Origin: Ricordea florida
Taxonomy: Eukaryota; Cnidaria; Anthozoa; Corallimorpharia; Ricordeidae
NCBI GenBank assembly: GCA_949710005.1
Contig: OX453274.1
Location: 24,365,778 to 24,429,777, forward strand
Length of the DNA stretch: 64,000 nucleotides
Direction: 5' to 3'
A model generated the notes under the pieces. That model worked only from the letters and a program-made list of their open reading frames with translations. It was not told the origin of the DNA and did no database searches. Every line of letters starts with the position of its first letter. The stretch's first letter is position 1. This document shows, piece by piece, positions 1 through 64,000 of the stretch. A program made the translations under genes and the position numbers.

Positions 1-1
1 G

Positions 2-388
2 CTAGACTTATTTGCCCTGCAGTTCATCTATTTACCAAGAATCAATGCATCCCTTGACCAATTCATAGAGCAGTGGAACTTTCATGGGATACGTACTGCA
101 GGATACCAATCCCCAAAGGCATTATGGCATGCTAGCATTATGCATACTATGGATGATGCAGTGCTCTGTGAACCAGAACCTTATGGCATTGACTTTGAAT
201 CAAGTGTGACAGGGATGGATGATAACTGTAATGTTGTTGTTCCAGAGTCTCAAGTCCAACTAACTGAGCAAGAAATGACTGTCCTAAGGAACCATGTTCC
301 AGATCCCTTAGAGGATGATGGGAACTCTGGTATTGATCTTTACATCAAAGTTTGTGAAGCTTTGAAAAGAATGAGAGACTTGCCTTGA
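2..388 (+). CDS. C-terminal part of integrase-core-like protein (cut by window edge)
   Basis: The frame is open from base 2 to the TGA at 386-388, so only the C-terminal ~128 residues are visible. The start reads LDLFALQFIYLPRINASL, then a QWNFHGIRTAGYQSPKAL stretch. This pattern (a Leu/Phe-rich helix, PRIN, a tryptophan, then S-P-x-x-L) is typical of the C-terminal edge of the rve-type integrase-core proteins common in cnidarian and fish genomes. After it comes an acidic tail without a recognised domain. No catalytic residues are in view. The call rests on remembered family resemblance, so the exact family is uncertain. Confidence 0.45.
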   Translation, partial: LDLFALQFIYLPRINASLDQFIEQWNFHGIRTAGYQSPKALWHASIMHTMDDAVLCEPEPYGIDFESSVTGMDDNCNVVVPESQVQLTEQEMTVLRNHVPDPLEDDGNSGIDLYIKVCEALKRMRDLP

Positions 389-1259
389 TAATTCATATTT
401 AATTTTTCCTTGTCTATCATCTCAGTGGAAGTTGTTGTTGTAGGGACATGTACATGTAACCCATCTTGTTTCCATCTTCAAACTACACATAGATGAACCA
501 TAAATTATTTTTTTTCAATTTCTGTAACAGTCATCTGTAAGAGTCAGATGGTAAGTTGTGTTTCTGGTTTTGACACATTCTTTAAATCCTAATTGACACC
601 ACAAAATGGTGAGACAACATTCAAAGATCATGGTTTATTCAATTTCAAAAATATGAACATACTGATTTGTCATCTAACACAAAACATAACATTAAAGGTG
701 GTTGTTGAATGTACACATACTTAATTAACATTATTTTGCTTGTCTAATCATGAAGTGTGAATTGCTTTACAAATAAAACTGGTTTACTTTAACAGGAATC
801 CTTAACAATTTTACTGAAGTATACAAAGTAATGGCAATGTTTCAACTTACCAAACTAACAAATGGCAACAAATACTATAATGAAAAATCTTTTTTTCCCT
901 TTGCATTGAGATTAGCCAGTTGATGGTGAAAATAAAGTGGAAGTGAGTCATTCATTTTACTACTTGGATTAATTTGAAATTCACCACATTATTTGGCTTT
1001 AGCTATTAGATATTTAATCTGAAAGTATGTAAAAGTATTGCAACAAGGCACTCATAGATACAGTTCCATCTAAATTACACCCAGGAAAGGAAACACAGGA
1101 AACAGATAAGATCTGCACCTGCAGTCCTCAACACACTGGCATGGTCAGCAAAAAACATTGCAAAGTATGACTCTTCACTGTTCTATTTCTAGAACTGTTG
1201 CAAGGGCCGTGGTTTTCTGGTAACACAGGTGTGTACAATACCCTCATTGTCCTAACACA
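389..1259. other. intergenic, nothing recognised
   Basis: AT-rich sequence between two convergent gene ends. I see no ORF of note, RNA gene or clear repeat. AATAAA-like words are present (for example near 772) but none is clearly tied to a gene. Confidence 0.5.
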
Positions 1260-2312
1260 CTAAATAACATTAAATGACCAGGATTCTTTGTCATTAAGAA
1301 GAGCCGTGAACTCTTCTGCTAATTCATTATAATACTGATAAGTTGATGGTAACTCTAGAGTAGGTCCACAAGTGTGGACAACAGGGCGACGAGCAGTGCC
1401 ATCTAAATTAGTGAAAGTGATAGTAATGGTATCACAAATAATGATATTACTTCCTGTCAAAAACTGTAGAAGGGACCCAAGTTCATTTCCATTAAGACTT
1501 TTTACAAACCTCTTGAAATGTTCAAAACTACTTTGCTCAGCTCCTGGTTCAGGACTTGCTGACAATAAACTAATGATCTTCTTGGAACTTGGCTTCTTTG
1601 CATTATAGAATGTTGACAGATCTTCCATTGTTTGGAAGGGAGTGTAAACCCTCAATGAATTTAATATTGGTGCAAGGCAGTCTACTATGTATCTTGGTTT
1701 CTGCACTATTTCCTGATGTGCAAGCTCATGCAGTAAGGCAGAAATGTTGTCTTTTGATGGACTTTTATAACACTTAAAACTACCTAACAAATCCAACAAA
1801 TCTCCCTCAATAAAAGTCATCTCCAAGTGACTTTTCTATGATTTCTTGCTCATCCTGTGACACATACAACTTAAAGGACTCAATTAAAAAGTCCGGTGTC
1901 AAACTTTCCTCCCCGAAAAACACAGTAGCAAAAAAGGCACGAGACAGGGTGATAGGGAAATACTTAACTTCTGAATAACCAAAGACAATGATACGAGCAA
2001 TTGCTTCCCACTCCCCTTTTTGATAGTCATGCCTGACATTTGGAACCTTTTTCACAGCACCAACAGTCGGGCTACTAAAACACTCATTCCAAAAGCTTGT
2101 CAAAACTTCCCTAACTACCCCAGACCCCTTTCCCTCCTCTTCCCTTCTATCTTGTGCAATGACCGTTATGTCAAGTTCATATTCCAAAATTCTTGGCTCT
2201 TTAAATATTTCAAGCATGTCACTCTTTATCAGAGTTCTACGAACGGTAACTGGCTTTGAAGGTCGCAGTCGCAGTCCTGGGGTGGTCTCTTCAAAAATCA
2301 CACTTGGGAGAG
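1260..2312 (-). pseudogene. last exon of HECT-type E3 ligase-like gene, frameshifted
   Basis: The exon starts after a TTTCTCAG acceptor (AG at 2313-2314) and ends at the stop at 1260-1262. The C-terminus holds HTCGPTLELPSTY, which resembles the HECT catalytic loop with its Cys. The family resembles the G2E3-like ligases abundant in corals. The frame breaks between about 1807 and 1830: the upstream frame stops at 1807 and the rest continues in another frame. One base gained or lost would explain it. Splice phase matches the preceding exon at 2841-2937 (one base carried over). With a second stop in exon 1 the locus is probably not a working ligase. Confidence 0.6.
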
Positions 2313-2840
2313 CTGAGAAACAATAAAAGACAACTTGTAATGCATTGAGAAGATACCAAATGTGGATGAATGAATGAATGGATGTCTGGATGAACAAATG
2401 AAAACATCATTTAAGTGTCTGCATTTAGCTAAAAGCTAATGGGCACTATTTACTAAATTTTCCACAAAATGCAATAGGTCAGTATTACTGTACAAACAGT
2501 TAGCGGTAACACTGAGTAGTGTCTAGTCATAAGCTTATCAAAAGACAATGTATAGTATGTCAATTTTGTGTGACGATAGTATTACAAATGTCTCTTGGGT
2601 TAAAAGTAATTTTAAATATATATCATTTTACATTATTTTTGAGGTATTTACCTACCTTCACAAACATCATTATTCATGCTGCAATACTGAAAAGAATGAG
2701 AAGGCTCTGTCTTCTCTGTATTTTGACTTGCAGTGGGATCATCTGTGAACAAGGGATAGTATCACACAAGATTTTATCACTAAATAAATTAGGTAGCCTC
2801 CAAAATTTCTTCTAATCATGTTTTTCATGGTTATATATAC

Positions 2841-2937
2841 CTTTCAAGGCAGCGTTATTAGCAAATGAAGGTGCAACAATAGATGAGTGCCCCAACATCA
2901 GAGTAAAATCATCATCATCTGCATGCACGCTGATGTT
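2841..2937 (-). CDS. internal exon of the HECT-like gene
   Basis: 97-nt exon between a TTACAG acceptor and an AAAG/GTATAT donor. It reads NISVHADDDDFTLMLGHSS and continues open for 32 codons plus one base. Entering in phase 0 from the exon ending at 3747 and leaving with one base keeps the frame into the exon at 2312. Phase agreement on both sides is the main support. Confidence 0.55.
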
Positions 2938-3597
2938 CTGTAATGATTCAAAAATGCACATTGAAACTAAAACAAATGCAACAAAACAAAATAAAGAAAT
3001 ACTAAAATCAATTTAATCTTTTGATTTACTTCACATTCAAAAGAAGTTAAGCATGAGCAAAATACATATTCCGTCAACAAAACATAAGTTACATGTTTGT
3101 GCAGGGAAGATGTTACATTCTCAGAACAGTTATATAAGTTTTCAAAATAATAAATTGAATGTTATCTGAAAAATGTGAATGCAGTTTACATTCAGTGTTA
3201 AGAATCTACATTTGTACAAGTCAGGCAGAAAAGCGTCTTATATATTGGGTATTTAATAAGTCAGAAGTCAGGCAGTTTAGGTTCTTAATTAGGTTCTTAT
3301 ATTATTGAGGGTGTTCACTACTGTTAAGAAATAGCTAATACCTTTAAACCCATTGTGTACAGTAAGCAAGCCTATCATTAAAGTTGTGGTTCACCTGTAA
3401 CCTTGATTATCACACCCATATAAAAATCAAGTAACAGGTGCTAAGGGTCAGGGCCATTATTAACAGCCCTGTAAGTGTGCTGTACTTTAAACAGAGGATC
3501 ATTATATATTTAGCTTCTCTGATTTCCTTTACCCAACAACTCAGGTCCTTTGATATATTTTTCAATTGACTAGAGCAACAAAACTTAACTTTGTATA

Positions 3598-3644
3598 AAC
3601 GCTGTGGCTATATGCCCGGCAGCCGGGCATATAGCCACAGCGTT
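3598..3644. repeat. 47-bp perfect palindrome
   Basis: Two 23-bp arms are exact reverse complements around a single central A. The arms contain GCTATATGCCCGGC. It could extrude as a cruciform or form a hairpin in RNA. It lies in an intron of the HECT-like gene. Confidence 0.9.
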
Positions 3645-3746
3645 GTATAAAATGGTTTAATATGATAGGGGTGCAAAGTAAGCTATGTTCCACCCCCTCA
3701 ACTCCCCCTTTAACCAAAAGGAAGACAATCTGAAGCTTAAAGTTAC

Positions 3747-4406
3747 CTTTGCCTTTGCAGTTTGAACTGTGTCTTCATCTTCATTACTCTTTTCTAGATA
3801 TCTTTTTCTGCTTGAAATGCCAACATCACAGATTTCTTTAAATGGTCTGATGTGGATAGGCTTCTCTTTAAATATTCTGTGAACCATTACTCCATTAAGA
3901 ACTTGTCCTGGGGCTAAAGTGGGTTTAACCAGAGTACTGTGAACAGGCATAAGGATCTCAAAGTAAACACAGGCTGGAATATTTTCTTCAAATGCTTCCC
4001 GTAAGAAAACCTCGACTATACACTCTTACCATTCTTTTTGCAGTTGAAAACCCGAAATGGCAAAGCCATTCTCCATCAGCCATACTCGCTTCGCTTGCCG
4101 GGGAACAGTATTAACATCAGGGCCTGTTAATAATATGACATCTCTCATGAATGGTCCTTTGACGACAGACTTTCCCTTACCTTTTCCTTTACCACGAAAA
4201 GGGTTGGAACTTGACATGAACTGATTTCTGAAACTTGGCATGTGACGGCTGGAGGAGCTGCCAGGCCCAGCTTGAGGAGGTGGAACAGCTGTTGGAGCAA
4301 CTCCCACTTCACTGGAGAGGATCGACGACAGTTCAGATTCCTTTTGCTGTAGCTCTTCGAGTAATCTTTTTCCTGCCTTCGAAGATGTGTTTCTGCTGGC
4401 CGCCAT
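3747..4406 (-). pseudogene. 5' part of HECT-like gene with in-frame stop
   Basis: An ATG at 4404-4406 opens a 126-codon frame with a Gln/Glu-rich helix, a Pro/Ser-rich stretch and a Gly-Lys run. It stops at a TAA at 4026-4028. The same frame continues without shift through 3747, where AAAG/GTAACT is a good donor. A GTAAGA just at the stop looks like a donor, but splicing there gives no frame into downstream acceptors. I therefore read the TAA as a nonsense mutation in a continuous exon. A short separate ORF is the alternative. Confidence 0.5.
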
Positions 4407-4509
4407 ATTTTCATATGTCACGCGCACATGGCGGGAAAGTAAACTTTAAAGTTCATGTAAGATTTAATGAATTATCTGCAGGATGGCCGCTCTCCTCACT
4501 CCCATCTGA

Positions 4510-4790
4510 ATTTCTCGATCGTAGCGATTGACGTTCTGCATCATCAATCTCTGTACGATCGTTTTCAGACACCAATCTTTTTTTCGACCATAGCAATCGT
4601 CAGTATTAATATTCAATCGCTTTTTGGACCATAGCGACCGCCATTCTCAATCAGCAATCGATAATCTCAACCATAGCGATCGACAATCTCAATCACCAAT
4701 CAATTATCTCAATTACAGCGATCGATGTTTTCAATCACCAATCGATAAACTCAACCATAGCGATCGATTTCTTGATCACCAGTCGTGAAC
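4510..4790. repeat. degenerate tandem repeat, ~45-bp unit
   Basis: About six diverged units share the core ACCATAGCGATCGA followed by TCTCAATCACCAATCGAT. The repeat starts about 100 bp upstream of the HECT-like ATG. Its role is unknown. Confidence 0.75.
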
Positions 4791-5181
4791 TCATACCACT
4801 TTTGACTGGTATGGCCTCCCATACTCGGCCCCATGCGATTACCTTTACTAATACAAAATTATGTTCTCTTTGAACAGAAATTATTGGTAATATTAGTATT
4901 ACCCCATTACTAATTTTTTTATTGTTTTGAATGATAACAAGTTTCTTATATATGTACAATATTAGTCTACAGATATTACACCTTAAATTTAATTTGGTCC
5001 CAACCTTCACCAATAAGTAATGATAATGATTTATAACAATTAAATATCAATAAGTGTATAACAGAAACATTAAAAGGAATACTTGAAATAATAGTAATGA
5101 TAATAATAGTAATAATGATAATTAAACATCATTAATATAATACAGTTTCAGTGATTAATATGTTTTTTCCTTATGACACAG

Positions 5182-5454
5182 TGGAGACCAAACTCACAGA
5201 TGTAAGTGACAGTCAAGTAGAGTGTGAAGGTTCCACTGTTACTCTGTTCTGCGAGGCAACAGGCAGACCACAGCCTAACATTACCTGGACCAGAGTATTG
5301 GATAATGGTTTTGATGGTGAAATAATTCAACATGACACCAGTGCAGTGTTGGTATTGAACAACATACAGAGAAATCAGAGTGGAACATACCGCTGTACAG
5401 CGTACAATGGGGTTGGAAGGTCATTCAATCAAACAATGAATGTGGCTGTAGACT
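5182..5454 (+). CDS. Ig-domain exon 1 of multi-Ig gene
   Basis: The exon lies between a TATGACACAG acceptor and a GACT/GTAAGT donor. It is 273 nt and phase 1-1, the usual symmetric form of Ig exons. It encodes one Ig domain: first Cys in VTLFCEATG, Trp in NITWTRV, second Cys in SGTYRCTAYNGVG. N-glycosylation sequons (NIT, NQS, NQT) fit an extracellular product. It is one module of a long cell-surface or matrix protein running on this strand to at least 59.3 kb. Signal peptide and membrane anchor are not in the window. Confidence 0.85.
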
Positions 5455-6136
5455 GTAAGTGGTACTAGCAGAAGTATCTGTTTGCATGTAATGTAAATAT
5501 AATAGCGTACACACTGAGCAGCTAGATGGAAAGAGAGGAAAAACATTTAGCTACACCCATTGTATGTATATGTAGTGCTGTTAACTGATTTACGTATACT
5601 GAATGCTGACATTTGGGGGTGCTTTTCAGAACAATAGCGAAAAATCATATACATACATGTGCAATACTAAACAATGTCAGAACTCCAGTTAACTGCATAC
5701 TACGCCACTGTTTAATTGGAGATGTTTGCTTAGCCTGCAAAGCAGGAATTCCAAGAGCTGTGGCACGCGCAAAAATAAGGAGAGAAAGGGAGAAGGGAAC
5801 GTCTGCCAGTGTGTCTATCTGGTATTGACTAAAATGCTTCCCACAGGTAATTATGTATTCATGAACATGTCATAATAAAGATAAATTCCAGAGCTTGTAG
5901 ATTTCGCGCGCAACTTACGGTCAAAGGTCATATTTTTACCATAAAGTTTAAGATGGCGAAAAAGAAATGCTGATTCTGTGTTTGCGATTTCAAAATGACA
6001 TTTGGTCTCTCTCGCAAACCAGGATAAAAATCATAATAATGAAAGTATCTTTCAGCCTTTGAAAAGAAAAGACTGGGAGGGTATAATTCTGGCAGATATT
6101 TACAGACGACTGGGATTTACTTTGGTTCGCTGGGCA

Positions 6137-7851
6137 GGCCTCCTGATAGGGTGCGATAAAAAAATGCAAATTATGCGAAATTTGTAGGGCAAATTATGCG
6201 ATTAGAGAGGCCAATTATGCGATAAATAATGAAGATTATGCGGTTTTTTTGAGCAAATTTAAGCTTGTTTTATAAGGTTTCAGGATAAGAAAAACACTTT
6301 TTTGCTGCTTTAAAGACATTTTGAATGCGTTTCTGCTTTATATGAAACAATTTTATTATGCAAAACACATAGCTAAACTGAAACACGATGCTGACATCTC
6401 TAGGCACACGTGCAGTGCAAACCTAACATTGTCTGTGATAAAAAAATAATGTAAGAATACTCAACGCATAAGCGAAATATTCCTAGCTAGCACTGCCTTA
6501 CGTTGTGGAGTATATTCCCGTTTCAAGTGATTATGTAGACCAAGTACAATCTGAGATAAGTAAATGTCTTAGTGATCTGTTCAATTTATGGCGCCGCATA
6601 ATTAGTGCAAGGCGAAAAAAGTATAATTGTCGGCACGCGTGTTAACAAAACACTGACAAGGATAGAAATGATACCAAAATACTCGACGCATCAGTGAAAA
6701 ATTAAAGTCAGCACTGCGTTCATTTAAAAGTATATTTTCCCATTTCAAGCGATTTCTAAGACACATAAGATCCCCAGATATTGTTTTTTGAGGAAACCAA
6801 ATTTTACAAGTTTGTTCAATTCCGGCTCAATGCAAATCGAAAACAGCGGTTGTGAAAACTTGCTAATAGCACGCTGAAAAGTATTTTGTTAAACAAAAAC
6901 AGTGAATAAAGTTTTCTTCGATTCTAATAATTATAGAAAGCTAACTGACTCAATAAGTTTTAAAAACATCTATCATTTACGATAAGTGTTTCCACAAGTC
7001 AATTGCGAGAAATACGAGTCCAATTAAAAAATGCCAGAAAGGCTCAGCAAGTTTCAAATCGGTCCATCGCTTCAAATTCTGTAAGTAATCTAACTATTTT
7101 GCATAACTTTCTTTTGTTTTTGTGTGCGGGTTATCTGCAAGTGCGTGTAATCTTCTTTTTTCTCCTTTTGGCAAAAATCACCTGTGGGTAATCCGCCGTG
7201 CGGGTAAAAGGCCGGAAATTACAACCATTCAGATTGGCTAATCTGAACAAGGGGCGTGTTTGTGTTACACCAATAGGCGACTCTTAAAGAATGAGAATCG
7301 TACCAGGTCCTTGACATTCTAAATAACGCCTCAAAGTTAGAATGAATACAAAATCGAATGTGAACAAGAAGACGCCTGAAGGCGTTTACGCGGGATGTGT
7401 TGGTTTAAAATTGCTGACGCAGAATGTTTTTTGCTGATTGTGCGATCATGGATATCCATGGTGCAATCCAACCTGACTTGCACGTGATTCGGAGTTACAG
7501 CCAATGAAAATCGCACAATTTTTTCGGGACGGGCTCGGGATGCGGGAAAGTTAAAAAAACAAGGCAATTTTTGACTCCCAAGACGACGAAAGGAATGCGC
7601 TACCGAATTTTACACGCTGGCTGACTACGTCATCCCGCGTAAAAAGTCTTGTTTGCCTTTTTCCAAGGTAACTCATCTTTAAAATGGCGTATTTATGTCG
7701 GAATTCCAAAGAAACTTGTTGATTCATGTTTTATTTTATGAATGTTGTGCTTTTTTTTTTGAATTATGTGATTTTTCGTGAATTGTGCGATCGGATGCGA
7801 TTTGAGGTCGATTGTGCGAAATCGCACCATCGCGTAATACCAGAAGGGCTG
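6137..7851. mobile_element. candidate non-autonomous hAT-like element
   Basis: Flanked by GCTGGGCA (6129-6136) and GCTGGGAA (7852-7859), an 8-bp duplication matching at 7 of 8 positions. The ends are loosely inverted (GGCCTCCTGATAGGGTGCGAT against CAGCCCTTCTGG...GGTGCGAT). Inside, near both ends, are many ATTATGCGA/TTGTGCGA words. I found no transposase frame. An 8-bp duplication suits hAT, but the ends are degenerate, so the family is uncertain. Confidence 0.4.
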
Positions 7852-8087
7852 GCTGGGAAAATATTTCAAACCGTTGTTTTAATCCTTGCGCAAGAAAACT
7901 TAGAAACCTTGAATCTTTTGTACGAGTTTTTCACTAAGGGAACGGTAATCTTCAACACCGATAAAACAGGTAGGAGCATCCAAAAAGAGAACACTCTAAT
8001 CTCCAGATAAAACTACTACTTAGTGCAAAAATACTTGAGACATTACACCTATTTAGAGTGTAAGTAATTTAACAATGCTTTCATACA

Positions 8088-8555
8088 TTAAAGTTTTCCT
8101 TCCCCACTGATCGATGTTGCCACCAATGCAAAATCATGCTGAAAAGTGAAACATACAACATTAAAAGGGGGAGAGGGAGGAGGAAGCTGGAGAATCAACA
8201 AACTTTGTGCTGGTAGTCGTAAAAAGGAAGAAGAGGTGATTTTTACCGATAGTATCTCAACACTTTTGCAAGCCATTGTAGTCTGTCGTGGAGAAAAGCT
8301 AAGAAATTCAACCGTAATGAGCACCACAAAGATACAGCGATTTTCTCTCATCAAACGCTTCACAACAAGCACAACGAGCTCGAAGATGAGCCTTTTTCCA
8401 AAGTCCATCGGTAAAATCACCAATAAATCTCCCCCAAACACAAGCTGCTCCAATGCTTTTTCCTGTTCTGGTTTTAGTTGTAAACCCTCCCCGGGTAACT
8501 CAATAATATTATGAACAGCTGTTTGATATTCATCTTCGCTAAACTTTGCTGTCAA
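8088..8555 (-). pseudogene. RecQ-like helicase fragment
   Basis: The frame contains LKPEQEKALEQLVFGGDLLV followed by ILPMDFGKRLIFELV. This matches the Q-motif/Walker A region of RecQ-family helicases as found in cnidarian repeats. The Walker A lysine is kept (FGKR) but the usual Thr-Gly is replaced by Met-Asp, and nothing downstream of motif Ia is recognisable. There is no ATG at the 5' end of the frame. I read it as a broken, 3'-truncated copy. Confidence 0.5.
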
Positions 8556-9295
8556 TTGTCGCTATCTCTAGATGAGGCAACTTGACACTTTCTGTTAGAT
8601 CTTTAAACCTGAGCCAATCAGCGTCCTTCATTCGTGAACGAACGAAGTCTTTTCAGAATATCAATTGACACTGCCAAACGTTCCCTTCCCTTCCCCACCC
8701 CCTCCTCTTTCCTTTTTTTCCTCTCCCCATTCTCCTAGCGTCTCCGCATTCTTCTTTTTCCTTCGTTAGACTTAACGCTTCTCGCCACAGTTCTTGGAAC
8801 ACTTGCTTTGCAGGCTAGTGTTTGCTAAAATGAATTAACTTTTTTCACATTAATGTGGAGATGCAAACAAAACAGAACTATTAGCAATGATTAGATACAC
8901 TGTACACTGTTATATGAGACTGTATGCCAATTTGAAACTTGTTTTGTCTTTTTGGATATTCCTTTTGGTTCCTATGATGAAAATCTGTTTTAAATTGGAC
9001 AAGGGATCTATCTCTTTTTGGTTGGTTGCCACATTCAAATTCAAATTTGAAGCCTTATTGTTGTCTCGTATGATTGGCTGGTGCAGCAAGGTTTCAATAC
9101 CCAATTATACTTACACAAGATTGAAGATTACTGTAATTAAAGTAGCAAACAATGTCATGTAGCAAAACAATAATACAATCATGTATTCTAAACTCTTTAC
9201 CAATAAATAATCTCATTAATAGTTTAACAGTAGCTAGGAGCCTTGAAAAGTGTTGTCTTGATAATGCGTTATCTGGAGCTGCATGTAGTTGTTGT

Positions 9296-9649
9296 AGGTC
9301 ATTTTGTTCCTTAAGTCAATTTGTTTCAACTTAGGACAACTTGTTTCAACCTTCGTCAAGTTGTTTCAACCTAGGTCAAGTTGGGAGAGGTACAAAGCAC
9401 AGCTCACAGGTCATTACTTTACTAACATAGAAAGTATCCTAAACATTCATTAAAGCTAACCTTAGGACTAAGTAGACCAAAGCAAAAGCTTTTAGGCCCA
9501 ATGTTAGTATTTGTAAAATGGTTAGGGTTGTTTCTGAATTGTTAAAACACTGACGTGCGAGCTGTGTTTATGTACATGCCCCTACTTGACCTAGTCTGAA
9601 ACAACTTGACGAAGGTTGAAACAAATTGACCTAAGGATCAAAATGACCT
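9296..9649. mobile_element. MITE-like element with ~80-bp inverted ends
   Basis: The left arm AGGTCATTTTG...GTCAATTTGTTTCAAC...CTTCGTCAAGTTG pairs with its inverted copy at about 9575-9649. The interior (~190 bp) is non-coding. It lies in the intron before the exon at 9882. Confidence 0.75.
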
Positions 9650-9881
9650 GCAAGTTAGTCACCCAGACACTATTCTTATTTGTTTTGCTGGACCTAAATT
9701 ATTTCTAATAGTGAGGACCTGCACAGTGTACATCTTTCATGATAGGTAGTGCCTTTTGCAGATGATTAAGGTATTGAAATTATAGATACACTTGTTGTTG
9801 TTGATTATTTGTACTGATTGTTATCATTGTCATTATGTTTGTTATTAATGGTTGTACTAAAAATGTGATGTTTCTCTTCAG

Positions 9882-10127
9882 TTTCTCCATCGATAGGCCC
9901 TCTTGCAAATCTGACAGTGCATGAAAAACAGAATGTATCACTGTCCTGTAATGTGTCAGCAATTCCTTCTGCGTCAATTCGTTGGATTAGCCCCAGTGGG
10001 GATGTTTTAGAAGAAGCCAGCGGTACCACCTTGGTACAAATCGTAAGAAATCAATCAGGAGAGTACATTTGTGAAGCAAGCAACCGCTGCGGGAACGTCA
10101 GTGAAAGCGTGTTTATCACAGTGCAAT
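9882..10127 (+). CDS. Ig-domain exon 2 of multi-Ig gene
   Basis: 246 nt, phase 1-1, acceptor TTTCTCTTCAG, donor CAAT/GTATGT. One Ig domain: Cys in VSLSCNVSA, Trp in SIRWISP, second Cys in SGEYICEASN. Same gene and strand as the exon at 5182. Closest in style to the exon at 13714, with which it shares NxCGN followed by SESVF. Confidence 0.87.
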
Positions 10128-11033
10128 GTATGTCATTTTTTTATGGGGAGATTTTACTTGTACATATAAAATGTCCTTACTTAAGGCAAGTGGAAACAAA
10201 AAATAAAAAAGAATACATTTTTTATTTATGTGTAAGAGGCTCAAGAATCTTTTCTGAGAAACGTTTGCTGGAGGTTACAGTATAGTATTGTACTTTTTCT
10301 TTTATGTAAAGGATTGATTGTCAAGCAAAAAAAGTCTTATCCTTCTACACTCAGTACCCACTGTACAAGCTAGTCTTGAACACATGTTAGACTAACGAAC
10401 ACACATTTCAAGCACATTAATGCGGCTGCTTGTCTTTTGCACTGTAATTGTTCCTGCAAGTTATAGATTCTACTTGTACGTAGTGACATCTAATAGTCAG
10501 TCTCACCTAGTTGGCAGTATTATATTAGTAACAGCAAACATAATTTTTAGGTCAATTACTGATGGCTTTTTACCAATCTGATCATGGTCGTACATCTCCG
10601 TGATTGTCCATGCATTAAAGTCACTACTTTTTATGCAAAATTTTAGTTAAAAATCGTTGGTGTGCCTTATCTACAGTTGTACATGTTAGCATCACCATCT
10701 TAGATTGGGGGCTCTGGAGGACCTCATTAATATTCTTCCAAATGTGTTCTTTGTATTTGGAATGCGATACCAGTTATGTACTGTTCACTCAATTGCCATA
10801 CACATTGGAGGGTTGTACCCAGTTGCCTTTCTTACAATGTAATTTTAACAACTTAAACGCTCAAAAAATCATTTTAAGTAGGCAGTTTGCTTCGCAAAGA
10901 ACTCACATTAGCTATATAGGCACGCACTACCCAGATCCTTGCATGCTCAAACTCCAAAGTATATGACAGCAAAATTCCTAGCATAAGGATTATCTTGTTT
11001 AAAAAATAGTTGTTTTGTTTTTCCTCATTCCAG
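10128..11033. other. intron, nothing recognised
   Basis: Intron between Ig exons. No second ORF, RNA gene or obvious repeat was seen. Confidence 0.5.
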
Positions 11034-11294
11034 GCAAACCAGAAAATGTTGAGCTTCAGATTACTCCAGCAGACAAAGTGTGCAAGGATGGTATGATAAC
11101 ACTGAACTGTTCAGCAGATGCTGTTCCTGATGTGCACACTTATCAGCTGTTTCAAAATGACATACTGTTGGAAAACAGCAGCTCTGGAGAATTTTTTAGG
11201 AACATGTCCATGGAGGGGAATTTCATGTTGAAATGTGCAGCCATCAACACTGTGGGTTCTGCCAACAGCTCAAGTCACGCCTTTATTGTCAATG
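11034..11294 (+). CDS. Ig-domain exon 3 of multi-Ig gene
   Basis: 261 nt, phase 1-1, acceptor CTCATTCCAG, donor AATG/GTATGT. Cys in MITLNCSAD and FMLKCAAIN. The usual core Trp is absent (the stretch reads VHTYQLFQND), so this is a divergent Ig fold. Several NxS/T sequons support extracellular location. Confidence 0.8.
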
Positions 11295-11564
11295 GTATGT
11301 TGCATGTCGTGTCTACTACTAACACACACTGCATTAATCACATCTGGGAAGAAAGAGTTCTGTTAAGTTAGCATACAACAGTATGCCATACCATAAAACA
11401 TTCTGAAACTGAGGAAATTCAGTTATAAATTTTAGAAAGAACTGCAAACTGTAGATCACAGAATGGTGAACAGTAGATGTAACTGTACTGAACACATAGT
11501 TATTGTCAAAAGACGTTTTTTGTTTCAAGACCATTCAGAAGGATGCATATATTTGATCAGTTAT

Positions 11565-11750
11565 TGTAACTGTAGTTATGGATAAGGGAGAATACATGAA
11601 CATTGGCAATAATATTTTGTACAATATGGCTGGTTCTGTGAGCAGTGGGATGTGTCAGTGACTGTAATGTTGTAATTATGGATAAGAGAGAATGCATACA
11701 CATCTTGGCAATAATATTTTGTACAATATGGCTGGTTTCTGTGAACAGCC
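11565..11750. repeat. tandem duplication, ~100-bp unit
   Basis: Two copies of a unit containing GGCAATAATATTTTGTACAA then TATGGCTGGTT, each preceded by a TTATGGATAAG stretch. The copies differ at a few sites. Confidence 0.8.
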
Positions 11751-12495
11751 AAGGTGAGGAGGATCTTGACTTGTGATTGGCTTCACAAGTGGAAGATAGG
11801 CCTATCTTGCCCACTCAGTATTTCCCGCTTTCTCCCACTGAAACTGATTGGCCAGGTGTATAATAAATTAGTGTAAATGCTCTATTCACCAAGTTTGTTT
11901 GGTCAGTATGGCTGAATATTGACCTCGTTCTTTTTGGCACTTTTTGGACCTCAACTGCATCGTGGTAAATGTATATAGGAACACTAAAGAGAAAAAGACC
12001 TCACGCTTGGTGAATAACGCTTAACAGAATTAACAGACTGATATAAGTTTTTTAGATAAGACAACAATAAGAACTAGGTTCAAAACTAAGTTGACTGTAT
12101 AGCTGAAAGATTTTGTAATGAAACACAACGTTTTCGACAGAGGAATGGATTTCGAGACTTTACTCCCCATGCAAACTTTTTACAACAGATTTTTTTCGAT
12201 GAGGTCAACATAACGCAACGCCAAAAACGGTTCCACACATGGATGATTTGGATTTCATTAGTATTGAAATGAAGAATGCGAAGGATAAGCAGATTATTCC
12301 TTACGCCGTCACGTTCTAAACTCGTGTGTCGTTGCGTTCGCATCCCGAAAACCACCTTTGTTTACAAGTTCTTCTTAATGAACGGGTTGTTGTTCATCGT
12401 GGAAAATGTGATGATAATATAGATTCTTAATTTGTCACACGATGTAGTCACTGGATGTTGATCGCGACGTTTCAACTGCCATCTGCTAGTCTACT

Positions 12496-13050
12496 TCAGG
12501 CGATGGGGTCGACTGATTCTGGCTCACCATTATGTATCTGCGTGTTCTGCTCTGATTGGTGCATTTCGATCCTGCTATTTTTCCTGCTTGCTGTGTTTTC
12601 CTCAGGGGTTCGCTGGCTTGCCGCGTGCTTGTTGTTGTATTTCTTGATGGTCGGCATCCAAACTTCTGGAATTTCAATTCCGTTATCCCTGTTGATGTTA
12701 TTAGGGTGCAGTCTTATGTGAATTGCCTCTTTCACCTTCCTCGTGTACCAGTGATTATCACGATCAATAGACTTAACTTCGTTCCAAAGCGGCTTGTGTC
12801 CGGTTTCATTGGCGTGTTCTGAAACAGCGGAATTTTGAGTTCGGGCGAGGCGGATGTCTCTGTCGTGTGCTTTTATTCTTTCTTGCATAGGTCGTCCCGT
12901 TTCTCCGATATAGACTTTACCGCATTCGCCTGGTACGTTGTAGACTACGCCGTCTTGCTTGCTGGGGTCAGCGGGACGTTTTGGTTTGACTACAACTTTA
13001 TAGACAGTTTTTATGTCGGAACAACATATTGCTTATTTTTTTTATTTTGT
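12496..13050 (-). pseudogene. Penelope-like element C-terminus with GIY-YIG nuclease (5'-truncated)
   Basis: The minus-strand frame is open from about 13050 to the stop at 12496. It reads GVVYNVPGECGKVYIGETGR, the GIY-YIG nuclease core, then an Arg-His-rich region (AHDRDIRLARTQ, SEHANETGHKPLW). This matches the endonuclease end of Penelope-like retroelements. The reverse transcriptase that should lie upstream (toward higher coordinates) is missing, so the copy is 5'-truncated, as is common for these elements. It sits in an Ig-gene intron in antisense. Confidence 0.7.
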
Positions 13051-13713
13051 CTAAAACAAGAAATCAACCAGCACGAAAGAGTACACAATAAAGTATTATC
13101 ATGAACACATTTCGTATTTCACCGATGACATCATTTTACAAAAAACGTATATGAATTATCAGTAATCAACACGAAAAAGTCCCTATGCTCTGGTGTTCCG
13201 CAGTCCCAGCGGGAACTAAATTAAAAGAAGAGTAGAGACTATAGCCAAGAATAAGGCGGCACTGCGATATGTTGTCTAGTGCTCAACAAATTCCCTTTTA
13301 TGAAAAATAGAAAAAGAAACTTGAAAACGCGATGAATTACAGTGTAACCTTTAGTAACGTAAACTTTTCTTAGACGTTGGTTACAATTAATACTATTAGA
13401 GCTATTGAGTGCAAAGACATGTAAGAAATTTTGTGTTAAAGTGTCGGTCTTGTGTATCATTTGTGTATTTTGTACGACGCAATAATTATAATAACTGAGC
13501 TGTAGTGAAAAACGTGTGTACAAGGCCGTTCAGAGGAATCCGAATTAAACTCACTACAGCTACACCTAAGTATTTCATTTCGAACGGATTTCTTAATCTA
13601 TTAGTGTCAGGTTTGCCTTTCACGGTCACATTTATATACAGTGTTGATATTATTTTTAAGTTGTCGACTTGATCTTGTCAGTACGTCTTTATTAATCTGT
13701 ATTTTCTCTGTAG

Positions 13714-13959
13714 TTCCCTCGCAGATTGCATCATTAGCCAGTGTTACATATGAAGAGGGGGAGAGCTTCAATGTGACCTGTATGGTGACTGGAAGCCCTG
13801 CACTAGATGTTGTTTGGGTTGATTTGAAAACTGGTAATCGTAGAAGTGGAAATGTATTAAACTTCACAAGTGTTACCAGAACACAAGATGGGGAATACAG
13901 ATGTGAAGCAACTAATGAGTGTGGGAATGACAGCGAAAGTGTCTTTGTCATTGTGCACT
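13714..13959 (+). CDS. Ig-domain exon 4 of multi-Ig gene
   Basis: 246 nt, phase 1-1, acceptor TTTTCTCTGTAG, donor CACT/GTAAGT. Cys in FNVTCMVTG, Trp in DVVWVDL, second Cys in DGEYRCEATNECGN. It precedes the block of tyrosine-recombinase insertions. Confidence 0.87.
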
Positions 13960-14314
13960 GTAAGTTGTTTGCATTAATTAATGTAAGAGTGTTTGCTCCT
14001 GAGCTTAACTTTTAAGCCTTTTACATATTATTGAGCTGTTTCTGAAAAAAACGTAAACTAGCTGTCATTGTCAAACTGTGCTTTGATTATAAAGATCTAC
14101 TGGTCATAAAGATGCTAGTTACACGAGAAACGAGAAGTGAGGCACGTCTCTAGTGTGCAAACACAAGAGTTAAGATCCAGTGTTTGTATCTGGTCAATAT
14201 TTCTGCAAAACGCGCTGAGAAGACTTGCACAATAGACTGATGGTAGACTGCGTGTATAATCTGCTCTCCAATTCTCTGGTGTGAGCATGACAGCACAAGA
14301 ACAGTACTTATATC

Positions 14315-16249
14315 ATAGATACTGAGATTTCCTCACGAAAAAAAGAGTACGTAAAAATGATACGTAAAATGCATTAGCCAATAGGAAACGCAAACGATGA
14401 AAACTCACTAGTGAAAAAACGTCGTTCGTCCAATCACAAACGCGAACGACGAAAACTCACTAGTGAACAACATCGCATCGCGATTTCGATTGTCGTCCAT
14501 TTTCGTCTCGGCGACATGGCGGAGGCAACTGCTTCAAGGTTTGTGTCTTTAGACGACACAATTGAGTCGTTTACTGACGAGCATGAAAACCCCAACACGG
14601 TGAAAAAAACAAAACGAGAGGTTGCTTTGTTGACAGTGTTCCTTCAAACAAAAGAAAAAACACGCGAGATAGCAGAAATTCCTCCTGTTGAGTTGAATGA
14701 ACTTCTCAGCGAATTCATATTAAGCGTCCGCACAGAGGAAGGGCAAGAATACGAGCCGTCTTCACTCCGAGGGATGGTAGCGAGTTTTGAAAGGCACCTT
14801 AAAAGAAAGTCCTATCCAGTCAGCATCATCAATGATCTAGCATTTGAAAAGTTAAGAAAAACACTCCAGTCTAAACAGAAACAGCTCAAGAAACAGGGAA
14901 GAGGAAACAAGCCTAATGCATCGGTGGCTCTAACAGAGGATGAAATAAAACTTCTTTTCGACAAAGGTCTCCTCGGAGTATCAAGTCCTGAAGCCATTTT
15001 AAACACCCTTTGGCTGAACAACAGCCTCCACTTCGGGCTTTGAGGAGTAAAAGAGCACCACGATATGCGCTGGGGCGATGTTAAGTTGTGCAAAACAGAC
15101 GAGGGTGTTGAATACTTGGAGCTCCGAACGACAAACTCTCAACGAGCGCCAAACGAAAACAAGAACTGGCGCCGACCACCGCGATGCGAGACCCTTCGCG
15201 CCAAAAATGTTTTCAACTGATGGTAGCGAAAAAGATCCGGTAGCAGTTTACAAACTTTTTGTTCAGAAAAGACCAGAAAAAATGAAAGATCCCGACGCTC
15301 CGTTTTACATTGCAGTTAACAACGTATCGATGAAATCCAAATCTTCAAATTCTGAAAAGTGCTGGTTCAAATGCAACGCGGTCGGCACCAACAAACTCGG
15401 GGGTCTTATGAAAGAAATGTCAAAGAAAGCGGGCCTTCAGAACGATAAACTCCGCAATCACAGCGCTAGGAAAACCATGATTCAAACCCTCAGTGAAAAT
15501 AATGTGCCACCGACACAAATCGCACAGCTCTCCGGCCACAAAAACCTGAAAGGTATTGAAAACTACAGTCACCTCGTTCAAAACAAAACAACAAATGCAT
15601 ATGTCAAATGTACTGGCAAACATTTCTAGTGAGTGTTCAAGCATCACTCCATTCACTCCGACTGTAACTCCGTCAACTTCAGCTGTATTTCGACCAGAAG
15701 GAGCCTGTCGCTTCAGTAACCCTGGCCAACAGTCTATGGCTTTATTCTCGGGTGCAGTCATTCATGGAGGACAGTTTTCTGTGACCATCAACACTGTGAA
15801 TCAATCGCCACCCCTTCCTCCTCCCTCGGAAAAGCGACAGTGGAAAAGAGTCAGAGTCTCTAGCGATTCAGATGATGACTAAGACAATGTAGGCTTTTGC
15901 ATACAGTTTTCTTGACTTTGTTGTATTTTACTGATTTGGTAATAGTTCACTTGCGTTGTTGTGTTATTCAGCGTATACCGTAGTTTTATAATATTTGAAT
16001 TACAAACATTGAATTTGAACTTATAAGCCTCAGTCAGGTTTTTTTTCAGCTGAAAAATATTTATAAAAGTTGTGAAGGTATAAACTGACGTTTTATTTCT
16101 TGTGTTACTTCATTAAATATTTGATTTTGAAAGAGAAACTGATGTTTTAGTTATTCTAGTTTTACACGCATACATTGCAGTTGAATGGGTTCCCTAAACA
16201 CACGCGTAAGATTGAAAAAGTTTGGCTTTTGAAAAATCTCAGTATCTAT
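14315..16249 (+). mobile_element. tyrosine-recombinase element 1
   Basis: Bounded by the inverted 16-mer ATAGATACTGAGATTT (14315-14330) and its complement (16234-16249). It carries one recombinase gene, now broken, and is followed directly by a hairpin at 16268-16404. The same arrangement recurs at 16427. In duplicated copy B (about 57.19 kb) this insertion is absent, which marks it as later than the duplication or lost from B. Confidence 0.7.
14516..15882 (+). pseudogene. Crypton-like tyrosine recombinase, broken
   Basis: A paralogue of the intact gene at 16652. An ATG at 14516 opens the frame. The N-terminal core-binding half (ELLSEFILSVRTEEGQEY...) is intact to a TGA at 15041-15043. That TGA sits where the intact copy has the first catalytic Arg in GMRGCQEH, so a CGA to TGA change is likely. 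A frameshift follows near 15120-15140 and another near 15580. The C-terminal half still shows NHSARKTMI, LSGHKN and ENYSHL (HxxR, H and Tyr). The tail ends in an acidic SDSDDD. The product is surely dead. Confidence 0.75.
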
Positions 16250-16267
16250 AAAATAAACAAATTACAG

Positions 16268-16404
16268 CATGGAAAATGCTTTGTACGATTTTTTATTCAC
16301 TCGTTGTTTCGTATCAGAAAACTCACTCGTGCGCTCCGCTCACTCGTTCGTTTTCTGATACTACTCAACTCGTAAATAAAAATCGTACGCGCGCATTTTC
16401 CATG
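16268..16404. repeat. hairpin 1 (foldback) next to recombinase element 1
   Basis: Imperfect 137-bp palindrome from CATGGAAAATGC to GCATTTTCCATG. The inner stem contains TTTTCTGATAC/GTATCAGAAAA. The loop region is rich in CACTCG. It lies exactly between the two recombinase elements. Confidence 0.85.
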
Positions 16405-16426
16405 AAGTATTCTCTATTTATTATCT

Positions 16427-18143
16427 ATGTACTGAGATTTACCCACTGAAAAGGCGCGAAATAAATTTGGTTCACAAGCTGGTCTAAGAACCCGAAAGCC
16501 AATCAAAGGGCGCGTATCGCTTTTTCCACGTGTGAGGAAAACGATACGTCCAATCAGGTGCTGCGTATCATTTTTTTTGACGTGTGAGCCGTAACATGGT
16601 GATTTTCATTCAGCTGGCAGCATTTCACTTTGTTAAAGAAATTTTTCGCAAATGCTGAAGCTTAAAAACATGAACGAGAAAAGGTTTGTTGATCACGATA
16701 CTTCAGTCGAGGATTACGTGGAAAGTCTCGAAAACAGGAATACGAAAGAGAAAACGAAACGAGATGTGAAATTGCCGGAAACCTTTTTGAGAAACGAAAA
16801 GAATGACGAGCGAGAAGTGCAAGACATAGACCCTGCAGAATTAAACAAGCACCTTGCGGAGTTTTTTCGTTCTGTGAGACGTAAAGACGGAGAGGATTAT
16901 GAGCCTTCAAGTTTAAGATGTCTTGTTTCAAGTATTGAAAGACATTTGAAGAAAAATAATTATACTAAGAGTATCATTAACGATAAAGAATTTGAATTGT
17001 TTAGAAAGTGTTTACAGGCTAAACAAAAAGAGCTGAAGAAAGCAGGTCGAGGCAACAAGGACAAAGCTGCTGTGGCAATCACGGACGAGGAAGTCGATAT
17101 CCTTTACGAAAATAATTTGCTTGGAGTTTCCTCTGCTGAATCATTGTTAAATACTGTTTGGCTGAACAACACCATTCATTTTGGAATGCGTGGTTGTCAA
17201 GAGCATAGGGATTTGTGCTGGGGAGATGTAAAGCTTTGTAAGGACGCACAAGGTAACAACTATCTAGTTTACAATGAAAGACAGACAAAAACAAGGTCTG
17301 GAGTAGACGCTTCAAACGTTCGAAAAGTTTTCCCGAAAATGTTTTCAACTGGTGATGAACGAGATCCTGTCGTGGCGTACAAAATTTACCGTGAAAAGCG
17401 ACCGGAAAACATGAAAGCAGACGATGCGCCATTCTACTTGGGAATAAACCACACGAAAACAGACGGCTCCAAAAAACACTGGTTCAAGTCGGCACCTATG
17501 GGTGTAAATAAATTAAACACTTTGATGAAAACAATGGCTTCAAAAGCAAACATCAACAACGAGCGACTCACCAACCATAGTGCTCGTAAACACATGATTC
17601 AAAAACTTAATGATAGTGAAATTCCGCCAACGCATATAATGCAGTTAAGTGGGCACAAGAACGTGCAAAGCATAACAAACTATAGTAGCTTGAACCTAAA
17701 TCAACAAAAAAACATATCGGGGATCTTAAGCCGAGCATCGTCGCAAACACAAGTAACTACTGCAACTAACGAAACTGCTGCTGCGAGCACTTGCACTAGT
17801 AAAACCCCGATGAGTTTTTTCGATGGAGCAGTAATAAGTGGAGGACAATTTACGATTTCCATTAATGCTCTTACTACCTCGCCGACCATTCAAACCAGGA
17901 GTTCTGTCACCGAAACCATCGAAAAAAGGTGGAAGAGAATCCGAATTGAGGAGTCCGACTCGGATTAAAGTTTATAAATAATATTTTAACATTTTATTTG
18001 CTTGCTGTAATGTTAAATTTCTAGCAGAAATTCAAGCTTATGTTATAATCCTTTCATGAGTTTTTAACTTGAATTCACCTAACAGAGTTTTGTCTTGGTC
18101 TGTCATTAAAGACGATAAACAAGAATTTAAATCTCAGTATATA
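16427..18143 (+). mobile_element. tyrosine-recombinase element 2
   Basis: Inverted ends TACTGAGATTT (left, within 16427-16440) and AAATCTCAGTATATA (18129-18143). It contains the intact recombinase gene 16652-17968 and is followed by hairpin 2 at 18163. Known Cryptons carry a tyrosine recombinase but usually lack long inverted ends, so the ends plus adjacent hairpin are notable. Confidence 0.7.
16652..17968 (+). CDS. intact Crypton-like tyrosine recombinase, 438 aa
   Basis: Cuts and rejoins DNA through a tyrosine nucleophile, presumably moving its own element. The N-terminal half is a helical core-binding region (about residues 20-140). The catalytic half shows Arg I in HFGMRGCQEH, a RQTKTRSG basic loop, HxxR in NHSARKHMI, the second His in LSGHKN and the Tyr in ITNYSSL: the full R-K-HxxR-H-Y set. 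A Ser/Thr-rich tail ends in acidic EESDSD. It resembles the DUF3504/Crypton group. The frame is complete from ATG to TAA. A basic MLKLKNMNEKR start may be replaced by the second Met. The sole intact copy of its family here. Confidence 0.82.
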   Translation: MLKLKNMNEKRFVDHDTSVEDYVESLENRNTKEKTKRDVKLPETFLRNEKNDEREVQDIDPAELNKHLAEFFRSVRRKDGEDYEPSSLRCLVSSIERHLKKNNYTKSIINDKEFELFRKCLQAKQKELKKAGRGNKDKAAVAITDEEVDILYENNLLGVSSAESLLNTVWLNNTIHFGMRGCQEHRDLCWGDVKLCKDAQGNNYLVYNERQTKTRSGVDASNVRKVFPKMFSTGDERDPVVAYKIYREKRPENMKADDAPFYLGINHTKTDGSKKHWFKSAPMGVNKLNTLMKTMASKANINNERLTNHSARKHMIQKLNDSEIPPTHIMQLSGHKNVQSITNYSSLNLNQQKNISGILSRASSQTQVTTATNETAAASTCTSKTPMSFFDGAVISGGQFTISINALTTSPTIQTRSSVTETIEKRWKRIRIEESDSD

Positions 18144-18162
18144 TACAATAAACACAATACCA

Positions 18163-18300
18163 CATGGAAAGTGCTTTGTACGGTATTTACGCACTCGTTG
18201 TTTTTGTATCAGAAATCTCACTCGTTCGCTGCGCTCTCTCGTTCGATTTCTGATACGTCAACAACTTGTGCGTAAATACCGTACGCCCACACTTTCCATG
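18163..18300. repeat. hairpin 2 next to recombinase element 2
   Basis: Foldback from CATGGAAAGTGC to CACTTTCCATG with inner arms TACGGTATTTACGCAC / GTGCGTAAATACCGTA and a loop rich in CTCGTTCG. Same design as hairpin 1 but diverged in sequence. Confidence 0.85.
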
Positions 18301-18730
18301 AAGTATTCTCTATATATGTTATGTTACCTGGGTTTGAACGAGCGACATTCTGATCTAAAGTTCATTGTGTTGAACTATATTAAATAGATTTAGGCAAGCC
18401 TTAAAGCGGAGCTCCTCACACAGACCCTCACACATTGAAAATGTTGTCACTTAAGTTATTAAATACGCCTGGTGTACGCAACTACTTAAAGAAGATTCGA
18501 TAGCTCAAATAAAGCGTCAAAAAAAAAAAAACATGTAGCTCGCGACTCAACGGAAGAACCACTACCTGGTCAGCAAAATTATAATAGTTTTAAAGCAACA
18601 CCAAAAGCAGCTAGGCAGCTCTTTAACAAAGGAAAAATAGACACTCAGCTTTATGCTTATGTCCCTCCAAAAACGCTTGAAAACTTGTAGGAAGAAAATT
18701 TTTGCTCCAAAACCGCTATGAATATAGAGA

Positions 18731-18876
18731 TTACTTCATGGTTAGTGAGGGCGGACGATTTTTCTTCACGAGTTGTGAAGAATACAAACAAACGAGTGAG
18801 CGCAGCGAACGAGTAAATTTACTTTTCTTCACAACGAGTGAAGAAAAATGGTACGGGCGAACTAACCATGAAGTAA
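18731..18876. repeat. hairpin 3
   Basis: Foldback from TTACTTCATGGTTAGT to ACTAACCATGAAGTAA, with inner arms TTTTTCTTCAC/GTGAAGAAAAA. It abuts recombinase element 3 at 18893. Confidence 0.85.
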
Positions 18877-18892
18877 TTTGTTTATTTTTTAG

Positions 18893-19778
18893 GTACTGAG
18901 ATTTACTCCTCACAAAATACTACTAACTGATCATGAATCACGCTGGGCTAGAAAAATCAAGATACCACAACAAGGTGCAAAACGCACTTAGCAGGCTTTA
19001 TTTTGGAGCATACCGAATAAACATGACAGTCAAGTTAAAAATGCGTTCAAAATTTACTTCTCTAAAATGATACAAACATTGCACGAACTGGAAAATTCTA
19101 CTTTAAACACTGTTGGAAATGTCGCTAGAAGTATAAGAACCAAAGACAGTTAAAAACGTTTTAAAACGACTCGTGAATGACTCAGGAATGTCTTGTGTAC
19201 GGGAAATACAATGTAAAATTACCTTTTTGTTTTGATCAGTTTAATGCGGCTCTTGATTTTTCAAACACCACTTCTTTTGAGATGCTGAATCCGTAGCTTT
19301 TTTATTCAAATAACCGTTGCGAAAGAGAGAACGGAGCGAACTTGGCTCATAATCTTTGTTTTCCTTCTTTCCCACTGCTACCGGACAAATTCACTCATGA
19401 ACTGAATTGAGCTCGTTTGAAGGAATTTCTTCTACGGACCTTGATTCGCCTTTCAACGTCAAGAATTCTTTCAGTGAAGCGACGGGCTGTTCGGATTTGT
19501 TATTCGTATTTTTATTTTCTTGATCTTGTATGAAGTCCTCGACTGAAGCTGTATCTGCAAACCTAGAATTTCTCAAAGAAGAAGCTGAGGAAGAAGCCGT
19601 TATTGCTCACTTTTTGCCGAGTTGATGGCGCCAAAACTGATCCCACCTCTATGAACAGTGAATTGGTCGGACCACTTTTTTTCACTAGTGAAGAAAATGG
19701 TCCAACCAATCAAATTGCTTCTAGTTTTTTACAGACTATTTTTCTCACACAGATTTATAAGGAGTAAATCTCAGTACC
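18893..19778 (-). mobile_element. tyrosine-recombinase element 3, deletion derivative
   Basis: Perfect 17-bp inverted ends GGTACTGAGATTTACTC at 18893 and 19762-19778. The minus strand at 19391-19576 encodes only the N-terminal ~60 residues of the recombinase family (ADTASVEDFIQDQENKNT..., ending at PSNELN). There is no ATG at the expected place, and the rest of the gene is missing. It probably depends on an intact relative to move. Confidence 0.65.
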
Positions 19779-19949
19779 TATGGAATAAAATCCGTTTCTT
19801 CAGCAAAACATTGTAGACTGCTGTAGACTGCTGGATGTAGGTTGTGTAGCCGCGGCAAGCCGCGAAAAGCGCGCGAAAAACAAAGCCTCCTTTCGGTTTA
19901 AGACCTTCTAAATATCCCAGATGACTATGGCCGCCATGTTGGGGCAACA

Positions 19950-19977
19950 TCGTCGTCGTCGTCGTCGTCGTCGTCGC
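19950..19977. repeat. (GTC)n microsatellite
   Basis: About nine uninterrupted CGT/GTC triplets. No gene assigned. Confidence 0.9.
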
Positions 19978-20223
19978 CGCTAGGCGCACGCGCCCGCGAG
20001 CCATGCCGCTAGTCACGATGACCATGAAAACTCAAACGCATGGTTTTCTCAATTTCTATCCTCGCACGGTAGTTATGGGGCTCCGCTCTGCGGCTCTTCG
20101 AGCCGCTGTGGAGCTCCGCTATAAGGCCTTGCTGCCATGTCTATCCAGTGAGATTAGCCAAGAGCTATCTAGCTAGTAGCATTTCCTTTTCTTGACATTC
20201 CTACTGTATATCTTTTCTTACAG

Positions 20224-20466
20224 ATCCTCCAAACATTGTAACAACCTCTATTGACCAGACTGTAAATGAAAGTGATACAGTCACTCTAAACTGTACATCT
20301 GACAGTAAACCTCCTGCAAACATCACCTGGACAAGACTCTCTGATGGCAGTTCTGTGTCCTTTCCTCTTACAATCACTGGTAAACAGGATGAAGGATTCT
20401 ACAGGTGTACTGCTAGTAATGGAGTTGAGATCCCTGTAACCAAAGATGTGTTTATTGCTGTTGAAA
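20224..20466 (+). CDS. Ig-domain exon 5 (copy A)
   Basis: 243 nt, phase 1-1, acceptor TTTTCTTACAG, donor GAAA/GTAAGC. Cys in VTLNCTSD, Trp in NITWTRL, second Cys in EGFYRCTASNG. Nearly the same as the exon at 57370, showing a segmental duplication. Here one SNG loop reads GVEIPVT where copy B has GVGSPAT. Confidence 0.87.
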
Positions 20467-21238
20467 GTAAGCCAATCCTTTCACTCGTTTTAATCTAATA
20501 TTCCTCAACATAACGTATATCTGTTTCATAGGCCGTTTGGAAACAGTTTGCTATTTTGATGTTCTCTTAATAGTCTAACACCAAAATATTACTAACCCTC
20601 CAAAATACAGCTAGTACCAGTTTTGTTCTATTTTTAAATGCACTATGCTGCATATATATGATATTACTGGCTGTGCTGAGGTGCAAAGTTTCTTTTTCAG
20701 TGATAAGAAATGTTTCTCGAGTACCGCAGCGGATGTGTAAAAATATTTTTCAACATGGGAGAAGAAATGTTGTATCCTCAATCAACTATGGAATTTTTTT
20801 TTATTATATAAAATTTTTTAGTGACATATGAAATACGTAAGAGAAGTAAAGGAAAAAAATTGTTACCTGCTGGTGACGTCACATGTGCATGGTGTTACGT
20901 TTATCGATTTCCTACCACTCTGTATACCACTAAATATTATAACATAAAACACGTTGATTGATACATATTACAATAATTATAATTATAATTAAGTCATATG
21001 TCAATTATTAAGGATGACTTGAAATTTGTAAAGGGCCATTGCTTGAATTTCAGATCAATTTTGTGTTTTGGTAATATGCATTTTTATTCACTTACTGGAT
21101 AACAACACATGAAACAGAAACTCGGGCAGAGCCATTATCCTGAAATAAGGTCAATTTTGAGCATAGCCAAAAATTTACTTGCAATGTGTTCTCAGCCCTT
21201 CAGTTTGCCAGATGTAATTCCTTCATTTTCTGTTTTAG

Positions 21239-21336
21239 ATTTCCATCCTTTTGGCACTCAAGTTATGACAACCTTACAAAACAATGCTACAGTGGTAAAT
21301 GACACATTCAATGTAACATGCACAGCAGTGGCCAAC
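21239..21336 (+). pseudogene. left half of Ig exon 6 (copy A), interrupted by Polinton
   Basis: Acceptor TGTTTTAG, then FHPFGTQVM... to the first Ig Cys (NVTCTAVAN). The coding sequence stops being host-like at 21336, where the Polinton begins. The right half resumes at 46024. An intact paralogue is at 59066-59338. The Polinton breaks this exon, so transcripts must skip it or end in the insert. Confidence 0.88.
21331..21336 (+). repeat. 6-bp target-site duplication, left
   Basis: GCCAAC, matched exactly by 46018-46023. Six base pairs is the standard duplication length for Polinton/Maverick integration. Confidence 0.9.
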
Positions 21337-21464
21337 AGTAGTAAGGGGGGTCACTTTGGGACAAATCTAGAGCGCTGATTGGCTGCGAGTTTCGCGGGAA
21401 ATTCTAGGAATGTTAGGAATGCAGTCAAACCGGTTTGACGGGTTTTTAAAACCGGTTTTTCAGG
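21337..21464 (+). repeat. left terminal inverted repeat of Polinton
   Basis: The first 67 bp are identical to the inverted right end. Beyond that the left arm carries about nine extra bases (a second TTAGGAATG copy). Pairing then resumes through AAACCGGTTTGACGGGTTTTT. Confidence 0.92.
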
Positions 21465-21493
21465 TGGATCTTGTCATTCATTATACTGTCATC

Positions 21494-21637
21494 ATGCCGA
21501 AGAAGCGATATCGGCGTAGAGGAAGAAGAAGACAAAGAGGTGGAAAAAGGATTGGACCTGAAATGCCACAGCCTTGGGAATTTGTATTTAACGTTACGAA
21601 AAAAGCTATAAAGAAGCATTTTAAGAAGAAGAAATAA
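21494..21637 (+). CDS. small basic MPKKRY protein A, 47 aa
   Basis: ATG at 21494, TAA at 21635. It starts MPKKRYRRRGRRRQRGGKR and ends in a Lys run (KKHFKKKK). The strong positive charge suggests DNA binding or a nuclear/virion core peptide, in the manner of small adenovirus core peptides; this is inference from composition. The next gene begins seven bases after the stop with the same MPKKRY start, and a third paralogue lies near the opposite end at 44978. Confidence 0.65.
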   Translation: MPKKRYRRRGRRRQRGGKRIGPEMPQPWEFVFNVTKKAIKKHFKKKK

Positions 21638-21644
21638 AAGCATC

Positions 21645-21815
21645 ATGCCGAAGAAGCGATATGTTAGAAGAAGAAAAAGACAGAGAGGTGGGGGTGTTAA
21701 AAAAAGAAAAATTAGAATTGACCCCATTATGTTAACTGGTATAAAAGGTTATCTACCACCCCAAAGATGGGACAGCCTGGATTATGCTCCAGACGGGCGC
21801 ATTATAATTCGTTAA
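21645..21815 (+). CDS. small basic MPKKRY protein B, 56 aa
   Basis: Begins MPKKRYVRRRKRQRGGG, then KKRKIRIDPIMLTG and a Pro-Gln-Arg-Trp stretch. Paralogue of the preceding gene in the N-terminal ~20 residues; the rest differs. Probably another small virion or nucleic-acid-binding protein. No domain is recognised. Confidence 0.6.
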   Translation: MPKKRYVRRRKRQRGGGVKKRKIRIDPIMLTGIKGYLPPQRWDSLDYAPDGRIIIR

Positions 21816-21901
21816 AGATCCGGTAAAACCTGCTAGGTTGGAAATGGGGTTATAAAAGTGGAAAAAGATCATTGCGAATCATTTTTAGAAAAGAGTAAAG
21901 C

Positions 21902-22492
21902 ATGGAGGACTTGGAAAATATTCGAAATAGAATCGAACAGAACATTGCAGTTACTGCAGATGAACTGAATATATATCGGGATAAATTGTTGGATGAGAAG
22001 AAACAGTTGGAAGATTCCATGACGAAATTAGATTGTTTAAAGCTGAAAAGAGATTACGAGAAAGTGATCATGCATCTGGATAGAATTGGAAAGGAAATCC
22101 CACCCCCAGAAGCTTACGATCAGATGAGTAATAGGGAAGAACTGGAAGATGCGCTGGAGAAATTACATTGTTTGGAGTGGCTGGGAAGAGAGTACGAGGA
22201 ATTAATCCCGCAGATAGATATCTACATCTCTCAGGTGGACTGGATATCATGGGAACACAGTTACAAAGAAGTTACCTGTGATGTTTACTTCTGGGCAGAT
22301 TTTGGCGGCGGTGAGGACATGTACCGAGCAGAGTGGAAGGGTGAAATCCTACCCAAGGAGAGACACAACAAGATCAATGCATTTGAAGATCCTAAAACTG
22401 AGGATAGGGTCGGTTACGGATTCATTCCTTCCACAGTCACTAACGAGCAGTTACCATTTGTACTCACCGATATCAGATTGAACAACAACTAA
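21902..22492 (+). CDS. unknown protein with coiled-coil start, 196 aa
   Basis: ATG at 21902. Residues 1-65 are Glu/Lys/Leu-rich and likely coiled coil, with an internally repeated pattern (KLDCLKLKRDYEKVI and KLHCLEWLGREYEELI). The C-terminal ~90 residues (DIYISQVDWISWEHSYKEVT onward) are clearly related to the whole next protein at 22497. Spacing to the next ATG is 4 bp. I do not recognise the family. Confidence 0.65.
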   Translation: MEDLENIRNRIEQNIAVTADELNIYRDKLLDEKKQLEDSMTKLDCLKLKRDYEKVIMHLDRIGKEIPPPEAYDQMSNREELEDALEKLHCLEWLGREYEELIPQIDIYISQVDWISWEHSYKEVTCDVYFWADFGGGEDMYRAEWKGEILPKERHNKINAFEDPKTEDRVGYGFIPSTVTNEQLPFVLTDIRLNNN

Positions 22493-22496
22493 CCAG

Positions 22497-22832
22497 ATGG
22501 AACAGCAGTTGGCCAAAACTATGAGGGAACTGATGAGTAAAAGATATACTGTGTTAAAGGGGGATATGGACATATATGTGAATAAGATACAATGGATACC
22601 GTGGGATTTACCACGAAAGATAGAATGTACTTTGTGGTTTCGTGCTAACTGGAGATGGAGAGGTGAAGAGTATAGAGGAGGATGGAATAGCGAACTATTA
22701 CCGAAAAAGAAGGAATATAAAGTAAATGTACATGAAGATCAAGAGGATGGAACACTCATACTGGTTGGATATATTGAATCGGACTGTGAGAAACTTTTTC
22801 CCTTTGTTATAGACAAGATAAAAAAAGAGTAA
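22497..22832 (+). CDS. unknown protein, paralogue of the preceding C-terminus, 111 aa
   Basis: Shares with the gene at 21902 the pattern D-x-Y...W-I-x-W, a C-x-x-x-F-x-A core, YRxxW, ELLPK, K-x-N-x-x-ED and a final PFV. It thus looks like a tandem duplicate lacking the coiled-coil half. It is followed by AATAAA at 22841. Function unknown. Confidence 0.65.
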   Translation: MEQQLAKTMRELMSKRYTVLKGDMDIYVNKIQWIPWDLPRKIECTLWFRANWRWRGEEYRGGWNSELLPKKKEYKVNVHEDQEDGTLILVGYIESDCEKLFPFVIDKIKKE

Positions 22833-22840
22833 TGGAACAA

Positions 22841-22881
22841 AATAAAGCTTGGATTGTGATAAAAAAAAGTTTTTATTTATT
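22841..22881. terminator. convergent poly(A) signals, left
   Basis: AATAAA on the plus strand at 22841-22846 and AATAAA on the minus strand at 22872-22881 (overlapping pair). The plus-strand left block and the minus-strand main block end here face to face. Confidence 0.7.
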
Positions 22882-22931
22882 GTCTCACTACTTAGAATGA
22901 AAAATATGTACAACTTTCTTTCTTTCTTTTC

Positions 22932-23867
22932 CTACTGCTGCGACTGTTCTTCTAGTTTGTTTAACATTTCTGTGTAAAGCACTGCATCATCCACACTGTC
23001 AACCTCTTTTGCTAAGATCTCCTCTCTTGTAAGCGTAATGGGTTCTTCAACTGTCACGGGCGATGCTTCCTTTTTCTGCTTGGGCTTTTTTTCAACATGG
23101 GGCCCTACCACCACTACATCTGTTTTACCGGATAGGAAATCAGAGGTGATGAATCGTTCGGGAATCATCCAGTCTTGATAGAAATAGCGGAGCTCATCTT
23201 GTACCAAGTGTGTTTCCAATTCGCTTCTGAAATAGCGAACCACCTTGCCGGGTTTACAGCGCCGGGGTTTTCGTTTTTCCCCTTCTTTGGGTAGCATTAG
23301 ATTCCCATCGAATCTTCTCGCCTCACCATCCACTTCCAGAATGAGAAGCTTGGTGGGAGGGAAGGCGGTTTCTCTGGGTTTTCGTTTTCTTTCCTTTACG
23401 GGGGAAGTTGGGGGTGGCTTTACCGATGTTGCGGTATTCACGCTTTTACCAGCATTGCACTCAATGGTCTTGGCGTTGGGAGCTTCATCTGCCCACTGAA
23501 AGAAGTTACACGGAGCATCCTGCATCTTGTTGAAAGCACACTTGAAAAATGGCCTGTTTTTATTTTCCTCTGTATTGGCCAAATTCATGATAGCTACATC
23601 TCCGTGTCTGCACAGTGGTGGGAGGTGTTTGTAGAGCGATTGCACTTTGTACAGCAACACTGATGAATAGCAATCCAAGTTGTCTGTTTTGGTGAAGAAA
23701 GCACAACCGCCATCTTTGTAACACTTCGTGTAGCTGGTGTAAGGAAATGTTTTCGCGTTGAATGTGGTCAAAGTGTTTTGACAGAACCCACAAAGCTGAT
23801 GTGGTTGTTCTGGTTTCACAGGACCGTAGGAAAACATGATTCTTGGAGCCTCAACGAAGATACACAT
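22932..23867 (-). CDS. GRF zinc-finger protein, 311 aa
   Basis: ATG at 23865-23867. The N-terminus carries paired Cys (LCGFCQNTL). A GRF-type zinc finger follows at about residues 86-128: LCRHGDVAIMNL, then NRPFFKC and CNFFQWADE, with the C-H-C-C ligands and the GRF-like R-x-F. GRF fingers bind single-stranded nucleic acid in topoisomerase III, NEIL3 and APE2. The second half is basic, with KRKPR-type nuclear-localisation stretches. A role in viral DNA replication or repair is inferred. First gene of the minus block's 3' end. Confidence 0.7.
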   Translation of the reverse strand: MCIFVEAPRIMFSYGPVKPEQPHQLCGFCQNTLTTFNAKTFPYTSYTKCYKDGGCAFFTKTDNLDCYSSVLLYKVQSLYKHLPPLCRHGDVAIMNLANTEENKNRPFFKCAFNKMQDAPCNFFQWADEAPNAKTIECNAGKSVNTATSVKPPPTSPVKERKRKPRETAFPPTKLLILEVDGEARRFDGNLMLPKEGEKRKPRRCKPGKVVRYFRSELETHLVQDELRYFYQDWMIPERFITSDFLSGKTDVVVVGPHVEKKPKQKKEASPVTVEEPITLTREEILAKEVDSVDDAVLYTEMLNKLEEQSQQ

Positions 23868-23948
23868 CTAACAAGGTTCGATAACGAGTGGTGAAATGAA
23901 ATTGTTCCTACTTTTATACACACGCGTGAAAAGAACCAGGCTGTCCGG

Positions 23949-24548
23949 TTAATAGCGCAACCAATGGCGCTGCATCAAGTCGAAGATACCGGTTCCAACC
24001 TGTTCTTTCTTTTTCTTTGTCTTGGATCTTGTCATGGTAGGGCTGAAGATGCGTTTGGATGTAGATTTTTTTTTCTTGGATGGAGGTGCTTTTTTGGGTG
24101 TTGCTGAATCAGGGGGAGTTAGGAAAACGGAAGATGTAGAAGCTGTAGCGGGTGGTGTGAACAAATCCCCAGTAAGTGTTTCCAAATCACCGTCTGCAGC
24201 AGCTTGTGCAACAGGTACAGTTGGAACAGCTTGTCTAACAAGAGAGGTTGTACCTACAGGTGTAGCAAATTTGGTTTTCCTCTTTACCGGCTTTTTTTCT
24301 TTAATGATACGCACTGCAGGTACTTGCGCTTGATACTGTGCCAATACATCTCTGTAACGATTCATCACTTGATCGTAAAGCATCAGTTTTCTATCCAGAG
24401 GAATCTTGTTGTTGTTAAGAATCGCTTTCATTTCCGAATCCATATGGGTCAAAGAAAGAACATAGGGTGATGTGTTCACTTTTTTTTCTTGTGCCATGGT
24501 GAGAAGAAGATTCTCCGGTACAAGAGCCATACGTGTTGCACTAGTCAT
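23949..24548 (-). CDS. conserved Polinton-type hypothetical, 199 aa
   Basis: ATG at 24546-24548. The N-terminal half is helical (MDSEMKAILNNNKIPLDRKL, then YDQVMNRYRDVLAQYQ). The C-terminal half is Pro/Thr/Lys-rich with an SKKKKSTSKR basic stretch. Similar helical-plus-basic proteins accompany Polintons in cnidarian genomes, from memory. Function unknown. Confidence 0.6.
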   Translation of the reverse strand: MTSATRMALVPENLLLTMAQEKKVNTSPYVLSLTHMDSEMKAILNNNKIPLDRKLMLYDQVMNRYRDVLAQYQAQVPAVRIIKEKKPVKRKTKFATPVGTTSLVRQAVPTVPVAQAAADGDLETLTGDLFTPPATASTSSVFLTPPDSATPKKAPPSKKKKSTSKRIFSPTMTRSKTKKKKEQVGTGIFDLMQRHWLRY

Positions 24549-24590
24549 GGTGTTGTGTAGAATGTATATAACAGTTATACTGCACTGTGT

Positions 24591-24953
24591 TTATAGTTTT
24601 CCGAATGCATGCTTCCCGAATCTCCTTACTAACATTTCTGCAATCATGGGAAGAACAACAGAAGCCAGTTTTGCCAAAAATCCACCACCACCACCGCTTT
24701 GACTCAATATTACTTTTCTTTTTCGAATGGAAGCTCTCTTCTTAGCCAATTCCCTCATGTTTCTCGCTTCCTTTCTCAACTGTCGGAACTTTGCTCGAGA
24801 TAATGGAATGTTACCTTTCAATAAATTTAGAGATACTTCACTCAATGCATCGATCTGATCCTTGCTTGCTTTTCTAATAAGAGTTACACGATCAGATGGT
24901 TTGCTCTTTGCGAGTTTCCTCAAAAAAAGAGTGTTTCTTTCCATACGCTCCAT
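24591..24953 (-). CDS. small protein with Gly-rich hydrophobic C-terminus, 120 aa
   Basis: I start at the ATG at 24951-24953; the open frame extends slightly upstream without a better ATG. Two Lys/Arg/Leu-rich helices (NLLKGNIPLSRAKFRQLRKE) are followed by SQSGGGGGFLAKLASVVLPM, a glycine hinge plus amphipathic or hydrophobic helix. This layout is common in Polinton small proteins and recalls membrane-active virion peptides. That role is inference. Confidence 0.6.
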   Translation of the reverse strand: MERMERNTLFLRKLAKSKPSDRVTLIRKASKDQIDALSEVSLNLLKGNIPLSRAKFRQLRKEARNMRELAKKRASIRKRKVILSQSGGGGGFLAKLASVVLPMIAEMLVRRFGKHAFGKL

Positions 24954-24968
24954 TGCAGACTGAATCAA

Positions 24969-25484
24969 TTACTCTGTGTTAAGAACTTTTAAACTCTCTG
25001 ATTTCTTGCTGGTGCTGGGTTTCTTGCTGATGCTGATGCTGGGTTTCTTCGTTTTCTTTACAGTCAGTTTACGCTTCTTAGGCTGTGGTTTTGGAAAAGG
25101 TATACCGTACTCAGCCAGTTCATCATCATCATCTTCATCTTCCTTAGTCAGCTCAGGCTGGAAACCTCCCCACTCAAGGTCGAGAATATGCCTGTATGTA
25201 ATGATTTTATCAGCCATGTCAGCCTCCAAACCAAAGATGATGGAGAGAAGATGAATACAGGAAGTCGCGATTGAATCAATCTCTCCAAGCGTGGCTGATG
25301 ACAACAGTTCCCGCTGTTGTTCAGGTCCTGGGGCATTCAACAACATGTACAAGAGCAGATTTTTACAACGATCATCGTTGTTGTTAATTTCTCCCTCTTC
25401 CATGGAGTGATAATCTTCATCTTCTTGTGTATTTCCAGCACACATTGTCTGGCAACCTTTATCGTTGTTACCTTCTCGAAACAT
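24969..25484 (-). CDS. acidic/basic hypothetical, 171 aa
   Basis: ATG at 25482-25484. Helical middle (LLSSATLGEIDSIATSCIHL), an acidic EDEDDDDE run, then a Lys/Ser-rich tail with SISKKPSTSKK repeats. Charge-segregated and probably partly disordered. No family recognised. Confidence 0.55.
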   Translation of the reverse strand: MFREGNNDKGCQTMCAGNTQEDEDYHSMEEGEINNNDDRCKNLLLYMLLNAPGPEQQRELLSSATLGEIDSIATSCIHLLSIIFGLEADMADKIITYRHILDLEWGGFQPELTKEDEDDDDELAEYGIPFPKPQPKKRKLTVKKTKKPSISISKKPSTSKKSESLKVLNTE

Positions 25485-25521
25485 AGATAACTGAATGAAG
25501 AAACTAAGTTGAGCTGAACCT

Positions 25522-26373
25522 TTATTGCGTTTGACGCGTGGATATTCGAGTTACTTGTGGTCTTTGATTGGCTCCTTTATAGGTGGTTGTAACTGTTCTC
25601 GTTTCTGTTACCGCCGCAACGCGCCTACCCCTTAATGCATTAGCTGCTCTACGTTGTAAGTTTTCTACGGTTTGTTGATTTCGTGGAGTATTTCTCACTC
25701 TGTGTACGCGAGTTCTTGCTGAACTTGTAACTCTTCCTCTAGTTCTTGCTGCATCTGGATTAGAAGATGAGGATGAAGATGATGAACTTGTCGAAGATAT
25801 AGGAGAGGGTGATGAACTAGTAGCTGGGTTACGAGTTCGTCTTACACGCTGCCGTTGTTGTACACGCCTTCTTCGCCTTCTTCTTGGTGCAGGGGTTGAT
25901 GTTGTTGGGGCTGGTGGTGGCGGTGGTGATGATGATAACCCCACACCGGCCTCTCCAATGGAACGAGGAGGTGATCTTATTGTATCCGATTCTGGGGAGT
26001 ATCGAACCGAAGCTCTAGGTGGTGTGGGTTTGTAGGCAATGCGTGGAGTGCGAGGAGAAGATGTTCGTGCTGGTGGTGTAGCTAATCCCACACCAGTAGC
26101 TGCAATATTACGTACATGAGGTGGAGTATCGAGAGGTCTGTAGCCGAAACTACTAGCAATACGATCGGTAAGAGCATCGTGGGCTAAAGGAGCAGTTTGT
26201 TGCTGTTGAGCAAGATTCACTCTTGAATCCCCAAAGCTTTCACGTAAGAATCTGTTTGCGTCAAACTCACCAGATGCGTCACGCAAGAGTTGGCGATTAG
26301 TTGCATCGTCGAAATCATCATAGCCAATAGTGGGAGGATTTCCATGCTCGTCCGTAGGCCATCTACCTGCCAT
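25522..26373 (-). CDS. Ser/Arg/Pro-rich hypothetical, 283 aa
   Basis: ATG at 26371-26373. After a short ordered N-terminus (YDDFDDATNRQLLRDASGEF) the protein is low complexity: PPR/TPR stretches, a SPSPISSTSSSSSSSSS run, several RRRRRR stretches and a Thr-rich end. Likely a disordered nucleic-acid-binding or scaffold protein of the virion. Function not known. Confidence 0.55.
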   Translation of the reverse strand: MAGRWPTDEHGNPPTIGYDDFDDATNRQLLRDASGEFDANRFLRESFGDSRVNLAQQQQTAPLAHDALTDRIASSFGYRPLDTPPHVRNIAATGVGLATPPARTSSPRTPRIAYKPTPPRASVRYSPESDTIRSPPRSIGEAGVGLSSSPPPPPAPTTSTPAPRRRRRRRVQQRQRVRRTRNPATSSSPSPISSTSSSSSSSSSNPDAARTRGRVTSSARTRVHRVRNTPRNQQTVENLQRRAANALRGRRVAAVTETRTVTTTYKGANQRPQVTRISTRQTQ

Positions 26374-26417
26374 ACTGATGTGATGGAAACAAATGAAACA
26401 ACGAATGCTAGCGCATG

Positions 26418-27077
26418 TTATTTATTTTCTTTGTAAACGATAGTATTAGTATTTCCTTTTAATACACGAGTTCGAAGGCGCAAAGCATCGGGTGAAGAGG
26501 GATGAAGATCAAATAATAGATATCCATAGGGTTCACTCGTTGCATCTTGAAAACAATCCATTACATAACTCACACGCCCATGATAAGCTTGCTGTGCTAA
26601 ATTACGAACACCCACTGCATCTCGTGGATTTTTAAAAGCCACCACATAATGCGAATTTAATGAAATAGTTCTTGCAAACTTGCCCGGTGGAAATAAATTT
26701 TGGGTTAAGTAAATACAAGTCACATCGTTATGGTGAGATCCTCTAGTGAAAAGATCCACCACGCGTTGATCGTCACTACAGTCACGCATTAAATCATCCA
26801 ATACCAAAATACCAGGTCTTTGATCTTGAGGAAATAGGGCATGAATGTTGGAAGGAATGCCTTTGTGAAATTGAATCCCTTGCTTCTGCATTGCATGAAA
26901 ACACGGTTGACTTTCTCCGTAACAGTAAACGATGCGCTTAGGTTTTCGATCAAACAACATGTGGGCCTGCTGTAATAGTTGCCTGGTGAAGGTTGTTTTC
27001 CCACACTGGCTGGGACCCGCAATCATCATACTGCAAGGTGATCGGAATAACGGTTCATCAAATGTAGCCGTTGACAT
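26418..27077 (-). CDS. FtsK/HerA-type genome-packaging ATPase, 219 aa
   Basis: I start at the ATG at 27075-27077; the frame extends six codons upstream to a TTG only. Walker A GPSQCGKT at residues 21-28 and Walker B ILVLDD at about 90-95. The IYLTQN strand afterwards fits the sensor position of this family. Length is normal for Polinton and adintovirus ATPases. It should pump DNA into capsids. The gene lies between small virion genes and the protease, the standard morphogenesis order. Confidence 0.85.
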   Translation of the reverse strand: MSTATFDEPLFRSPCSMMIAGPSQCGKTTFTRQLLQQAHMLFDRKPKRIVYCYGESQPCFHAMQKQGIQFHKGIPSNIHALFPQDQRPGILVLDDLMRDCSDDQRVVDLFTRGSHHNDVTCIYLTQNLFPPGKFARTISLNSHYVVAFKNPRDAVGVRNLAQQAYHGRVSYVMDCFQDATSEPYGYLLFDLHPSSPDALRLRTRVLKGNTNTIVYKENK

Positions 27078-27131
27078 GATTGAAACACTTTCCAACAGGC
27101 AAATGAATTGTCTTGTACAACTTTCTTCTTT

Positions 27132-27698
27132 TTATTTTCTACAACGACGATTGTTACAACATTGCTTTCTTGATAGGTTACATTGGTTACAATCCTGACT
27201 CATATCACATATGCTTCTATATCTCTTGCGCCGAATAGCTAAATGATGCTTAACGAAAGCTTCCACATAAGCATCGTTAGCTTGCTTGTTGTTCGGAGTA
27301 AAGGATTGTTCAATAGCTCTCAAACTCTTTCCTCTTGCTCGAAAATACAAATAATATAAACAATAATATCCACAAGCGAATGAATTGAGGGATTGCAGAG
27401 ATTCCTTGTTTCTTGTGATCTTTTTCTTGCCTTTCTTCAAATAGTTGGTAAAGTGGGTAGAATAAAATGAAGGTGGAAAACCATAACTATCAAAAAATTC
27501 ACTGTTTTTCTTATCTGGAAAATACATGGCTATCCAGTGCTCTCCTGGTTTACTGGCGGGATCCGTGTTGGCAATAAGAGAGGAAGGATGAATAGGTATT
27601 CTACGAGGCAGTCGGTTACTCGGAAACACTCCCAAAAAAGTGGGAGCGATATATGGATCGTTCATACTCAATGTTCTTAGCTTGTTCGTGTACAGCAT
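27132..27698 (-). CDS. adenain/Ulp1-like maturation protease, 188 aa
   Basis: ATG at 27696-27698. The cysteine-protease residues are visible: His54 in GEHWIAMYF, Asp70 in FFDSYG, Gln102, and Cys109 in NSFACGYYC. The spacing matches adenovirus-type (C5) proteases. It probably cleaves capsid or core proteins during maturation. A Cys/Arg/Asn-rich tail (CNQCNLSRKQCCNNRRCRK) is an oddity and may bind DNA or metal. The start is 2 bp from the end of the capsid gene. Confidence 0.85.
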   Translation of the reverse strand: MLYTNKLRTLSMNDPYIAPTFLGVFPSNRLPRRIPIHPSSLIANTDPASKPGEHWIAMYFPDKKNSEFFDSYGFPPSFYSTHFTNYLKKGKKKITRNKESLQSLNSFACGYYCLYYLYFRARGKSLRAIEQSFTPNNKQANDAYVEAFVKHHLAIRRKRYRSICDMSQDCNQCNLSRKQCCNNRRCRK

Positions 27699-27700
27699 GA

Positions 27701-29044
27701 TTATGCCAGGTTGTAGATCACGTTCTTGTTACCGTCAACTTCCATCACATCCACATACTCAGCATACACAACCATGGTAAGTACTGTGTTGGTGGCATCT
27801 TCAAACAGCCCTTTTACGTTGACATTACCTTTATATTCTGGATGCAGGTGCGCTGCGCCACCGCTCCCGTCTGGTGTTAAATCCCACATGAACAGTGCAA
27901 AGCCATCAACCCAATTGTTTCTGCTTATTTGCAACCCTTTCCCTCGGTGCATGTGACCACTTCCCAACAGCAGTGAATTGTAACCGTTTATATTCCCTTC
28001 ATCACTGAGTTCTATCGGTGCTTGAGGATATTCCTCTCCATTCACAAGCAGCTTTAACATCTTTAGGCCAAACAACTGAAAATTGAACGGGTTTCTGTCT
28101 TTGTTTCCCACATAGGCATCGTTCCTTACAAAACCGATCACAATCCGCCTGGGTATTTTACCCAAGAACAGATCGTTTCTCTGAAAACTGGACTGACCAC
28201 TGGCAATATTGTAGGTTTGTACATCTCCTCTTTCCAAACTGTACAGGGCTGGTTGGGCAGGTTTCCCATGTCCCAACATGATCTTCAGGTGTTCCAATCG
28301 CACCCTGTCACTCACTTTCACATGACGCATCACAAACTGACAATCCAGTACTTGTATTTTTTCGGTACCAGTAGCTGACATGAGAGAGAAGTACGCTTCA
28401 TTGTGTAGATCAATGCGAATATTGAAATCCACATTTCCCACCAAGTACTTGTCGGACTGGAATAACGCATGAGCTGGAGTTCCTTGCATTTGTACAATTT
28501 TACTGCCATCAATAAACAGCTGGCGTAATACTAAGTTGGGTACTGAAGCTCCGGGAGTTCCACCTGATGTCTCAGTTATTTCAAATTTGGCTGCTTGATC
28601 AAGGTACCACAGCACAGAAGTCATGTAAGATTGAGCACTTGCTGGATCGTAACCCAACAGATTTTGTATGTATGCTTTATAAGCATAAGTGTCATTCTGT
28701 TGAGTAACCAGGGTGTTGTTGAGCTTAATGGAAAATTGTTTGATTAGACTGTGCATCCAGTTGTTAACAGGAATACATTTCTTGTCAGCCAAAGCAGTGG
28801 CTCCATCTGCTTGCACCACTCTCACTTTCATCTTTATGTAACATTTCGAAAGGTCAATGTAATCGTTAGTTGTTTCAATGTTAAACTCGATTGGACTGCC
28901 ACGTTGAATTCTCGATTCCGGATAATAGGTTTGCCATCTACCACTCAGTACACTTGTATCTGTAGGGGGTAATTTAAATATTTCCAAAGCAGAATTTCCT
29001 CCTCGTGCTGAGGCATAATGTTTAGTACTTTGCTCCAATTCCAT
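27701..29044 (-). CDS. major capsid protein, hexon-like (F54H12.2-like family), 447 aa
   Basis: I choose the ATG at 29042-29044. Upstream in-frame sequence exists, but its first codon is TTG. The N-terminal KLPPTDTSVLSGRW block and the IKQFSIKLNNTLV...YAYKAYIQNLLGY block are hallmarks of the Polinton capsid family annotated as F54H12.2-like in cnidarians. The family is a double-jelly-roll capsid protein by published structural prediction. The frame is intact. Neighbours (protease, ATPase, core and penton-like genes) complete the virion module. Confidence 0.85.
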   Translation of the reverse strand: MELEQSTKHYASARGGNSALEIFKLPPTDTSVLSGRWQTYYPESRIQRGSPIEFNIETTNDYIDLSKCYIKMKVRVVQADGATALADKKCIPVNNWMHSLIKQFSIKLNNTLVTQQNDTYAYKAYIQNLLGYDPASAQSYMTSVLWYLDQAAKFEITETSGGTPGASVPNLVLRQLFIDGSKIVQMQGTPAHALFQSDKYLVGNVDFNIRIDLHNEAYFSLMSATGTEKIQVLDCQFVMRHVKVSDRVRLEHLKIMLGHGKPAQPALYSLERGDVQTYNIASGQSSFQRNDLFLGKIPRRIVIGFVRNDAYVGNKDRNPFNFQLFGLKMLKLLVNGEEYPQAPIELSDEGNINGYNSLLLGSGHMHRGKGLQISRNNWVDGFALFMWDLTPDGSGGAAHLHPEYKGNVNVKGLFEDATNTVLTMVVYAEYVDVMEVDGNKNVIYNLA

Positions 29045-29106
29045 AATGATGTTAACTTCACCGTTTCCTAGGTATGAATGATATTTTCGGTACCTTGAGA
29101 ACAATT

Positions 29107-29700
29107 TTATCCAAAAATGTCTTTCTGTTTTCGAGGCCTTCTTTTAGCACCACGCATTGCTCTTAATTTACTCATGTAGCGTTTTGCTTGAGCTGATCCT
29201 TTCGGTAAGAAACCTCCGGTCTGTATAACTCTTTGCCTAGCCATTACAACACCAGGAGCCCTCCTCTTTCTTCGCACAATTCCTCTCCTTAATCCCCCTG
29301 TTCTTCTTGTGGATACCGTTTTTCTTCTTCTTTTAGCTTTTAATAAGCTCCCTGCTTTAGTTGCTATTGCTTTAGCTGCTTGCGTTATGCTTGAAGCTGC
29401 TGGTGTTGTGCTGGGTGCCTTTCGTTTTCGCCCTCTTCTTTTTCCTGTAACACGTCCTACTATAGCCCCTACACCTTGTGCTAAGGCTGCTTTGGCTTGA
29501 GTTTGTATTGCTTTTTTTGCAAGCGGTGCTGCTCTTGCTACTACAGCTCGTGAGCCAGCGCGAAACAACGGTGCCAACAACGCTGCTGCACCTACACCTT
29601 CTCCTCGTTGAACAATATGGGGAACAGCAGCTCCTTTAAACACAGTTATTCCACCACCTACTTGCCTCATAGGAATCGTATAGGGTGGGGCATTCATCAT
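29107..29700 (-). CDS. basic virion core-like protein, 197 aa
   Basis: ATG at 29698-29700 (a second ATG follows directly). The N-terminal third is Ala/Gly-rich and hydrophobic (GEGVGAAALLAPLFRAGSRA, then an ALAQGVGAIVG segment). The rest is Arg/Lys-rich (KRRGRKRKAP, LRRGIVRRKRRAPG). This hydrophobic-plus-basic design resembles adenovirus pVI/pX-type core and membrane-lytic proteins and adintovirus counterparts. Homology cannot be shown here. The stop is 2 bp from the next gene's end. Confidence 0.6.
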   Translation of the reverse strand: MMNAPPYTIPMRQVGGGITVFKGAAVPHIVQRGEGVGAAALLAPLFRAGSRAVVARAAPLAKKAIQTQAKAALAQGVGAIVGRVTGKRRGRKRKAPSTTPAASSITQAAKAIATKAGSLLKAKRRRKTVSTRRTGGLRRGIVRRKRRAPGVVMARQRVIQTGGFLPKGSAQAKRYMSKLRAMRGAKRRPRKQKDIFG

Positions 29701-29701
29701 T

Positions 29702-30565
29702 TCAATATGGTAATCTGCTTCTCTTGAAATGTAACGTTACCTGAACGACCGATTCTGCAAATGGTATTTCTTGACCTGTGTCATCTGTTATAAGGATACT
29801 GATAGTAGAGAAATGTGTTTGTGACACATTAAAATACATGGGATTAGTGAAATCTTGGTTCACTACACCCTCCTTTTCATTTACAGGTACCGTTCTTAGC
29901 AGAGATGCATTGATATTTCCCACAGGATGTCCTTCCACAATGTCCGCATACACATACATGTTGTTGGGCTTGTACTGGGAGAATTCATCCAAGTTCACTT
30001 TATGATTAGTGGAATACCAGGCAGTTCCATCAACTCTTTCCGCTAGTTCAAGACGATCATATTCCAATCGAGATCTATGACCTTTTCTACCTTCTATGAA
30101 TTCATATTTTCTGAAACTTAGATCGGGTGTGAGAAAACCAAGAGCTATAGCTAGAGGGATACTAAATCCCAGTTTTGTATTTTGCCGCAAGGTGATATTT
30201 GTTTTTCCATCCTTGTTTTCCAGAACCAAATAGTCGCTCAGTGTAATATCCTTAGTAGCAACGAGTGTTACAATTTCATCGTGAATGGCTTGAAAGATTG
30301 CTCCACTTGTTGAGTGCTTGGTAGAAAGATGAAAATGTCCAGAAAAGTGAAGCGGAATGTTCACATAAACAACATACGCTCCTTCATCTTTACTGTACGA
30401 GTTTGCATAGATGAAATTAACGAGAGCCACTTTCCAATGCTGCCCCAATTGCATTCGTTCAGGTAACTGTATGGTAAAGTTCCCTGCTCTGTTATTAGGT
30501 TGATCAGCACTGCCTGTATTACTCGGTAATGTGATGTAGAAGTTACCGTCAGTAACAGAACTCAT
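29702..30565 (-). CDS. penton-like minor capsid paralogue 1, 287 aa
   Basis: ATG at 30563-30565. Family pattern: FYITLPSN near the N-terminus, a W-K-V-A-L strand, then a long beta-rich body ending in VVQVTLHFKRSR. Five neighbouring frames share this plan, so it is a tandem family. By position beside the hexon-like gene and by size, a minor capsid (penton/vertex) role is the best guess. Its ATG overlaps the stop of paralogue 2 (ATGA). Confidence 0.65.
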   Translation of the reverse strand: MSSVTDGNFYITLPSNTGSADQPNNRAGNFTIQLPERMQLGQHWKVALVNFIYANSYSKDEGAYVVYVNIPLHFSGHFHLSTKHSTSGAIFQAIHDEIVTLVATKDITLSDYLVLENKDGKTNITLRQNTKLGFSIPLAIALGFLTPDLSFRKYEFIEGRKGHRSRLEYDRLELAERVDGTAWYSTNHKVNLDEFSQYKPNNMYVYADIVEGHPVGNINASLLRTVPVNEKEGVVNQDFTNPMYFNVSQTHFSTISILITDDTGQEIPFAESVVQVTLHFKRSRLPY

Positions 30566-31497
30566 CGTTTTTTCCTGAAATGTAACGTTACTGCTACCAC
30601 ACCATGTAAAAATGGAATTGGTTTGCCTGTATCACCGGTTAAAAGTATCTCAATAGTGTCGAACGTCCTCAAACGAACATCATGATAAAAGAGAGGAAAA
30701 AAGTTTTCGTGCACAATTTCGCCTGGATTACCTCTAGGAGCAATGGCTCGCAGAATATTGGCACGCACATCCCCAACTACTTGAGAAGCCACCACATCCG
30801 AGTAAATATATATCGTTTGAAATGAGATAGCTGTTAGAAACCAGTGAATCGGTTTATCCAATGTAGTTGCCAACCAAAAGGAATCAGTACCATGAGTAAA
30901 TCCTCCATGATATTCATCCACACCCAAACGCAGATAACTGTTAAGAGGGTTAGAAGAATCCAATCCACTTTGTCGAAAATATCTTTTCCCATAAGGCTGA
31001 TCTCCGTAAACCTCCGCTATTTCCAACTTGCTAACGATCCAAGGATTGATGGCTAATGTGGAAGCTCTCTCAATAGTAATGGTAGGATGATTGTTATCGT
31101 AGCTGAATTTAAACTCCGCATCCGTTAAACGATCCCCAAAGGTAAATCGCAATGCTCTTTCCATTCCTCTAATAACATCCCCAGCTGTTCTGTAATCACC
31201 TTCATGAATGTGTAAAGGAACCCAATATTCATCGTAATAATCCTCTACCTTATTAAATTTATCTGGTCTTCTAGAGTTTCCTATTCTTGCAAAGAACAAA
31301 CTCTCTGGTGTGTAATGTTGTGATAGGTTTATCCAAGTATGAGGATACACAATACTTGCTAAACCCACTTGCCACTCATCTCCATGAAGCTCATACTTGG
31401 TGGGTAATGCGATTTTAAACCTGGAACCATCATTGTGAGGATAAATATCTGTACTTGCATTACTTGGAAGAAACAAGTAGAAATCATCTCCATTCAT
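30562..31497 (-). CDS. penton-like minor capsid paralogue 2, 311 aa
   Basis: ATG at 31495-31497. Starts with FYLFLPSNAS and W-Q-V-G-L-A-S-I-V-Y-P-H; ends VVAVTLHFRKKR. Intact. It shares YIYSDVV and GDVRAN blocks with paralogue 3, so these two are the closest pair. Both ends overlap neighbours by 4 bp. Confidence 0.65.
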   Translation of the reverse strand: MNGDDFYLFLPSNASTDIYPHNDGSRFKIALPTKYELHGDEWQVGLASIVYPHTWINLSQHYTPESLFFARIGNSRRPDKFNKVEDYYDEYWVPLHIHEGDYRTAGDVIRGMERALRFTFGDRLTDAEFKFSYDNNHPTITIERASTLAINPWIVSKLEIAEVYGDQPYGKRYFRQSGLDSSNPLNSYLRLGVDEYHGGFTHGTDSFWLATTLDKPIHWFLTAISFQTIYIYSDVVASQVVGDVRANILRAIAPRGNPGEIVHENFFPLFYHDVRLRTFDTIEILLTGDTGKPIPFLHGVVAVTLHFRKKR

Positions 31498-32045
31498 TCT
31501 TTTTTCTTACGAAAATGCAATGTGATTGTTACAACACCTCCTTTAAATGAAATGGGCTTTCCAGTGTCGCCTCTTAAAAGGACTTCGATACTGTTCAGGC
31601 GGGTTAGGCGAACGCGGCTGTAATAGAGATTGCTAAAATTTTCATGAACAATCTCTTTCGGTGCTCCTCTTGGAGCAATCACACGAAGCACGTTGGCTCG
31701 TACATCTCCCACGATCTGTGTTTCCACTACATCCGAGTAAATGTACATGGTTTGAAAACTGTTGCCTCCAATACTCCCATCTTTTGCCCCGACAAACCAA
31801 TGTAGTAAATCATTCGAGTTGCTTTGAAATCTATAATCAGCATAGTCATGTTCATCGGGTAGATCAGCAGGAGTGTAGGTGTTATCCCATCCAAAAATGG
31901 CATAATTGTAACCATCATAAGTACGCACTGAAAAATCGCCATCAAGTCCACCATATAAAGGAGAAGTATCGACATAACCAGGTCGTGTGAAATGTTCAAG
32001 TTCGAGCGCTTTATACAGATATCTGTTAAACGCTATTCCTGACAT
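31494..32045 (-). pseudogene. penton-like paralogue 3, C-terminal part after frameshift
   Basis: Contains the conserved YIYSDVVETQIVGDVRAN and VVTITLHFRKKK end of the family. An ATG at 32043-32045 follows directly after a run of nine A's, in a frame different from the upstream part at 32026-32502. Alignment with paralogue 2 shows the two parts belong to one ancestral gene. A one-base length change in the A run would explain the break. Separate translation from this ATG is possible. Confidence 0.6.
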
Positions 32046-32502
32046 TTTTTTTTATCTTCAGTTCTGTATGCCCATCCACGTCTTTGATTTGCCATTCTTC
32101 GCTGGCTAGATCATCTCCAAATTCTTTTCGTAAGGCATAATCTACTCCTTTCATAACATCCCTTATAGTTTGGTAATTTCCTTCAGCCAGATAGACTGGT
32201 ACATAACCATTGAAATACCCGGGTTTATTTCGGTAGCTTTCAGTTCTGCGCTCCGGACTAAGTAAAGCCATAACTTTTCCTATATGATTGGGTTGAATCT
32301 TACTCTTGTCATCTGCGGGTTCAATATTTACCCACGAATGAGGGTAAACGATACCAGCTAAGGCAACTTCCCACTCACCATTCAATTCCAGCGTGTTGGG
32401 TAGAACCACTGTATATTCACTGGGTCCATTTTTGGGGAAGGTTGTGGTACTTGCATTACTTGGTAAATAGATATAAAAACTCGAAGGGGCTATTTCATTC
32501 AT
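32026..32502 (-). pseudogene. penton-like paralogue 3, N-terminal part before frameshift
   Basis: ATG at 32500-32502. Carries the N-terminal family block (FYIYLPSNAS, then W-E-V-A-L-A-G-I-V-Y-P-H-S-W). The frame runs into the A9 run near 32046-32054 and stops nine residues later, where its paralogues continue. Read with the entry at 31494. Confidence 0.6.
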
Positions 32503-33047
32503 GGTATAACGTGAGCCTTGTTGCGGAAATGAAGTGTTACTGCAACGGTTCCTGCATAGAATGGAACTTCTTTCTCTGCATCAAGCTTTAAAACAATCTC
32601 TAGTTCACGTAAACGATCCTCATACAGACTGTGATAGTGAATGTTTTCAATCACTTTGTGATCCTGAGTTCCTTGTGGAATATTGTCTGTAGGTGTGATC
32701 CATTGCAATACTCTCGACTTTTTAATCCCATCGAACCAAGGTTCAATATTTAAATTGGACTCGATCGAAAAAGTGTTGATAGGATCATAGTCAATCGGAC
32801 GATATCGTCTCCTTGCACCTTGCGGTGGAATAACATACAAGGTCCAAGCACTTTCACGAGGCATAATCACAAACATGATATGAGGAAGTGATATATCCAA
32901 TCTAAATCGCCTGTCCCTGTACGGTGCTCTAATGTTACCATTAAAATCTACAAAACCCATGATGCGGGCTAGAGCTAACGATATTCGAATGGAAGCACCT
33001 GGTTGAAGATCTAAACGATATCTTTCTGTGTCGTTTTCATAGCTCAT
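32499..33047 (-). CDS. penton-like paralogue 4, short form lacking the N-terminal block, 182 aa
   Basis: ATG at 33045-33047. The sequence begins in the middle of the family plan (SIRISLALARIMGFV aligns with the centre of paralogue 5) and ends with VAVTLHFRNK. The FYxxLPSN block is absent, so this is a 5'-deleted copy or a specialised short protein. It overlaps paralogue 3's ATG by 4 bp. Confidence 0.5.
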   Translation of the reverse strand: MSYENDTERYRLDLQPGASIRISLALARIMGFVDFNGNIRAPYRDRRFRLDISLPHIMFVIMPRESAWTLYVIPPQGARRRYRPIDYDPINTFSIESNLNIEPWFDGIKKSRVLQWITPTDNIPQGTQDHKVIENIHYHSLYEDRLRELEIVLKLDAEKEVPFYAGTVAVTLHFRNKAHVIP

Positions 33048-33065
33048 TTGAATCCCGTATTTTTC

Positions 33066-33848
33066 TTAAAAAAAAGACTGCTCCGCAAAAGCCTTAAACA
33101 TAACACGAAAGCGATAGGAATAAAAATCTTCCACATCAACAAGAGTGGATAACCAATCTTGTTCAATTTCACTATTCTTAACACTGAAATCCATATCCGC
33201 TTCTGTCATCTCCAGCATAGGTTGAAAGAACACGAGAAGCGGTTCACTCTCATCATCGTTATGAATCTCAAACAGAATATCTTCTCCTTTCTCTGTTATT
33301 TTGTAGATATCAGGGTAGGATGAGAAAGGTGCAAATTTCACATAACTTTTAGGTAGTTCTGGGTATTCCGGATGCTTTAGAGCCACAAAACCCAATATTC
33401 TTGCCATAGCTATTGGAATCTTCAAAACATATCCAGCTGGAAGGCTCCAACGCACCGTTCTTGATGTTGTAGGATAAGTGTAGTGCTGAAAGTAGTTATA
33501 TGTTGTTACACCACTACCAAGCAAACCATCTTTCATAGCAGCCACTATATGTTCAAAGATATTGTAGTAACCAGGATATGGTGCAGGGGATAATTTTTTG
33601 TGTACAAAAGGATTCCCTTCACCTGTACTATACTGCCAAGTAAGATCGCTGGTTTCATTGAGAATTATCTTCGCGGGTTGATGCCATGTTTTAAAAAAGG
33701 ACACTTCAGTAACTCCAACTTCCCATTCTCCTTGTAGCAGAATCTCTTGAGGCAATTCGATTTTGTAGTGATGCGGTCTGTTATCCCAATAGTGGTTGCT
33801 GGGAGTATTACTCGGAAGGATCAAGTAGAAATCCTCTCGGGCCAACAT
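33066..33848 (-). CDS. penton-like paralogue 5, 260 aa
   Basis: I start at the ATG at 33846-33848 (an upstream GTG is not favoured). It begins LAREDFYLILPSNTPSN, with W-E-V-G-V-T-E-V. The centre LKIPIAMARILGFV matches paralogue 4. It ends FKAFAEQSFF instead of the family's VTLHFR, so its C-terminus is divergent or truncated. Paralogues 5 and 4 together cover one whole family plan, which may mean one gene broke in two. Confidence 0.55.
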   Translation of the reverse strand: MLAREDFYLILPSNTPSNHYWDNRPHHYKIELPQEILLQGEWEVGVTEVSFFKTWHQPAKIILNETSDLTWQYSTGEGNPFVHKKLSPAPYPGYYNIFEHIVAAMKDGLLGSGVTTYNYFQHYTYPTTSRTVRWSLPAGYVLKIPIAMARILGFVALKHPEYPELPKSYVKFAPFSSYPDIYKITEKGEDILFEIHNDDESEPLLVFFQPMLEMTEADMDFSVKNSEIEQDWLSTLVDVEDFYSYRFRVMFKAFAEQSFF

Positions 33849-33891
33849 GTTCACATCAATGATTCAATAAGTATAAAAACTCTTTCTTTAT

Positions 33892-34961
33892 TTACACATC
33901 CTTCACATAACTAGCAGGAATCCATTGATCATATTTACTTGGCCAACCTCGCCATTTTACTAAATATTCCTTTCTACGCCCAGAACCGCGAGTATCAACA
34001 ATCTTCTCTATTTTGAAAAAGTCACTTTCCTTGCTTTGAACGCGCTCTAGTTCAGCTTCGTAAAACATCCCCTTTAACATTGTACCGTCATATTCCTTTA
34101 GTCTATAAGTGGGAACTGTGGTACGGTTACGCCTGGCTATGGTAAAAACTTCTTCTGTCCAATTGGGTGTATAACCCTTTGCAAAAACACCCTGTGCTTT
34201 AGCAATCCGTACTTGATCACCCACCTTGAACTTGTAACGCATTCTTTCTACTCGTTTCACAAAGTCATCTCCATACAAATAGTGCCATATCTCTTGAGCA
34301 TTTTCCTGAGTTACACGATCGGGTGCTGTGCCGATACTACGATGCGTAGAACTATTATAACTCTTCATCAGGTTATCTAACACATCCAGATAACGATAAT
34401 GATTCGCTTCAGTGAAATATCGCCACATGCGGGTCTTTATGGTTCTATTAAAACGCTCCACAATCTGTGCTTTTGTATCGCTGTATGTGACAAAATGTTG
34501 CACATGTTTGGATTCCAAAAACTTTTGAAACTGACGGTTTGTGAATTCACTTCCTTTATCCGTTTGTAAACGCTCTGGTACACGCCCATCTTCTTTAAAT
34601 ATGTGATCAAAAGCATCTACCAAACTTTTCCCCGTTTTGTCCTTCAAAGGTACAACCCATGCATACTTTGAAAGAATATCAATAACCGTTAAGAGATAAC
34701 GAAATCCATCATTTTCCCCTTTCAATGCTTGTACATCCACAAGATCTGCTTGCCACTGTTCATCCATACCGTTAACCACTACTCTGCTCCGTTTAAACTG
34801 CTTGCGCACAGGCTTGTGTAAGGTATACGGAACCTGCGATTCGAGCCATTTCCTCGATATCGATGGCTTGATTCCTTTTACGCGTGCGGTACCAACTAAT
34901 CGCTTGGCGCCAACAAATGCAGCAGGTTTTCCTGGCGTGTAGTATAACCTTTCTAACATGG
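33892..34961 (-). CDS. retroviral-type integrase with chromodomain, ~355 aa
   Basis: The frame is open up to 35034. I prefer the ATG at 34959-34961 (LERLYYTPGKPAAF...) because the upstream stretch overlaps another ORF and is low-complexity Lys. An ATG at 35026-35028 is the alternative. DDE core: Asp72 (QADLVD), Asp134 (LQTDKGSEF), Glu168 (AQIVERFNR). Residues ~312-353 form a chromodomain (FKIEKIVD, then EYLVKWRGWP and DQWIPAS), which could steer integration to methyl-histone marks. It integrates the element and makes the 6-bp duplication. Intact. Confidence 0.88.
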
Positions 34962-35137
34962 GTATGGCCTGTCGTTCCGTCTTCCATTTCTTCTGTTTCC
35001 GCCGCATCTTCATATTCTTCTTGGTCATCAACAATCTCGATCACAACTCCTTTACAACAGGCGATATGGCACTTGATGCGCTTAAACAAGTTTCTAAAAG
35101 TAACAGACGGTAGAGCTCCGCGCCCCATGCAAGGCAT
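34793..35137 (-). CDS. small Cys-rich/acidic ORF overlapping integrase, up to 114 aa
   Basis: ATG at 35135-35137. The first ~55 residues look deliberate: a basic, Cys-rich start (FKRIKCHIACCKGVVIEIV) followed by an acidic EEYEDAAETEEMED run. The rest is antiparallel in style to the integrase frame and may be only overlap. The integrase probably starts inside or after it. Function unknown. Confidence 0.4.
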   Translation of the reverse strand: MPCMGRGALPSVTFRNLFKRIKCHIACCKGVVIEIVDDQEEYEDAAETEEMEDGTTGHTHVRKVILHARKTCCICWRQAISWYRTRKRNQAIDIEEMARIAGSVYLTQACAQAV

Positions 35138-35162
35138 TGTAACACTAATAAGGCTTAATCAT

Positions 35163-35492
35163 TTATGGTGCTCTTATGTAGTTGTACATGTAGATCACCA
35201 GCAACCACGGCAAACTGGGTAGTGACATGTTTTGTTCCCTTATCCATTCCAACATGTACCTCTTTCGTGAGGGTGGTAATGATAAAAAGTCAAGCATTCG
35301 TATATACACTGCAACATGACTCCAATAAACAGGTTTCGTTTCTTCTACTTTTCTCCAACAGTTCTTTAGTTCCGAGACTGTATAAGGATAACAGCAACGG
35401 GGAATGTTCAACAGTTCGGTTCTCACTAACCGATCTATCTCTGGTTCTATCCTTGCAATTTTACGCACGAGAAACAGCTTTATCCTTTTCAT
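35163..35492 (-). CDS. unknown small protein, 109 aa
   Basis: ATG at 35490-35492. Helical, with two Cys and many aromatic residues (PVYWSHVAVYIRMLDFLSLP). No domain recognised. It lies between PolB and the integrase; the 42-bp direct repeats at 35500-35610 are immediately upstream, so they may be its leader. Confidence 0.4.
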   Translation of the reverse strand: MKRIKLFLVRKIARIEPEIDRLVRTELLNIPRCCYPYTVSELKNCWRKVEETKPVYWSHVAVYIRMLDFLSLPPSRKRYMLEWIREQNMSLPSLPWLLVIYMYNYIRAP

Positions 35493-35499
35493 ATCCTTT

Positions 35500-35610
35500 T
35501 CGCTCTTCGTGAGATCCGTCGTTACCAGAAATCAACAGAACTATCAATAGGAGAGAAGAAAATACCTGTCGCTCTTAGAGAGATCCGTCGTTATCAGAAA
35601 TCATCTGAAC
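35500..35610. repeat. two 42-bp direct repeats upstream of the 109-aa ORF
   Basis: TCGCTCTT(C/A)G(T/A)GAGATCCGTCGTTA(C/T)CAGAAATCA... at 35500-35541 and 35569-35610, about 88% alike, spaced 69 bp start to start. It could be a duplicated promoter or leader element. Confidence 0.7.
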
Positions 35611-35765
35611 ATTTTCGAATTGACTGGGCTGCCAAAGGAAACGAAGAAGAAGAACAGAGACAAAACGGTATCCATAAAACCTAGATGAGCTCCCAACGGA
35701 ACCGAAAAAAGAAATGATAATATTCACTAAAAAACACCTTATTTCACTTTACTTTGCCTGTCAGT

Positions 35766-36612
35766 TCAATACCCGTAGGGTAATGTGTCATAATCTTCTA
35801 TGATTACACGCTTGTCATATACAAGCTTATATCTCTTGTCTTGTGCTTGAGTAATCACTTGTTTGCTCTTCTTGTTACGCATGATCTTGTGAGGATTGTG
35901 AACTGTAACGGGTTCACATTGTTCACTTCGTACCATGTCCACCATACTATGAAAGTTTACTTTTTCTGCAGTTCGCACATTTAAGGTGAATCCACGAACC
36001 TTGCATACAACTTTTCCCTTGTATGTTTTATAAGCATAATTTTTGGGGCCAGCTGATACAAATGTTACAATATGATCGTTACTGTCCAGCTCGTTGGTGA
36101 GTTCCCCCAAGTAATCACCCAGTACAGGTTCCCATTGACCTCTTTCTGAGATATATATGATACTGTCTGTATCATAATAACAGACTCTCTCACCCAGCTT
36201 TGCCATGACACGATATAATTTCATTCTTGCCTGAGCTGTGGTGAATGCAGCTAACACCACATTTGTTCTGTCAGAAGCTTCCACGAAATCATTCTCTTGA
36301 GTATAGCAAACTTCCACCATTTCATCAGCAACAAGATGAACATCTTTTATACTCACACTGGCGCTCGTAAACAGCTCAAAGTAACGCTTTACATCGTTGA
36401 TCACTTCTAACTTAGGTCTGTTTGGACGCTGCCCAAGCTTTCCCCACATATTATTTAAGATTTGTTTCCAGACGCTTCTTGCCCCTGCATTATGTTGAAT
36501 GTGTTCTCTTTCCAAGCGAATTCCCTCATGCTCATAATATTCTTCAATATATCTCGTTTTGTCATCCTCGTTTGTACACCAGCTAGGCCAGCCTGAGGCT
36601 TCTTGTTTTTTT
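35766..36612 (-). pseudogene. PolB, C-terminal part (palm/thumb) after frameshift
   Basis: Contains polymerase motif B (WKQILNNMWGKLGQ) and motif C (YYDTDS), and ends DTLPYGY, the typical end of Polinton PolB. The frame is open upstream to an A7 run at about 36606-36612, where it loses register with the part at 36583-38316. Protein-primed family B polymerase that copies the element. The shift removes motifs B and C from a continuous product. Confidence 0.8.
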
Positions 36613-38350
36613 CTTTAAGAACATGTTGATGTACTCTTTAAACAGAGTTTGACTCTTTTGTTCGAAATGCCATACCTCATGTAACCGAACAACACGATAA
36701 CCCATTTCACGAGCTAACTCCAGTTCTAAGCTCACCCATGTTCCGGTAAATGTTCTCTCTTCATCTGTGTGTTGACAGGGAGTTTTCTGTAACGCTTCAG
36801 CACAGGTGCGACACAGTGCAAACATAAGCTTGTTATTGCTCTTGAAGGGTAGTACTGGGTGATACAATCCCCGAGGTGCGAGAACATCACACTTGATGAT
36901 TCCAAAATACTGACTGATTTCTGTAGGATCTAAATTGTCCGTGATTATTCTGGGATGTCCTATTGGATACAACCCGTTCTTGTTAATATCAGGATACAAA
37001 CTCGTAAAGTCCACATACTTCATCTTCTTATTCTCAACAAGCAGCTTTGTAGCATTTGTTCTACCCCCGTAGAATGCATCTCGTGGATTCAGAGGTGAAA
37101 CAAACTGTAATGTATCCACGAATGTTTTCACTTCCTTATCCTCTTTTAGCATCTTTCGCCACTGACATTCCCACATCTCCACCACTTCCATTCCTTGTTT
37201 CTTTAGATAATCTGTTCTTTCCAATGTGTGCTGATAAAGCTCATACATGGAACACTGATTTATGGGGTTTATGGTAGTACCGGGAAAACACCTTATACAC
37301 CCATGATAAAAACAACCATGAAATTCGTAGGCTGTATGAGTGGCTTCACAATATCCATCCAACAGGTAAGGACCCACTCTCTTCTCTCCCTCGTTTCTAC
37401 CATGACGAATGAAAACATTGTCCTTTTGTGCCATATGAGCAAGCCATTGATAAGCACAGTGTGATTGATTTGCTTTCTTTCTGTAGCCAAGATGAGGAAT
37501 AATTGCGATGGTTTTTTCTTTCAGAAACATAGAACGAAAAATTAAATTACATAACGATGCTATAGTCATGCTTTCTTTAAAAGGGTGGATATGACACAAT
37601 CCTTTCACGGTGTTGATAAAATGACAGCAACATCGACGCAGAATGTCCACATCTGAACGACAATAACTCACGAGTTCTTCTTGCATGCGAAATTCCACTT
37701 TCTTTGCTTCTTGTTCTTTATGCCAGTTAAGGAATGCTTTACGCACATCTGGTTTCATACCTTCAGGATCATAGTACTCAACAGCAGGAATCGGTCCCAC
37801 ATAGTGCTGATTTTCTTCTGTGTTGAAAAAATGGGGAAAATATCCTTTCTTCAATTCTTGTAAACCAAATGTTTTGGGTAACTTTGCAAGGGCCATAGGA
37901 AAAAAATTTAAACTGTCAATGAAACGTATCCCCACATCTGGAACTCGCATCTCCATGATCTTAGCTCCATTCATGATAAGAGTTGGTTTGATATTGTTCT
38001 TGTACAAGTAATCCAAAATAAAGTAGGAGTCATATTCTTTAAAATTATGTGCAATACAAGTTGATCCTGGCATCTCGTCAAATAACCATTCACAAAAAGC
38101 TTTACATGTTTTAAAGATCCATTCCTTTCCATGTTGATCCTGCACTACCACAAGGTTAGGTACATGTTTGCCTGTGTTCTGTGTACACTCAAAATCGAAA
38201 AACAAATACAAATCCTCTTCATCATCCCCTCTTTTTCTCTTTTTCTTCTGTTTCGGTACTTGCATGTAGCACTGATGATCTTTTTCAACAAACTTGTTAC
38301 AAACATGACACATCAATTCCCCACATTTATGTATCTTGGATCCCGCCGAG
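36583..38350 (-). pseudogene. PolB, central part (exonuclease and motif A)
   Basis: Shows a Cys/His cluster (ELMCHVCNKFVEKDHQC), ExoI DFE, ExoII with the Asp of KEYDSYF, ExoIII YCRSD, an HGC...HGC insertion seen in Polinton PolB, and motif A DFTSLYP. The frame stops at 36583 after the A7 run. On the other side it is out of register with the N-terminal part, with the shift near 38334-38350. All proofreading residues are kept, so decay is recent. Confidence 0.82.
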
Positions 38351-39506
38351 TTCGATCTAACATCTTACCACAATCTTTACATTTCAGATACTGTTTGCAA
38401 ACAGAGATTCCCCCTTGTGACCCCATTCGACGATGATTCTCAAAACAACCAGGTCCTTGAAATGACCTTCTACAATAAGCACAATATATCCATGATGATA
38501 TATCCCCAGAGCAACCTTCTTGAAAACAAGATAAGCATTTCTTCTTGCAACGATGATGTCTTCCCTCTTCGGTGTTATAACCCTTTTCGCATTCTAAACA
38601 ATAATAAACGCGCCCCATGAATCCAGGCATGGATGTAATCAAATCAAAGTGACCATCATGTAAATATAAGTAAATGACTTTTTCCTTGGTAGGTCCCTTG
38701 TAAATGATACTGTTAAATTGCTCTGCACTAATAATGACCAATTGGTACTCTGGCAAGATGGCTTGAAATTTCTTCGCTTCTTCAATACCACATGCTTGTA
38801 AAGGAACGCCCGCTCGTTCATGTAAACTTAAAGCTCTTTCTCGTTGAATAGGTCTTCCCTTGTGAATTATATCGTATTTCGGATCTTTCTCTAGTCTGGC
38901 AATTCCCACCACGATAGCTCTTGCCATACACAATTCATCTTTATTCCTGATACGAATAAAACATTTCTTCTCCTTTAATCGTTTTCCCATGTTAATCACT
39001 TTCCTTCTACCACCCCCAGTAGGAAGAGCAACATGTACTAGATTCACATCAAATCTTTGATTCGCATACAAATCCTCATATGATTGCAGGACTCTTTCCA
39101 CCTCAAACATTACTCTCTGTGCTGTAAAATGTTCCACAGGCATGAAAGGTAAACTGATCGGAGAGGTTAGTTCTCGTGTTTGCATAACAAATCGAACTTG
39201 ATCTCGTGCATTCATTCCTCGTGTCATGTCAGTGATAGCACTTTCCAACACACCATTTAAGTTACTTGTTCCTTCTCGAACGGATCTTGCTTCGGGAATA
39301 TCAATGGTTAAGTGATAATCAACCCCAGTTGTCTTGAATTTCGGAATGTTACGCCTATTCTGTTCCTTTAGAGTATATCGACCTCTTTCTTCTACTTTCT
39401 TCCTTTTACCTCCAACTTGTTCACTAAAAAATATAAATATAATAGTTCTTTTAGAAATCGAACATATCCCACTCAAAAGCACCCGGTTGAATAACCCAAT
39501 CATCAT
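38313..39506 (-). pseudogene. PolB, N-terminal part with zinc ribbons
   Basis: The frame is open from 39506. The first ~27 residues overlap the next gene's C-terminus and look non-coding; an acceptor-like ATTTTTTAG near 39420 hints that coding starts with EQVGGKRKKVEE via a splice. The body carries a CARAI...-type basic region and two Cys clusters (YYCLECEKGYN; KKKCLSCFQEG, IYCAYCRRSF, CKDCGK) as in N-terminal extensions of Polinton polymerases. The frame ends at 38313, out of register with the exonuclease part. Confidence 0.7.
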
Positions 39507-40089
39507 TCATAACTTGCCCCTCTCTTTCTTGTTCTTGCTGTTGTAGTTGTTCTTCAAGTATGGCTACTGCTTGAAGTAATTCCTGCTTTGATTCTTCACT
39601 CTCCTCCTCAAACTCATCATCCACAACAAGACGATCATCATCACTATCATCATCATCCCCCTCAAACTCAAAATAATCATCATCACCAATAACATCATCA
39701 TCATCATCATCATCATCATCACTCTCCTTTTCACCTTTGATCATCAAACTCAACAACACATTTTCCAGATCCGGTCGATTGAACTGATAATTTACCCATT
39801 CCTTATTACATTGAAGAACTTCCTGAGTTGTAAAACCCAAAATACAACATGATTTTAACCATGAAGTAACAACATTAGATGACTTCACACAATTCACTGC
39901 TTTTCCAATAAACTTTGAAATCTTGTGTTCATCCTCCATGTTACAACTATGGTCTTGTTCATATGAACTCCTATGGGAACATCCATAACAGGCTTCATTT
40001 GCTAAGACTTTAACCTTATCCCAAACACACTCACAAAACACTCGCCAAAATTGAGCTTCCACACTCTTTTCATTTTCCGGTTCATGCAT
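39451..40089 (-). CDS. acidic protein with Cys-rich N-terminal half, 212 aa
   Basis: ATG at 40087-40089, 47-54 bp downstream of a minus-strand TATA box. The N-terminal ~115 residues hold several Cys/His; then come ESDDDDDDDDDV and further Asp/Glu runs; the C-terminus is Gln/Glu coiled-coil (LEEQLQQQEQEREG). It could be a regulator or a replication cofactor next to PolB, possibly spliced to it. No family recognised. Confidence 0.55.
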   Translation of the reverse strand: MHEPENEKSVEAQFWRVFCECVWDKVKVLANEACYGCSHRSSYEQDHSCNMEDEHKISKFIGKAVNCVKSSNVVTSWLKSCCILGFTTQEVLQCNKEWVNYQFNRPDLENVLLSLMIKGEKESDDDDDDDDDVIGDDDYFEFEGDDDDSDDDRLVVDDEFEEESEESKQELLQAVAILEEQLQQQEQEREGQVMNDDWVIQPGAFEWDMFDF

Positions 40090-40410
40090 CTTTCCAGTTT
40101 CACAACTTGTGATATCAAATGGTACCCATAGCTCTTTTTTATACCCTATTCACACTAGAACCTCACCCTGTTTTACCAGTCTTTTTCTAGTTAACCCGGT
40201 TTTCTTTTAATTATTCTGCTTTTTCGGAGGGGGGTACCCCCCACCCCCCTCCCTGTTTCTGACCACGCACTCGTCAAACCGGTTTTTTTCGAGCCCTATA
40301 TAACTGAGCACCCGCTCCAGGCTCATCACTTTTACTTGGCTGGTCTTTACGAGTGCAAGCAAGGTTTTTACTAGTTACTTCAAGGTTTTTTACTCCTTTC
40401 CTGCGGAAAA
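40090..40410. promoter_or_regulatory. divergent promoter with TATA boxes on both strands
   Basis: Minus-strand TATAAAAAAG at about 40136-40145 faces the acidic-protein gene. Plus-strand TATATAA at 40297-40303 faces the RING gene. CGTCAAACCGGTTTTT at 40272-40287 repeats a word found in both terminal repeats (45923-45937, and inverted at 21428-21440). A G-rich/C-rich stretch lies at 40228-40250. Confidence 0.65.
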
Positions 40411-41196
40411 ATGCCCAAACGAAAGATGCAAACCCGTTCATTTCGTGCTAAGAGGCGCCTCAACTTTGATGAACCAGGTGAATCATCTACAACATCTAAT
40501 GATCATCCTTCATTGAATGTTGTAGATGAGACTGTACCAGCAACACCAGTTGAGGATGCAACAACAGCAGCACCGACTGAGGATGCATCTGAGAATCAAT
40601 CTTCCCCATCTGAGAATGATTCTTCCACACCAGTTCCACCTCCCACACCTGAGGAAAGTGATCATCGATCTTACACAACTGAGGAGGCAGAGGATACTGA
40701 TGATGGTGAACTAGCTGCTAACGAAAACTTGGGAGCTTCCAATAGCAGTTCTGCCAGTACTAATAATGCCAACAACGGTGATGCTGAGCAGCAAAGGGAT
40801 ATCCCAAGAGATCCACCCGTTGCTGGACCTTGCCTGGTATGCTTTGAGGGACACGAATCCCCACCCACACCGTGTTGCAGAAAGCCTCTATGCGATCGCT
40901 GCCTACATCAATGGCTGGATAGCCGCCGATTTGACTGCCCACACTGTAGGAAACAGTTTCCTTCAACTTATATCATGGTATCGGAACAGGCTACCGATGC
41001 TTTGCTAGCTGACCCTGAATTTCAGCGCAGTATTCGTTTGGTAAGAGTAAGATTAAGACAAGTAAGAAGAAGAGCAAACATAACCCTTTCTATTTCTATG
41101 ATATGTGCTTTTATTGTACTACTTATAACACTGTACTACTTATATCGGTATATAAGAAATTTAGAATCTCGTTTAAACAATTTAGAATATCGTTAG
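40411..41196 (+). CDS. RING-finger, C-terminally membrane-anchored protein, 261 aa
   Basis: ATG at 40411. Residues 1-20 are basic (MPKRKMQTRSFRAKRRLNF); 25-135 are disordered Ser/Thr/Glu/Asn. A RING follows: C141, C144, C156, C161, C164, C176, C179, with Lys at the usual His position and H166 nearby, so zinc binding is atypical. Residues ~224-248 are a transmembrane helix (ICAFIVLLITLYYLYRYI). It is probably an E3 ubiquitin ligase acting at a membrane. Three GTAAGA donors, all phase 0, lie after residues 210, 212 and 217, before the helix. The 19 downstream cassettes would replace the anchor if spliced. Confidence 0.78.
   Translation: MPKRKMQTRSFRAKRRLNFDEPGESSTTSNDHPSLNVVDETVPATPVEDATTAAPTEDASENQSSPSENDSSTPVPPPTPEESDHRSYTTEEAEDTDDGELAANENLGASNSSSASTNNANNGDAEQQRDIPRDPPVAGPCLVCFEGHESPPTPCCRKPLCDRCLHQWLDSRRFDCPHCRKQFPSTYIMVSEQATDALLADPEFQRSIRLVRVRLRQVRRRANITLSISMICAFIVLLITLYYLYRYIRNLESRLNNLEYR
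41041..41067 (+). other. three phase-0 splice-donor candidates in the RING gene
   Basis: TTG/GTAAGA (GT at 41041), AGA/GTAAGA (41047) and CAA/GTAAGA (41062). Each GT begins a codon of the RING frame. The third has the best consensus. All downstream cassettes open in phase 0, so any of the three gives in-frame fusion. Confidence 0.6.
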
Positions 41197-41227
41197 TGAT
41201 AAAACTTTTTTCCATTTTCTTTTATAG

Positions 41228-41413
41228 ACTTATAACGAACTCGTTCTTTATCTAATGGATAAACAGCAGAGATATGTAGCATCTTCATTTATTGAACGCG
41301 TAACTCTAAATCTATTACAAAAGGCAATATGTATAGGTATGGATTGTTGGTTTGCCTGCAAACCTCTGCAGTATTATGAAAGAAAAGTTCTTTTTGATTC
41401 ACTCTGCTTTTAA
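41228..41413 (+). CDS. cassette 1 (acceptor-led tail exon), 61 aa
   Basis: Opens right after CATTTTCTTTTATAG, phase 0, stop TAA. Reads TYNELVLYLMDKQQRYVASS... The first Met is ten codons in. The first acceptor lies 160-190 bp beyond the RING-gene donors. Confidence 0.6.
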   Translation, partial: TYNELVLYLMDKQQRYVASSFIERVTLNLLQKAICIGMDCWFACKPLQYYERKVLFDSLCF

Positions 41414-41425
41414 TTTTTGTTATAG

Positions 41426-41629
41426 GCACTGGTTAAACTAAAAGCAACCAAATCTACCCTTAAATATAGAGTGTTACTGCAAAACACACCTGTTTCCGAT
41501 CCTTATAGATTTTTTTATAACTATTACATGATACGAGAGCTGTTAGAGAGTGCTACTCATGAAGATGCCGTTGTAACACCAGTTTTTATAAAAGAAGTTA
41601 TAGATATATTGTGGATGCTTCGTTGTTGA
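41426..41629 (+). CDS. cassette 2 (acceptor-led tail exon), 67 aa
   Basis: Follows TAATTTTTGTTATAG, phase 0, stop TGA. Reads ALVKLKATKSTLKYRVLL..., with no Met until residue ~39. Rich in Tyr and Leu; no domain. Confidence 0.6.
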   Translation, partial: ALVKLKATKSTLKYRVLLQNTPVSDPYRFFYNYYMIRELLESATHEDAVVTPVFIKEVIDILWMLRC

Positions 41630-41645
41630 TTTTGTTTTGGCAAAC

Positions 41646-41751
41646 GTGAGGTTAGGGGTGGCTGTGAGGGGAGGACGGAGGCCACAGTGTAAATATTTAA
41701 GTTTTTTTATGTGAGGTTAGGGGCGGCTGTAAGGGGAGGATGGAGGCCGCA
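41646..41751 (+). repeat. two 41-bp G-rich direct repeats between cassettes 2 and 3
   Basis: GTGAGGTTAGGGG(T/C)GGCTGT(G/A)AGG... at 41646-41686 and 41711-41751. The only G-rich stretch in an otherwise AT-rich array. Candidate intronic splicing or G-quadruplex element. Confidence 0.75.
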
Positions 41752-41828
41752 CAAAAACATAATTTTTGTTTTAAAACACAATTCAGCATCCACAACTTAT
41801 TTTTCTTTTTTTATTTATCTCTCGTTAG

Positions 41829-41933
41829 GTTCTACTTGATATTCACGCTTATCAAATTCCTGTGAATACAGTGATAAGTACAAAAAATTATGGACATCAA
41901 TATAAGATTATTCACATTTACAAAAGGAAATAA
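41829..41933 (+). CDS. cassette 3 (acceptor-led tail exon), 34 aa
   Basis: Follows TTTATTTATCTCTCGTTAG, phase 0, stop TAA. Reads VLLDIHAYQIPVNTVISTKN... and has no Met at all, so it can be translated only by fusion to an upstream exon. Preceded by the longest gap in the array (about 200 bp). Confidence 0.55.
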   Translation, partial: VLLDIHAYQIPVNTVISTKNYGHQYKIIHIYKRK

Positions 41934-41948
41934 CTTTATATCTTCCAG

Positions 41949-42134
41949 ATGTATCCAGAATTACGATATAGCAGCTCGGAAATGATAATTGAAAAATCAT
42001 TTGTGATGTTTCGAGATCTAAAGGCACTTCATTTTTCGACTTTAAATATTCACAAAGAGCTTGTAATAAATTTTTTGTTTGAAACAGTTAAGAAGCCTTC
42101 TTTCTTTCTACTTAGAGAACACAATCTCTTATAA
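41949..42134 (+). CDS. cassette 4 (acceptor-led tail exon), 61 aa
   Basis: Follows CTTTATATCTTCCAG, phase 0, stop TAA. Reads MYPELRYSSSEMIIEKSF... The only cassette that begins with ATG. Phe/Leu-rich; no domain. Confidence 0.58.
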   Translation: MYPELRYSSSEMIIEKSFVMFRDLKALHFSTLNIHKELVINFLFETVKKPSFFLLREHNLL

Positions 42135-42149
42135 TTTTTCTCTTTTCAG

Positions 42150-42440
42150 CTCTTGGATGGTGTACATCGTTTTACTCTAAACATTCAATCGCATCATTTC
42201 AGAAGATACTTACGATCAATGGGCATGAGTTTAATTCATCTTTTCGAATCAGTTGTTTTGCAACCAAGAGCAAGAACTTATTCTGAAGCTATTGACAGTA
42301 TTGATTCTCACTGTGATAGATTTCATTATCACCACGATGTTACTTGTTTTTGTCAAATAGCAAAAAACTTGCTTTGTATCATGGCAATAGATCCTCATTT
42401 ATTTTTGTTTCACGATGATGACCAACCGTTAGATGATTGA
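42150..42440 (+). CDS. cassette 5 (acceptor-led tail exon), 96 aa
   Basis: Follows TTTTTCTCTTTTCAG, phase 0, stop TGA. The longest cassette. Reads LLDGVHRFTLNIQSHHFRRY..., His-rich (about ten His) with a CFCQIAKNLLC stretch. May be a fusion of two older units. Confidence 0.6.
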   Translation, partial: LLDGVHRFTLNIQSHHFRRYLRSMGMSLIHLFESVVLQPRARTYSEAIDSIDSHCDRFHYHHDVTCFCQIAKNLLCIMAIDPHLFLFHDDDQPLDD

Positions 42441-42462
42441 TTCTTTTTTTCATCTTTTCCAG

Positions 42463-42648
42463 TTGACACGATCCATTGATAGTTGCTACAATTTCCTTAG
42501 TGATAGATGCTATACAGTACTGGAAGGATATCCTAATCGCTATGATTTATTTCACATGTTTGAATCATTACGCGCAAGAGATAAAATATTCCAGTGTAGG
42601 AATATAGTAAACAGTTTACGATATGAGCATGATTATTCTTATTTATAG
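42463..42648 (+). CDS. cassette 6 (acceptor-led tail exon), 61 aa
   Basis: Follows TTTTTTTCATCTTTTCCAG, phase 0, stop TAG. Reads LTRSIDSCYNFLSDRCY... First of a paralogous run (cassettes 6-12) with an aliphatic first residue, usually Cys or a small residue at position 8 and an aromatic/aliphatic pair at 11-12. Confidence 0.62.
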   Translation: MTRSIDSCYNFLSDRCYTVLEGYPNRYDLFHMFESLRARDKIFQCRNIVNSLRYEHDYSYL

Positions 42649-42669
42649 TTCTATCGTATTTTTCTTTAG

Positions 42670-42846
42670 GTAACAGAATCTATGGATACCTGTTCCTCTT
42701 ATCTTTTGTTTGATATGTTGCCAAGAACAGTGTGCGATGATGAGAAAGATTTAATTGTGAATGTTCATAATTACTTGACACATTGTATTTCACAACTTCA
42801 TTATGTTATGCCCCCTTCACCTTATGACATCCTATGGGATGATTAA
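42670..42846 (+). CDS. cassette 7 (acceptor-led tail exon), 58 aa
   Basis: Follows TTTTTCTTTAG, phase 0, stop TAA. Reads VTESMDTCSSYLLFDMLPRT..., matching cassette 6 in the first 12 positions. Ends in an acidic ILWDD. Confidence 0.62.
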   Translation, partial: VTESMDTCSSYLLFDMLPRTVCDDEKDLIVNVHNYLTHCISQLHYVMPPSPYDILWDD

Positions 42847-42874
42847 TTTTCCTTTTTTCTTTTTTACAAAACAG

Positions 42875-42997
42875 ATCATGAATGAACTTATCGAACTCAC
42901 TAACTACATTGCATGCGAATACTCCATCTCCTCAAGTTCACCTATAATACAAGATTTAGATTGGGTTTATGTGAGCATTTGTCCTTTTTATTCGTAG
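42875..42997 (+). CDS. cassette 8 (acceptor-led tail exon), 40 aa
   Basis: Follows TTTTTTACAAAACAG, phase 0. Reads IMNELIELTNYIACEYSISS... Its stop codon TAG supplies the AG acceptor of cassette 9. Confidence 0.58.
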   Translation: MMNELIELTNYIACEYSISSSSPIIQDLDWVYVSICPFYS

Positions 42998-43159
42998 ATT
43001 TATGGACTGTTTGACGAGTGTTCCGCTTATGTTATAAACAAACGCGATCAAGCAGTAACACAAATGATGAAGGATTGTGCAGATGCATTGCATAATGAAC
43101 TTGTGTTCATTCAGAGTAGAATTGGATGGTGTTATAACTTGTCTTATAATCACTCGTAA
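42998..43159 (+). CDS. cassette 9 (acceptor-led tail exon), 53 aa
   Basis: Opens directly after the TAG of cassette 8 (tract GTCCTTTTTATTCGTAG), phase 0, stop TAA. Reads IYGLFDECSAYVINKRDQAV..., on the family pattern. Confidence 0.6.
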   Translation: MYGLFDECSAYVINKRDQAVTQMMKDCADALHNELVFIQSRIGWCYNLSYNHS

Positions 43160-43178
43160 ACTTTTCTTTTCTCCATAG

Positions 43179-43328
43179 ATATTCTCTAAGACTAGAGAAT
43201 GTACAAATTTTCTGTACCGGCGATATGCAACTCATTTCCCATATGCAGATCTGCCTGTGATCGAACACATTTGTGACGATCTGAGAGTTGTAAGGCGCGG
43301 ATTAAGAAGATTAATTGTTTCTCGATAG
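43179..43328 (+). CDS. cassette 10 (acceptor-led tail exon), 49 aa
   Basis: Follows CTTTTCTTTTCTCCATAG, phase 0. Reads IFSKTRECTNFLYRRYAT..., then LPVIEHICDDL and a basic RRGLRRL helix. Strongly similar to cassette 11. No Met, so fusion is needed. Stop TAG is the acceptor of cassette 11. Confidence 0.65.
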   Translation: MFSKTRECTNFLYRRYATHFPYADLPVIEHICDDLRVVRRGLRRLIVSR

Positions 43329-43502
43329 ATTCAAAGAGAGAACAAGGCATGTGCAAGATTCTTATGTGACCGATATGGATCCAATTACCTAAAGCAATCA
43401 GATATACCATTGATTGAACATCTTGTTGATGATCTAGCTATTATGAGACACATGTTAAAACGATTACAAAGAGCACATTTTTTTGTTACCTCTTTTCACT
43501 AG
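43329..43502 (+). CDS. cassette 11 (acceptor-led tail exon), 57 aa
   Basis: Phase 0 after the TAG of cassette 10. Reads IQRENKACARFLCDRYGS..., then IPLIEHLVDDL and a HMLKRLQ helix, clearly paralogous to cassette 10. Its stop TAG is the acceptor of cassette 12. Confidence 0.65.
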   Translation: MQRENKACARFLCDRYGSNYLKQSDIPLIEHLVDDLAIMRHMLKRLQRAHFFVTSFH

Positions 43503-43664
43503 ATATATGCAAAGATTCAAGCAAGCATATGGTTTGTTCAGGTTCAAACGCGTAAACAACACCAAAGGTTGCGTTTAGTAGAGTTACCCTTACGAAAACA
43601 TATAACCGAGGATTTTGATTTTCAACTGCACTTGTTAAGAGGAATTATAAAAAGATTCAGATAG
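43503..43664 (+). CDS. cassette 12 (acceptor-led tail exon), 53 aa
   Basis: Phase 0 after TTACCTCTTTTCACTAG. Reads IYAKIQASIWFVQVQTRK..., then LPLRKHITEDF and a basic IIKRFR end. Same plan as cassettes 10 and 11. No Met. Confidence 0.62.
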   Translation: MYAKIQASIWFVQVQTRKQHQRLRLVELPLRKHITEDFDFQLHLLRGIIKRFR

Positions 43665-43679
43665 TTTCTTTTTTTTCAG

Positions 43680-43760
43680 CCCAAGCTCGAGGAAGAAAGA
43701 AGACGTTATTTACAATTTCACCATAACTTGTTGATAAGTCTTGTAAGACAGTATAGATAA
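43680..43760 (+). CDS. cassette 13 (acceptor-led tail exon), 26 aa
   Basis: Follows TTTCTTTTTTTTCAG, phase 0, stop TAA. Short, basic, Leu/Arg-rich (PKLEEERRRYLQFHHNLLIS...). No Met. Its late CTT/GTAAGA could act as a donor to later cassettes. Confidence 0.5.
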   Translation, partial: PKLEEERRRYLQFHHNLLISLVRQYR

Positions 43761-43776
43761 TTTTTTCTTTTTTCAG

Positions 43777-43950
43777 AAAACATATCCCAGAGAGACAAGC
43801 CTAAAAGCTGCACTACTGTTCTTTTCTTACAGATATATGTTAAGATACAAGATATCTATAGTTCCGCCAGAGAAGGATTTCATAGTTCAACACTTTATGG
43901 CTCAAATAGCTCAGTATATGATATACAACACTAGAAATAGGAAAGCATAG
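43777..43950 (+). CDS. cassette 14 (acceptor-led tail exon), 57 aa
   Basis: Follows TTTTTTCTTTTTTCAG, phase 0, stop TAG. Contains IVPPEKDFIVQHFMAQI, which echoes the LPxIEH...DDL block of cassettes 10-12. A second acceptor inside it (TTCTTTTCTTACAG, AG at 43831-43832) opens another phase-0 frame starting IYVKIQDIY, like cassette 12's start, so two tails may overlap here. Confidence 0.55.
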   Translation, partial: KTYPRETSLKAALLFFSYRYMLRYKISIVPPEKDFIVQHFMAQIAQYMIYNTRNRKA

Positions 43951-43980
43951 ATAGCTTTTTTCTTTTTTCCTTTGTATTAG

Positions 43981-44175
43981 GATGAAGATAGTCAAGATAG
44001 TCAAGATAGCGAGCCCCTTTGTCAATGTGAAGAATGTAATAAAGATGTCGACCGTTATAGTTATTGCGGTTGTGATTGCGAATATTGTTCCAATATGACT
44101 GATGTATTAAGTTTCTGTGATTGTAAAGGTTGTGCTGGCATTTTCTGGCAGTTCAAGATTTTATCCTTACAGTAA
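43981..44175 (+). CDS. cassette 15, Cys-rich tail exon, 64 aa
   Basis: Follows TTTTTTCCTTTGTATTAG, phase 0, stop TAA. Acidic start (DEDSQDSQDSEPL) then ten Cys in about 40 residues (CQCEECNK, YCGCDCEYCS, FCDCKGC). The spacing suggests a small metal-binding knuckle. No early Met. Distinct from the other tails. Confidence 0.62.
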   Translation, partial: DEDSQDSQDSEPLCQCEECNKDVDRYSYCGCDCEYCSNMTDVLSFCDCKGCAGIFWQFKILSLQ

Positions 44176-44194
44176 AAATTTCTTTTTTTCTTAG

Positions 44195-44311
44195 GGTCAA
44201 TACCAGGGAGATGATAGAGATTATCGTCATTTATATCAACAAATTACTCATCTCCCAGACTATCTGATTTTCTTTGAACAAATGACCTTATCTTCATCAA
44301 TATCACCTTAA
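44195..44311 (+). CDS. cassette 16 (acceptor-led tail exon), 38 aa
   Basis: Follows AATTTCTTTTTTTCTTAG, phase 0, stop TAA. Reads GQYQGDDRDYRHLYQQIT... Acidic and Tyr/Gln-rich. Confidence 0.55.
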   Translation, partial: GQYQGDDRDYRHLYQQITHLPDYLIFFEQMTLSSSISP

Positions 44312-44340
44312 GTGATACTAGGTTATCTTTTTTCTCTTAG

Positions 44341-44511
44341 GCTACAAGTGATGATGATAATGACATTGTAAGATTCTTTTATCAAGATACTCAAGGCAAT
44401 TTTATTCAATATCTCCCTCAAGATGAAAGAGTGCGAACTGAAATTGAAGATTATATTACAACACACGGTTTTGTTAATCAACCCGTTATTTGTTTTGTAG
44501 GGAACAAATGA
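44341..44511 (+). CDS. cassette 17 (acceptor-led tail exon), 56 aa
   Basis: Follows TTATCTTTTTTCTCTTAG, phase 0, stop TGA. Reads ATSDDDNDIVRFFYQDTQGN... No Met. Overlaps the acceptor of cassette 18 near its end. Confidence 0.58.
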   Translation, partial: ATSDDDNDIVRFFYQDTQGNFIQYLPQDERVRTEIEDYITTHGFVNQPVICFVGNK

Positions 44512-44629
44512 TTTCCACGCTTTTCCATGGGTTGATGCCCATAATCAAACCGTTATTCTTTATTATCCTGAACTGCCAGTTGTGTTTCAACCAAACATAT
44601 ATAAGCTTTATCTTTGCACTTTGTTGTAA
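44501..44629 (+). CDS. cassette 18 (acceptor-led tail exon), 42 aa
   Basis: Follows CCCGTTATTTGTTTTGTAG, phase 0, stop TAA. Reads GTNDFHAFPWVDAHNQTVIL... No Met. Its first 11 bases overlap cassette 17 in another frame. Confidence 0.52.
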   Translation, partial: GTNDFHAFPWVDAHNQTVILYYPELPVVFQPNIYKLYLCTLL

Positions 44630-44696
44630 AATTATGTTATTCTCATTAAACAACGAGTTACCGAACATGGGACTTTGTGTGTTTTTTATTACTTAG

Positions 44697-44933
44697 GATG
44701 AACCCAATAACAGTGATGATGATGATGATGATGAACCAAATAACAGCAATGAGAGTTCTAGGCCTGATAATTATCCCTATAACTGGTTACCTTATCATAG
44801 CGATGATGATCATTATTGGGATTCTTCTAATGAAGATGATTATACTACAATAAGTAATGAGAGTTGGGAAGTTGAATTATCCCCTGAACAAATAACAAAT
44901 TGGGAAAGCATTATGAGTATTCTCCCACCCTAA
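44697..44933 (+). CDS. cassette 19, acidic tail exon, 78 aa
   Basis: Follows GTTTTTTATTACTTAG, phase 0, stop TAA. Starts DEPNNSDDDDDDEPNNSNES and stays Asp/Glu/Tyr/Trp-rich. Last cassette; a likely shared poly(A) signal follows at 44935. Confidence 0.6.
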   Translation, partial: DEPNNSDDDDDDEPNNSNESSRPDNYPYNWLPYHSDDDHYWDSSNEDDYTTISNESWEVELSPEQITNWESIMSILPP

Positions 44934-44934
44934 T

Positions 44935-44940
44935 AATAAA
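44935..44940 (+). terminator. poly(A) signal at end of cassette array
   Basis: AATAAA two bases after the last cassette's stop. I saw no equally placed signal after the earlier cassettes, so all spliced forms may share this 3' end. Confidence 0.55.
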
Positions 44941-44977
44941 TACCCACCCCTTTTCTTCTTTTCCTTCATTTCACACA

Positions 44978-45115
44978 ATGCCTAAGAAGCGCTACACTAA
45001 AAAGAAATTTAAAAGAAAGCGACAATACGGTGGAAAACCCACTCTAAAGCAACTCGTTGAACGTTACAAGCGACCTCCACCTTTTATCGGAAGTTGGAAA
45101 AGAAATTGGATTTGA
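44978..45115 (+). CDS. small basic MPKKRY protein C, 45 aa
   Basis: ATG at 44978. Begins MPKKRYTKKKFKRKRQYGGK, paralogous to the two genes near the left end, then a Pro-rich PPPFIGSWKRNW end. Its TGA overlaps the next ATG (TGATG). Likely DNA-binding core peptide; inference from charge. Confidence 0.62.
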   Translation: MPKKRYTKKKFKRKRQYGGKPTLKQLVERYKRPPPFIGSWKRNWI

Positions 45116-45333
45116 TGGCAACAAAAAAGAAAAAAAGAAGAAAACCAAAAAGGTGCTCTATGCGTGGTGGAGCTCATTTCCGATACAAACCAAGACTGGT
45201 TGACAAAATTGCTGAAGGAGTTGGCATGTTCCTATCAGGTCCGGAAATTACCGGAATGACTATTGCTGGAAAGGCTGGCAGTCAAACATTCAAGGGGCTT
45301 AAAGATAATTATTATCATTATAAGGGATATTAA
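45115..45333 (+). CDS. small basic protein with Gly-rich tail, 72 aa
   Basis: ATG at 45115 inside the TGATG overlap. Lys/Arg start (ATKKKKRRKPKRCSMRGG), then an amphipathic Gly/Ala-containing region (KIAEGVGMFLSGPEITGMTI). Resembles a core or membrane-active peptide in composition only. Confidence 0.55.
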   Translation: MATKKKKRRKPKRCSMRGGAHFRYKPRLVDKIAEGVGMFLSGPEITGMTIAGKAGSQTFKGLKDNYYHYKGY

Positions 45334-45373
45334 TAAACCACACAAACATGGAACTCTATCATTGTTTTTTATT
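45332..45373. terminator. convergent poly(A) signals, right
   Basis: AATAAA on the plus strand at 45332-45337, overlapping the stop, and on the minus strand at 45368-45373. Mirrors the arrangement at 22.84 kb. Confidence 0.65.
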
Positions 45374-45813
45374 TACACTCTCGTTCCAAATGGTGGGTAA
45401 TAATAATCTCTTACAACCTCTTGGCTATAACGATCGCACACATATTCGGCTGTAATCAACCATGTTTGTTTCCACAACAGTTCTTGGTTTGCTTTAGCTG
45501 CATTCCAAACAATATCGTAATCACTTTCCCAGTAATTCCAATCTGTGCTTCCCAACTTCCATTCGGCATTCTTCCACAGTTTTCCTGTTCTTGTAACTCT
45601 TGGACCATAACAGACTCTTCTGAAACTGCAATCACCCTTTCTTTTACCCCATTCGGGAAAATCCACTCGTTGACCACCCCGTAATGAACTTTTCATGCGC
45701 TCTTCCACATATTCCCTCTCCAAATCCAGTTGAAAAGTGCTCAGTAGATCTGCAAACACTCCCACTGCTTTTTCCACCTTGTCATCTATGAGATCTTTCC
45801 CTTCTTTATCCAT
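45373..45813 (-). CDS. unknown protein, 146 aa, at right end of Polinton
   Basis: ATG at 45811-45813. Helical acidic N-terminus (DLIDDKVEKAVGVFADLL), then an aromatic, charged body with several Trp (NAEWKLGSTDWNYWESDYDI). No recognised domain. Transcribed away from the right terminal repeat, which would hold its promoter. Confidence 0.6.
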   Translation of the reverse strand: MDKEGKDLIDDKVEKAVGVFADLLSTFQLDLEREYVEERMKSSLRGGQRVDFPEWGKRKGDCSFRRVCYGPRVTRTGKLWKNAEWKLGSTDWNYWESDYDIVWNAAKANQELLWKQTWLITAEYVCDRYSQEVVRDYYYPPFGTRV

Positions 45814-45889
45814 TTTCTATCGTGAAAAGAAAACAATTTTAGATTTACAACTCAATTTCTCCTTATATCCTATATTTTCCACTCAACAA

Positions 45890-46017
45890 CAAGATTTACC
45901 CAAAAAATCGGTTTTAAAAACCCGTCAAACCGGTTTTACTGCATTCCTGAAATTTCCCGCGAAACTCGCAGCCAATCAGCGCTCTAGATTTGTCCCAAAG
46001 TGACCCCCCTTACTACT
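45890..46017 (-). repeat. right terminal inverted repeat of Polinton
   Basis: Inverted copy of the left end; the outer 67 bp are identical. Contains CGTCAAACCGGTTTT (45923-45937). Confidence 0.92.
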
Positions 46018-46023
46018 GCCAAC
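46018..46023 (+). repeat. 6-bp target-site duplication, right
   Basis: GCCAAC, identical to 21331-21336. Confidence 0.9.
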
Positions 46024-46198
46024 CCACCTGCTGAATACATGATCTACAAAGATGGCATATCTTTAATCAATATCACCTCACATCCAGCTGTGCTTGTGAC
46101 ATCTGTCACTGAGAGGGTCAACCAAGCTCGTTACAAATGTGTTCCCTTTAACAGCTTTGGTCCTGGACCAGAGAAGGAAGTTACTATTGCAGTACATT
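46024..46198 (+). pseudogene. right half of Ig exon 6 (copy A)
   Basis: Continues the exon from PPAEYMIYKDG to the second Cys (ARYKCVPFNS) and ends at CATT/GTAAGT. Matches 59164-59338 closely. Cut off from its acceptor by the Polinton. Confidence 0.88.
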
Positions 46199-47035
46199 GT
46201 AAGTATATCAAGCTCAGAGTAATGTTCATTGCATGGATGGCCCTTAAGTACTTAAAGTATAATGATAAATGGCATAATTGAGGTAGTTAAAATGTGAAAA
46301 ATGGATGTTATGATTCTTAGACACATTCTTCAGAGAGTGCAATAACTGAACATTTCCAAAGCTATTGTATTTTAGATTTGATTTTAGAAATGATTAATTA
46401 TTACAGTCTCGCATGGGCTTATGGTAAATATCATATGACGGCCTTTGGTTACATGTAACTTTATATCTTGGATTTTACATGGAGAAATAAGTTATGCAAT
46501 TTGTTTACAGTGTAGGTAATTAAATCGTTTCGAGTACAATTTCGATTAAATGAACCCAAGTTAATTTTTCGAAAAAGTGAAAAAATTTCACTAATAATTT
46601 TGATGCAGTTGGTTCCTTTATTACATCCATTTTGAAATCACAAATGATCCCTGCAATTTGATTGGCCCATAGCAGTGTGATTTATTCACGAATCTCACTA
46701 TCTTAGACTCTAAGTCGCATCTTATTTTTTTAGCCAATGAGAATGAAATATGCTTTTGCGTTTGTTATGCTCGATTGAGTTTTTGACAGATGACTTCAAC
46801 TGAAATGTAAAAGCGTTCACGGTTCCTCTTTTTTCTAATAACCGACCATAAGATCATTAAAGTATTGGCACTTGGCTAACAAAAATCCTATATTAGGACT
46901 ATTAAATTGTAATTTAACGCGTCGTGCAATTTTGGGTCTGAAATCATACTTGTGATTTCAAATCGCGCGCTTGTTCGATATTTGAAATCACGTGTATGAT
47001 TTCTGACCAAATTGATGTCCTTTTAATCAATTACT
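46199..47035. other. intron of copy A, no gene seen
   Basis: Homologous to 59339-60540 (minus its insertion) and otherwise featureless. Confidence 0.6.
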
Positions 47036-47345
47036 ATTAAAATAATATACATGCAAAAATTTCAGCATGCTCACTTGCTGACAGCTCGTCAATTAATCCC
47101 AAACAGTGCAGAAAATTGAAATTGAGTGCAAAAAGTTGAAAGCGAGTGCAGAAAGTTGAAATTAAATTTTTGCATGTATATTATTAACAAGTAATCACAT
47201 GATTTGTCTCGTGCAATTTGGAATAAATCAGCACTCGTAAATTTTTCAAAGACTACAAATTGCACTCGCCCTACGGGCTCGTGCAATTTCAAGCCTTTGA
47301 AAAAAATACTCATGCTGATTTATCCCAAATTGCACTCGAAACCAT
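47036..47345. repeat. two adjacent foldback repeats
   Basis: TAATATACATGCAAAAATTT at ~47040 pairs with its inverse at ~47165-47187. Next to it CGTGCAATTTGGAATAAATC (47211) pairs with its inverse ending ~47338, around a GCCCTACGGGCTCG loop. Probably MITEs. Confidence 0.7.
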
Positions 47346-47929
47346 GTGATTACCTATACTTAATGAGTGCTTATTTATAGAAAATCACACCAAAATCATT
47401 TACTAATGTACAAGCAAAAATTTAATATCATATTTCTGCACTCAGTTGCAACTTTCTGCATTCAATTTAGGCTTTTCCTTATCAGGCTGTAACCGGTAAA
47501 ATGTACTGCTAGTGAGAGCACTTATCCCCGCCTGCAAATGCTTAAAAGTCTTAAACATACACATTAACCAAAAATGCTTTACCGGTTTGAAAAGGTCCCT
47601 TAGCTGTTGTGCTGAAAACTAGAGAGAACCCTGCTGAATTTGAACTTTCTACGCTGTTTAATTTGGGATTAATTGGATTGCTCTTGTACTATCACTGCGT
47701 GGACGTTTTTCATGCATATTACAGTATCAGCTTGGAAATCCTGCAAGAACGTATTTCAACAGCATCCTGTAATAAGCTCTGTATTTTGTTGGTTTCATCG
47801 TTGAGGTATGAAATTGTCTTCTCGCAAAGAATCCAGTTGTTTCCCACCCAATCTCGGATGATTTAAATTCAGTCAGAGTCGTTTCATAACCACCCGTCAG
47901 TTGATTTGTACCAGTTTTCTTTGAAAGCC

Positions 47930-48819
47930 ATATACCATAAATTTTCAAATTAGCACCCCGGGCGCTTATTAAGTGTTTTGAGGTAGGACGGGGTTGCAAA
48001 TTCGAGGTGGGGCTCTTAGTGGAAGGTGGGCGCTTATTGGTTGGTAGGCGCTCATTAAAAGTGCGGGGGGGGGTGCTTATCGGGAGGGGAGCCCTTCTTT
48101 TTTTTATTTTTGAGCCTCGGTACAACGTTGACTTTATTTCTAGACAACCCAAACTGCAACATAACAGTAATAAAATTGTAGTGGCAAACATATGTTAACG
48201 TTTCCCACGAGTCTGGAACGAACGTTCTTATGATGTTCTCAATGTTGCCTGTTATTGAGTCTTACGGTAAAGAATTTGATGAGTAGGTGGAAGGATCATA
48301 AACTCAAGAAAATAGCAAGCTCAAGCTGATTAGACATGTACCTATTGAGATTTCTATCCTCATATTGTCTTTCTTACGAGCCCATGAAGATAATCAAATT
48401 GTGGTTGAAGTCGCTGCAGCCAGGAAGTATAAAAATTGGATTGTAACTTGGAACGATCAAGGCAATTACGAAAAGCTTGCGATGGGGGGCAAAGTTTCAC
48501 AGGGAAATTACAAATGCCAAGTGCTTTATATGTGCTCATATGGCTATTTTTTTCGGAGAAATGATAAGAAAACCTGTGCGACTTTAAACAACTTTTAAGA
48601 AAGCCTGTACTGTGGGTCATATGACCATTCAAAGTACTGGAAACGTATATCGTGCGGCATTCAGTTTCATAATTTATGGAACAGTTGTCTTGGTGCTTGG
48701 TGGTGGTGGTGGTGGGGGGGAGGGGGCGCTAATAAGATATTTTAATCCTTAAGAGGGACGCTGATTTAAAGGCGGCGCTTATTGGGAGTTGGGCACTAAT
48801 TCGAGCTTTAACAGTATAT
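47930..48819. mobile_element. candidate DNA element with ~30-bp inverted ends
   Basis: ATATACCATAAATTTTCAAA... at the left and its diverged inverse ending ACAGTATAT at 48819. GCGCTTATTGG words lie near both ends. No transposase recognised. A 48365-48598 frame of 77 codons is open but unassigned. Confidence 0.4.
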
Positions 48820-49514
48820 CACAAGCAGGATACTTAGCAAGTAAAACATTGTTCTGATTCAACCAGGTCAATATAGAAGCTTGCTCCCATTTATGATTAA
48901 TAAGTTCTACACCTACCCAAGTTTAGTAGTTAACTTTGATACCTATAAGTCTAAATTTAAAAAAAAATTCTGACATTAATACTGGGTACTTTAGTAGTTA
49001 TTATAAATAGTAAAAATGTGAGCGAGGAGAAAAGTGAACCAAGCATATTCTTTGCACCCGTTCGTCAAAACACTTGGTCTTCAGCTTGCTCGAGTCCAGC
49101 TTCGTTGAAAGAGGAGTCGGGCTTCCATTTTACGTATAGTGTATAAAAATTAAATTAAACCTAGAAAACGCAGTTGGTTTCAAAGCGAAGAGTTTGGTGA
49201 GGTTCAAACCAACTGCTCCTAAAGGGAAAACGTATCGTGGCAAAAAAGAACTCTTTGGCAGACAGTGTATAGCATAACTACAAAATGGCCAAATTGACTA
49301 GGTTAAGATTGTCTAACCTGGCTAGAAGACGACTGAAAAGCTCTCACACTCGTTGTACCTTTTTAGAAAAGCGACATACCACATCTTTTGACATGGATAT
49401 GCAGTGTCCTTCAGTCAAATTGTTTAATGAAAATGTATTCCATAAAATGTCCCGTGAATGACCAACATATCAGGAGACACAACTTGTTTTGATTACAAAG
49501 ATCTAGTGGTTATA
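48820..49514. other. intronic, no feature recognised
   Basis: The last bases (~49480) resemble 14080-14110, marking the left edge of duplicated copy B. Confidence 0.5.
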
Positions 49515-49637
49515 AAGATAATAATAAATAATAATGAACTTTATTTATTACCTCTGGCATAAGAAGCACGGTAATATTACAATAAAATTTAAAACTACTA
49601 CAAATGTATATTATATGTAAGATTAAGTTATAATAGC
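49515..49637 (-). mobile_element. 3' tail of a LINE, separated from its body
   Basis: On the minus strand the sequence ends with a GAGGTAATAAATAAAGTTCA motif and an ATT microsatellite, typical of non-LTR 3' ends. The LINE body is at 55755-56950. A 6.1-kb insertion lies between, bordered by complementary AGCGGGGCTCCC arms. Confidence 0.55.
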
Positions 49638-50538
49638 GGGGCTCCCACGCGCGCGAAGCGCGCGTGGGACAGAGCCCCATACTCATGGAATATGGTCAAC
49701 CTGTTCTTTTGGTTGTCACGTGACTGACCGAGCGTACGTACGCACGTACGCGTCTACAGATTGTACGGGTAGGGTAGGGGAGACTATCAAAAGGAAGGGA
49801 GGGTTATCTCAGGCGTGTCTTGGCAAATCCACATCTTTTATATTGGACATTCACAATATGGTCAATTGGAGGTCAATTGACAGCTGTCAAAACGGGATAG
49901 CCACTGATCAGCATCACATGACCAAATTGTGGGCTCATGTGTTAACTCATCGAGTTCTGGTAGCCCGCGTATTTTTGGCGGGAAATTGTGTTGACGACTG
50001 AAAAAAAAATTTCAATTCATTGTCTTTTTGAGACAATATTATTACTCTACACTGTGAAAGTTTTACTAAAGGATAAACGAAACAATTTCTATTGCTATTG
50101 TCAACAAACAATAGCAGAGAAACTAGAAATACGACTCCCGCAAAACCTCGCGAAGCTAGTTTTTAAAGGACTCCTAATGGTTTTTCGTATAAGGTATAAA
50201 ACCCCAATTTATGTATTTACTTATTATTATATTATTTTTACTTTTTGTACTTTCTCATTTTTTGCAATTATCATGATTATTATTATTGTATTATTATCAT
50301 TATCATTTTAAATATTATTACTGGTATTGATATTATTATTAGTATTGTTATTTTTTATGTTTAACATAATATACTGTTATGGGGTTGGGGTGTATGTCCT
50401 AATCTGGGAAAAGGTATTGTTCCTCTACAACTACAAGCAATTCCGTTTTTCTTCTGAATGGGGTTTGTATTATAGGAATTAAAAATCACTCAACTCTGAA
50501 CAATACCATTTCTTCTTTTAAGCTTAGAATCTAGTTAT

Positions 50539-50944
50539 GGTTGCCACAGCCATAAGATCTTTAAATTTCCTGACTTTTCCCTGACAAATGTAAAATTTCC
50601 CTTACCAACTAAATTAGGAAAGTCACAAATTAGTCCTGGTAATGACCTCCAACCTCCTCTCACAACCAACCTCTCTTGTACATGGATTGATAGTTTCTTA
50701 AGATAACCAATTCATGGAAAAAGGATTGATTTTCTTGGAAACCCAAAATCAGCTTGTCATTTAATTCTACCAATCCAACACATTTCATGTCACATTCTTG
50801 ACCACACCAAACCATCGCTGAATTGGCAAGAAATAAATTAGTAGTATTAAATTTCACTTTTCCCTGACTTGATTTGAAATTCCCTTACTTTTCACTGACT
50901 TTGAAGAATTTTTTTCCCTTACCATTTCCTGACCTGTGGCAATC
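50539..50944. mobile_element. degenerate repeat element with inverted ends
   Basis: GGTTGCCACAG at 50539 and CTGTGGCAATC ending 50944. The interior has many TTTTCCCTGACTT words. Non-coding. Confidence 0.45.
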
Positions 50945-52379
50945 ATGCTAGTGCAGTCATTTGTCCATACAGTTAGTGTGGAAAATCATGATTGAATGCA
51001 TAGGGCATTTAGGAAACTTCAAAGACTTGTTATTACATACAGCACCCTTGCAATGATTATATAAGAAAAATCGCTAAAAATTTTAGCATTTCAAACTTTA
51101 GTTTTTCCCTTGTAGAGTTTTTCCAATGTAAAAGGTCAACTGTATATTGTGGTTGTTATTGAATATTTGTGTTTGACATCATAAAAATGAATTAAACAGC
51201 ATTAAGGAAAAAGGTTAAGATGCTGTCTAATTTTGCAAAGTAGGGCTTAAATTAACTTTTCTTTTGTGGGAAAAGGATGGGTGCTAAGAGAGTAATTCCC
51301 AGGAATACATGGAACTCAAAGGTAAAAACCCGTTTTGAAATGGCTATGGAACTTGTCTGTCCCAACGAAACTTTTTAATTACGTAATACATATATGTAGC
51401 AAAGAAATATAGCAAAGAGAAATACTACTCAGAAGTCAGTAACAACATCTCCTTTATTTACAAATAATTGCATTGATCACTGATAATATTGCAGAACCAG
51501 TAACTTATTGTTTGGTATCTTTCCTGTTGAAAATGCTGAACATAACTTACTACATCAAACAAATCTACAATATATTTTCACTGTTGATATGATATCAGAT
51601 CACATAATTATAAATAATTGCTATCACAACTGCAATCTCTGTATTGCGAATTTCTTTCAAATGGAAGGCAATCGTTTCACTACGAAAAATACCTACTTGC
51701 ATTCTCATTGCAGTATTAATACTACGTGACTGTCATCTTTCATTTCTTTGCGGTTGGTTTCCGTTTCCCCTTTCCTGGCACTTTTTTCACGACGATATGG
51801 TAATCTGTTTTGTCGTTCGTCTTCTGATTCTGTCTGCATGCTGGAAGTCGTTCCTACTCGGTTTCCGTTCTAAGTCATTTTGCTTAATTTTGTTCGCCAG
51901 TGTCGTTATGTAATCGCTTGCTCATGTCCTGGATACCTAAAACGAGTCTTTCTCTCTATCGATAACAAATTCAATTTCCAATCTGACTTGATGGTAACTT
52001 GATGGTATTCCTGGTCCTTTTCTTTGCTGATTCCTTTGCTTTTTTTGAGCGAGCAGTTGTTGTCTTAGCTGCGATGTCTCTTGTTATCGTCCCAACCGTC
52101 GTTTCTCAATCTCTGCTTTGAGTCGCCGCTTCCCGTGTGCCGATTTTTTGCGGCATTCAAACTTACTCGACGACGATCTCTCACCATTCTTTCTTGTATA
52201 TGTCGGAGATCTTCTTGCTGGGATGTACTTCCAAGACGAGTGAAATCGGTTTCCACAAAATTCGCATTATTTTCAAAACATCATTCAAGGAATTCGTAAT
52301 GACGGAATTTCACATGGAGTAATGTGGCCAGGTAACCTGGCCTGCGAACGGACACCTTTAAAATATATATATATATATA
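50945..52379. other. no gene recognised
   Basis: Mostly AT-rich. Frames of 60-90 codons exist but none resembles a known family. An AT dinucleotide run lies at ~52362-52380. Confidence 0.45.
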
Positions 52380-52976
52380 TTTAGTATAATTTTAGAGCTG
52401 AACACAGTGTTTCCAGCAATCTGATTGGTTGAGTGTACTCGCCATATGACGTTATATTCACCGCGCTAGGCGGTGAATATAAAGCAAAACAAAATGGCTG
52501 CCAGCAGCCGGTTTGTAAATGTTTCCGACGAGGAAATCTCAGAAATTAAAAGTAGTGCAGTCCCGAAAACAACGCAAAATGCAACAAAATATGGTGTTAA
52601 ACTTTTCAAAGGTATGTCAGCCTCTTCCGTTGGGCTTATTATTTTACTTTGAAACTTTACAAACAGAAACAGTACCGATAACAACGGCTGAAACAGCTAA
52701 TTAACTGTCGTAACTCTTAATTTACCTTACACAGAATGGTTCGCTTATTGGCAAACCGAATTCGAAACAGAGTTTAAGTGCATGGAAATCAAAGAAATGA
52801 ACAACTGCCTTTCAAAGTTTTATTTATCAGCAAGACGACAAGACGGAAGCCATTACAAGAAAACAAGTTTGTTTTCAATCAGAGCAGCCCTAGATCGACC
52901 CATGTGACATTTATACCGGAAATAAAATGTGTTGAATCCCGATTTCTCTGTTGTTCAGCTCTGAAATTATACTAAA
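52380..52976 (+). mobile_element. non-autonomous tyrosine-recombinase derivative A
   Basis: Inverted ends TTTAGTATAATTT(T/C)AGAGCTGAA at 52380-52402 and 52954-52976. Followed directly by a palindrome at 52977-53083. It carries a truncated recombinase start gene (52494-52907). Same end-plus-hairpin plan as the elements at 14-19 kb, but with different end sequences. Confidence 0.65.
52494..52907 (+). CDS. truncated recombinase-like gene with intron, ~97 aa
   Basis: Exon 52494-52611 (ATG; donor CAAAG/GTATGT), intron 52612-52734, exon 52735-52907 (acceptor TTACACAG; stop TGA). The splice keeps one frame. The product (MAASSRFVNVSDEEISEIK..., then LSKFYLSARRQDGSHYKKTS) matches the core-binding half of the recombinase family and stops before the catalytic half. 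It may be a fossil, or a DNA-binding competitor. Confidence 0.55.
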
Positions 52977-53083
52977 ACAATTATTCGCCTCAGGCTCAGT
53001 TAATATTGGCGAATATTTACCTCGCCTTCGGCTCGGTAAATATTCGCCAATATTAACTTCGCCTTCGGCGAATAATTGTTAAA
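52977..53083. repeat. hairpin next to derivative A
   Basis: Palindrome from AACAATTATTCGCC to GGCGAATAATTGTT with an inner TTACCTCGCCTTCGGCTCGG hairpin. Confidence 0.85.
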
Positions 53084-53287
53084 TATATATACATATATAA
53101 AAACTCTCGGCTCGATTTACTCGGGCTTGCGAGCCACGTGGTCTGACCGAAAGCGACACGATTAGTAACCTCGCTACGCTCGGCCTTCGGCCTCGCTTCG
53201 CGAGGAAATATAATTTGCAGAACACAGGGTTCAGGTGAAGAGCAACGGGAAAGAGAGCGGAAGAGAGCAAGAATTAACTGGGGAAGA

Positions 53288-53574
53288 ATGAGCGAAGAAG
53301 ATCGCCAAAGAAGGCGAGCTCGGGAAAGAGAAAGGAGACGAAATTATAGCGAAGAACGCCGACAAGCAGAAAGAGTCCGGGGTCGAGAAAACTGACAAAA
53401 TGTTAACGAAGAACGCTGAGAAGGGGAAAGACTCCGTGCTGTGGAAAACAGACAAAATTGTAGCGAAGAATGCCGAGAAGCGGAAAGACTCTGTGCTGTG
53501 GAAAACAGACAAAATTTTAGCGAAGAACGCCGAGAAGCGGAAAGACTCCGTGCTGTGGAAAACGGACAAAATTT
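53288..53574 (+). repeat. 57-bp coding-like minisatellite, array 1
   Basis: Repeats of AGCGAAGAACGCCGAGAAGC... (57 bp, 19 codons), consensus SEERREAERLRAVENRQNF. An ATG at 53288 opens MSEEDRQRRRARERERRRNY, whose pattern grades into the repeat. A stop at ~53394 and base losses break the frame. The peptide resembles Arg/Glu-rich helical repeats such as STPR, but the unit is 19, not 23, residues. Confidence 0.7.
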
Positions 53575-54510
53575 TAGCATCTCCAGAAATCTTGGACACG
53601 CGAGCGATTACGTAATCAAATTTCGTGTTTGGGACTGGATGACATGTTCGCAAAATTCTATAGGGATTTGTATGAAAATCGTAAATAAACAGCAAATATT
53701 TTCCAAAGGAGTAAAGATAGCAAAAATGTGCAAGTGTGGCCTAATAGGCTAATATATAATGAGACATTTTTGAGAAAATCATGGCAAAGTAAACGAAAAT
53801 AATGTGTATTTGCGAAATTTTTCTTTCCGAGTTGGAGTGCATTAAATTTAACAGGATCTGTATGACATTTTCAACGAAATCGGGAAGAAGCATAGTTTTT
53901 AAAATGCGATTTCCGAAAAAGTAAGCATGATGGGAGAAATGTGCAACCAGATGTAATAAAAACATGCTTTAACCTAGCTGACAAAGCCGTTTATAAGCCG
54001 TGTAGTTTACCTTTCATGTGTATTTGCTCTGATTGAAAACCATCCACAAATGCCGTCGAGCAGAATCCATTGAATTCCCACGGTAAAATCCGCAAAATAT
54101 GCCGAGTTCAAGAAGCGATATCTCGGCCACAATCGCCTCAAATTTCGCTCAAAAGGCATCATTTGAAAGGTTTTTTCTTCCATTTGTAAAATATCTATCG
54201 ATCACGTTGGCCAGCAGCCTTTATAGGGGCATGCTTTCTGTTTTTCTCAACTGGTTTTGAGCATCGGCGTGCCCTAAAACATGAGCCCACACCCAAGCCT
54301 TGCGGTTAGTGGAAATTACCATTTTGGTAATGGTTCTTTGTTTTCTTCGAAAACGATATAAAACGAAAACAACCGATATGATTTCCCGTAATTATATTAG
54401 AACTACAGCACCAGATACTGCACAAAATTCATGATTACAGTACGTGCGGAGTATTTTTTTAAGCAAAGCCGCGCACCGGTACGCGGGCTCAAATGTCCAA
54501 GATTTCTGGA
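53575..54510. mobile_element. insertion with 22-bp inverted ends inside the minisatellite
   Basis: GCATCTCCAGAAATCTTGGACA at the left and its exact inverse at the right, each followed by the array. No coding sequence recognised; a small non-autonomous element with perhaps a 2-bp GC duplication. Confidence 0.6.
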
Positions 54511-55045
54511 GATGCGAAGAATGCCGAGAAGCGGAAAGACTCTGTGCTGAGGAAAACAGACAAAATTTTAGCGAAGAAAGCCGAGAAGCGGAAAGACTCC
54601 GTGCTGTGGAAAACAGACAAAATTGTAGCGAAGAATGCCGAGAAGCGGAAAGACTCTGTGCTGTGGAAAACAGACAAAATTTTAGCGAAGAACGCCGAGA
54701 AACGGAAAGACTCCGTGCTGTGGAAAACATGAAATTGTAGCGAAGAATGCCGAGAAACGGAAAGAATCTGTGCTGTGGAAAACAGACAAAATTTTAGCGA
54801 AGAACGCCGAGAAACGGAAAGACTCCGTGCTGTGGAAAACATGAAATTGTAGCGAAGAATGCCGAGAAACGGAAAGAATCTGTGCTGTGGAAAACAGGCA
54901 AAATTTTAGCGAAGAACGCCGAGAAGCGGAAAGACTCTGTGCTGTGGAAAACAGGCAAAATTTTAGCGAAGAACGCCGAGAAGCGGAAAGACTCCGTGCT
55001 GTGGAAAACAGAAAAAATTGTAGCGACGAACGCCGAGATACCCTG
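54511..55045 (+). repeat. 57-bp minisatellite, array 2
   Basis: About nine further units in the same orientation as array 1. Two have a 2-bp loss (AAAACATGAAATTG), so no single frame spans the array. GAAGAA(C/T)GCCGAGAA(G/A)CGG variants alternate, suggesting higher-order duplication. Confidence 0.8.
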
Positions 55046-55754
55046 CTAAAAGCCATGCAAGAGAGAAACCTCGGGTCGTAGGGTAAAGCAGAGAAGGTTG
55101 TTTGCTCATGATTATGAATTATAGGATTGAAGGAAACCCTGAAGTTCTTGAGTGCTTAATAATTTTACGATTTCATTTAATAATTCAATTTGAGTGGCAT
55201 CCATAACTCAATTTAATTATAACGTAACAAAAAGGAAAAACATTTACATTTATTTTGCTTCCATGCAGGCTATATACTGGAACTTAGATATCAAGCTAAG
55301 TTAAGTAAAAAATGCTAGCGGAACTGTCTAAATGTGTTTTTATATAGATAGTTATATCTAAGCCTTTTGCATACATTTTACCATACCTTGGAGTAAACAT
55401 TTATTTTACCGAGGTGTTCGTTTTAACACGAAAATGACAAGAGTTGTGTCCTGCATTTCCCAGTAGCGTGTACAAATCTTTTAAATACATTTACGCAAAA
55501 AGAATGGTTAATTCCATCAGGAATAGAATACAGACATTGATAATTTGTGTTTTTTGTAGAATATACTCCATGACTTTGTAGGTAGAAAGACCGTACTAAT
55601 GGCAGACGAAAGTTTTGACAAAAATCATAGCGAGTTAACCGACTTCGACACTAAACTATAGTTAAGAACGTTTGTGAATTCCTTCGCAATATTTTAGAAT
55701 GCTTTTACAGTTTAAAGTGAAATGAAAGTACTAAACGGGAGCCCCGCTTTTAGG
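55046..55754. other. no gene recognised; right part of the LINE-interrupting insertion
   Basis: AT-rich, no informative frame. Ends with GGGAGCCCCGCT, the inverse of the word at 49638. Confidence 0.45.
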
Positions 55755-56950
55755 CTTGGCTAAATCTATATATTAGGTTAAGTTAAATTAAGTTAAGTTT
55801 AGCACCTCTAGGAATAAACGATTGTTTGTGCCTATTAGTGCGTGATACAGGTATTCTGAAGTACATTGAGTTTGTCTTACAAGATCTTAGATTAAAGTCA
55901 TGATCCACTGTGTTGTCTAAAAAACGTTTGCAAGGATGCGCTTCAGATTCTTGCATACGCTTAAATTCTTTCCTCGTCAATTTCTGACTCCTAGTCGCAA
56001 GTGACTCAACAGTATCCCTAGAGAGTCCAATCACATTTAGACATCTATTCTGTACTCTTTGTAGATCTTCATCAAGGTAGATCCTCAGCCCTCCCCAGAC
56101 TGGCGAGGCATATTCTAACACAGGTATATATAATCTTAGTGATGTAAGTCGTTAGTCTGATGTCCTTGGGGAGATGGACTTTTCTGCAGACCCTAAGCTA
56201 ATGGATCCGTTTACACGCTTTGCTGACAATATTTGAGACATGTGTATTCCACTTGAGATCGTCCTGTACACACATCCAGCAGTTTAAACACTGCAACCCT
56301 CTCCAGTTCGGAAGACCCGATACAAATAGGAGGCGGAATCGGACAGGACTTCTTGAAGGTGATCCACATTTCTTTGGTCTTCTTAGCATTCAGCTCCATT
56401 TTATTCTGCACAGCCCATCTCTCGAGATGAGTCACAGAATCCTTCATTTGACTGACTGAGTCTTTAGAGAGTAGTTCATATAGAGTGCAGTCATCAGCGT
56501 ACTTGCAAGTGGATACAGGTATCCCCCATGGGATGAAATCCTCAATATCGTTTACATGCACATTAAAAAGTGTAGAAGAGATGACACCGCCCTGAGGCAC
56601 ACCAGCAATCACCTCACCATGTCTGGAAAGGACTCCCGGGAGCTTAACCTGCTGCGTTCCGCCTGATAAATAGCTTTGTGTCCACTTTCAAAGGCTCTTG
56701 TTGACACCCATGCAGGCGAGTTTAGTCAACAGAACACCATGATCAACTGGATCAAAGGCTTTTCGGAAGTCCACAAAGACCACATGCACCCATTACATGG
56801 ACTACGAGAATCTGTGACGTTATACCAGTCTTGTGTGATGCTGGCAAGCGCAGTCACAGTAGATCTATCTTCCGTAAAGGCGTTTTGGGAAGCATTAAGA
56901 CTTAGATCCGTTTGGTTAAGCTTAAGCTGAATCCTCTCCAATGTCAATCA
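55755..56950 (-). pseudogene. non-LTR retrotransposon (LINE) reverse-transcriptase fragment
   Basis: Minus-strand pieces: a 5' piece with LIQLIMVFC-type shadows and the thumb-proximal TEDRSTVTALASITQDWYN; then GVPQGGVISSTLFNVHVNDI and the catalytic CKYADDCTLYE (56211-56612); then, after a frameshift near 56240-56280, DDLKWNTHVSNIVSKACKR; then LEYASPVWGG to the end at 55783. This is a 5'-truncated jockey/CR1-type copy with several frameshifts. It lies in an Ig-gene intron in antisense. Confidence 0.8.
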
Positions 56951-57369
56951 TGCCAATTATCGCGAGAAACGAGACTGCCTCGAGTGTGCAAACACAAGAC
57001 CTAAGATTGAGTATTTGTACCTAGTCGAGAATTCTCCCCTACCGCGCTAGAGAAGGTACATGTACAAGCATTAGACCGACGGTAGAGTTTGTATATCACC
57101 CGCTCTCAAACACTGAGCCCCAAGACGCACCTCGGTGTGAACAAGACAGCACAAAAACAATACATAAGCTTTGTTTCTCAGTAGAAGTCTCACATGTAAT
57201 AAAGCAACATAATACCATCACCTGGGTTTGAACCAGTGACATTTTGTTCTAAAGTTCATTGTGTGAAACTATACACAGGCTTGCTGCCATGTTTATTCAG
57301 TGACTTTAACCAAGAGCTATCTAGCTGGTAGCATTTACTTCTCTTGACATTCCTGTATCTTTTCTACAG

Positions 57370-57612
57370 ATTCTCCAAACATTGTAACAACCTCTGTTGA
57401 CCAGACTGTAAATGAAAGTGATACAGTCACTCTAAACTGTACAGCTGACAGTAAACCTCCTGCAAACATCACCTGGACAAGACTCTTTGATAGCAGTTCT
57501 GTCTCCTTTCCTCGTACAATCGCTGGCAAACAGGATGAAGGTTTCTACAGGTGTACTGCTAGTAATGGAGTTGGGAGCCCTGCAACCAAAGATGTGTTTA
57601 TTGCTGTTGAAA
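57370..57612 (+). CDS. Ig-domain exon 5 (copy B)
   Basis: 243 nt, phase 1-1, acceptor TTTTCTACAG, donor GAAA/GTAAGC. Cys in VTLNCTAD, Trp in NITWTRL, second Cys in EGFYRCTASNG. Near-identical to 20224-20466. Intact. Confidence 0.87.
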
Positions 57613-58167
57613 GTAAGCCAGACCTTATAATCGTATATTCTTTTAAGTATCTTATCTGTTTTATAGGGCGTTTGGAAGGAATTGAAGCTGAAACTGAAAA
57701 TACAGTTAGTACTGGTTTTGCTCTATTTGCAATAGCATTGTGCTACATAAATATGATATTGCATGGCTGTGCCGAGGCGTGAAGTTCCTCTTCAACTTAT
57801 AACAAATGTTTCACAAGCCAAAATGCTTTTCAACATGGAAAAAGAAATGTTGTATCCCCCATCATGTATGAAATTTTCTCTTTATCATGTAAGAGTTAGT
57901 GAGATATCAAATACGAAGGGGTAGCAAATCTATAAAGTTGTACCCTGCTAATAATATCTAATGTGCATGATATTATTTCTTTTGATTTCTTACCACTCTG
58001 TATATAACGAAATCTTACAAAATAAAATCTGTTTATTAATAAGTATTATAATAGTTATAATTATAATCAAGTCATACACATATGTCAATTATTGAAGGAT
58101 GACTTGTAATTTGTAAAGGGCCATTACTTGAAATTCAGATCATTTTGTCTCTTGGTAATATGTACTA

Positions 58168-58722
58168 TTAGTATATAATAAAACAGTGGTAAGCGTTGTA
58201 GGTGTGCTCTGATTGGGTAGTCAAACTCCGAATATCCTGTGCTATTTACCTCCGAGCAACTCGCGAGTTTTTCGCTCCGTCGCGTGAATTGTGTTGTGTA
58301 CATAACTGCGATGATCAATCAATGTCATTACATAATACTCTGCAGTTCAAATATAAGGTCTTTCATATATTCATTTGCAAGAAAGGTTTTGTTTACAATT
58401 GCAAATTAATCGGCTTGCGTAACCAAATTTGATTTCACTTGTTCACTTGGGAAGCAAAGTTGAATAATTATATTTTTTACAGAATGGTTTCAAACGCAGA
58501 AAGAGTTTGCAAGTCCATTTGAAGAAATGTCGCCACTAGAACTAAACAAATGTCTTCAGAATTTTTTTCTGTCAGCGAGAAAACAAGAGGTACGGCAGTC
58601 TTACAACAAAAGCTCCCTCTCCGCGATCCGAGCCGCGTTGGATTGTTACCTGAGAAATCCTCCGTTTCCAAACCATTTTCGTTTTGAAGTGTACATTATC
58701 TCACTGTCTTAGCATATACTAA
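58168..58722 (+). mobile_element. non-autonomous tyrosine-recombinase derivative B
   Basis: Inverted ends TTAGTATAT(AA/GC)TAA(A/G)ACAGTG. Duplicated host sequence (GGATGACTTG... to TCTCTTGGTAATATG) lies on both sides. A small foldback (TTCACCTC...GAGGTGGC) follows at 58724-58765. Contains the fragment at 58483. Confidence 0.55.
58483..58712 (+). pseudogene. recombinase core-binding-domain fragment
   Basis: Opens after a TATTTTTTACAG acceptor, reading EWFQTQKEFASPFEEMSPLE, then NKCLQNFFLSARKQEV and SSLSAIRAALDCYLRN. Aligns with the second exon of the gene at 52735 and with residues ~60-110 of the intact recombinase. Runs into the element end with no catalytic half. Confidence 0.55.
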
Positions 58723-59065
58723 AACAACTATTCACCTCAGTAGAGGTGGCTAGTAGTGGATATTATAATTACAATTAAATCATACACATATGTCAATTAT
58801 TAAAGGATGACTTGTCATTAGTAAAGGGCTGGAGCATTACTGGAATTTCAGATCAATTTTGTCTCTTGGTAATATGGACTATTCCTCACTTACGGGATAA
58901 CAACACATGGCATGGGTTATGTCTACTGAGACTGGGGCAGGGCCATTATCATGAAATAAGGTCAATTTTGAGTATAGCCAAAAATTGATCTGCAATGTGG
59001 CACACAATCTTAATGCCCTCAGCTCTTAAATTTGCCAGATGTTATTCCTTCATTTTGTGTTTTAG

Positions 59066-59338
59066 ATTTCCATCCTTTTGGCACCCAAGCTATGACCACC
59101 TTACAGAACAATGCTACAGTGGTAAATGACACATTCAATGTAACATGCACAGCAGAGGCCAACCCACCCGCTGAATACATGATCTACAAAGATGACATAA
59201 CTTCAATCAATATCACCTCGCATCCAGCTGTGCTTAAAACATCTGTCACTGAGAGGGTCAACCAAGCTCGTTACAAATGTGTTCCCTTTAACAGCTTTGG
59301 TCCTGGACCAGAGAAGAAGATTACTATTGCAGTACATT
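59066..59338 (+). CDS. Ig-domain exon 6 (copy B), intact
   Basis: 273 nt, phase 1-1, acceptor TTTTGTGTTTTAG, donor CATT/GTAAGT. Cys in FNVTCTAEANPPAEY and ARYKCVPFNSFG; no clear core Trp (EYMIYKD). The uninterrupted paralogue of the exon broken by the Polinton; its AGGCCAACCCACC shows the unduplicated insertion site. Confidence 0.87.
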
Positions 59339-59726
59339 GTAAGTATATCATGCTTAGAGTAGTACTTATTACATGGATGACTCTTAAGTACTTACAGTAT
59401 AATGATAAACGACATAATTGTGGTAGTTAAAATGTGAAAAATGGATGTCATGATTCTTAGATACATTCTAGAAAGGGCATGATAACTGTAAATTTGCAAA
59501 GCTATTGTATTTTAGATTTGGTTGTAGCAATGACTAATTATTGCAAATCCCCATAGGTTTAAGGTAAATATCATATTACAGCCTTTAGTTACATGTAATT
59601 TTTCACCTTAGATTTTACATGGAGAAATAAGGTATGTAATTTATATAAAGTATAGGTAATCCAATGGTTTCGAGTACAATTTCGAATAAATGGACACAAG
59701 TAAATTTTTCAAAAACTGAAAAAATT

Positions 59727-60239
59727 CAGGGATGTAGATAATAGCCGGGAGCCGAAGAAATTCCCTGGCTGTGAGCGTGATTTTTCCGGCTGTAAAGGCG
59801 AGTAGCCACCTCAAAAAGGACTTACTCTCTCTCTCTCTCTCTACTAAATGTTTCCAAGGGAATGTCAGCAATTTTTTATATACTTGCACCTTTGTTTCTC
59901 TTTTACGTCAACTGAACGTAACAATCCATTTTGTTGAGTTCGAAAGATCGCATTGAGTTTTTGTTTGCATGCGTACCCGTTGTTTCAGCGGTATTTATAT
60001 CTTATGCAAACAAACTAATGAATGCCAAATCGCGAGTTCACTGGGAAAAGTTCCAAAGAGGGGGATCAATTTTGCAACCACAATGAAGGAAAACACGTTT
60101 CCGAGAGTCTAGATTTCCACATTTTCCGGACCCCCCTAGATGTATCGTGCCAAAGGCATGATAAAATGAGCCTTTGGCTCAGCATGCCCGCCCATGATAT
60201 CTACATTTCCGCCTGTTAAAATATGTATCTACATCCCTG
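59727..60239. mobile_element. small DNA element with CAGGGATGTAGATA ends
   Basis: Exact 14-bp inverted ends at 59727 and 60226-60239, with AAATT on both flanks. CAGGG-type ends recall hAT elements. No transposase. Absent from copy A, so inserted after the duplication. Confidence 0.7.
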
Positions 60240-60790
60240 AAATTTCAAGAGCATGTAGGCTAAGTGCAATTTGTTCTATTATTACATCCATTTTGAAATG
60301 ACAGGTGATCCCATTTGATTGGCCCATAGCAATCTGACTTATTCACGAATCGCACTATCTAAATCGCATCTTTTTTTTTTCAGCCAATGAAAATGAAACA
60401 TGTTTTTGCCTTTGTTACGCTCGAATGAGTTTTTGACAGATGACTGCAATTTAAAATTGAAATGTAAGACCGTTCTCGGTCCCTGTTTTTTTAAAAAACC
60501 TGCGTTAAGATCATTAAAATATTGGTACTCTGCTAACAAAACTCCTGTATTAGGACACTAGTAATAAAATGCGGTCCCGAGCGAATTCTTAATTTTTTTT
60601 TTGGAATCAATTTTCTCATTCACGCGCAATTAAATATTTAACCTGGAAAACCGACGCCGGCACGAACGTAATTTAATGTTAACCTGGAAAAATTCCAATG
60701 CAATTTTAAAATCTAATCGGGCTAATCCAACATTAAAATCTAATCGGGATAGTCCAACATAAAAATCTAATCAGGCTAATCCAGCATTAC
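60240..60790. other. end of copy B homology, then AT-rich sequence
   Basis: At ~60700-60790 a TCTAATCGGG(C/A)TA(A/G)TCCA(A/G)CAT unit recurs three times. No gene. Confidence 0.5.
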
Positions 60791-61074
60791 ATTAACAAGT
60801 ATGGGCAATAAAACGGTAAAAAAATTGAAAGACATTGCAAAAAAGGCGACGTATGAAAGGAGTTTCTAATTACATAAAGCAGAACTTATAGAGGCTTTAG
60901 GTATCACACCACAAGAACCTATTCCAGGACCTTCAAATATACTAGACGAACCAATACCTGAGATTAATATCCCCATATGTTAAGCCTAAAGCTAATCCAA
61001 GCACAGCTAAGATGGTTATTGAATCAGCCAACAAAACGATAAATAGTTTCGCAGGCTTGTTATTATCACCTATA

Positions 61075-61245
61075 ACCCACTGATTAATTTTCGGGCTATT
61101 TTATTGGTTATTTTGGGTCACATGGTGTCAAATAGCTGGACGGGTATCAGGCGTTATAACCCACCGATTAATTTTCGTGCCTTCTTATTGGCTATTTTGG
61201 GTCACGTGGTGTCAAATAGCTGGACGGGTATCAGGCGATATACCC
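61075..61245. repeat. tandem duplication, ~80-bp unit
   Basis: Two copies of CCACTGATTAATTTTCG(G/T)GC... ending CTGGACGGGTATCAGGCG. Contains GTCAAATAGC and a TTATTGG word in each unit. Confidence 0.8.
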
Positions 61246-62139
61246 CGGCCGCATGGATATTTGCCCTGCAATTTTTCAGTTGCAAGAAAACATAACAAAG
61301 TCAGTCTCTTATAATCCAGTGGCATCGTAATTTTAAAGTAGCTAGTCGCAATTGTAGCTCCAGATAAAACAGAAAATCAAAATATGCTGCTGGTGTTTTT
61401 GGCCTGGAGGTGAGCAAAAGTTACGAACCTTTGGGCAATCGAATTCTTGAAAATCTCCCCACTGAAAATTGCAAAAAGGCTGGATTTGCCCAAGGTACAC
61501 TTCCCCTTGTCTTTAAAACTGCCGGTTCAGAAACTTTTCCAAGCCAAAAACGATAAACTACGCAAACGATAAATCGCTCCAGTGGTACAGTACACGATTC
61601 GAGTCATCCAATACTATCGCTCGATTTATAGCTCAAAAGAATTCGGTTCAGTCAGTTCAACCTGTTCTTGCAACTAGAACTAAAGTTCGTCTACCCTTTC
61701 TTCTCTTCGATCTCCTCGGCGCCCGCCATTCAACAATAAAGCCAAGTTTGCGAACAATTCCTTCAACTACACCATATTTTCCAAACTCCCTGTTTCATGG
61801 GTGTAATTTCTTTCGCAATGTTAGTGGTATGGTTGGATTTTCTGTTCTAATCCATTGGAAATGTTTTGCTTTGACTTGTTTTCGAAAAAAGCAGTTGGTA
61901 AAATAAACCAAAAGTGCCGTGTTTTCCAGATTTTCATGTAAAGGGCGTTGCGAGAGTATGTTTGACATGACAGCTTGTCAAGCTCTGGTCCAATCACAGT
62001 TTATATAAAACAATTTTAACCAATCAATGTACATGCAGTGTTTACATAGTCGCCTGAATCCCCAGTCATATGACTTGTTTTTCTTTTTCTTCAACACGTA
62101 CACAGTAGAAATTAATTTACGATCGCGGAGGGTTATAAA

Positions 62140-62330
62140 ATAAATAAACCCCTTCCTGGCTTACTGGTATATGGGAGGATAATGCCCTTGGCTGAGAGAT
62201 TGTCCTCAAAATTTCACATATGCCCTCGAAGCTTCGCTTCTCGGGCAACTGTTCATTTTTCGGACAATCTCTCAGCCGCGGGCATTATCCTTCGATATAC
62301 CAGCCGCCGGAAGGGGTTTATTTACTAAAT
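62140..62330. repeat. ~190-bp foldback element
   Basis: AATAAACCCCTTCC... at the left pairs with GGAAGGGGTTTATTT at the right; GGATAATGCCC and GAGAGATTGTCC pair further in. Centre CCTCGAAGCTTCGCTTCTCGG. Confidence 0.85.
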
Positions 62331-63357
62331 ATACCTGATGTTATAAAAAAGCCAGTTAAAAAGATAGTAGAGGGTTTGAAGGAACAAGTGAATTGAATTT
62401 GCGATATAATCGCACCTAAAAAAGAAGCAAACAGCGTTGGAAGATAGTATTGGCAGTTTCACCCCCAATCAACAGCAATCAGCGTTAGAAGAGAGTATAG
62501 ACAGTTTCACCCGTAATCAACAGCATACGGCGTTGAAAGATAGTATAGACAGTTTCACCCCTAATCAATAGCAATCGGCGCTGGATGATAGTATAGACAT
62601 AAAGAACAGCAAACAGCGTTGAAAGGATACTTGAAGTCATATAGGATAGACGGACAGAAAGGGTATGATCTCGATACATTCCTCGTGATCAACACCAGCA
62701 AACCAAAAGTTATCGATTTCCCTGAGAGGCAAAATAAACCTATAAAACTGAAGTTTTTCTTTACTGTAAATTCATAAAAGAGAATCCTGCAACTGGACAG
62801 ATTGATGAAGATTTAATATTACTTCCACACATTACTGATCATGAATCAACTGATGTATCTGATATTTTCAATACTATGATACGACGATTACTTGAATCAA
62901 TCCAAAAATATTAGAATCAAGGCTCCGGTTGGAAGTTTAAACATGTTGAGAGCTTTGATATTGACATAGACCAATTTGAGGTACTCGTTCGAAGCTCATA
63001 TATTCCACTACCACAACAGATAGCTTCTAGGCAGGCCATAGTTAATGTAAAGAACGAAAAGGACCACGAGTGTTTTAAGTGGGCAGTAACCTCTGCTATA
63101 TATCTAAAGGAAAAGGACCCTCAATGTCTTACTAAGTCACGATGCGGGAAAACTCTCAAACGTTTTATTGGTCAGGGGCAGAGTTTCCAGTGTCACTTAT
63201 GCAGATTGACAAGTTTGAGAGGCAAAATAAGTACGTGGTTAACGTGATACGATATGATAATATAGCTTACATATTGAGAAAAAGCGAGAAAAGAGTAGCT
63301 AATGATGATTATATTAACCCAACAAGTTATGAGTTAAAAAGTTACAGTTAAAGTTGG

Positions 63358-64000
63358 ATTAGGGGGTTGGTTAGGGAAAGGTTAGTTGCACAGTTGCCCA
63401 GATACTACCACTGATCCGCAGGATTTTGTTCTACATCTCTGCTGAAGATGAACTTACGATGATAGATTCTGTGACTGAGATTTTTATAAACATGGGATAA
63501 ATATTATTACCAACAGCATTGATTTCTCTGAACTAAGATTTGTCAACAGTCATTGATGATATTTATGACCAACATCCACTGTCCTTTTACTGCATTTGTT
63601 TCCTTTCGAATGGTTTTCCACACCATAATTTCCTAGTTATTCTAGGTGAAGAAACAAAACTTGTACTTGCTTTCTTACATGTACACTTCCAATGATAAAT
63701 TTCGGGATAACACTTTAGTTTTTCGTGTTTAATATTACATTTGTTGACAAAGCAATGAATACTAGATGACATTGGTACATTTTTTTATAATATAGTTACG
63801 AACCACTTTCCGTATTTCCCTGCATTTGTGCAAAGCACGGGTCAGTACTTTCACAGGGTCTATACTTGGTTCTCGATCACGTGGAAAGACACGAGAGATG
63901 TGTCAAACACTCTGATTAGTATGAGATTTAGTATAACGAGAAGATAATGCTACAAAAAATTGGCCTCTTTTTTTAAATATATCACTGTCATTTTCTAGAG
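63358..64000. other. no feature recognised
   Basis: AT-rich sequence at the window edge. The short frames present resemble nothing I know. Confidence 0.45.

Follow-up and report, generated by a model that had tools for sequence, protein, structure and literature searches.

The window analysed here, a 64,000-nucleotide stretch of Ricordea florida DNA, contains a row of 19 short open reading frames (cassettes) behind a gene for a RING-like protein, and raises the question of how such frames, many of which lack a start codon near their front, could be expressed. An earlier note had proposed that they serve as alternative last exons of the RING gene within a Polinton, with one exon being picked through the choice of 3' splice site. 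This proposal is supported by our sequence tests: coding selection begins ahead of any ATG, the acceptors are conserved, as is a donor at a codon boundary of the RING exon, and diverged elements share the layout. We therefore consider it likely, with a probability of roughly 0.87, that one donor serves about 19 competing 3' splice sites, so that the RING protein could carry one of many C-terminal tails in exchange for another.

The Polinton and its cassette array

Elements of the Polinton/Maverick type are defined by terminal inverted repeats, a 6-bp target duplication and a size of 15–40 kb. The element in question spans positions 21337–46017 of the window (24,681 bp). Its terminal repeats lie at about 21337–21474 and 45889–46017 (inverted repeats 97% and 88% complementary), and a 6-bp target site duplication, GCCAAC, can be read from the flanking letters at 21331–21336 and 46018–46023. 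The following genes and candidates were identified:

26418–27095: candidate packaging ATPase (Pfam AAA_14, E=7e-5, below cut-off)
27132–27698: adenovirus-type cysteine protease (Pfam Peptidase_C5, E=2.9e-7, above cut-off)
27701–29104: candidate double jelly-roll major capsid protein (zero Pfam matches)
33892–35034: retroviral-type integrase (Pfam rve, E=2.6e-16, and a chromodomain)
36583–38316: protein-primed type B DNA polymerase, PolB (Pfam DNA_pol_B_2, E=7e-44)

PolB, integrase and protease, together with the terminal repeats, the 6-bp duplication and the length of 24.7 kb, identify the element as a Polinton. Searches of IMG/VR with the RING exon, the capsid candidate, the RING alignment and the core of a 40-nt motif (see below) yielded no relatives, nor did a search of a phage collection with one structural-type ORF.

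The array itself (41228–44933) is 86.6% coding. All 19 ORFs, of 26–96 codons, were recovered where the earlier note had placed them, each directly after a TAG or CAG and each with its own stop. Ratios and p values in the list refer to non-synonymous over synonymous substitutions among the near copies described in the next section:

41228–41413, +: cassette 1
41426–41629, +: cassette 2; widely kept, with a similar AL..L..AK start in diverged loci L047, L048, L051 and L052
41829–41933, +: cassette 3; alone p=0.065
41949–42134, +: cassette 4; a relative, P0018, in another public contig
42150–42440, +: cassette 5; ratio 0.14, p=1e-9; homologues in L029, L030, L047 and L048
42463–42648, +: cassette 6; alone p=0.088; broken in 1 of 20 near copies
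42670–42846, +: cassette 7
42875–42997, +: cassette 8; stop TAG doubles as acceptor of cassette 9
42998–43159, +: cassette 9
43179–43328, +: cassette 10; stop TAG doubles as acceptor of cassette 11
43329–43502, +: cassette 11; paralogue of cassette 10; stop TAG doubles as acceptor of cassette 12
43503–43664, +: cassette 12
43680–43760, +: cassette 13; shortest, 26 codons
43777–43950, +: cassette 14; broken in 2 of 19 near copies
43981–44175, +: cassette 15; acidic start, then Cys-rich
44195–44311, +: cassette 16
44341–44511, +: cassette 17
44501–44629, +: cassette 18; no selection by itself (ratio 0.88, p=0.54)
44697–44933, +: cassette 19; acidic, most variable

Cassettes 3, 10, 12, 13, 17 and 18 contain no ATG anywhere, in agreement with the earlier list. 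The gaps between cassettes measure 0–30 nt, except for 199 nt ahead of cassette 3 and 67 nt ahead of cassette 19; between cassettes 17 and 18 there is instead an overlap of 11 nt. The cassettes are spread over all three DNA frames, but all share one phase at the acceptor. When an acceptor is defined as YAG with at least 12 pyrimidines and at least 7 T within the preceding 17 nt, the array holds 20 such sites, of which 19 are open for at least 26 codons in phase 0; the corresponding counts for phases 1 and 2 are 6 and 2. These 19 correspond to 17 cassettes and two extra sites (42116 and 43833); the single failure is the site at 41509, and the tracts of cassettes 4 and 11 are too weak to satisfy the criterion. 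In 1000 sequences simulated with a first-order Markov model of matching composition, phase-0 open sites numbered 1.6 on average and 7 at most, which bears out the claim that these frames are unlikely to have arisen by chance.

Little can be said of the tails from known families: Pfam gave nothing for nine of the ten cassettes queried and one match, below cut-off, for cassette 7. AlphaFold, run on single sequences, models cassettes 2 and 5 as helical (mean pLDDT 73 and 63), and a Foldseek search with the cassette 2 model returned zero matches at E<=0.001.

Coding constraint upstream of the first ATG

Selection was assessed with 20 near copies of the array from the same genome. Over all cassettes, the ratio of non-synonymous to synonymous substitutions is 0.35 (p=7e-35), compared with 1.05 and 1.10 in the shifted frames, and three nonsense substitutions are seen where about 37 are expected (a sum of rounded values). 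Taken one by one, 15 of the 19 cassettes show coding constraint at p<0.05, uncorrected for 19 tests. Cassette 10 by itself reaches p=0.13 by distinct substitutions, with a pooled pN/pS of 0.09. Apparent frameshifts of cassettes 9 and 15 were considered and rejected: read without gaps, the ORF is open in every copy holding the cassette, and copies differ only in where, close to the next tract, the stop falls.

The constraint extends to codons ahead of the first ATG, where the ratio is 0.43 (p=3e-13) with 2 nonsense substitutions against 21 expected, and to the six ATG-less cassettes, which together show a ratio of 0.39 (p=1e-6). Since codons upstream of any ATG evolve as protein, translation very likely enters the cassettes across the acceptor. 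The acceptor AG is retained in 370 of 371 cases; in near copy L025, that of cassette 15 is gone.

The RING exon, its donor and diverged relatives

The remaining features, all within or next to the array, are:

40411–41040, +: shared exon with ATG, a variable N-terminal part, a RING-like zinc finger and a conserved stretch to residue 210
41041–41046, +: 5' splice donor GTAAGA at a codon boundary, kept in 21 of 21 sequences including the window
41041–41196, +: read-through tail of the RING ORF (donor unused) with a hydrophobic, membrane-anchor-like stretch, judged by eye
41646–41685, +: 40-nt noncoding motif, copy 1; putative RNA hairpin, stem 41658–41663 with 41680–41685
41711–41750, +: 40-nt noncoding motif, copy 2; stem 41723–41728 with 41745–41750
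44935–44940, +: AATAAA, a candidate poly(A) signal common to the cassettes, conserved in each of the 20 sequences, the window among them, that extend this far (L028 ends short of it and was left out of the count)

The RING-like finger covers residues ~141–180 of the shared exon, whose zf-RING_2 match (E=0.0023, 18.6 bits) lies below the Pfam cut-off of 27.3 bits. Against the PDB, a profile of the RING matches many RINGs, including those of UHRF1, RNF125 and TRIM37 (best E=4.6e-7). In the HMM alignment to UHRF1, a Lys occupies the position of the zinc-binding His of the UHRF1 RING, and an extra Cys is found nearby in 'PCC'. Because of the sub-cut-off match and this replacement, ligase activity is unproven, and we refer to the protein as a putative E3 ubiquitin ligase. 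The exon is under purifying selection among the near copies (ratio 0.25, p=3e-20), while the read-through tail is weakly constrained (ratio 0.62, p=0.067).

A donor scan from 40381 onward found three GTAAGA words (41041, 41047 and 41062), every one on a codon boundary; the candidate at 41047 was rejected, as its GTAAGA, unlike that at 41041, has been lost from 9 of the 20 near copies. In the diverged elements L029–L045, which come from the same genome, the RING exon up to residue 210 is matched at 68–87%, or 41% for the single full-length match, and a separate query beyond residue 210 found matches in only 6 of 17 loci, at 37–45%. GTAAG stands at the donor position in all 15 RING matches of these loci. 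In deeper elements, GTAAGT, GTAGGT or GTACGT is found at the donor codon in five of six, L047 having no donor GT, and the GT is kept in these five although the encoded residues vary (V-S, V-G, V-R). Of the 21 RING exons read from diverged elements, 20 thus have the donor at the identical codon. On the acceptor side, AG directly precedes residue 1 in 121 of 128 cassette matches that begin within the first 5 residues. We wish to emphasize that BLAST matches ending at residue 210 of the RING exon or starting at residue 1 of the cassettes are not evidence alone, because the queries were cut there; the evidence lies in the bases adjoining these ends and in the selection test.

Phase-0 openings exceed their own Markov maximum in all eight arrays tested. 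Together with the Markov controls for the window and the frame-specific selection, these arrays rule out a chance phase in AT-rich DNA. A search for related Polintons with cassettes in random phases and with random stops found none, although several diverged copies have decayed cassettes or missing acceptors. Across the diverged elements, cassettes are gained, lost and duplicated as units of acceptor and ORF, as in L047 with its tandem repeat, whose 188-bp unit begins with the acceptor tract, and their content varies between subfamilies; a TMEH... type, which several diverged arrays carry between cassettes 2 and 3, was not found in the window.

From these features, we infer that the RING exon is spliced to the cassettes, and in cis. 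One Polinton transcription unit would then give rise to a family of RING proteins, with the RING exon supplying the only start codon needed. From the donor at 41041, the spliceosome would link this exon to one of about 19 acceptors downstream, each of which would open a short phase-0 terminal exon closed by a stop of its own. The mRNAs would probably all extend to the signal at 44935, so that cassettes downstream of the chosen one would become 3' UTR; further AATAAA words within cassette 4 (42065) and cassette 15 (44038) could make some mRNAs end prematurely. If the donor were left unused, a protein with a membrane-anchor-like tail would result.

The choice of acceptor is presumably regulated, and the tails probably select substrate or location. 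The best candidate for a switch would be the 40-nt motif, which is near-invariant, sits between cassettes 2 and 3 and perhaps forms an RNA hairpin; a search of Rfam with 40200–45400 gave zero matches at gathering scores. More tentatively, and at slightly less than even odds, the system may be a combinatorial RING effector, in which one catalytic front is combined with a library of phase-matched tails, many without a start codon near their front, that grows by duplication of acceptor and ORF. The near-invariant paired hairpin would set proximal (1, 2) versus distal (3–19) tails, and one gene would reach many host targets or compartments.

Alternative explanations and wider meaning

Conserved acceptors, a constant phase and missing ATGs would equally follow from trans-splicing, with the cassettes on separate RNAs to which the RING exon, or a different 5' exon with coding sequence, would be joined in trans. 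A precedent is mod(mdg4) of Drosophila (PMC12692577), with more than 30 isoforms, built by trans-splicing of a common N-terminal part to one of many alternative 3' exons that have independent promoters. Here, however, the RING exon adjoins the array on the same strand, and 16 of the 18 gaps measure at most 30 nt, so that noncoding space for separate promoters is scarce, save in the gaps of 199 and 67 nt. A spliced leader, if noncoding, could not serve the ATG-less cassettes. We regard trans-splicing as improbable, and give even less credit to the idea that each cassette is a small gene in its own right, with a promoter and a start codon (or near-cognate start) to itself. Such genes would suit cassettes 1, 4, 7 and 8, which have an ATG within their first ten codons, but not the six without any; moreover, purifying selection on the codons upstream of the first ATG disfavours genes with an ATG of their own, and independent translation would not require the almost invariably kept AG before codon 1.

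Copies of the element reside in host chromosomes, and the broken cassettes of several diverged copies would fit a pseudogene-like remnant, that is, old exons of one gene that are now unused and whose phase is historical. Yet the low ratios and the nonsense deficit in the near copies show that selection was at work while the copies arose, and frame constraint of this kind in young copies contradicts a remnant; we consider this the least probable reading. Selection during copy formation need not act on an integrated copy now. Finally, splicing in cis has a variant whose odds are not exclusive of it: the alternative exons may be real, but few used in quantity, the rest being rare isoforms or spare parts. 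The differing cassette content of subfamilies and the lack of selection on cassette 18 speak for it, the number of individually constrained cassettes against it; it seems unlikely to us, if far from negligible.

The array of competing terminal exons that we favour resembles mod(mdg4) and lola, both of which splice a shared front, BTB in nature, to alternative 3' exons. Arrays of this type have a common 5' exon with a conserved donor, followed by numerous terminal exons that each begin at an acceptor in a fixed phase and end in a stop, and the sequence shows these features here too. Unlike these host genes, the array belongs to a mobile element and its shared part is RING-like; unlike in mod(mdg4), exons of 26–96 codons are packed into 3.7 kb behind one donor and probably share one poly(A) site. 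Among DNA viruses, the T antigens of the polyomavirus early region share an N-terminal J-domain exon and differ in their C-terminal parts, and adenovirus transcription units yield several proteins per transcript via alternative splice sites, usually with their own ATG. The element, itself virus-like, is likewise proposed to make several proteins from one transcript through alternative splice sites; unlike the handful of products in those viruses, it has about 19 cassettes, six of them ATG-less, that duplicate as units. With Polintons and adintoviruses, it has PolB, a retroviral-type integrase, an adenain-type protease, terminal inverted repeats and a 6-bp target site duplication in common. A polinton/adintovirus has been named from the coral Stylophora (PMC11071308), and the parts of the Polinton and adintovirus literature surveyed here describe no tail array.

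If our reading is true, this would be, as far as the literature was searched, the first virus or transposon with a mod(mdg4)-like tail library, held in less than 4 kb. Gene callers that require an ATG would miss most of the array, and other animal Polintons and adintoviruses may therefore contain similar arrays that have escaped notice. The cassettes would provide a natural series for studying how the spliceosome selects an acceptor when about 19 follow a single donor, and the tail peptides may disclose host targets. Such a library would also explain how a 25-kb element affords some twenty effector proteins.

The cassette array and its element

The window contains a Polinton-type element, whose main features are as follows.

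21337-46017: Polinton-type element; its inverted repeats (21336-21474 and 45889-46018) pair in two pieces, of 97% and 88% complementarity, and its flanks show a 6-bp target duplication, GCCAAC
minus strand: PolB (DNA_pol_B_2, 7e-44)
minus strand: integrase with chromodomain (rve, 2.6e-16)
minus strand: adenovirus-type protease (Peptidase_C5, 2.9e-7)
minus strand: ATPase (weak match)
plus strand, near the right end: 261-codon ORF with a RING-like finger (zf-RING_2)
40411-41040, plus strand: RING exon, followed by the donor GTAAGA at 41041
41228-44933, plus strand: array of 19 cassettes (c1-c19)

The RING ORF scores 18.6 bits against zf-RING_2 (cut-off 27.3), and a profile built from its relatives matches the PDB RINGs of UHRF1, RNF125 and TRIM37 (best E=4.6e-7), with the zinc-binding His of UHRF1 aligned to a Lys. 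Its exon is the coding exon just 5' of the array and ends on a codon boundary at the conserved donor; a donor scan of 40381-41040 revealed no other GTAAG, GTGAG or GTAAA.

The earlier note had described 19 acceptor-led ORFs, each with its own stop and open in phase 0, the frame that begins straight after the acceptor YAG, and had judged such phasing unlikely by chance. All 19 are found at 41228-44933, their first base directly following TAG or CAG, and six of them lack an ATG. They occupy 86.6% of the array span, and three times (c8/c9, c10/c11, c11/c12; gap 0) the acceptor TAG doubles as the stop codon of the preceding cassette. The judgement on phasing is borne out by a fixed acceptor criterion, which selects 20 sites in the array, 17 of them cassette starts: at least 26 codons are open at 19 of these sites in phase 0, at six in phase 1 and at two in phase 2, compared with a mean of 1.6 and a maximum of 7 for phase 0 in 1000 Markov runs. 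None of the six criterion sites on the array's minus strand is open in phase 0. Likewise, the identical criterion applied to both strands of 1-20000 and 47001-64000 shows no preference for phase 0 (9/33, 7/53, 3/29 and 12/46 sites), which phases 1 and 2 equal or exceed in seven of eight comparisons.

Elsewhere in the element, four ORFs on the minus strand (29702, 30562, 32026 and 33066, within 29702-33854) share, by eye, an FY..LPSN start, and 31494-32045 and 32499-33047 resemble the C-terminal parts of this family; together, they apparently represent a duplicated structural-type protein. At the left end, two neighboring plus-strand ORFs (21902-22832) have C-terminal halves that look alike by eye. 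Directly 3' of the array, two small, very basic plus-strand ORFs (44980-45330) have a core-protein-like composition, and related stretches come after a YAG in two related elements, L032 and L051. The DNA flanking the element holds 57-bp tandem repeats (53328-53578, 54514-55038) and two related plus-strand ORFs (14411-15629, 16652-17968), whose C-terminal part resembles a tyrosine recombinase, possibly of Crypton-like type.

Coding constraint in near copies

Besides the window copy, the host genome (537.8 Mb) carries 20 near copies, 90-97% identical, of which 19 span the whole query and one is partial (L028); another, with an internal deletion (L046), was left out of the counts. Distinct substitutions relative to the window copy were counted, with p-values that assume their independence. 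In the pooled cassettes, 285 are synonymous and 373 non-synonymous, a non-synonymous/synonymous ratio of 0.35 (Fisher p=7e-35); frames shifted by one and by two bases give 1.05 and 1.10. The test of each cassette proposed in the earlier note points to constraint in 15 of 19 (p<0.05, uncorrected), the others being c3 (0.065), c6 (0.088), c10 (0.13) and c18 (0.54). Indels whose length is not a multiple of three make up 59 of 66 distinct events in gaps versus 13 of 34 in cassettes, where some are end effects of c9 and c15. Broken cassettes are c6 in one of 20 copies and c14 in two of 19. The acceptor AG is conserved in 370 of 371 copy-by-cassette cases, c15 of copy L025 being the sole miss, and the donor GTAAGA in 21 of 21 sequences.

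The constraint extends to codons upstream of any ATG, which is the most telling test for splicing. In the 581 codons that lie 5' of the first ATG of their cassette, with ATG-less cassettes taken whole, the ratio is 0.43 (p=3e-13), with two nonsense changes versus 21 expected; for the six ATG-less cassettes by themselves it is 0.39 (p=1e-6), and over the ten opening codons of every cassette it is 0.46 (p=6e-4). These codons, with no ATG of their cassette ahead of them, have thus very likely been translated in the frame that the acceptor defines, for which splicing would be needed.

As a separate observation, pS is 0.22 in the RING exon and 0.24 in c19 (44697-44933) and lies between 0.02 and 0.16 in the intervening parts, a pattern that would fit segments of the array with different pasts, or recombination between them.

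Diverged elements and turnover of cassettes

Seventeen more diverged loci (L029-L045) match the array with 27-87% protein identity per piece. GTAAG directly follows the RING match in 15 of 15, L030 and L040 having no RING match; as the RING query was cut at residue 210, a match ending there is uninformative alone, and a separate query with the residues after 210 matches in six of the 17 loci (37-45% identity). Among the 128 cassette matches whose start falls at residues 1-5, AG lies immediately 5' of residue 1 in 121; the seven misses comprise four at residue-1 starts (c1 in L029, L031 and L032, c2 in L037) and three in which residue 1 was extrapolated from a later start. Some diverged copies have early-broken ORFs, such as c2 of L029 and L031.

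Genome-wide, there are at least 102 RING matches (47-100% identical). In six of the most divergent (L047-L052, from 20 places initially picked), the donor position reads GTAAGT twice, GTAGGT once and GTACGT twice and is lost once, so that the encoded residues vary (V-S, V-G, V-R) while the donor pattern is conserved. Protein searches of public ENA records, some of which may come from Ricordea florida itself or near species, yielded 17 relatives of the RING part on contigs of up to 1.45 Mb and one relative of cassette 4 (P0018). The donor position is covered by 15 of the 17 RING relatives, which, read by eye as protein sequences, show V-S or V-R in 12 (encodable by GTNAGN), V and then the end in two, and L in one. 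Queries of IMG/VR with the RING exon, the capsid candidate, the RING alignment and the motif core returned no matches.

The earlier note had named random phases and stops in related Polintons as a finding that would refute its reading. Instead, in all eight arrays examined phase 0 exceeds the highest value among 200 Markov runs, namely the window and seven of the 23 loci (L029-L045, L047-L052), with loci and spans picked after inspection and, in L047 and L048, part of the counted sites nested within one ORF. These two loci carry a repeated cassette family with the start I[IL]QSI.DC or similar, of which a pattern search finds eight in L047 (two in one ORF) and five in L048, and which c6, c10 and c11 of the window weakly match. 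L047 also has a tandem repeat (188-bp unit, 2.3 copies, 84%) whose unit opens with an acceptor tract. Therefore, duplication of an acceptor with its ORF can add cassettes, and the window array is one state of a moving repertoire.

Proposed mechanism and possible functions

Most likely, the transcript of the RING gene would be spliced from 41040 to one acceptor, giving a RING protein with one tail, while the unspliced RNA would encode the RING with a hydrophobic tail. A candidate poly(A) signal lies at 44935 and is conserved in 20 of 20 sequences reaching it.

The one long gap, between c2 and c3, holds two copies of a 40-nt noncoding motif, which is usually present as a pair.

41646-41685 and 41711-41750: GTGAGGTTAGGGG(T/C)GGCTGT(A/G)AGGGGAGGA(T/C)GGAGGCC(A/G)C

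The motif is near-invariant across elements with RING parts 67-80% alike. Its 27-nt core occurs, with up to three mismatches, at 135 places in the genome (backward control 0); 89 of 100 listed places stand downstream of a same-strand RING match, at a distance of 477-1090 nt, and, among the places listed, 60 of 102 RING matches have a copy within 1.6 kb. Searches by core words found no copy in L030, L031 and L050-L052. We regard the motif as a putative hairpin. Its 6-bp stem is conserved in 97.4% of cells across 13 distinct forms, and two of its pairs show a compensatory change (U-A to C-G, G-C to A-U), each in one distinct form; 7 of 500 shuffles reach this. Speaking against the hairpin, the stem was picked after the copies had been viewed, a lone motif beats its shuffles in folding by only a modest margin (z -1.8 and -1.6), and the 131-nt stretch that spans the pair does not beat them (z -0.3). 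The motif also contains donor-like words (GTGAGG, GT(A/G)AGG) and may steer whether a proximal or a distal acceptor is used.

Alternative terminal exons are a known mechanism; what appears new here is the setting in which they occur, how many there are, how tightly they are packed and how they turn over. The literature surveyed on Polintons and adintoviruses (with splicing, RING, ubiquitin, coral, oncogene and intron) and on mod(mdg4) describes no such array in the parts accessible to us, nor do the accessible parts of PMC11071296, PMC12692577 and PMC11071308, and an earlier mention is possible in the founding adintovirus paper; a literature search for alternative terminal exons in virus genomes gave no result. 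Of the tails, ten examined have no above-cut-off match in Pfam, and a model of cassette 2 is predicted to be helical with moderate confidence and has no significant structural match. By analogy with RING proteins in general, the RING may be an active E3, and the tails may select its substrates or locations.
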